From: a virus
IMG/VR virus record: IMGVR_UViG_3300036859_000029
Span: 1 to 23,324 of that record
Length of the DNA stretch: 23,324 nt
Reading direction: 5' to 3' (one strand)
The notes under the pieces were generated by a model that was not told the DNA's origin, did not search any database, and was given only the letters and a program-made list of their open reading frames with translations. This document shows, piece by piece, positions 1 through 23,324 of this stretch. A program made the translations under genes and the position numbers. Position 1 is the first letter of the stretch; every line of letters starts with the position of its first letter.

Positions 1-243
1 CTCGATCCGGGGCCGCTTCGGCTGGGTGACGATCGGAACGGGTCTCGGGCGGTCGTCCTTCGGGATGTCGGCCGCGAGACGTACGCCCGTGAAGCCCAGG
101 AAGGAAGAAGCCAGGACCAGTGACTTTTCACCCAGAACATAGGGCTGGCCGGATTCATCCCAGGCCAGAACGGTACGGGTGGTCTCGGCCTTCGTCTCTT
201 CCAAGACATAGGTGGCCACCACCGGATACGTGATCTCGAACAT
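1..243 (-). CDS. Small tail-region protein, left copy, 3' end cut off by the window
   Basis: The protein begins MFEITYPVVATYVLEETKAE and follows the tail tube gene directly: its ATG (243-241) overlaps the tube stop codon by one base, so translation is probably coupled. The visible 81 residues match the complete 85-residue copy at 22661-22918 except at residues 8 (Val here, Ile there), 13 (Val, Thr) and 71 (Ile, Val). The last four residues and the stop lie outside the window. I recognise it only as the kind of short protein found after the tail tube gene in actinophages; it shows no motif, signal peptide or membrane segment. A structural or assembly role is inferred from position. Confidence 0.75.
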   Translation of the reverse strand, partial: MFEITYPVVATYVLEETKAETTRTVLAWDESGQPYVLGEKSLVLASSFLGFTGVRLAADIPKDDRPRPVPIVTQPKRPRIE

Positions 244-649
244 TAGAAGGTCACCGTTCCTTCGTTCTTCACGAACACCACGGCGAACGTGCATTGGCTG
301 AAGGTCCCGCTGGTGACGGCCCGGACGTACTGACGCACTGTGGCCGTGGGGGTGGCGGATGCGATGCGCTGTGTCCCGATGGCCGTAGCGGCGACGAAGG
401 CCGACCCGGTGAACGACGCGAAAGCGGAGTTGTTCGCGCTGTCCTCCAGAGTGACCGTGCAAGAGGTCCCGGTGAAGCTGAAGACCTGCAGATAGGCTTG
501 CCAGCCGAACGAAGTCGATGCTAGGAAGTCATACGAAGTGCCGTTGGTCGCGGTCGTGTCGCTGCGCTTGCCCGCCGTGAGCTGGTTGCCCCACTCAACT
601 CCGTACCCGTTGGCGAGTAGCTGTGTCTGCATGGTCAGCATGGCGTCGC
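1..649. repeat. Left copy of a 649-bp near-identical terminal direct repeat
   Basis: This segment aligns without gaps to 22676-23324 (offset 22675). I count 17 substitutions, about 97.4% identity, at positions 33, 34, 37, 121, 168, 178, 206, 207, 208, 220, 222, 244, 339, 357, 360, 450 and 522. It holds the 3' part of the tail tube gene and most of the next small gene. The repeat reaches both window edges, as expected for overlapping ends of a circular or permuted molecule, but it is not exact. Confidence 0.95.
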
Positions 650-980
650 TGGCGCGGGTCGGATCGTAGTTGGCCTGCTTCGCGATGACACAAGCGGCCT
701 GGTTCCCGATGGCCGTCCCCCGGAAGTACATCGCCTGTACGTCCGTGGTCGGGAGCGCCTTCAGGATCGTGTGAGCCTGACCCGCGCTGTCGTTCATGTA
801 GCTGGTGAACTCCATCGACCCGTCACGGATACCGCCCTGGCGTTCGAACGCGAGCTTGTCAATGCCCGTCATGTCCAGAGCTGCAGGCCCGCCGCCCACC
901 TTCGACAGGCTGTTGATGTCGCCGGACAGGTCGTATCCGCCGACGTAGAAGTTGTCCCCGAGTCCGCTGCTCTTGCTCAT
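243..980 (-). CDS. Major tail (tube) protein, 245 aa
   Basis: Probable tail tube subunit, which stacks as rings around the tape measure in siphoviruses. The ATG at 980-978 overlaps the upstream stop as ATGA; a GGAG lies about 12 bases before it, and an in-frame start five codons upstream lacks this arrangement. The N-terminal part (about residues 30-130) carries the pattern GIDK..AFER....NDSAGQAH..LKALPTTDV..RASD, shared with the shorter protein at 21800-22219, so the two are paralogues. The C-terminal 100 residues are rich in Ser, Thr, Ala and aromatics and look like an added beta-sandwich (Ig-like) decoration domain; that is inferred from composition. The gene lies between the tail-terminator candidate and the chaperone/tape-measure block once the ends are joined, the usual place. 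The right-hand partial copy is identical in protein sequence over the shared region. Confidence 0.8.
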   Translation of the reverse strand: MSKSSGLGDNFYVGGYDLSGDINSLSKVGGGPAALDMTGIDKLAFERQGGIRDGSMEFTSYMNDSAGQAHTILKALPTTDVQAMYFRGTAIGNQAACVIAKQANYDPTRASDAMLTMQTQLLANGYGVEWGNQLTAGKRSDTTATNGTSYDFLASTSFGWQAYLQVFSFTGTSCTVTLEDSANNSAFASFTGSAFVAATAIGTQRIASATPTATVRQYVRAVTSGTFSQCTFAVVFVKNEGTVTF

Positions 981-1429
981 GGGCTCTGACTCCAAAGGTC
1001 ATTGACGACCAGCGGAACCGTGAGGGTCCCGACCCGGTACATCTTGTTGTCGATCGTCACGTATCCGAACTCGGCCCCGAGCGGGTTCGAGAACTGGCCC
1101 AACAGGTCCACGTTCCGGATGATCCCCCCGAGATCGAAGTCTCCGGAGTAAGCGGAGAACAGGGCATCAACGGCCGTGAGCAGGGCTGGATCTATGTCGT
1201 CCTGGGGCTCCGCCACCATGTTGGAGTACACCCGGACGGAGAAGGTCAGGAGACCGGTCGTGCTGGTGAGGCCGGACGAAGCCACGGCCGGAGAGATCCT
1301 GTCCAGCCACACAGCCATGGTCAGGCCGTTACCCGGGGCGTTCTTGGGCTCATGCTGGTTCACGCGTTCGAACAGGCCGGACGCCATGCCATGACTGACC
1401 AGCGCATTGAAGATCCCGGCCGTATTCAC
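977..1429 (-). CDS. Tail terminator / tail completion protein candidate, 150 aa
   Basis: A 150-residue protein between the gp10-like connector and the tail tube gene, the slot normally filled by the tail terminator of HK97- and lambda-like siphophages. It starts with GTG (1429-1427), overlapping the upstream TGA as GTGA, and its own stop overlaps the ATG of the tube gene, so the three genes are translationally chained. The sequence opens with MNTAGIFNALVSHGMASGLF, typical of families that begin with a short helix, then a mixed alpha/beta body with VYSNMVAEPQDDIDP and a closing strand-rich section. No catalytic motif is seen. The family assignment is from size, position and general look. Confidence 0.6.
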   Translation of the reverse strand: MNTAGIFNALVSHGMASGLFERVNQHEPKNAPGNGLTMAVWLDRISPAVASSGLTSTTGLLTFSVRVYSNMVAEPQDDIDPALLTAVDALFSAYSGDFDLGGIIRNVDLLGQFSNPLGAEFGYVTIDNKMYRVGTLTVPLVVNDLWSQSP

Positions 1430-1806
1430 TGCATCCGCCGAAGGTAACTGGGGATCATCCGCTCCGCGATGTTTCCGGACTGGCGTTCCAGCCTCTGGAC
1501 CACACGGCGGAATGTGGCGTATCCCTTGAATCTGGTGGTTCTGTTGCGGGATCCGGTGCCTTCCAGCCAGGGGCCGTAGACGATACCGCCGTCATTGATC
1601 ACGTCACTGCCGAAGCCATGCTGGACGTGGATGCTCCGGCGATAGCGCCCGGTCTGGTGCCGGAGAACGTGGTCCAGCTGGGTACGGATCATGTCCGCCC
1701 CTTGCTCCGAGATCTCACGCTGCGAGTCGTGAACGAAGTCGCGAGCGGCCAGCGATGCCCTGCCGTCGAAGATCGGCCCGTGAGTGTCGGTGTCGATGTG
1801 GATCAT
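1426..1806 (-). CDS. HK97 gp10-like head-tail joining / tail completion protein, 126 aa
   Basis: A basic protein of 126 residues with several Arg- and Gln-rich helices. It includes a central TGRYRRSIHV stretch followed by VYGPWLEGTGSRN, a pattern typical of gp10-type minor structural proteins (the segment where a Y/F-xLExG motif follows a strand). The ATG at 1806-1804 overlaps the connector stop by four bases (ATGA). It sits directly after the head-tail connector and before the tail-terminator candidate, consistent with a role at the head-tail interface or tail completion. No enzymatic residues are expected or seen. Confidence 0.6.
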   Translation of the reverse strand: MIHIDTDTHGPIFDGRASLAARDFVHDSQREISEQGADMIRTQLDHVLRHQTGRYRRSIHVQHGFGSDVINDGGIVYGPWLEGTGSRNRTTRFKGYATFRRVVQRLERQSGNIAERMIPSYLRRMQ

Positions 1807-2861
1807 ACGGCGGCCATCCGAACCAGCCGCCCGTGAGACCTCATGGCCATCTTCCGGGCTTCGGCCAGCGCGCGGCCAGCTGCCTCTCTGGCGTTGTCTC
1901 CAGACCCGGCCGTCCTGGCGTACCCGGACGACTCGTTCAGAAGCTGTACGACGCTCTCAGCCACGCACAGGGACACTACAGGCCCCGGGTAGTCGGCCCT
2001 GGTGATGGCCAGCGCGGTGTTGTGGGCCGCCGCCGTGGTGCCCAGCGCTCCACGAACCACGGTGAGGGTACGGGGCGCGTAGATGTCGGAGTTGGCCGCG
2101 TGGGTGGCCAGGACAGAGCCGTCCCAGGCTCGTTTCACGGTCAGCACAAGGCCAGCCACGTCTACGACCAGCATCCGTTCGGATCCGATCAGGATGACCT
2201 CCCCGGCCACGGGCGCTGATGTGCTGGTGCTCATGGTGATCGAGACGTCCGCCGCACTGGCGGTGAGGCTGTCGCCCGCGTCGATGTTGACCCCGGTGTC
2301 AAGCATGGTCTTGCCGGTCACGGTCATCCGCTCCGACTCCACCTTGATCAGGTGGCCCACGCCGATCAGGGAGCTGTCCGTGACATCCACACCGGTCTCG
2401 GAGCTGTCCAGCGCTTCGGCCAGTGCTCCGGCCGGTACGGAGTCGTCGCGATACCCGTAGAGACCCGTGATCGCGATGTCCTTCTGGTGAGTGGACCCGC
2501 CGCCGAACGTCGTGTTCGAGGACAGGAGCAGCTCCAGCGAATCGTACGGGGGCTCCGGAAGGTCGTCGGAGGCCCGGAGGAAGTACCCGGATCCCGAAAG
2601 CGTGGACCCGCCGGAGACCACTGATGTCACACTGATGAGTTCGTTGCTACCCAGCCACAGACGCCATGACCTGGCGTACTGCTGGTTCGGCCAGTCGAAG
2701 TATCGAGTGGCGATCTCAGGATAGAAGCGTCGGTGAAGGAGCCCTTCGACCGAACGCGACGCTGCTTCAATCGCGCGGTCTACCTGCGCGTCATTGCGCG
2801 CGGTCTCCTTGAAATCCAGAGCCGACTTCACGTCTTCCCTGGTCGTGTACCAGACGCCCAT
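1803..2861 (-). CDS. Head-tail connector (gp6-like adaptor) with extended central domain, 352 aa
   Basis: The first 100 residues (YTTREDVKSALDF, then DRAIEAASRSVEGLLHRRFYP) are the helical head of a gp6-like adaptor, which docks under the portal ring. The C-terminal 60 residues (VVSLCVAESVVQLLNESSGY, then an Ala/Arg-rich helix) resemble the usual closing helices. Between them lies about 180 residues of Val/Ser/Thr-rich, beta-strand-like sequence, including two related segments (GHLIKVESERMTVTG and GEVILIGSERMLVVD) that look like an internal repeat of one module. Adaptors of this class are often only 100-200 residues, so the insert is notable but not unique. The ATG has AAGG eight bases upstream. 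The gene ends in a four-base overlap with the gp10-like gene. Confidence 0.7.
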   Translation of the reverse strand: MGVWYTTREDVKSALDFKETARNDAQVDRAIEAASRSVEGLLHRRFYPEIATRYFDWPNQQYARSWRLWLGSNELISVTSVVSGGSTLSGSGYFLRASDDLPEPPYDSLELLLSSNTTFGGGSTHQKDIAITGLYGYRDDSVPAGALAEALDSSETGVDVTDSSLIGVGHLIKVESERMTVTGKTMLDTGVNIDAGDSLTASAADVSITMSTSTSAPVAGEVILIGSERMLVVDVAGLVLTVKRAWDGSVLATHAANSDIYAPRTLTVVRGALGTTAAAHNTALAITRADYPGPVVSLCVAESVVQLLNESSGYARTAGSGDNAREAAGRALAEARKMAMRSHGRLVRMAAV

Positions 2862-2873
2862 CCTGTGACCTTG

Positions 2874-2908
2874 CTTTCTTGTCCGTACGGCCGAGACCGT
2901 AGGGAAAG
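2874..2908 (-). terminator. Candidate hairpin in the 78-bp gap before the connector gene
   Basis: The gap can fold into an imperfect hairpin: CTTTC (2874-2878), CC and TACGG (2886-2890) pair with CCGTA (2897-2901), GG and GAAAG (2904-2908), with a small internal loop, one bulge and a six-base terminal loop. No T-run follows. It could be a weak terminator, attenuator or RNA processing site between the small head genes and the connector genes. Confidence 0.3.
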
Positions 2909-2939
2909 GCTGAGTATGAAGTTGTGATCCCAGGCTACA

Positions 2940-3122
2940 TCAGCACTGAGAGGTCATGCCCTCCGGCCACGTGTAGTCGCCTTCCGGGCAGTGGAGGGAG
3001 CCGTCCGGCCCGGCTTCGAGGGGGAAGCCTCCGTAGGGGCAGGCTTCTGGGGGTCGGGTGATGGCGTCGGCTGTGAGGTCTCGGTTGACTCCGAGGATGT
3101 CAAGGAGCTGGTACCACGACAC
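2940..3122 (-). CDS. Small Cys-containing protein, 60 aa
   Basis: Starts MSWYQLLDIL and continues to a Cys-containing C-terminal half with ACPYGGFPL and LHCPEGDYTWPEG. This layout (an MSWW/YQLL start, then a degenerate CPxxG...HCxxG ribbon) is common in small proteins near the head genes of actinophages. The start is GTG (3122-3120) with a very good Shine-Dalgarno, GGAGG, five bases upstream; this favours a real gene although it lies almost entirely inside the 3' half of the 99-aa gene in another frame. Two of the expected four Cys positions of a zinc ribbon are missing, so metal binding is doubtful. Function is unknown; a role in head or connector assembly is inferred from position only. Confidence 0.6.
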   Translation of the reverse strand: MSWYQLLDILGVNRDLTADAITRPPEACPYGGFPLEAGPDGSLHCPEGDYTWPEGMTSQC

Positions 3123-3253
3123 AATTCCTCCAGGGCCGCCTCTGCGGCCGTGACCCTTTCCTCCAGGTAGCGGAGGGCCTTACTCAGTAGCGGGTCCGCC
3201 GACCCACCCCGGAGGGTGAGCCGGTCGAACGCGTCTTTGTTCGAGAGGGCCAT
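2954..3253 (-). CDS. Small head-region protein with low-complexity tail, 99 aa
   Basis: Residues 1-45 (MALSNKDAFDRLTLRGGSAD, then LLSKALRYLEERVTAAEAALEEL) look like a genuine helical, possibly coiled-coil, domain. Residues 46-99 are low complexity (Ser, Thr, Pro, Lys, Arg) and end in a basic tail, TARKATTRGRRA, resembling the basic tails of small actinophage head proteins. The ATG at 3253-3251 shares one base with the upstream TAA (TAATG), which supports coupled translation. The low-complexity half overlaps the 60-aa gene in the -1 frame for 169 bases. The upstream in-frame extension is just the complement-frame shadow of the preceding gene and was dropped. Confidence 0.6.
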   Translation of the reverse strand: MALSNKDAFDRLTLRGGSADPLLSKALRYLEERVTAAEAALEELCRGTSSLTSSESTETSQPTPSPDPQKPAPTEASPSKPGRTAPSTARKATTRGRRA

Positions 3254-3714
3254 TACGCGGCCACCAGCGTAGCTCCGTCGTCCAGCGGGACCCACATGAC
3301 ACACCACTGGATCACACCATCGGTACCGGCCGAGACGGACTCGATCTGACCGATCGGGATCACGGCGTTCAGTTCCGAAGTCCCGTATCCCACGCTGATC
3401 AGCTTGGGTGGTGCCGTGGTGGTAGCCAGACCGAACGACAGGATGGACCCCGCTAGGGTGTCCGTGGTCCCGATGTCCGTGGCCGCGCACAGGTCCTGAG
3501 TGTCGCCCGTGGTCGGGTTGACCTGGAGTTTGTAGCTGTTGGCCACCGTGATGGACGTGGTCACCAGCCCGTAAGCACGGGTGATGAGTACGTTCCCACC
3601 CGCGATCGTGAACAGGGATACGGTCGTGGCCGCGAGCGTGCCCGTGGACTTCTTGACCGGTCCCAGGCCGCCGACGGCCTTCCGGAAGGCGTTGTTATCG
3701 AGAAGAACAGACAT
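3253..3714 (-). CDS. Putative structural (head decoration-like) protein, 153 aa
   Basis: A Thr/Val/Ala-rich, strand-rich protein (LAATTVSLFTIAGGNVLITR..., closing with QWCVMWVPLDDGATLV), with no charged enzymatic motifs. The composition suits a beta-rich virion surface or head-fibre protein. It starts with ATG at 3714-3712 behind a perfect AGGAGG (spacing six bases), which implies strong expression, as expected for an abundant virion component. It follows a 186-aa protein of similar character and both lie just downstream of the major capsid gene, where decoration proteins usually sit. Which one (if either) is the decoration protein cannot be settled from sequence alone. Confidence 0.55.
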   Translation of the reverse strand: MSVLLDNNAFRKAVGGLGPVKKSTGTLAATTVSLFTIAGGNVLITRAYGLVTTSITVANSYKLQVNPTTGDTQDLCAATDIGTTDTLAGSILSFGLATTTAPPKLISVGYGTSELNAVIPIGQIESVSAGTDGVIQWCVMWVPLDDGATLVAA

Positions 3715-3726
3715 GGTCGCCTCCTA

Positions 3727-4287
3727 TCAGGCGTTGGCCGCACCTGCGTTGAGCAGGTTCGGGAGGTTGACGGGAGTCCGCTGGACGGACAGGTCGTGAA
3801 GGATGTACAGAACCGCGAGGATCTGAGACGTCGAAGTGGTGCACGCGACGTTCACAGAGAGCCAGCGGTACCCGTCCCCGAGCTGATCGGCCGCCACATA
3901 GATGGCCACCAGCTTCTGCTGAGTGCCGTAGGTGGCACCGACCACGACCGCCTCTGAAGCGGCGGTCTGGCTGACCTTGACCCACGCTTCATCGTTGTCC
4001 AGCGCGGTCTCGGCCTTGATGTAGAAGTGATCCACGCCCGTGGACGTGGCAACACCCGTGGCGTCCAGGTCGGCGTTGGTACCCGCCGAAGTCGCCTGAG
4101 TGTGCTGCTGGACGTCGAACGTCAGGTCATCAGCGCCACCCGCGAGGGTGACGGCGACGATCGTGACGCCGGTCGCCCCGGACATGTCGATGTACTTGCC
4201 GGTCGCGGCGTCCGAGGTGTTGATATCCACCGGGGCCACGGCGAGGCCGATGTCAAAGAGTCGGCCCAGCCCTTCCATTCCTGCCAT
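3727..4287 (-). CDS. Putative structural protein downstream of capsid, 186 aa
   Basis: Strand-rich protein with MSGATGVTIVAVTLAGGADD and a later LGDGYRWLSVNVACTTSTSQ segment, a pattern I associate with small beta-sandwich structural proteins that follow the capsid gene in Gram-positive phages. I chose the ATG at 4287-4285 because GGAGAGGA lies seven bases before it; the in-frame ATG ten codons upstream has no such site. The C-terminus is proline/asparagine-rich. It is the first gene after a strong hairpin downstream of the capsid gene, so its level may differ from capsid. Candidate decoration, head-stabilising or head-fibre protein, by position and composition. Confidence 0.55.
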   Translation of the reverse strand: MAGMEGLGRLFDIGLAVAPVDINTSDAATGKYIDMSGATGVTIVAVTLAGGADDLTFDVQQHTQATSAGTNADLDATGVATSTGVDHFYIKAETALDNDEAWVKVSQTAASEAVVVGATYGTQQKLVAIYVAADQLGDGYRWLSVNVACTTSTSQILAVLYILHDLSVQRTPVNLPNLLNAGAANA

Positions 4288-4330
4288 GCTGTTTTCCTCT
4301 CCGGCCAGGGGGTTCATTGCCTGGCGGTTC

Positions 4331-4360
4331 GCCCTACTCCCGGACGGTCCGGGTACGGGC
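4331..4360 (-). terminator. Hairpin between capsid gene and next gene (attenuator candidate)
   Basis: CCCGGAC and GTCCGGG (4339-4353) form a perfect seven-base stem around one central base. The stem is extended by TA pairs and by GCCC (4331-4334) with GGGC (4357-4360) across a small asymmetric internal loop. It lies 12 bases beyond the capsid stop codon. There is no T-run, which is common for actinobacterial terminators and processing hairpins. It may protect the 3' end of capsid mRNA or reduce transcription into the following genes. Confidence 0.45.
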
Positions 4361-4371
4361 TAGGGGTCAGA

Positions 4372-5706
4372 TCACCGGGTGGCGAGCTGGACGAACGCGG
4401 AGAGGGTCTCTCCGCCGTACCTCGGGGTCAGCGCCGACTGCAGCCACGGGCGGCCGTCGTTGCGCTGGATCACACGGTACGTGGTCTTGTCTGACGTGAA
4501 CTTGACGTGCTCGGAGCTGTCCACGCTCATGGTCTGGTAGTCGCCCACCAGGTACATCCCGAAGTCCACGAAGGAAATGTCACCCCTGGTTCCGAGCGTG
4601 GCCGGAGCCTTCTCGGTGAGGATGACCGGACGGCCCAGAAGGGTGAGGACCGGAGCGCCGGTACCGTCGGTGATCCAGACGGCGGAACCGCCCGTTCCGA
4701 CCGACAGAGCCATGGTGGCCAGCTCGAAGAACGTGTTCGGCGCGGCGACCCACACGGCCCTGCTGAGTGAGCTGGGAAGCATCCGCTGGTACATGTGAAG
4801 GATGTTCTCCCACACGATCGTGGTCGCGGTCTGACCGGTCTCTGCGGCACACGCGATGATCGCCGTGTTCCCCGAGTTGAGCGCTCCGAGCGGAGCACCG
4901 GCACCGTTGCCGGAGATGAAGTCCACGTCTTCGAAGAACGCGATGGCGGCCGGGAGGGTCTGATCCATGAACGCGCCGAACGCGCCCCAGTCCCGGATGA
5001 GTTCGTTCGGAACGTGGGCCAGCGCGGTCTGCTTCGTGACGTCCAGCTTCACCGAAGCGAACGATGCGGCGGACTCGGTAAGCTCCGCGCCCTCCTCGGT
5101 CCGGTAGACGATGACGCCACCGAAGATCGAAGAAGCGTGACTGGTCTCGTCCACCATCGGGACATGAAGCCGGGGGCTGGCCATCGGAATGACCGTCGCC
5201 CGGGGCCGGACCACGGACGACTCCAGCGCCAGCTGCATGAGCTGGCTCCGGAACTCCTCCGGGACCAGAAGCCCGCCCTCGGCCGGAACGCGCTCACTGT
5301 AGTTGCGAACCTGCTCCAGCTTCTCCATCGTCTCCTTGGACTTGTTCCCCTTGCCCCAGATGGCCTGAAGGTAGGTGTAGAAGTCCGGGAACAGCCCGTC
5401 CAGCGGCGCTCCGGCCGCCTTTGGGTTGTTGTAGAGCCGAGAGGGAGCGCCGGATGAGACGGCGGCCGGGTCGTGGTTGATCCGCTTGACGTCCCCGCCG
5501 TTGGACTTCGCGAACTCCGCGAGGCCAATCTGAACCTGTTCGTTGATCTGCGCGGTCAGGTCGGTGTCACGCTTGGCCACGTTCGCGATGTAGCCATTGA
5601 TGAAGTCGCCGAACTCCCCGGCCTCGAACAGGGCCTTGATCTTGTCCTTGTCCCGCAGAGCTTCACCCAGCTCATCCGGGTTGGTCGGACTGATGACCTT
5701 CGTCAT
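4372..5706 (-). CDS. Major capsid protein, HK97 fold, 444 aa
   Basis: HK97-type major capsid protein. The N-terminal 110 residues are charged and helical (EALRDKDKIKALFEAGEFGD), like a delta/scaffold domain removed by the phage protease. The body begins around YSERVPAEGGLLVPEEFRSQ, a very typical start of the HK97 coat domain, and includes DVDFISGNGAGAPLGALNSG and VWVAAPNTFFELATMALSVG, recognisable parts of the P and A domains. The ATG at 5706-5704 overlaps the protease stop (ATGA) and is preceded by GGGAG; I rejected an in-frame extension of 22 codons that would overlap the protease gene. Protease and capsid adjacent in this order is the standard layout for HK97-like heads. Confidence 0.92.
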   Translation of the reverse strand: MTKVISPTNPDELGEALRDKDKIKALFEAGEFGDFINGYIANVAKRDTDLTAQINEQVQIGLAEFAKSNGGDVKRINHDPAAVSSGAPSRLYNNPKAAGAPLDGLFPDFYTYLQAIWGKGNKSKETMEKLEQVRNYSERVPAEGGLLVPEEFRSQLMQLALESSVVRPRATVIPMASPRLHVPMVDETSHASSIFGGVIVYRTEEGAELTESAASFASVKLDVTKQTALAHVPNELIRDWGAFGAFMDQTLPAAIAFFEDVDFISGNGAGAPLGALNSGNTAIIACAAETGQTATTIVWENILHMYQRMLPSSLSRAVWVAAPNTFFELATMALSVGTGGSAVWITDGTGAPVLTLLGRPVILTEKAPATLGTRGDISFVDFGMYLVGDYQTMSVDSSEHVKFTSDKTTYRVIQRNDGRPWLQSALTPRYGGETLSAFVQLATR

Positions 5707-6404
5707 TCTCTTACTCCCTTCAGAGCCGTGCTCAACTGGTCGAAGTCTACGTGTGCGAAGACGTCGTCCCACGTAGTCCCGCTGCTGACCACTACGGCCG
5801 GAGCGGAGTTCTTGGTTTCGGGCTCGGAGCCCAGGACGGAATCGGCCAGGCCCGCGTCTACGGCCTCCTGGTCGGAATACCAGGTCTCGTTACGCATGGC
5901 GGCCCGGTGCTCGGAGGCAGGGCGGCCAGTCTTCCGGCTGTAGATGTCCGCGATGTTGGCACTGGTCTTGTCCAGCAGATCCGCCAGTTCCCGCATGTCC
6001 GCCGCATTGCCCAGGCACAGACCGGATGCCTCATGGATCATCATCACGGAGTTGGGCGACATCACGACCGTGTCACCGGCCATGGCGATGAAACTGGCTG
6101 CGCTTGCGGCAAGGCCGTCAATGACCACGTTCACGGTGGCGCGATGGTTGCGTAGGCTGTTCAGGATGGCCAGGCCATCCCAGACGTCACCCCCGGGGCT
6201 GTTGATGCGGAGGGTGATGCTGTCCGTGGTCAGTCCCTGCAGCTCACTCACGAAATCGGACGCAGCGATGCCCCAGGCCCCGATCTCGTCATAGATCGAA
6301 AGTTCGGCGTGCCGTCCCAGCTTGTCTTCATTCCGTATACGGAACCAGGTTCTGGGCGTGGCGTCGGCCGGGCGCTTGAAGTTGTACGGTCGGCTGAGTT
6401 TCAT
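5703..6404 (-). CDS. ClpP-like prohead protease, 233 aa
   Basis: Serine peptidase of the ClpP/S49-like group used by many phages to mature the prohead. Visible ClpP signatures are RINSPGGDVWDGLAI (residues 67-80), the nucleophile region GLAASAASFIAMAGD with the likely catalytic Ser at 101, and MMIHEASG with the likely catalytic His at 124. The following helix (about 135-165) and NETWYSDQEAVDAGLAD (172-188) match the C-terminal part of the ClpP core. The extension beyond residue 195 is low complexity. Start ATG at 6404-6402 with a near-perfect AAAGGAG and a four-base overlap with the portal gene. It lies between portal and capsid as expected and probably removes the capsid delta domain. Confidence 0.9.
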   Translation of the reverse strand: MKLSRPYNFKRPADATPRTWFRIRNEDKLGRHAELSIYDEIGAWGIAASDFVSELQGLTTDSITLRINSPGGDVWDGLAILNSLRNHRATVNVVIDGLAASAASFIAMAGDTVVMSPNSVMMIHEASGLCLGNAADMRELADLLDKTSANIADIYSRKTGRPASEHRAAMRNETWYSDQEAVDAGLADSVLGSEPETKNSAPAVVVSSGTTWDDVFAHVDFDQLSTALKGVRE

Positions 6405-7678
6405 AGCCAGCTCCTTTCAAGCTTCTTGTACCCGTTCATCGTCGCCGGTACGGGCGGCTCTACGGCCGGAGCCGGAGCGGGCATCACCATGCGTCCCAGG
6501 TCGGGGATACCGAGCATCTCGCACACCATCGCGGGATCAGCACCGGCACCCACCAGAGCGGCATAAGCGTTGGTCTTCGCCGTGAGTTCGGCGGTCTCCG
6601 CTGCTTTGTCCTCGGGCACCGGGTTGCAATAGTCGAACTCCACACCCTTGCCCGTGCTCCCGAACATGGGGAGGAACTCGAAGTTCAGGGCCTGCTTCAT
6701 CCGGTCCAGCGCGGGCTTGATCAGCCATCGCGAGTACATCAGCTCCGCCGCTTCAGCGTTGGCCCTGTTCACATTCTCGGACGTGCCCAGCATGGACACC
6801 GGGTAGCGGAACGCCTCGCGGATGACCTCGCGGGATACCGTGCGCAACTCCACGAATTGCATATCCCGCTGGCTGTACGACCTGTCCACCCACGTCATGC
6901 CGTTCTCAAGGATGGCCACTCGGTGAGCGTTACCTACGCCCCGGTGCTGCTCCCCCCACTGCATTTGCAGCCGACGGAGTTCCCCGTCCTGCAGACCTTC
7001 GGGAACCTGGATCACGCCTCCGGGCGCGGCGCTGTTACGGAAGAAGTTCCGGTTCCATTCAGCGCTGGCTTTGGTCGCGTCCAGGTCCGCAAGGATCGAC
7101 TGAACGGCACCCCAGCCCCGGTAGGGGTCTAGGGGGTTCGGGATCCGGTTCAGGATCACTTCGTCAATGCCCAGCGGTACCCGCTGTCCATCGGGGCTCC
7201 GGTAGATGTAACCGCGAAGATAGTCCTGGGGATCAGGGTCCACCTCCATACGGTCGGGGCGGACGGGCCACAACTCCATCGGGAACGTCAGGCCAGACGT
7301 CCGAGACGGTAGCCACCAGGACTCACCCGTGAGAAGCCTGTGCTGCTCCGTGACCTCCACGAACTCCTGACGGGTCATGAAAGGGTTCGGCCGGTTCCAC
7401 ACCTCCAGGGCCTGGTGGGTCAGAATCTCCACCCGGTCATCCTGGCCGTCATGCCCGTACCTCCGGCGGCCGTCGGCCTGCTTCCGGTACAGCTTCCATT
7501 CGACTTGTGCCGTGTCCTGGGCAAGTCCCTGGACGATGGCAAACAAGGTCCCGACGGAGCCCATGGCCCGCATCTGATCGGCCTTGTCATCACTGCGGAA
7601 GAGGGAGAGGACGGAGTTCCGGGCGGACACGTACGGCACTGGAGCGCGGTTGCGCATGAGCCGGAACGTGGATGTCAC
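6401..7678 (-). CDS. Portal protein, HK97 type, 425 aa
   Basis: Dodecameric portal ring subunit at the head vertex through which DNA is packaged. The length is normal for HK97-type portals. Typical segments are FAIVQGLAQDTAQVEWKLYR near the N-terminus, VEVTEQHRLLTGESWWLP (about 125-145), a GIDEVILNRIPNPLDPYRGW loop (about 190) and REVIREAFRYPVSMLGTSEN (about 285), which is a strong family pattern. The start is GTG at 7678-7676, overlapping the stop of the small membrane protein as GTGA. It lies between TerL and the protease in the canonical packaging/head order. The Pro/Ala-rich C-terminus is usual for the part facing the head interior. Confidence 0.9.
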   Translation of the reverse strand: MTSTFRLMRNRAPVPYVSARNSVLSLFRSDDKADQMRAMGSVGTLFAIVQGLAQDTAQVEWKLYRKQADGRRRYGHDGQDDRVEILTHQALEVWNRPNPFMTRQEFVEVTEQHRLLTGESWWLPSRTSGLTFPMELWPVRPDRMEVDPDPQDYLRGYIYRSPDGQRVPLGIDEVILNRIPNPLDPYRGWGAVQSILADLDATKASAEWNRNFFRNSAAPGGVIQVPEGLQDGELRRLQMQWGEQHRGVGNAHRVAILENGMTWVDRSYSQRDMQFVELRTVSREVIREAFRYPVSMLGTSENVNRANAEAAELMYSRWLIKPALDRMKQALNFEFLPMFGSTGKGVEFDYCNPVPEDKAAETAELTAKTNAYAALVGAGADPAMVCEMLGIPDLGRMVMPAPAPAVEPPVPATMNGYKKLERSWL

Positions 7679-7845
7679 CGCTTGGTCCTCTCAGCATCTA
7701 TGCGCCACTCCATGAAGAACGCCCCTACTCCGGCCATGGCCAGGCCGAGAGGGAGCGCGATCACGAATGCGGCTGCTGAGAACAGTATGCACCCTGTAAC
7801 AGGAAGTACAAAGGGAGTCAACCACCCAAGACTCTTCAGTGTCAT
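7675..7845 (-). CDS. Small two-helix membrane protein, 56 aa
   Basis: A short gene that fills the 166-bp gap between TerL and portal exactly. The ATG (7845-7843) shares one base with the TerL stop (TGATG), a GGTGG lies upstream, and its TGA overlaps the portal GTG as GTGA. This double overlap is strong evidence for a real gene. The protein begins MTLKSLGWLTPFVLPVTGCI and has two hydrophobic stretches (about residues 8-24 and 26-46) followed by a charged tail, MEWRIDAERTKR. That resembles a small membrane protein with a cytoplasmic C-terminus. A holin-like role is possible but its place in the packaging cluster gives no support. Function unknown. Confidence 0.75.
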   Translation of the reverse strand: MTLKSLGWLTPFVLPVTGCILFSAAAFVIALPLGLAMAGVGAFFMEWRIDAERTKR

Positions 7846-9158
7846 CAAATCCACCTGACTTTATACTCACCACGGTCGCGGTGCGCGGCCACGTAGCGCA
7901 TTCCATCCATGCCGTGATCGTCCTCTTTGACGGGTTCCTCCGCCTTGTCCCCGGTCTTGCCCTGCGGCCAGACGTACCCGGTGATCTCGTCCACTGTAGA
8001 CGTGGGCTTGCCGGAGTCGATCAGGAGCTGATCACGCTTCACCAGAGAATCACGAAGGAAGAAGATCCGGGGCTTGCCATCCGGCTGGACCTTGAACCTG
8101 GCCTGGGCGGTCTGTACTCCCTTGGTCTTGCCCTTCTTGGCGGGAGTGGTGGCCAGCCCCGTGTGTCGGGTGAAGGTGGCCCGGTCTTCCGCGTCGTGGT
8201 CACAGATGACGGCCACGGGTGCCGGTTCTTTCCAGACTCCGTTCCGGTCCTGAACCTGGGCGAGTACATCTTTGGCGTGATCCTCCACCAGTCGCTGCGT
8301 ACGGTAGATCTCACGGTAGAGGTAGAGCCTGCCATCCGGGTCTTCCGCCCACCACTGGCAGACGAAGGGGTTCGTGAAGCCGAAGTCGATCACCCAGTAC
8401 CGGGGCCAGCTCACGGGGATCTCGAAGCGGTTGACCAGGTGGACGGCCGGGTCATAGTCCTCATAGACCAGACCCTCCGCAGCGACCCACAGACCTCTTC
8501 TCAGACGCTGAAATCGAACCCCGGTCAGTGCGTCCAGCTTCGCCATGTAAGAGGCCCCAGGGACCGTTAGAGAGCCGTCCGGGAGGTACAGGGTCGGGTT
8601 GTCCTCATGCCTGCTCTCCAGCATCACCGTTAGACCGGCGCGTGTCCGCTCATGAAGCCAGTGGTTGGGACGGTCAGGGTTGCAATCCGCGATCAGCTGC
8701 TGGTAAGGCACGACTCCGTTACGAAGGCGGGTCGTGATCGCTTCCCAGTCGTCCGTGGTCAGCTCCGTCGCCTCCTGGACGTAGGCGATGTCGTACTCAC
8801 TGGACATGATCTTCGTGGCCTTGTCCATCCCGCCGATGGTGATCGTGGACCCGTTGCGGAACCGGTACTGTGCCGATTCCTCCGACGAGCCACCGTAGAA
8901 CCAGACCTCTCCGGACTTGAGAGCCTCCGTCGCGACCTTGGTACGCCAGGTCACCAGTGCGGTACTGCCCAGGGACGCGAGGGTCTTACGGACGATCAGG
9001 CCACGGGTACCGGGGTACTTGAGGCAGACCAGGAGCATCTTCTCAAGGCAAGCACGGGACTTACCCGTTCCAGCAGGGCCGGAGACGAGTATCTCCGGAG
9101 ACTTGTTCGTGATCAGCTCTCTGCAGGACCCTCGCGGACCGTAGGTGTGGGTGATCAC
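7845..9158 (-). CDS. terL: Terminase large subunit, 437 aa
   Basis: The DNA packaging motor: an ATPase that drives DNA into the prohead and a nuclease that cuts the concatemer. The ATPase domain shows the Walker A motif SGPAGTGKS (residues 26-34) and a Walker B/acidic motif, DIAYVQEATEL, with the likely catalytic Glu at 129; DCNPD (158-162) is the usual coupling motif. The RNase H-like nuclease domain begins at WVIDFGFTNPF (Asp258), continues with VICDHDAEDRATF (Asp320/Asp322) and closes with DHGMDGMRY, giving the expected acidic triad. The start is GTG, overlapping the TerS stop as GTGA. Length is normal for the family. Confidence 0.93.
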   Translation of the reverse strand: MITHTYGPRGSCRELITNKSPEILVSGPAGTGKSRACLEKMLLVCLKYPGTRGLIVRKTLASLGSTALVTWRTKVATEALKSGEVWFYGGSSEESAQYRFRNGSTITIGGMDKATKIMSSEYDIAYVQEATELTTDDWEAITTRLRNGVVPYQQLIADCNPDRPNHWLHERTRAGLTVMLESRHEDNPTLYLPDGSLTVPGASYMAKLDALTGVRFQRLRRGLWVAAEGLVYEDYDPAVHLVNRFEIPVSWPRYWVIDFGFTNPFVCQWWAEDPDGRLYLYREIYRTQRLVEDHAKDVLAQVQDRNGVWKEPAPVAVICDHDAEDRATFTRHTGLATTPAKKGKTKGVQTAQARFKVQPDGKPRIFFLRDSLVKRDQLLIDSGKPTSTVDEITGYVWPQGKTGDKAEEPVKEDDHGMDGMRYVAAHRDRGEYKVRWI

Positions 9159-9631
9159 ACGTCATCAGCCCCGATCAGCTGGTACGTCATCCCTCCGGAG
9201 ACGTCCAACTTCGTGGCACTGTCCAGGCCCATGAGCTTGGCACGGCGTTCCGCCACTTTGAGCAGTAGGGCTTGAGCGCGTAGGGCGAAGTCGTCGTCCT
9301 CCAGGGGCTCACCGTTGACGTTCACAACCTTGCCCACGGACACGACCAGGTGACGCTTGCCCAATCGCTCCGTGATATCCGCCTCCATGACGTCCAGCTT
9401 CTCCAGCTCGAACGCGACAGCGGCTTCCGCTGGTTCTTTGTCCACGTCGGCCATCGCCCGCTGGACCATCTTGTACGCGGCTGGTTTTGAGACCCCTAGC
9501 TGATCCGCGATCTGCTGGTATGTCCGCCCTTGTGAACGTAGTCGCGCGGCTTCGACGTCTCTCTCTACCGTCTCCAGAGAACGGGCGTACCGTCCGTCTC
9601 CACCACGGTTCTCAGATTCGGCCACGCCCAT
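9155..9631 (-). CDS. terS: Terminase small subunit, 158 aa
   Basis: DNA-recognition subunit of the packaging terminase. The N-terminal domain carries a helix-turn-helix at residues 35-57 (GRTYQQIADQLGVSKPAAYK), the usual TerS fold. A helical oligomerisation region follows (EKLDVMEADITERLG and FALRAQALLLKVAERRAKLM) with a short C-terminal tail that would contact TerL. I chose ATG at 9631-9629; a TTG start 15 codons upstream is possible but less likely. The Shine-Dalgarno is weak (ACGGAT). The gene overlaps terL by four bases. The iteron-like repeat array lies just upstream and could be its binding (pac) site as well as an origin. Confidence 0.8.
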   Translation of the reverse strand: MGVAESENRGGDGRYARSLETVERDVEAARLRSQGRTYQQIADQLGVSKPAAYKMVQRAMADVDKEPAEAAVAFELEKLDVMEADITERLGKRHLVVSVGKVVNVNGEPLEDDDFALRAQALLLKVAERRAKLMGLDSATKLDVSGGMTYQLIGADDV

Positions 9632-9690
9632 ATCCGTTCTGTTAACTCGGCCAGGGGTTTCCCTGGACAGCCACAATACCCGCCGTTAGT

Positions 9691-9965
9691 GATCAAGGGT
9701 GCAGGTTGGGTGCAGAAACTGTGCACCCTTGATCCTTTAGTTCCCGCCCTGGTCAGACTACAAGTTGATCATTCTTTAGCGATCAAGGGTGCAGAAGGTG
9801 CAGGTCCAGACCCACTCCTACCATGAAAACTTTCTACAGGAAGTATGGGGGTTTGATCTGCACCCTCTGCACCCTTGATCATCCAACAACGCTCTGACCA
9901 GCGGGTATAACGCAAAAGAGGGTGCACAACCCCGGACAGTATCCGAAGTTTGTGCACCCTTGATC
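9691..9965. repeat. Iteron-like array: five perfect copies of GATCAAGGGTGCA plus partial copies
   Basis: Perfect 13-bp copies lie at 9691-9703 (+), 9722-9734 (-), 9781-9793 (+), 9868-9880 (-) and 9953-9965 (-). Core-only copies (GGGTGCA or AGGTGCA type) lie at 9708-9714, about 9797, 9859-9866 and 9919-9926. Copies pair as inverted repeats: 9691/9722 has an 18-base spacer, 9781/9868 extends to 22 of 23 matching bases, and 9919-9929/9950-9960 is an 11-bp pair. This is the only large non-coding gap in the window (9632-9987, 356 bp) and is visibly more AT-rich than its surroundings. Its position between helicase and terS suggests a replication origin, with a packaging site or operator cluster as alternatives. 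A weak leftward promoter (TTGATC, 18 bases, TGTAGT, at about 9786-9757) can also be read here. Confidence 0.85.
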
Positions 9966-9987
9966 ATTTGGATAGTGGGCGGTATGA

Positions 9988-11349
9988 CTATTTGCGCCAT
10001 GGATCGTCGTCGGGAACAAGAAGGCGGATCCCCTTGAACCCCCGTGAACCGTTGATCGTGGCCGGTGCAGCACCCGCGTTCTGAAGCCGGTCGTAGAACT
10101 CCGTCGCCCTGAGCTGACCGACTCCGTTGTCAGATGCCCACTTCTTGTACTCCGAGTAGAGGGCGCTCCGGCTCACGTGCCCGAAGTCCGGCCCCAGCTC
10201 CGCCTTCTCGTCAACCCAGGTCCGAACCTGATCGACCCTCCGGCGGAAGTCGTCCATGGCCTCACGGGCGCTCTCCGGTTCCTCGAAGTTTCCCCGGGCC
10301 ATGAGCCGCCGGAGCGCCTCCACACCCTTGGCCGCGATGCCCCTGATCTCTTCGTCCACCTGCAGACGTTCGTCAAGGTGGCGATCTTCCCGCCCCGTGA
10401 AGTCGTTCGGGAACGGGATCACGACCCAGCGGGACATGTAGCCCGTGGTGACGTCGGCGGATCCCGGGATCTTGTTCGCGCTGAACATCGGAACGGCGTA
10501 GGGGGTGAACTCGAAGGCGTCCCTGCCTTTGAACTCGGCCGTGATCACGTCCTCACCCGTGATCCCCTTGAACTTGGCCGTCTGCTCCATGTACGTACCG
10601 TCGATGTCACCCGCGATGTTGGCCAGTTTGCCGAACAGGGACGCCGGAGCGAATCGCTCGGAGGCCAGGGCCTGCAGTGACTGGGCCGTGATGTTGCGCT
10701 CTCCGAGTAGACGCTTGATCACCCGGATTAGGGTCCCCTTGCCGTTGCGGCCCTGCCCGTGGAGCATGACGGCCTTGTGAAGGGGGTTGCCGGAGTACAT
10801 CATGTATCCGATCAGCTCCCAGACCAGATCGACCACATCGGCCGGGACCACGCCGTTCAGGAACTTCTCGAACTCGGGGCACTCCGCTCCGGGGTCGTAG
10901 TCCGTGGACAGCTGGGTCGTGCTCATGACCTCGGATGAGTGAGGGCGAAGCTCACCCGACTTCCAGTCAAGAAGCCCGTTCTGGAAGTTGATCAGTTCCT
11001 TGACCGGATCACAGGTGATGACGGGGACCTGGGCGGATACGAACGCCTCCGCGTTGGTCACGTGCCCGACCTGGAACCTCTCCTGGAGAAGCTCCGTGGA
11101 CCGGTTGCGGACCACGTGCGGGTCGGGGCTCCACACCCCTCCCTGGTAGCTCCAGAACCGGTCATCGACTCCTTGGGCCAGTGGACCCATGTCCATGATG
11201 TCGTCGGCCAGGGTCTTGACCAGGAACACGATCCGGCCGTCAACGCGAGCGGTGTACTCGGCCGCGAACCGGATCTGGTTCTCCTGCTGTTCCCGCATCT
11301 GGCGTTCGATGTCGTCCACGATGTCCGTGGGCTCTATGGGCATGGTCAT
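9988..11349 (-). CDS. Phage/plasmid SF3 helicase, P4/D5 type, 453 aa
   Basis: Replicative helicase of the P4 alpha / D5 family. The D5 N-terminal region (about 110-185) includes NFQNGLLDWKSGELRPHSSE. The SF3 core has Walker A GQGRNGKGT (198-206), Walker B NIAGDID (244-250) and the sensor motif FSANKIP (289-295), followed by the Arg-containing SRWVVIPFPNDF (306-317). A C-terminal winged-helix-like segment (RSALYSEYKKWASDNGV) is present. The separate primase domain of full-length P4-type proteins is absent and is supplied by the Prim-Pol gene just upstream. The ATG at 11349-11347 overlaps the Prim-Pol stop (ATGA) with AGGAG nine bases before; a second ATG two codons later is an alternative. It probably unwinds at the repeat region just downstream. 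Confidence 0.9.
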   Translation of the reverse strand: MTMPIEPTDIVDDIERQMREQQENQIRFAAEYTARVDGRIVFLVKTLADDIMDMGPLAQGVDDRFWSYQGGVWSPDPHVVRNRSTELLQERFQVGHVTNAEAFVSAQVPVITCDPVKELINFQNGLLDWKSGELRPHSSEVMSTTQLSTDYDPGAECPEFEKFLNGVVPADVVDLVWELIGYMMYSGNPLHKAVMLHGQGRNGKGTLIRVIKRLLGERNITAQSLQALASERFAPASLFGKLANIAGDIDGTYMEQTAKFKGITGEDVITAEFKGRDAFEFTPYAVPMFSANKIPGSADVTTGYMSRWVVIPFPNDFTGREDRHLDERLQVDEEIRGIAAKGVEALRRLMARGNFEEPESAREAMDDFRRRVDQVRTWVDEKAELGPDFGHVSRSALYSEYKKWASDNGVGQLRATEFYDRLQNAGAAPATINGSRGFKGIRLLVPDDDPWRK

Positions 11350-12380
11350 GACCGGACACTCCTGGTGGTTGTGGTGAACGACTTCATGGACGTGTCCACC
11401 TTGGGCAGGCATCCAAAGACGTTGTGAGAAGGGTCGGCCGCGATGCGCTGGACGGCGTTGACCAGCCCGCGCCTCCACTCCGACTCCGGGTTACGGTCGT
11501 CCACGGCTGTCATGAACCAGTCCTGGAGTTCCTCGATCGCGTTCTGCCCACCCGGGTGGCCCCCTTCGGAGTACCTGACGAGCGCCATCTGAGCGCGCAT
11601 GCACGCGTCATGTCTGCCTCCGGCCGGGATGGCGTCAAGCTTGTCCAGGACCCGCCGCATGTGGTGACACGGCTCGCCTTCGGACAGCCAGACATCCAGA
11701 ACGCTCCCGACCTGGGACAGGTTCATGTCGGCTTTCGCCGCGATGATCGACGGGTCCTGCCCGGTGTCCAGGAGGGTGACCCACGCGGCCGGTAGCTCCG
11801 TGAGGTTCTCCGGACGGGTGATGCCAGCGCCGGAGTACCGACGGCCCCATGACAGGTGCCCGTCGGGCTCGAACCAGTTGTAAGGCGTTCCGGTGCCCGG
11901 GTGAACCGACGGCGGGAGAACGGTGTACCTCCACCCCCAGTGAATGATGTCGATCCCCTCCCCCGGGTTGGCCCAGATCTTGCGGCCGTTGACACGGTAG
12001 TACCTGTGCTTGCTTCCGTCGGTTCTGGCCGTGGCCGTCCAGGTTGGCGGAAGTGGACCGTACTTGGCTTCGAGCCTCTCCAGCTCCGCGTCACCGTTCT
12101 TGTACGCGTCCACGTCTATGACGATGACGTTGTCCGGCATCCGGGTACCGATGTTGAAGAACCGGCCTTCGGAGATCCAGGCGTCTATCTCCTGGTGGGT
12201 GGCGTTGGCCCCTGAGCGGCCCGTGTAGCCCTTCGGAGGGCTGCTCTTGCCTTTCGCCCTCCTGTCATCCGGGACGCCTTTCTCCCAGGTCCACAGGGGG
12301 AACGGGTGCCACCCCTTCTCCAGGTACTCGTGGGCGTGTTCCGCGAACGGGTTGTATAGGGTTGACTGCTGGTCACGCAT
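11346..12380 (-). CDS. Bifunctional DNA primase/polymerase (Prim-Pol), 344 aa
   Basis: Archaeo-eukaryotic-type primase of the Prim-Pol group, which makes primers and extends DNA on plasmids, AICEs and phages. Motif I is VIVIDVDAY (catalytic Asp pair about 89-91), motif II is SKHRYYRV (123-130), and motif III lies in GIDIIHWGWRYTVLPPSVHP (142-161), where a conserved Asp and the PPSxH signature are seen. The C-terminal 170 residues are helical and may contact the helicase. I placed the start at ATG 12380-12378, but an in-frame ATG at 12452 overlaps the stop of the regulator gene as ATGA and would give 368 residues; neither has a strong ribosome site. It acts with the helicase directly downstream. 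Confidence 0.88.
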   Translation of the reverse strand: MRDQQSTLYNPFAEHAHEYLEKGWHPFPLWTWEKGVPDDRRAKGKSSPPKGYTGRSGANATHQEIDAWISEGRFFNIGTRMPDNVIVIDVDAYKNGDAELERLEAKYGPLPPTWTATARTDGSKHRYYRVNGRKIWANPGEGIDIIHWGWRYTVLPPSVHPGTGTPYNWFEPDGHLSWGRRYSGAGITRPENLTELPAAWVTLLDTGQDPSIIAAKADMNLSQVGSVLDVWLSEGEPCHHMRRVLDKLDAIPAGGRHDACMRAQMALVRYSEGGHPGGQNAIEELQDWFMTAVDDRNPESEWRRGLVNAVQRIAADPSHNVFGCLPKVDTSMKSFTTTTRSVRS

Positions 12381-12448
12381 GACGGTACTCTTTTCTTGGT
12401 CGTTAGATGACGGAGACGGGTCGCTCTTGTGGTGAGGGCGGCCCTTCG

Positions 12449-12679
12449 TCATGCCGGGACGTTGTCTGTGAACAGGGACTCCATGGTGACTCCGAACGCC
12501 TTCGCCAGGTGGTACAGGTTGGTCGCCGACGGCTGGCACGTCCCGCCCTCCCATGTGGAGATCATGGGCTGAGTGGCTCCGGCCCTGTCCGCTAGCTGCT
12601 GTTGGGTCCATCCCCGGTGAATCCGTAGATCCCTGATGTTGATCATCATGTTGCGTGCTTCCCTTCCCTTCGTGCTCAT
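12449..12679 (-). CDS. Cro/C1-type HTH transcription regulator, 76 aa
   Basis: Small XRE-family DNA-binding protein; almost the whole length is the five-helix HTH domain. The recognition region is TQQQLADRAGATQPMISTWE (residues 25-44), and the last helix is NLYHLAKAFGVTMESLF. There is no dimerisation or cleavage domain, so it resembles Cro or a plasmid copy/transfer repressor more than a LexA-type repressor. Two starts are possible. ATG 12679 gives 76 aa; a -10 box ends seven bases before it, so the mRNA would be leaderless. ATG at 12649 gives 66 aa with AAGGGAAGG as ribosome site. It is the first gene of the leftward operon and likely binds the GTCAC/GTGAC operators beside it. Confidence 0.85.
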   Translation of the reverse strand: MSTKGREARNMMINIRDLRIHRGWTQQQLADRAGATQPMISTWEGGTCQPSATNLYHLAKAFGVTMESLFTDNVPA

Positions 12680-12685
12680 GTAAGA

Positions 12686-12714
12686 ATCATATATCAAGAA
12701 TCCGATGGGCACAA
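12686..12714 (-). promoter_or_regulatory. Leftward promoter for the regulator/replication operon
   Basis: On the minus strand, TTGTGC (12714-12709) and TATGAT (12691-12686) are separated by exactly 17 bases and fit a housekeeping-sigma promoter. Transcription would start at about 12680-12679, on or one base from the ATG of the regulator, which predicts a leaderless message. It lies back to back with the rightward promoter. Confidence 0.6.
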
Positions 12715-12751
12715 CTGGTTGACTGACCGTCACACTCTGTCTTGACTGGCA

Positions 12752-12791
12752 GTCACTGTGAGTGACAAACAGAGTCATCATGACATACACT
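12752..12791 (+). promoter_or_regulatory. Rightward promoter with overlapping operator for the transfer operon
   Basis: GTGACA (12762-12767) and TACACT (12786-12791) with an 18-base spacer form a plausible promoter; transcription would start near 12798, 23 bases before the translocase ATG. A perfect inverted repeat, GTCACT-GTG-AGTGAC (12752-12766), covers the -35 box. Nearby are a second symmetric element, GACTG-G-CAGTC (about 12743-12753), another GTCAC half-site near 12729, and an outer ACTCTGT/ACAGAGT pair (about 12734-12774). Binding there by the HTH regulator would block this promoter. Confidence 0.6.
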
Positions 12792-12820
12792 AGAGACACG
12801 CTCAACAGAGGGGCAACGTC

Positions 12821-14053
12821 ATGAACTGGCTCACGATCTTCTATCTGGTCGTCGCTGGTCTGGCGTACCTGGGGTACCGGCACATGAAGAACCGGGCCGT
12901 CATCCGCATGGAGACCCGGAAGGCCAAGAGGTCCATGGTCGTTCATGAGATGGCCAAGAACTCCGTGAAGGCCCGCCGCCCCGTTCGCCAGGTCATCCAC
13001 ACCCACGCTCCGGATTCCGTCGTGTTCCGGATGTTCCGGTGGAAGCCGGAGAAGCGGATCCGGAACAAAGTCCGGATCGCACGGCGCGGATTCCGGGGCC
13101 GGTACGTCCGGATCCGTCCGGATCAGCACATCATGATCGTCGGAATGACCGGATCCGGGAAGTCGTCCACTCTCCGGGTTCTGGGAGCCTGGGCGCTGCT
13201 GGCCCCGGGCTGGTACCTGGAGGCGTTCGACGGAAAGTGGGGCGCGTCGGTCGTCGCCTATGAGGGGAAGGCCCGCGTTCACATCACCATCGACGCCATC
13301 GAAGCCAGGCTTCGGGATCTGGTGGAGAGGGAGCTGCCACTACGTGCCCGCCGACTGCGTGAAGACGGCCGGGTGTCACATCTCGCCATCATCATGGATG
13401 AGTCCAGGCTTCTGAACGAACTGACCTCGGAGGCTCTCCGCAACCTGGTGACCCTGATTCAGACCGGGCGCGAACTGGGTGTCCACTGCTGGTTCGGCCT
13501 GCAGGATCCGAAGGCGGACAGTATCCCGACGGCCATCCGCGATCAGTTCACATGCAAGATCGTTCACATGCTCCAGAACCAGGACGCCGCACAGGTGGCC
13601 CTGAAGGAACTGGTGGCCGGTGGATGGCATCCCCACAAGCTCATGAGGTCCGGTCAGGTGCTCGTATGGGAGCCCGTACGTAAGCCTCGCGTCCTGTTCG
13701 GCCTGTGGCTGACCGTCGGCAGGCTGGCGTCTCTGCAGGGGCTCACAGGCCCTCTCAGCGCCCCGGAGCTGGACGTGCCCGTGAGCCTGGTGAAAGCGTC
13801 CGTCCGCCCCGTGGGAAACGCTCCTGACCTGGGCAACCGCACCCGGACGGACGGACGGACGGACGCGCTCACGGAGCGCCAGGCCGCCGCCGTGATGGTG
13901 CTGGCCGAAGGTGGCGCGATGGGTCCGGCCGCACTCGCCGCCGAACTCGGCCTGGAGCGCAACCGGGCACACGACGTACTGAAGCAACTGGTGGCCAAGG
14001 GATTTGCCACCACCACGGAAGAGGGCATTTACACCCTCGTTAAGGAGAACTGA
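12821..14053 (+). CDS. FtsK/TraB-like DNA translocase with N-terminal membrane anchor, 410 aa
   Basis: AAA+ motor of the FtsK/SpoIIIE/TraB group, which pumps double-stranded DNA across membranes. Residues 3-20 (WLTIFYLVVAGLAYLGYR) form one membrane segment, followed by a basic linker. The motor has Walker A GMTGSGKS (108-115), a second conserved block FDGKWG (136-141), Walker B LAIIMDE (188-194) and an FGLQDP motif (225-230). Residues about 350-405 form a winged helix-turn-helix (PAALAAELGLERNRAHDVLK), the place where TraB and FtsK gamma domains read DNA. It is shorter than the classic Streptomyces TraB but similar to FtsK-like proteins of AICEs. A GAGGGG site precedes the ATG. It is followed two bases later by the SpdB-like gene. 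A DNA-transfer role is inferred from family and neighbours. Confidence 0.88.
   Translation: MNWLTIFYLVVAGLAYLGYRHMKNRAVIRMETRKAKRSMVVHEMAKNSVKARRPVRQVIHTHAPDSVVFRMFRWKPEKRIRNKVRIARRGFRGRYVRIRPDQHIMIVGMTGSGKSSTLRVLGAWALLAPGWYLEAFDGKWGASVVAYEGKARVHITIDAIEARLRDLVERELPLRARRLREDGRVSHLAIIMDESRLLNELTSEALRNLVTLIQTGRELGVHCWFGLQDPKADSIPTAIRDQFTCKIVHMLQNQDAAQVALKELVAGGWHPHKLMRSGQVLVWEPVRKPRVLFGLWLTVGRLASLQGLTGPLSAPELDVPVSLVKASVRPVGNAPDLGNRTRTDGRTDALTERQAAAVMVLAEGGAMGPAALAAELGLERNRAHDVLKQLVAKGFATTTEEGIYTLVKEN
13009..13122. repeat. Cluster of six TCCGGA motifs just before the Walker A region
   Basis: TCCGGA occurs at 13009, 13026, 13059, 13071, 13107 and 13117, six times in 114 bases. Three copies continue as GTCCGGAT, one as ATCCGGAA and one as its reverse complement. 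The copies fall in two codon frames (P-D and x-R-x), so amino-acid repeats alone do not explain them fully, although several sit in Arg-rich codon runs. Confidence 0.6.
13844..13863 (+). repeat. Tetranucleotide tandem repeat (CGGA)x5
   Basis: Five uninterrupted CGGA units lie within the translocase gene, in the linker between the motor and the C-terminal winged helix, and encode the repeating RTDGRTD stretch. Unit gain or loss by slippage would shift the frame just before the DNA-recognition domain. Confidence 0.85.
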
Positions 14054-14055
14054 TC

Positions 14056-14751
14056 ATGACTCAGCCGATGCCCGTCAAGCCCCCGAAGGTCCGCCGTCCG
14101 ATCACGGAGACGGCTCCGGGCCTACTCCTGTTCGTGCTCGCCGTGACGGCCCTGGTCGTCTCCGGCTGGAGCATGGCGACCCTGCTCCACGACCAGGCGT
14201 CCGCCCCCTGGTGGGTGGCCTCATTGGGTGTCGGGGTCTTCGATGTGCTGGCGCTGCAGGCCGCGCTACTGGTCAAGGCACGTCGTGACGATCCCTGGAA
14301 GGCGGCCGGTGCGCAGTGCGTGATGATCCTGTCCGTCATCTCCAGCATGGTCGTCAACGGCGCACATGGCTGGTCTCTGGGCGGCTGGACCACGGCCATG
14401 GTCCTCGGGGCCGCCCCGGTCACGTTCGAAGTGGCGTTCGCGATCAAGTACAGGACGCTGACGGTCCTGATCTGGGTCTTGTTCGGCAAGGAGTCCATGA
14501 CCCGGCTCCGGCATGAGGCGTGGTCGCGGATCGCCCTTCCGGATGTTCCGGATTCTCCGGCCATCATCCCCGGATCCGTGGAACGGATGGCCCCGGTGGA
14601 ACGGATCTCCGGTCGTTCCGGAATCCGGAACCAGGTCGCGGAACTGTACGGATCCGGAATCACGGATCCGGAACGGATCATCGCGGAACTTCCGGAATCC
14701 AATCCGGAATCCATCCGCCGGTACGTCCGTGAGATCCGGAAGTCCGGATAA
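14056..14751 (+). CDS. SpdB-like (DUF2637) membrane spread protein, 231 aa
   Basis: Four membrane segments are visible: about 21-43 (PGLLLFVLAVTALVVSGWSM), 53-74, 86-105 and 110-130, with short loops including SGWSMATLLHDQ and AHGWSLGGW. This matches DUF2637/SpdB proteins of Streptomyces plasmids and AICEs, which work with TraB in spreading DNA through mycelium. The C-terminal 60 residues (NQVAELYGSGITDPERIIAE...) form a small HTH-like helical domain. The start follows the translocase stop by two bases, so the two are probably co-translated. The 3' third of the gene is packed with TCCGGA motifs in all three codon frames, suggesting a DNA-level role overlapping the code. Family role is known for Spd proteins in general; its function here is inferred. 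Confidence 0.8.
   Translation: MTQPMPVKPPKVRRPITETAPGLLLFVLAVTALVVSGWSMATLLHDQASAPWWVASLGVGVFDVLALQAALLVKARRDDPWKAAGAQCVMILSVISSMVVNGAHGWSLGGWTTAMVLGAAPVTFEVAFAIKYRTLTVLIWVLFGKESMTRLRHEAWSRIALPDVPDSPAIIPGSVERMAPVERISGRSGIRNQVAELYGSGITDPERIIAELPESNPESIRRYVREIRKSG
14538..14748. repeat. Dense TCCGGA / ATCCGGAA motif cluster, candidate transfer locus (clt-like)
   Basis: Ten TCCGGA sites lie in 211 bases, at 14538, 14547, 14617, 14624, 14653, 14667, 14691, 14703, 14735 and 14743. Five extend to ATCCGGAA in one orientation (14623, 14652, 14666, 14702, 14734), two to its reverse complement TTCCGGAT (14537, 14546) and two to the symmetric TTCCGGAA (14616, 14690). They occupy all three codon frames (5, 3 and 2). 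By eye I find one TCCGGA in 4321-6420 and none in 13200-14500. TraB-type translocases recognise clustered 8-bp repeats; the one I recall for plasmid pSVH1 is GACCCGGA, close to this motif. Confidence 0.65.
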
Positions 14752-14762
14752 CCCATGATCGA

Positions 14763-14801
14763 GGTACCCGCCGGATGACCTCCATATCTCCGGCGGGTAC
14801 C
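14763..14801 (+). terminator. Perfect 13-bp inverted repeat between SpdB-like gene and next gene
   Basis: GGTACCCGCCGGA (14763-14775) and its exact complement (14789-14801) flank a 13-base loop. The repeat starts 11 bases after the SpdB-like stop and ends before the AGGAGG of the next gene. No T-run follows. It may be a terminator/attenuator, an mRNA-stabilising hairpin or a protein-binding palindrome. Confidence 0.6.
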
Positions 14802-14819
14802 GCCAAACAGGAGGATCTT

Positions 14820-15032
14820 ATGCAGTGGCTGATTACGTTCACGATCCTGGGGACGGGTTGTTACCTGCTGTCATGTGCGATCTGGCCGTACAAGCCGTGC
14901 CGTCTGTGCGACGGGAGCAAGCGGCATATGGCCGTGGGAACCGAGCGTGCCTATCGGCGGTGCTTGTGGTGCAAGGGTTCGGGTGAACGGCTCCGGCTGG
15001 GAAGGAAGGTGCTCAACCGGATGCATCGCTAG
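14820..15032 (+). CDS. Small membrane-anchored CxxC zinc-finger-like protein, 70 aa
   Basis: Residues 2-22 (QWLITFTILGTGCYLLSCAI) form a membrane segment. After it come CRLCDGSKRH and, 25 residues on, CLWCKGSGERLRLGRKV. The two CxxCxG(S) halves resemble a DnaJ-type zinc ribbon. I know this layout from short genes that follow ftsK/spd-like genes in Streptomyces AICEs and plasmids; its role there is not established to my knowledge. The ATG at 14820 is chosen because AGGAGG lies six bases upstream; an in-frame ATG 15 codons earlier falls inside the hairpin. Probably a membrane accessory of the transfer module. Confidence 0.7.
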   Translation: MQWLITFTILGTGCYLLSCAIWPYKPCRLCDGSKRHMAVGTERAYRRCLWCKGSGERLRLGRKVLNRMHR

Positions 15033-15064
15033 TCATCACTATCAACGGAAGGTACGATGAACAC

Positions 15065-15292
15065 ATGAGGGTCATAGACGATGCGGAGCTACCACGGCGC
15101 ATCCCGTGGGAGACGTTCCAGAACGGTGAGACCTGGGAGGTAACCCCGGTCATCGAGTTTCAGAAGACGCCCCGCCAGTTCTGCGCCGCTCTCAGCATCT
15201 GGGCACGGAGGCACGGCCGCCGGTCCACCTGGAAGACAGAGGGTGACACCGTCACCTTTCGCATGGAGCTGCTCCGAGAAGAGGGACAATGA
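15065..15292 (+). CDS. Hypothetical protein, 75 aa
   Basis: A compact protein (MRVIDDAELPRRIPWETFQN..., then PRQFCAALSIWARRHGRRST) with an alternating strand-helix-strand look, ending in VTFRMELLREEGQ. I do not recognise the family. The Arg/Lys-rich helix and flanking strands could form a small nucleic-acid-binding fold, but this is only an impression. The start is ATG at 15065; GGAAGG lies about 13 bases upstream, slightly far. Its stop overlaps the ATG of the next gene (ATGA), which argues for a translated gene within the transfer operon. Confidence 0.6.
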   Translation: MRVIDDAELPRRIPWETFQNGETWEVTPVIEFQKTPRQFCAALSIWARRHGRRSTWKTEGDTVTFRMELLREEGQ

Positions 15293-15507
15293 TCACTTAT
15301 CTACTGCTGACCGCCGTCGGCCTGGTCTACATCGTGAGTGCCGTTCTGCAGGTCCGGCAGGCCAGGGCCAAGAGCCAGGCCGATACCGTGCTGGCCTCAG
15401 AATTGGCCAGTCTCAAGGAGACGGTCACCGCCCTGGAGGCTAAGGCCGTCTCGATCCAGAACGGTCAGCGGGCTACGGCCGGAGACCTCAACAGCGTCCC
15501 GCGATGA
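15289..15507 (+). CDS. Small membrane protein with coiled coil, 72 aa
   Basis: One N-terminal membrane segment (residues 2-22, ITYLLLTAVGLVYIVSAVLQ) followed by a predicted coiled coil (about 28-58: ASELASLKETVTALEAKAVS). It is the last gene of the rightward operon, overlaps the preceding gene by four bases and is followed by two strong hairpins. The architecture fits a small membrane-bound assembly or spacer protein. It could in principle be holin-like (single segment plus charged tail), but it sits in the transfer operon and there is no endolysin nearby. Function unknown. Confidence 0.65.
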   Translation: MITYLLLTAVGLVYIVSAVLQVRQARAKSQADTVLASELASLKETVTALEAKAVSIQNGQRATAGDLNSVPR

Positions 15508-15517
15508 CCCTGGACCT

Positions 15518-15540
15518 GGTCTCAGCCTCTCTCTGAGACC
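15518..15540 (+). terminator. First terminator hairpin after the rightward operon
   Basis: GGTCTCAG (15518-15525) and CTGAGACC (15533-15540) form a perfect eight-base stem with a seven-base loop, ten bases past the stop codon of the last rightward gene. Confidence 0.65.
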
Positions 15541-15543
15541 ACA

Positions 15544-15580
15544 GAAGCCCCCGACCCGCCGCGAGGCACTCGGGGGCTTC
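15544..15580. terminator. Strong bidirectional terminator between convergent operons
   Basis: GAAGCCCCCGA (15544-15554) and TCGGGGGCTTC (15570-15580) form a perfect 11-base GC-rich stem with a 15-base loop. It lies between the ends of the rightward transfer operon (15507) and the leftward tail operon (15592) and can serve both. A short AGAA/TTC edge takes the place of a long T-run, as is usual in high-GC bacteria. Confidence 0.85.
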
Positions 15581-15591
15581 GTCATGTCCGG

Positions 15592-16110
15592 CTATGCGAC
15601 GCGCTGATAATAGACGAAGCTGTCTGCCTGAATCGTGGCCGTGGCCACTCCGGCACCTACGGCGAACTGGAGCGTGATAGCCCCGGCTGTGATCATAGTC
15701 AGGTCAATCATGTCCTCATAGATGCTGAAGGCATTCGCCGTACCGGCCGTACCTCCGACCCGGACGTCCGTTCCGATGGCTCTCCGGACGGACATTACGT
15801 TCGTGTCGATGTTCGTAGTGGCCGCCAGCTCCGGAGCGACGATGTGACGGCTCATGCCAGCGTCAACCGGCCCGGTCCACTGGAAGTTCACATCACCGTT
15901 GGCCGAGTCCACCGGGGCGTCATAGGCCACCAGGGCATGGACGTAGTACCGGGCGTTGGCCTCCCCCGTGAACGTCAGGCCGGTCACGTCCACGAACGTG
16001 GTCAAGGTCGTGCTCTGTGATCCGGCTGAGTTCGTGACGTATTCCCGCCGCCCCGCGTTCAGAAGGGCGGCCGTCACGGTCTGGCCAGCGAGGATCTTTG
16101 GGTATGTCAT
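15592..16110 (-). CDS. Tail fibre-like / receptor-region protein B, 172 aa
   Basis: Last gene of the tail operon and a clear paralogue of the protein encoded just upstream. Both share TVTAALLNAG near the N-terminus, an ARY..H.LV.YDAP strand in the middle, and the end of the chain (DSFVYYQRVA here, DSIIYYQRIA in the partner). The body alternates strands with Thr/Gly turns, as in compact beta-sandwich fibre tips. This family, with a TxxLTAGQxVTAALLNA start, is frequent at the end of tail clusters in Streptomyces phages, which suggests a host-contact or fibre role. The ATG at 16110 gives an N-terminus aligned with the paralogue; an in-frame ATG 13 codons earlier would overlap that gene. Confidence 0.65.
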   Translation of the reverse strand: MTYPKILAGQTVTAALLNAGRREYVTNSAGSQSTTLTTFVDVTGLTFTGEANARYYVHALVAYDAPVDSANGDVNFQWTGPVDAGMSRHIVAPELAATTNIDTNVMSVRRAIGTDVRVGGTAGTANAFSIYEDMIDLTMITAGAITLQFAVGAGVATATIQADSFVYYQRVA

Positions 16111-16114
16111 GGAG

Positions 16115-16621
16115 TCACGCGATCCTCTGGTAGTAGATGATCGAGTCACTCTGAAGGGTCGCCGTACCGGCGGCGTTGGCCGCGAACCGGAACTGAGCGG
16201 TCCCCGCGCTCACCGTCTGCAGGTCGGTGATCTCCTCATAGACGCTGAAGGCGTTGGCCACGGCGTTCGGTCCACCCGCGCTGACAGCTGTAGTGGCTCC
16301 ACGCCTGATCTTCGCCACCGTGGACGCGATGTTCGTCGTTGTGGCCAGGGCCAGATACTCACAGTTCCGCGCCGTGGTGGCCCCCGACGGCATCGACCAG
16401 TCGAACTTGATATCCGTGGCAGTCGGCGCGTCATAGGACACCAGGACGTGAATCTGATACCTGGCTCCGGCCTCCACCGCGAACCCCAGGTCCGTTGCGT
16501 CGGCGAAGGTGGTCGTGGCGTTGGTCTGCGCTCCGGCCGCGTTCGTGACGAATTCGAGCTTGCCCGCGTTCAGGAGGGCGGCCGTCACCTTCTGACCGGC
16601 GGTGAGTGTCGGGTACGGCAT
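16115..16621 (-). CDS. Tail fibre-like / receptor-region protein A, 168 aa
   Basis: Starts MPYPTLTAGQKVTAALLNAG, a motif I associate with short beta-rich proteins at the distal end of actinophage tail clusters. The middle segment EAGARYQIHVLVSYDAP and the ending DSIIYYQRIA are matched in the next gene, so the pair arose by tandem duplication. The ATG is preceded by a perfect AAGGAGG, implying strong translation, while the second copy has a weak ribosome site, so the two products are probably made at different levels. No enzymatic motif is seen. Receptor contact or fibre function is inferred from position. Confidence 0.65.
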   Translation of the reverse strand: MPYPTLTAGQKVTAALLNAGKLEFVTNAAGAQTNATTTFADATDLGFAVEAGARYQIHVLVSYDAPTATDIKFDWSMPSGATTARNCEYLALATTTNIASTVAKIRRGATTAVSAGGPNAVANAFSVYEEITDLQTVSAGTAQFRFAANAAGTATLQSDSIIYYQRIA

Positions 16622-16630
16622 CGGTCCTCC

Positions 16631-18859
16631 TTACAGTGAAAGGATCATGGGCTGAGTGAGGCTGACAGACTCCCCGGCCAGCTGGTTCTTGACGACCCCG
16701 TTCACGGAACGGGTCACGGTGAACGTCTGCGGGCTGGTGGTCCCGGTGATGGCTGTCACGCTCATGACCTCACCGCCCACGGTCACATTGAACGGGAACT
16801 CGGAGGCGTACGCCGCGCTGTCAACCCAGACCGGGCCGGACGAAGTGGCCACAGTCATGGATGTGTCCACGTCTGTAATAGGCCCCGTGAGGCTGGACCC
16901 CTCCGTGTCGGCGCGTCCCAGGCTGGCGCTGTCCAGGACGGCTATCCGCCACGGCGACTCCGGCGACCCGTTGAAGCTGATCACGTGTTCGAACTGGTCG
17001 AACCACTCCGTCCAGCCCTGGACAATCTGACTGATGTCTCCGGCCGGTAGCCACACCGGGGGTCCCGTGATCACGACACGATCGCCCGGGAGTATCGAGA
17101 GGGCATCGGCGGTCAGCGCGTAGCTGGCCGTGAACGTGGACCGCTTCAGGTGGACAGTGATCACGGGATATCTAGGCTCGTCCACTGTCCCCAGATGGAC
17201 CCTGAATCCTGCCTGATCCGCTAGCTGGTCGTCGTCCTCCACATTGAGCGTGAGGGCGTTGTCATACTTACCGATACCGGAAGGTGGGGGGAGCACTGAG
17301 AGTGGCCCAGATTCGAGTACAGAGCGCGCTGAAGACCCTCCCTCACGGGACACCGTGATGTCGTTCCGAGACAACTGATCATCGTCCACCGGGATCGGTA
17401 CCTCGAACAGATCACTGGCCGTGTAGGACAGTGTGATGTCCGCGCTTTGGTTGTATAGGGAGAGCCGTGTCCGGTACTCCAGGCCGAACCGGTCCCGTGG
17501 CTCGTACAAGATCCCTAGGTGGACGTCCACGCATTCCTGAAGCAGATCCGGGAGGGTTTTCAGTCCCTGCGGCCCCATGCTGACGTTTTCAGCCCCGCCC
17601 CCCGTGATGTTGACAAACGACACACCCTCTTCTGAGCACAGGCGCGCCAGCCGGAGACGTGGGGTTTCCCCGTTATAGGCGTTCGTCTGGTCCGACAGGT
17701 CGAAGGATGAGTCTGTCTGGATCTGAAAGGACACGTGCCCGATGACCGTGGTCGTGAGCCCCTTGCCCGGAGCCATCGTCACGGATGAGACCCTCTGGAC
17801 GGTCACGCTGTTGAATGGGTTGTTCGTGTTCTCCAGGTTCCCGCCGATGTAGAGCATGGACACCGTGGTGTCCACGTTGGCTCCGTTCTGGGTGAGTTCG
17901 ACGGAGCAGCGGACCAGCTGACCGCTAAGGCTGGTGAAGCCGATGGCCCCGAGGTCACCGACGGACACATTGTCAGCGTCGAAGGCACGAAGGCCGACCG
18001 TGGAACCGGCGCTCACGTAATACAGCTCCCAGCGCCGCGCCGTCCCGGTCGTGGCTATCGAACAGATGATCTGCCCGTTGGTCGCTCCCCCGGCCGGGAT
18101 CGCCAGAAGAAAGCGGACCTGGCTCTCTCCGGTCACGGTGTAGGACGGAATGGTTCCCTTGAATGACGCGGAGCCCATGGTGGGCAGGGCATCGGAGCAG
18201 GCGAACACCGTCGAAGACGCCAGGTCTGGAGTCCCTGAGATGACCATGTTCTTGGCACCGTTCACAGCGCTGGCTATGAAGGTGGAGTCCTCCCCGTCCT
18301 CACATGGCCAGTACGCGATGACCGGGTTGACCGTCTCATTGATCAGGCCCCGGTAGAGGGTCGATCGCAGAGGGCTCGCACCCTGGTTCAGCCGCCGAAG
18401 CACTCCGGCCGCCTCGATCGGTACCCACACGTCATTACCGGTCAGATCCCAGTTCTGGGGCCAGGCCACGATCTCACCGTGGAACCGGTACCGCTTCGTA
18501 CCCTCCTGGTCCACTGACACCCGGACGGCGGTGTTCCTTCCGATCTTCCCGTACAGGGGTGACATTGGGTTACGCGGGCTGTACTTCCCCGTCCTGTTGT
18601 TCAAGGTGAAGCTGCAGGTGTTCTGTTGAGCGCGTGACGACTCGTCAGGGCGGCCCCCGGTAATGCGGATCTTGTCCGCGTACCTGACGTCCGGGCTGAT
18701 GTCCATCCACGCTTCGTCAACGTAGATCTCCACCATCGGCCCGACCGGTGTCCCGTACGTGGCGAAGCCGGGACCGGAACCCATGCTCGGTGACCCGCCC
18801 CATCGGCGGTACCGGCCTAGGTTCTGGTCCCATTCGGCGACCCTGGACGCGGTACTCAT
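16631..18859 (-). CDS. Large minor tail protein (tail tip / baseplate), 742 aa
   Basis: The largest protein in the window. The N-terminal 180 residues (PMVEIYVDEAWMDISPDVRY... TCSFTLNNRTGKYSPRNPMS... YRFHGEIVAWPQNWD) are a typical distal-tail/tail-hub beginning of actinophage minor tail proteins. Residues about 190-400 (VIAYWPCEDGEDSTFIASAV, then SVELTQNGANVDTTVSMLYI) resemble a concanavalin/LamG-like carbohydrate-binding insert. The remaining part (LLQECVDVHLGILYEPRDRF, then ALSILPGDRVVITGPP) is the conserved hub-like C-terminal region. No peptidase or lysozyme motif was seen. The ATG directly follows the preceding TAG. It likely forms the tail tip and may bind the cell surface. Confidence 0.8.
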   Translation of the reverse strand: MSTASRVAEWDQNLGRYRRWGGSPSMGSGPGFATYGTPVGPMVEIYVDEAWMDISPDVRYADKIRITGGRPDESSRAQQNTCSFTLNNRTGKYSPRNPMSPLYGKIGRNTAVRVSVDQEGTKRYRFHGEIVAWPQNWDLTGNDVWVPIEAAGVLRRLNQGASPLRSTLYRGLINETVNPVIAYWPCEDGEDSTFIASAVNGAKNMVISGTPDLASSTVFACSDALPTMGSASFKGTIPSYTVTGESQVRFLLAIPAGGATNGQIICSIATTGTARRWELYYVSAGSTVGLRAFDADNVSVGDLGAIGFTSLSGQLVRCSVELTQNGANVDTTVSMLYIGGNLENTNNPFNSVTVQRVSSVTMAPGKGLTTTVIGHVSFQIQTDSSFDLSDQTNAYNGETPRLRLARLCSEEGVSFVNITGGGAENVSMGPQGLKTLPDLLQECVDVHLGILYEPRDRFGLEYRTRLSLYNQSADITLSYTASDLFEVPIPVDDDQLSRNDITVSREGGSSARSVLESGPLSVLPPPSGIGKYDNALTLNVEDDDQLADQAGFRVHLGTVDEPRYPVITVHLKRSTFTASYALTADALSILPGDRVVITGPPVWLPAGDISQIVQGWTEWFDQFEHVISFNGSPESPWRIAVLDSASLGRADTEGSSLTGPITDVDTSMTVATSSGPVWVDSAAYASEFPFNVTVGGEVMSVTAITGTTSPQTFTVTRSVNGVVKNQLAGESVSLTQPMILSL

Positions 18860-19369
18860 CTACTCGTCCCAGATGACCCAGCACCGCATGTCCACGGCCG
18901 TGGTCGGCGTGGTGGCGCGGACGCGGAGAAACTTCGAGACGGCCACGATCGGACGTTCGTCCGGCATGAACTGGTATGAGTACGAAAGCGGGGCGTTGCT
19001 GCCCGCCGTAGTGTCGATGGACACGGCGTCAAAAACCCGCGCGGCCGTGGTGGTGCCTTCGGCGGACGACGTATACCCGGTGTTGGAGACTCCCAGCGTG
19101 AGCAGGGACGCCGGGGCGTTCGGGTCCAGGGGCTGGACACCCGCCGCCACATGAGCCGTCACGGTGGCCGCCACGTCCGTCTGGAGCAGCTCCACAACGG
19201 AGTCGGCCCCGGGGTAGTCGTCCACCGAGAAGCCCCATGCGATCAGCTGGATCTGTCGCGTTGACGGGGTGCTGATCTGGAGCATGGTCTTGATCGCGGT
19301 ACCTGTGGTCACGGACTGCTGAGCGGCCGTGGTGGGCATCGGGCCGTTCCACGTCTTGTATCTGTGCAC
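18860..19369 (-). CDS. Minor tail / structural protein, 169 aa
   Basis: Begins VHRYKTWNGPMPTTAAQQSV, read from a GTG at 19369 with AGGAGA nine bases upstream. The longer in-frame extension would be the antisense-like shadow of the tape measure gene and was rejected. The chain (TRQIQLIAWGFSVDDYPGAD, VVELLQTDVAATVTAHVAAG, VQPLDPNAPASLLTLG) belongs to a family I recognise from actinophage tail clusters next to the tape measure or tail tip. Its composition is beta-rich with no enzymatic motif. It ends one base before the ATG of the large minor tail protein. A structural role at the tail tip is inferred from its place. Confidence 0.7.
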   Translation of the reverse strand: MHRYKTWNGPMPTTAAQQSVTTGTAIKTMLQISTPSTRQIQLIAWGFSVDDYPGADSVVELLQTDVAATVTAHVAAGVQPLDPNAPASLLTLGVSNTGYTSSAEGTTTAARVFDAVSIDTTAGSNAPLSYSYQFMPDERPIVAVSKFLRVRATTPTTAVDMRCWVIWDE

Positions 19370-19380
19370 GTTCGTATCTC

Positions 19381-21219
19381 CTAACTCAGTGCTCGCTGAA
19401 CGGAGTCGGAGCCCGACCCTGCCCGTGCCCGGATGTTCTTCTTCAGCCAGGTCATGAATTCGTCTCCGGCGTTTCCGCCGACCCATTCGAGTTGTAGCTT
19501 CTGGACGCCTCCACCAGCCCCTGCAGCCGCCATGCGCCTGCTGTCCCCGGCCGTGTGAACGGTTGACCCCGGGGCCAGGTTCACCAGCTCCGGCCCCTGC
19601 TCCCCGACCCAGCGCATCCCGCCCTGTGGTCCGCCGGTCGCTGCTCCGGTGATACCTCCGTGTGCGTAGTGCTGATACGCGGGGGCCTGTCCGGCGTTCA
19701 CCTTCCGGTAGTACTCCGTGATCGTGATGGACTTGCCGTGAAGACTGTTGACGTACCGCTGGAACAGGGACAGCTGATGCATGGCCTCTGCGGTCCGGGC
19801 CTTGATGTTCACGGTCTTCTTCGTGATCATTCCGAGAAGTTTGTGGTTCCACTGATCGACCTTGCCAATGGCCGAGTCGAAAGCCTTCGTCGCGCCCTCT
19901 TTGATGTGGTCGAACCCCTTGGCCGCAGCCTTGATCTTTCCTCCGATGCCCGGCATCCATCCGAAGGCCGTTGCCGCTCCGTCCAGGATCGTCCCGACCA
20001 CGTCAAGGAAGAAGCCCACCATGTACTTCAGGCCCTGAAGAACGACCTTGACGCCAGCCAGCGCGGCCATGCCCATACCTACGAACGCCAGCGTGACGAT
20101 TTTCCGGAAGGTCTCGGAGCGTTGCCAGGCCACGATCAGGACGGCCGCCAGTGCCGCGATGGCCAGAACCACGGCCCCGATGGGGTTGGCCGCCAGTACG
20201 ACGTCAAGGATTCCCTGGGCAACGGCCCAGGCCCTGACAGCCAGCACAATGGCCATGATGGTGGGGGCCAGGTAATCCATCACACCCGGGGGGATAGCCC
20301 CCACAATGGCCGCCAGAGCCCCGGCCACGGCCAGTCCTACGCCACTGAAGGGAGCCAAAGCGGATAGCACGTTTCCCACGATCTTGGCCAGGTTCTGGAA
20401 GAGGGTCATGATGCCAGGGATCTTGTCCTTCACTCCGGCCATGAAGTCCTGGAACCCGCTGCTGTTCTTCAGGCTCTGGCCGAAGTCCCGGAACTTTTTG
20501 GTGGCAGCTTCGAGGCCGCCCGTCACGGTCCCGGAGAAGGGGAGAAACGCGCTGATGATCCCGCCGAAACCAAGAGCAATGTTTCCTAGGGACTTCAGGA
20601 AGTCGGGGAGCGTCTTCTTGGCGGCGTTGTTCAGGTCGCCCATGAACGCCTTGAACCCGCCGCTCTTGGCACCCCCGGAGATGCTGTCCATCATCCCCTT
20701 GAACGCTCCGGCCGCCGTCTTGACCAACGGCGTCATCATCGGGAGCAGGCCCCGGAGCGTCTTCAGTCCCTGGGTGAAGATGGGCATGGTGGTACTGGAG
20801 AGGGAATCCGACCACTTCTTGAAATCGTCCTTCAGACCGGCGAAGGCCACCGCCGTGGCACGGGTCGCCGGAGGCATGTTGGACAGGGCCTTCTTGTAGG
20901 CTTCCATGTCCTTGGCCGCAGACGCACTACCCGCCGCCGCCGACTCTTGGGCCTTCGTGTAAAGCTCGGACGCCTTCGTGACCTCCTGGAACTGGGGCAC
21001 GACTGCGGCACCGAAGGCACCGACGGCCGCACCGATGGACGCCACGGCCGCTACAGAGGCCCCTGCAGCCGCCGCGAGTGGTCCGGCCAGTCCAGGAGCA
21101 GCGGACGCCACCAGGGCCTTCATGGAGCCCAGGGCCTTCCCCAGACCCTCCTTGGCCTTGTTGAACCCCTTGTCCGTGTCGTTGATGGAGCGGACGAAGA
21201 TGTTCACTTCGTTAGGCAT
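19381..21219 (-). CDS. Tape measure protein, 612 aa
   Basis: Determines tail length and is threaded through the tube. Features seen are an Ala/Gly/Lys-rich helical N-terminus (NEVNIFVRSINDTDKGFNKA), long helical stretches, and a central hydrophobic region with at least two membrane-like segments (about residues 290-365, including LAIAALAAVLIVAW). The C-terminus (GGPQGGMRWVGEQGPELVNL, then MTWLKKNIRARAGSGSD) carries the GExGPELV motif that is very common at tape measure C-termini. Its 612 residues predict a short tail, near 90 nm if the usual 0.15 nm per residue holds. The ATG has GGGGAG upstream and overlaps the end of the frameshifted chaperone reading frame by eight bases, the classical arrangement. 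Confidence 0.92.
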   Translation of the reverse strand: MPNEVNIFVRSINDTDKGFNKAKEGLGKALGSMKALVASAAPGLAGPLAAAAGASVAAVASIGAAVGAFGAAVVPQFQEVTKASELYTKAQESAAAGSASAAKDMEAYKKALSNMPPATRATAVAFAGLKDDFKKWSDSLSSTTMPIFTQGLKTLRGLLPMMTPLVKTAAGAFKGMMDSISGGAKSGGFKAFMGDLNNAAKKTLPDFLKSLGNIALGFGGIISAFLPFSGTVTGGLEAATKKFRDFGQSLKNSSGFQDFMAGVKDKIPGIMTLFQNLAKIVGNVLSALAPFSGVGLAVAGALAAIVGAIPPGVMDYLAPTIMAIVLAVRAWAVAQGILDVVLAANPIGAVVLAIAALAAVLIVAWQRSETFRKIVTLAFVGMGMAALAGVKVVLQGLKYMVGFFLDVVGTILDGAATAFGWMPGIGGKIKAAAKGFDHIKEGATKAFDSAIGKVDQWNHKLLGMITKKTVNIKARTAEAMHQLSLFQRYVNSLHGKSITITEYYRKVNAGQAPAYQHYAHGGITGAATGGPQGGMRWVGEQGPELVNLAPGSTVHTAGDSRRMAAAGAGGGVQKLQLEWVGGNAGDEFMTWLKKNIRARAGSGSDSVQRALS

Positions 21220-21789
21220 ACTCAGGCTCCCCCTCCTGCTCCGGCGGTTTGGCCAGAGCCTCCATCGTCAACATGCGGATCAGGCCCGCGTCCTCTGCGG
21301 CAACCTCACTGGGGAACTTGCCGAACCTCTCCCCGATCCTGAGCAGGAACAGGGCCTTGTCCAGCTCCGGCGGGATCGTTACAACGCTTCCATCGGGATA
21401 GCTGCCTCCAGGGAAGTCCCGCCAGAGCCCGATGCTTTTCCCAGACTCGCACTGACCCCGGCCACGGCGTCCATCCATGCCGTGACGATCGGGAGAAGGA
21501 AGTCCAGCTCTTGGTCACGGACACCCTGAAGAGTCGCCGGTACGGGCTGACCGTCTTCGTCCTCCAGGTTCCAGGAGACCAGGGCCTTCGCGAAGCCTTC
21601 GATCAGCACACGGACGGCCTTCAGGTCTTCGGGGTCGAAGTCCTGAGAGGTCAGGTCCATCTTTCCAGCCGCCTCCATGAGGTCCAGGAAGTCACCCGTG
21701 GGAACGGACTTGGCCAGCACTTCGAGACCGGTCATGGCCGCGTCCTCGAACTTCAGCCGGAGAACCGTCGATACCTTCTTGAACCCCAT
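21212..21789 (-). CDS. Tail assembly chaperone, long form by -1 frameshift (gpGT-like), 192 aa
   Basis: Shares residues 1-118 with the short form, then continues in the -1 frame after the slippery heptamer GGGAAAA. The extension (SIGLWRDFPGGSYPDGSVVT, then ELDKALFLLRIGERFGKFPSEV) ends in a stop overlapping the tape measure start. The shifted frame has no own start with a ribosome site and would otherwise be an orphan; a short and a long chaperone immediately before the tape measure gene is the lambda gpG/gpGT pattern. The two forms bind the tape measure during tail assembly and are not usually kept in the virion. The coordinates given cover the joined product: 21789-21436, then 21436-21212. 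Confidence 0.85.
21379..21789 (-). CDS. Tail assembly chaperone, short form (gpG-like), 136 aa
   Basis: Acidic helical protein (MGFKKVSTVLRLKFEDAAMT..., LDLMEAAGKMDLTSQDFDPE) of normal size for gpG-like chaperones. The ATG at 21789-21787 has AAGGGG about eight bases upstream, derived from the TAAGGGG that ends the preceding gene. A minority of ribosomes is expected to shift to the -1 frame near codon 118 and make the long form. If no shift occurs, translation ends with IPMEAL at 21379. Its place between the tail-tube paralogue and the tape measure is as expected. Confidence 0.85.
   Translation of the reverse strand: MGFKKVSTVLRLKFEDAAMTGLEVLAKSVPTGDFLDLMEAAGKMDLTSQDFDPEDLKAVRVLIEGFAKALVSWNLEDEDGQPVPATLQGVRDQELDFLLPIVTAWMDAVAGVSASLGKASGSGGTSLEAAIPMEAL
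21436..21442 (-). other. Programmed -1 ribosomal frameshift site GGGAAAA
   Basis: Read on the minus strand in frame as G GGA AAA, a canonical X XXY YYZ slippery heptamer. After slippage the next codon is AGC (Ser) and the -1 frame stays open for 74 residues to just inside the tape measure gene. I did not fold a stimulatory structure downstream. Confidence 0.85.
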
Positions 21790-21799
21790 GGCCAGCCCC

Positions 21800-22219
21800 T
21801 TACGTCCAGGTCGGAGCGGTGCCGTTCTGGAGGACACCGGGTGCCGTCCAGGTCAGCGAGCCATCCGACGCGCGGTTGAGTGAGTAGTCCGTGAACAGGA
21901 CTTCGGGAGCCAGGGTGTTGGCCCCGACGGTTCCCGTGATGGTCACGGTGACGGTCCGTGCCACGGACGTGGACGGAACGGTCTTGAACACGGCGTGCGC
22001 CTGGCTGGCCGAGTCGTTGAACACGCCGTTCAGCGTGATGGAGAAGTCGGCCAGGAGCAGAAGCCTCTCCATCGCCGCCTTGTCCACGCCGGTCGTGTCC
22101 TGGGCGGCGCGTGGAGTCGCCATCTGCCAGTCCGTGATGTCGTTGCGGATGTCCTTCGCCGAACCGGCACTGTCGTCCACGGAGAGGGCAGTCTGTGACA
22201 TGCCCGTGGTCTTCGCCAT
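21800..22219 (-). CDS. Second tail-tube-like protein, 139 aa
   Basis: A shorter relative of the major tail protein. Shared pattern: GVDKAAMERLLLLADFSI...NDSASQAHAVFKTVPSTSV...RASDGSLTW here, against GIDKLAFERQGG...NDSAGQAHTILKALPTTDV...RASDAMLTM in the 245-aa tube protein. The extra C-terminal domain of the large version is missing and it ends at NGTAPTWT. The ATG at 22219 has an AAGGGG-rich leader and the stop overlaps the ribosome site of the chaperone gene. It may be a minor tube-ring protein, a tube cap at one tail end, or an alternative tube subunit; the sequence cannot tell which. Two tube-like genes in one small tail cluster are unusual for such a compact phage. Confidence 0.75.
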   Translation of the reverse strand: MAKTTGMSQTALSVDDSAGSAKDIRNDITDWQMATPRAAQDTTGVDKAAMERLLLLADFSITLNGVFNDSASQAHAVFKTVPSTSVARTVTVTITGTVGANTLAPEVLFTDYSLNRASDGSLTWTAPGVLQNGTAPTWT

Positions 22220-22223
22220 GGCC

Positions 22224-22664
22224 TTATCCCCTTTCCAGAATTGTCTTCACCCGGTCCTGGTGGAGGGCGAAATCCTCCACCCAGTCCTGGGCGCGTTTGT
22301 GAACCAGGGTCGGAGTTCTCAGAGGGTTACCCCTGTAGTCCCCGCCGTGGACTAGGAAGATCTCCGGCCGCTCACCGCGCACCCTGTGCTTGGTGAAACA
22401 TGGCTGACCGGGCCGGAAAACGAAGGCCGTGCCCCCGATCGGAGTCCGCTCTTCTGTGAAGCTCCGGCCGGAGTCCCGCCGGATGTAGTGGGCTTGCTTC
22501 GCTCCGAGTTCAGTCCGCTCGTCCACCAGGGTCTTCCATCCGCTGGCGTAGTGCGGGCACTCGGCATCCTCGCAGCTGACCTCTACCCAATGCGTGGCCG
22601 TCGGCAGGCTGATCCGGTACGTCTTGTAATCAGCTGGCCTCATGTTAGGCGTGAGTCGGTTCAT
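22224..22664 (-). CDS. Conserved actinophage tail-region protein, 146 aa
   Basis: Starts MNRLTPNMRPADYKTYRISL and carries VEVSCEDAECPHYASGWKTL, YIRRDSGRSFTEE, GQPCFTKHRV and VHGGDYRGNP...WVEDFALHQDRV. I recognise this as a widespread small protein of actinophage tail clusters (Cys pair near the N-terminus, RxSGRxF, a GDxRGNP loop and a closing W..DFA.HQ helix). Its function is not known to me. The ATG overlaps the stop of the 85-aa gene (ATGA). It lies between the tail tube and chaperone genes. The two Cys (CEDAEC) and His residues could hold a metal, but there is no firm motif. Confidence 0.75.
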   Translation of the reverse strand: MNRLTPNMRPADYKTYRISLPTATHWVEVSCEDAECPHYASGWKTLVDERTELGAKQAHYIRRDSGRSFTEERTPIGGTAFVFRPGQPCFTKHRVRGERPEIFLVHGGDYRGNPLRTPTLVHKRAQDWVEDFALHQDRVKTILERG

Positions 22665-22918
22665 GACGGCTTCTCCTCGATCCGGGGCCGCTTCGGCTGG
22701 GTGACGACTGGCACGGGTCTCGGGCGGTCGTCCTTCGGGATGTCGGCCGCGAGACGTACGCCCGTGAAGCCCAGGAAGGAAGAAGCCAGGACCAGAGACT
22801 TTTCACCCAGAACATAGGGCTGGCCGGATTCATCCCAGGCCAAAACGGTACGAGTGGTCTCGGCCTTCGTCTCTTCCAAGGTGTAGGTGGCCACGATCGG
22901 ATACGTGATCTCGAACAT
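22661..22918 (-). CDS. Small tail-region protein, complete right copy, 85 aa
   Basis: MFEITYPIVATYTLEETKAE... ending KRPRIEEKPS. This is the full version of the protein that is cut at the left edge. The ATG (22918-22916) shares a base with the tail tube stop (here TGA, in the left copy TAA), and its stop overlaps the ATG of the following gene. A central strand pattern (TRTVLAWDESGQPYVLGEKS, then LGFTGVRLAADI) and a Pro/Arg-rich tail are visible. Three residues differ from the left copy. Unknown function; probably a structural or assembly factor of the tail. Confidence 0.75.
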   Translation of the reverse strand: MFEITYPIVATYTLEETKAETTRTVLAWDESGQPYVLGEKSLVLASSFLGFTGVRLAADIPKDDRPRPVPVVTQPKRPRIEEKPS

Positions 22919-23324
22919 CAGAAGGTCACCGTTCCTTCGTTCTTCACGAACACCACGGCGAACGTGCATTGGCTGAAGGTCCCGCTGGTGACGGCCCGGA
23001 CGTACTGACGCACCGTGGCCGTGGGGGTGGCCGAAGCGATGCGCTGTGTCCCGATGGCCGTAGCGGCGACGAAGGCCGACCCGGTGAACGACGCGAAAGC
23101 GGAGTTGTTCGCGCTGTCCTCCAGCGTGACCGTGCAAGAGGTCCCGGTGAAGCTGAAGACCTGCAGATAGGCTTGCCAGCCGAACGAAGTCGATGCCAGG
23201 AAGTCATACGAAGTGCCGTTGGTCGCGGTCGTGTCGCTGCGCTTGCCCGCCGTGAGCTGGTTGCCCCACTCAACTCCGTACCCGTTGGCGAGTAGCTGTG
23301 TCTGCATGGTCAGCATGGCGTCGC
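22676..23324. repeat. Right copy of the 649-bp near-identical terminal direct repeat
   Basis: Aligns without gaps to 1-649. Reading left-to-right copies, the coding changes in the 85-aa gene are limited to three residues and the tail tube part has no amino-acid change, only synonymous changes plus a different stop codon. The absence of indels and the bias to silent positions argue against sequencing error. Confidence 0.95.
22918..23324 (-). CDS. Major tail (tube) protein, right copy, 5' end cut off by the window
   Basis: The C-terminal 135 residues of the tail tube protein, from around SDAMLTMQTQLLANG to KNEGTVTF, identical in protein sequence to the left copy although five synonymous bases and the stop codon differ. 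The open frame runs off the right edge, so the start is not in the window. If the ends overlap as a circle, this is the same gene as 243-980, seen in a sister variant. If not, it is a second tube gene whose N-terminal half lies outside. Confidence 0.85.
   Translation of the reverse strand, partial: DAMLTMQTQLLANGYGVEWGNQLTAGKRSDTTATNGTSYDFLASTSFGWQAYLQVFSFTGTSCTVTLEDSANNSAFASFTGSAFVAATAIGTQRIASATPTATVRQYVRAVTSGTFSQCTFAVVFVKNEGTVTF

Follow-up and report, generated by a model that had tools for sequence, protein, structure and literature searches.

Organization of the operon and of the phage genome

The window analysed here is the whole 23,324-nucleotide stretch of the IMG/VR virus record IMGVR_UViG_3300036859_000029 (positions 1 to 23,324). 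Its plus strand carries at 12821-15507 an operon encoding, in this order, a translocase, an SpdB-like protein, a CxxC protein and ORFs of 75 and 72 aa, flanked by tail genes (15592-21789, minus strand) and by Prim-Pol/D5 replication genes (9988-12377, minus strand). The original prediction had placed a rightward operon here, between the tail and replication operons of a tailed phage, and gene coordinates together with PHROGs matches confirmed both its position and its setting.

The first gene (12821-14053, plus strand) codes for a putative FtsK/TraB-family dsDNA translocase of 410 aa. Its N-terminus has a hydrophobic stretch that forms a membrane segment, the Walker motifs read GMTGSGKSS (A) and LAIIMDE (B), and the C-terminus is a winged helix. 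Matches to Pfam (FtsK_SpoIIIE, 7e-4; HerA_C, 2e-4; TrmB/MarR winged helix, 9e-5) and to NCBIfam (plasmid_TraB, 7e-8) stayed under the cut-offs, and the protein is assigned to the FtsK family by its homologues and by a profile search, in which the best solved structure was that of the conjugative coupling protein TcpA (6o1w, E=7e-14). It is 46% identical to the product of a gene in a chromosomal, AICE-like serine-integrase element of Streptomyces. AlphaFold models built from two-sequence alignments had a mean pLDDT of 37 for the translocase and 49 for the SpdB-like protein, too low for use.

The second gene (14056-14751, plus strand) encodes an SpdB-like membrane protein of 231 aa with a C-terminal HTH-like domain. 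Of its earlier description as a DUF2637/SpdB-like protein the latter part stood: aligned over 219 aa, it is 54% identical to the protein in SpdB position of an AICE-like element of Streptomyces (L145:10452-11237). The Pfam cut-off for DUF2637 (PF10935) was not reached, neither the window nor its siblings gave a match, and one of six aligned homologues did (E=0.0075). The predicted membrane CxxC protein was found at 14775-15032 (plus strand, likely start 14820); it is small and has two CxxC motifs. Its relatives occur in 81 of 296 Streptomyces genomes; four of the five best-scoring loci have them directly 3' of an FtsK-family gene, a gene being called at or next to the match, and the rest are placed in the same way, as judged by where the match lies.

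The 75-aa protein (15065-15292, plus strand) is conserved in a sibling phage (91% identical), and the 72-aa protein (15289-15507, plus strand) has one hydrophobic segment, a coiled-coil-like tail and a weak holin match (E=0.08). Beside the operon promoter, and divergent from the operon, lies a gene for an HTH_3 (Cro/C1-type) regulator (12449-12646, minus strand; PF01381, E=4e-12). Operator-like repeats TTGACTGACCGTCAC / TTGACTGGCAGTCAC are located 5' of the operon at 12719-12756, in a region kept in the related genomes G001 and G004, and a GC-rich, terminator-like perfect inverted repeat of 11 bp (15544-15580) separates the two convergent operons.

Because the record ends repeat each other (22676-23324 and 1-649; 649 bp, 97.4%), the map is circular, about 22,675 bp long, and essentially complete rather than a fragment. 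The head and tail gene set on this map of about 22.7 kb is complete and is that of a tailed phage (Caudoviricetes). On the minus strand we identified an HTH protein in the small-terminase position (9155-9631), directly before the large terminase TerL (7845-9158; phrog_2, E=1e-37), the portal (6401-7678; phrog_2662, E=2e-69), the head maturation protease (5703-6404; phrog_2976, E=2e-83), the major capsid protein (4372-5706; phrog_10, E=3e-40), the tape measure protein (19381-21219; phrog_991, E=5e-17, and others) and a minor tail protein with relatives in Streptomyces and Thermobifida phages (16631-18859; phrog_5313, E=6e-194). The same strand encodes a primase-polymerase (Prim-Pol, 11346-12377; PF09250, E=5e-26) and a D5-type replicative helicase (9988-11349; PF19263, 8e-20; PF08706, D5_N, 2e-13), the latter 28% identical to Rep of an AICE-like element. 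An iteron-like cluster of GATCAAGGGTGCA in both orientations (9686-9969) is a candidate replication origin. No tyrosine or serine integrase was recognised in Pfam and PHROGs scans of the window proteins or on reading the gene list; the scans of the window gave no recognised partition genes either, and no endolysin was recognised in the record. The source is a small soil phage whose hosts are probably Streptomyces-like bacteria.

A short-repeat array within the spdB-like gene

The 3' end of the spdB-like gene contains an array of short repeats (14527-14748, plus strand) with ten copies of TCCGGA and ten of CGGATC/GATCCG. Under genome codon usage 1.3 TCCGGA would be expected against the 10 observed (0 of 20,000 shuffles reached this number), and shuffling only the gene's own codons gave a mean of 6.4 (p=0.006). 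Synonymous changes are depleted in the array (6/61 vs 32/108, p=0.004). A second cluster of the same motif (ATCCGG/CGGATC) lies inside the translocase gene at 13009-13155 (plus strand), and is found at the same place in the sibling phage G001 and in the AICE-like element L143.

In a cluster scan of 181 genes the nine strongest signals were all spdB-like. Close relatives in phages and AICE-like elements have similar arrays with differing motifs, and counts exceed those of synonymous shuffles in nearly all close homologues. No array was seen in more distant SpdB-like genes of Streptomyces, in a cluster scan of the whole plasmid pIJ101 the spdB gene did not stand out by an array of similar dominance, and the arrays in SF3 gp690 and TurkishDelight gp97 were not significant (p=0.84 and 0.06).

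Motif content outside the HTH codons tracks the SpdB HTH (Mantel r=0.47, p=1e-4; partial r=0.36, p=0.001). No correlation was detected with the SpdB membrane domain (r=0.14, p=0.14), and that with the 5' part of the gene was marginal (r=0.21, p=0.05). Similarity of the linker protein is also correlated with motif content, and since linker and HTH adjoin in one gene, the motif-HTH correlation may partly reflect shared descent. Known clt loci contain multiple repeats, and clt is bound by Tra proteins (PMC3583192, PMC4170104). Here, unlike in the TraB-clt pairing described for plasmids, the motif follows SpdB and not the translocase. Motif content following the C-terminal HTH suggests that the array is a self-encoded candidate DNA docking site resembling clt. 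SpdB2 of pSVH1 binds both DNA and TraB (PMC4170104).

The possibility that such arrays are self-regulation operators or a by-product of linker codon choice, rather than binding sites for transport, appears very remote to us: they do lie in coding DNA, fixed codon choice accounts for part of the count and linker similarity correlates as well, but the excess over synonymous shuffles, the conserved synonymous sites and a 3'-end position far from the promoter, odd for an operator, all speak against it.

Origin of the operon and its distribution among sibling phages

Homology searches bore out the prediction that this gene set is known from Streptomyces plasmids and AICEs, the proteins being related to their Tra/Spd proteins. 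The closest homologues belong to elements with serine integrase, Rep and Tra in Streptomyces chromosomes, and the nearest plasmid matches show the gene order FtsK, small ORF, DUF2637. By these relationships the operon is derived from Streptomyces integrating elements (AICEs) or plasmids.

The sibling G001 has the same operon at 88% DNA identity, and dN/dS values between the two (translocase 0.19, SpdB-like 0.04, CxxC 0.17, 75-aa protein 0.11) show that these four genes are under purifying selection. Synonymous divergence is lower in the operon (dS 0.29-0.39) than in TerL and portal (0.73-1.10), hence the operon moved as a cassette between phages. FtsK-family genes were present in 10 of 46 sampled TerL relatives, SpdB-like genes in 4 and both in 3; G012 and G748 carry other versions of translocase and SpdB. 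As independent genomes combine such an operon with capsid genes, in the same arrangement in G001 and as other versions in G012 and G748, a chimeric assembly is ruled out. The siblings G002 and G003, with 84% identical terminase, are without the operon, which is therefore dispensable for the phage cycle.

Comparison with known systems

AICEs of the pSAM2 and SLP1 type, composed of Int, Rep and an FtsK-type Tra, share with the window relatives of the translocase, SpdB-like and CxxC proteins, Prim-Pol/D5 and a pump of the dsDNA type without T4SS. Rep modules of AICEs are RepSA, RepAM, or Prim-Pol with RepPP/D5 (PMC3218068). In the window Prim-Pol and D5_N supply this module, and an FtsK/SpoIIIE-type Tra is recognised through homologues and profile, Pfam alone remaining under cut-off. 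The window differs from AICEs by a complete tailed-phage head and tail set and by having no recognised integrase. Of the proposed phage-plasmid/AICE hybrid, the Tra/Spd relatives and the AICE-type Prim-Pol and D5 are thus retained, while the element is not an AICE, with no integrase among the scanned proteins.

With the Streptomyces plasmids pIJ101, pJV1, pSVH1 and pWTY27 (TraB, clt and Spd) the window has in common a single membrane FtsK-type Tra with C-terminal winged helix, an SpdB-like protein and short repeats as candidate cis site; it differs in its phage genes and in an array placed inside the spdB-like gene, with a motif that tracks the SpdB HTH. Phage-plasmids (the P1, N15 and SSU5 groups and actinobacterial extrachromosomal prophages) resemble the window, whose plasmid state is hypothetical, in circular map, own replication genes, iteron-like cluster and absence of a recognised integrase, but the window has an FtsK-type transfer operon. 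TcpA of plasmid pCW3, the solved structure that the translocase profile matches best, is likewise a membrane FtsK-type coupling ATPase. It works with a large conjugation apparatus, and none is present in the window. In the P1-like group of phage-plasmids a relaxase gene or oriT was found in only two (PMC10879196). Large phages (Gilgamesh, Mycobacterium phages) also have FtsK-family translocases, but of another subfamily, matching G004 and not the window, and in Gilgamesh, the sole large phage inspected, no SpdB-like neighbour of the FtsK-like gene is annotated.

Discussion

Our leading reading, on which we are evenly balanced, is that a Tra/Spd operon in working order was taken up by a tailed phage whose host is a Streptomyces-like actinobacterium, for putative dsDNA pumping and virion-free spread through the mycelium. 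The SpdB-like protein would sit in the membrane, and its C-terminal HTH would bind the array at the 3' end of the spdB-like gene, perhaps together with the second cluster in the translocase gene, docking the circular phage DNA at the membrane. With help from the CxxC protein, the FtsK-type translocase would then drive double-stranded DNA of the phage through the septa of a hypha or into another hypha in contact with it. In this way the genome could travel through the mycelium in virion-free form as well as in particles. Binding of the array, pumping of DNA and its passage from one compartment or cell to another are inferred.

A somewhat unlikely but serious competitor is a device for membrane tethering or partition, made up of the SpdB-like protein and the array, in which the translocase would free closing septa of phage DNA, so that an extrachromosomal genome is kept in growing compartments and spores and no cell-to-cell transfer takes place. 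A plasmid-like state would need a segregation device, as neither integrase nor partition genes are recognised in the window, and SpdA2 of pIJ101 acts in segregational stability via repeats in its own gene (PMC4170104). The motif tracks SpdB, and SpdB with array exists without its own translocase: the prophage G014 has such a gene and no translocase in the same record (PF01580 search), and no translocase was found near the array-bearing genes of a prophage of S. sp. NRRL S-337 and of Kromp, a plaque-forming phage isolated on the laboratory strain S. lividans JI 1326; the array of Kromp is strong. AICEs and plasmids, however, arrange their transfer genes in just this way, a dedicated translocase sharing an operon with SpdB and the CxxC protein.

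Rather improbable, in our estimate, is a service of the translocase and membrane proteins in the infection cycle (DNA entry, host take-over, or DNA positioning for replication or packaging), as may hold for the FtsK-like genes of ordinary phages. The original prediction had named the presence of these genes in ordinary lytic phages with another role as evidence against transfer. In favour of such a service, an spdB-like gene occurs in plaque-forming Kromp, and 271 records of isolated phages contain FtsK-like genes that match the protein of the G004 type. Other FtsK types in large phages and spdB-like genes without a nearby translocase make a role other than conjugation possible. Against the infection-cycle reading, the window translocase type had no match among isolated phages, the closest relatives of the translocase belong to AICE-like elements that have no capsid genes, and an operon missing from G002 and G003 is dispensable.

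Extending the virion-free spread proposed above, we tentatively suggest, with less confidence than for this phage itself, that in multicellular actinobacteria phages spread by a machine taken over from plasmids, in which a membrane protein reading the array in its own gene and a dsDNA pump would carry naked genomes between compartments, and possibly between hyphae, without virions, and that SpdB with its internal array may serve actinobacterial phages, AICEs and plasmids in general as a DNA docking device not described before. Since Kromp has an spdB-like gene with a strong array, the SpdB/array part is open to bench testing now. If true, the poorly understood functions of Spd would gain a candidate cis site in the array and a likely reader in SpdB, and bacteria of connected hyphae would have a virus that disperses both as particles and through a cell-to-cell DNA pump.

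Genome organization

The two ends of the IMG/VR record (1-649 and 22676-23324) share a 649-bp overlap that is 97.4% identical, which yields a circular map of about 22,675 bp and an essentially complete genome; the record is classed as linear, its circularity being hidden by strain variation between the ends. Sibling G002 shows the same pattern (an overlap of 280 bp, 96.8%), and exact terminal repeats were found in the related genomes G004 and G012. Genes for terminase, portal, protease, capsid, head-tail adaptor, tail proteins and tape measure occupy the minus strand, followed on that strand by Prim-Pol and D5 helicase genes. As originally predicted, the plus-strand operon, encoding a translocase (12821-14053), an SpdB-like protein (14056-14751), a CxxC protein (14775-15032) and two small ORFs (to 15507), is located between the tail and replication genes. 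Its promoter region contains operator-like repeats, and it is flanked by a divergent HTH_3 gene on one side and, on the other, by a perfect inverted repeat that sets it apart from the convergent tail operon. The stretch separating the D5 helicase gene from the terminase gene contains dense direct and inverted repeats GATCAAGGGTGCA (9686-9969), likely a replication origin (iterons) or a packaging-related site; the comparable region of siblings G001-G003 carries a different cluster, CCAACTC.

No endolysin was recognisable in the complete genome of the window or in G001-G004, where only holin-like small proteins were seen; the match of a PHROG labelled endolysin to the tape measure protein probably stems from how that PHROG is named. 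Terminase and tail relatives belong to phages of Streptomyces and Thermobifida and to prophages of Streptomyces, Kitasatospora, Lentzea and Amycolatopsis.

Origin of the transfer operon

A search of 50,697 phage records gave no match to the translocase. Its best relatives among 344 Streptomyces genomes (46%, 44%, 34% and 33% identity) all sit in integrated elements that encode a serine integrase and Rep as well as an SpdB-like protein, which in one of them is 54% identical to ours; no capsid genes were recognised among the called genes of these four elements. The nearest plasmid matches show the gene order FtsK, small ORF, DUF2637, and conjugative TcpA was the best match of the translocase profile among solved structures. 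Of 296 Streptomyces genomes, 81 contain relatives of the CxxC protein; in the five best-scoring loci (L216-L220) the match immediately follows an FtsK-family gene, although in L219 and L220 the simple gene caller assigned another frame to that stretch. The proposed plasmid/AICE kinship was borne out by relatives in Streptomyces elements and plasmids. The accepted AICE definition is Int, Rep and Tra (PMC3218068); the window has Rep and Tra, but no integrase was seen there.

Repeat array in the spdB-like gene

All array tests are exploratory, since the array analysis arose from the same data set; TCCGGA occurs ten times at 14538-14748, in the 3' end of the spdB-like gene, against 1.3 expected from genome codon usage (0 of 20,000 shuffles reached ten; p=0.006 when only the gene's own codons were shuffled). 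CGGATC/GATCCG is likewise found ten times in this 3' end. Synonymous changes relative to sibling G001 were rarer in the array (6/61 vs 32/108, p=0.004). AICE-like elements and other phages carry arrays of other motifs in the same place (CGGATC, GGCTCAG, GTCTCA, CGGACA, CGGACG, GTTCCG), and when 181 genes in 19 loci were ranked by clustering, the top nine were all spdB-like genes; no array was seen in more distant SpdB-like genes. The translocase gene contains a second ATCCGG/CGGATC cluster (13009-13155), which is also present in G001 and in L143, an AICE-like element. A tandem run of CGGA lies further along the same gene (13844-13865).

In Mantel tests on linker DNA, HTH codons left out, motif content tracked how similar the SpdB C-terminal domains were (r=0.47, p=1e-4; r=0.36, p=0.001 with linker-protein and membrane-domain similarity removed) and did not follow membrane-domain similarity (r=0.14, p=0.14), several loci sharing ancestry that such tests remove only incompletely. 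The GGCTCA/GTCTCA class occurs in the three AICE-like elements with an 'LGVS' type HTH (L144, L145, L208). AF2 models were too poor for use. Known clt loci are rich in repeats and Tra-bound (PMC3583192; PMC4170104), and SpdB2 binds DNA and TraB (PMC4170104). We infer that the array is read by the SpdB C-terminal domain that the same gene encodes. No description of arrays inside spdB genes was found in the literature searched, which is weak evidence because DUF2637 itself is barely covered there.

The SpdB/array pair may instead act in tethering or segregation, or rely on a pump from elsewhere, since it also occurs with no translocase recognised alongside it: prophage G014 has none in the same record, and none was found near the spdB-like gene in the NRRL S-337 prophage or Streptomyces phage Kromp. 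Kromp is a plaque-forming phage whose isolation host was S. lividans JI 1326. Its spdB-like gene, gp82 (L213:4374-5330), contains a strong CGGACA array and is followed downstream by three more small genes; none of these genes is annotated with a function. In L208, a 321-aa protein of unknown kind (L208:9380-10345) takes the translocase's place, and the neighbouring spdB-like gene has an array of 13 GTCTCA.

Selection and exchange

Chimeric assembly was ruled out, as G001 carries the operon at the same position. Between G001 and the window the operon is 88% identical in DNA and the structural genes about 73%, and the replication genes are unrelated. The operon is under selection, dN/dS being 0.19, 0.04, 0.17 and 0.11 for genes 1-4. 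Its dS (0.29-0.39) is below that of TerL (0.73) and portal (1.10), showing that it has moved between phages. The operon is absent from siblings G002 and G003, with which G001 has its replication region in common, its transfer operon being common with the window; this mosaic reflects modular exchange inside one small phage group. Other genomes joining phage and operon-type genes, a check suggested by the original prediction, do exist: three of 46 sampled TerL relatives have both an FtsK-family gene (10/46 in all) and an SpdB-like gene (4/46). FtsK-like genes of other types are frequent in large phages.

This is a genuine plasmid/AICE-type DNA-transfer operon residing in complete tailed-phage genomes, and its array is a candidate docking site of internal position. 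It is plausible that the element is a phage-plasmid-like hybrid, with intramycelial or hyphal transfer as the leading but unproven function of the operon.
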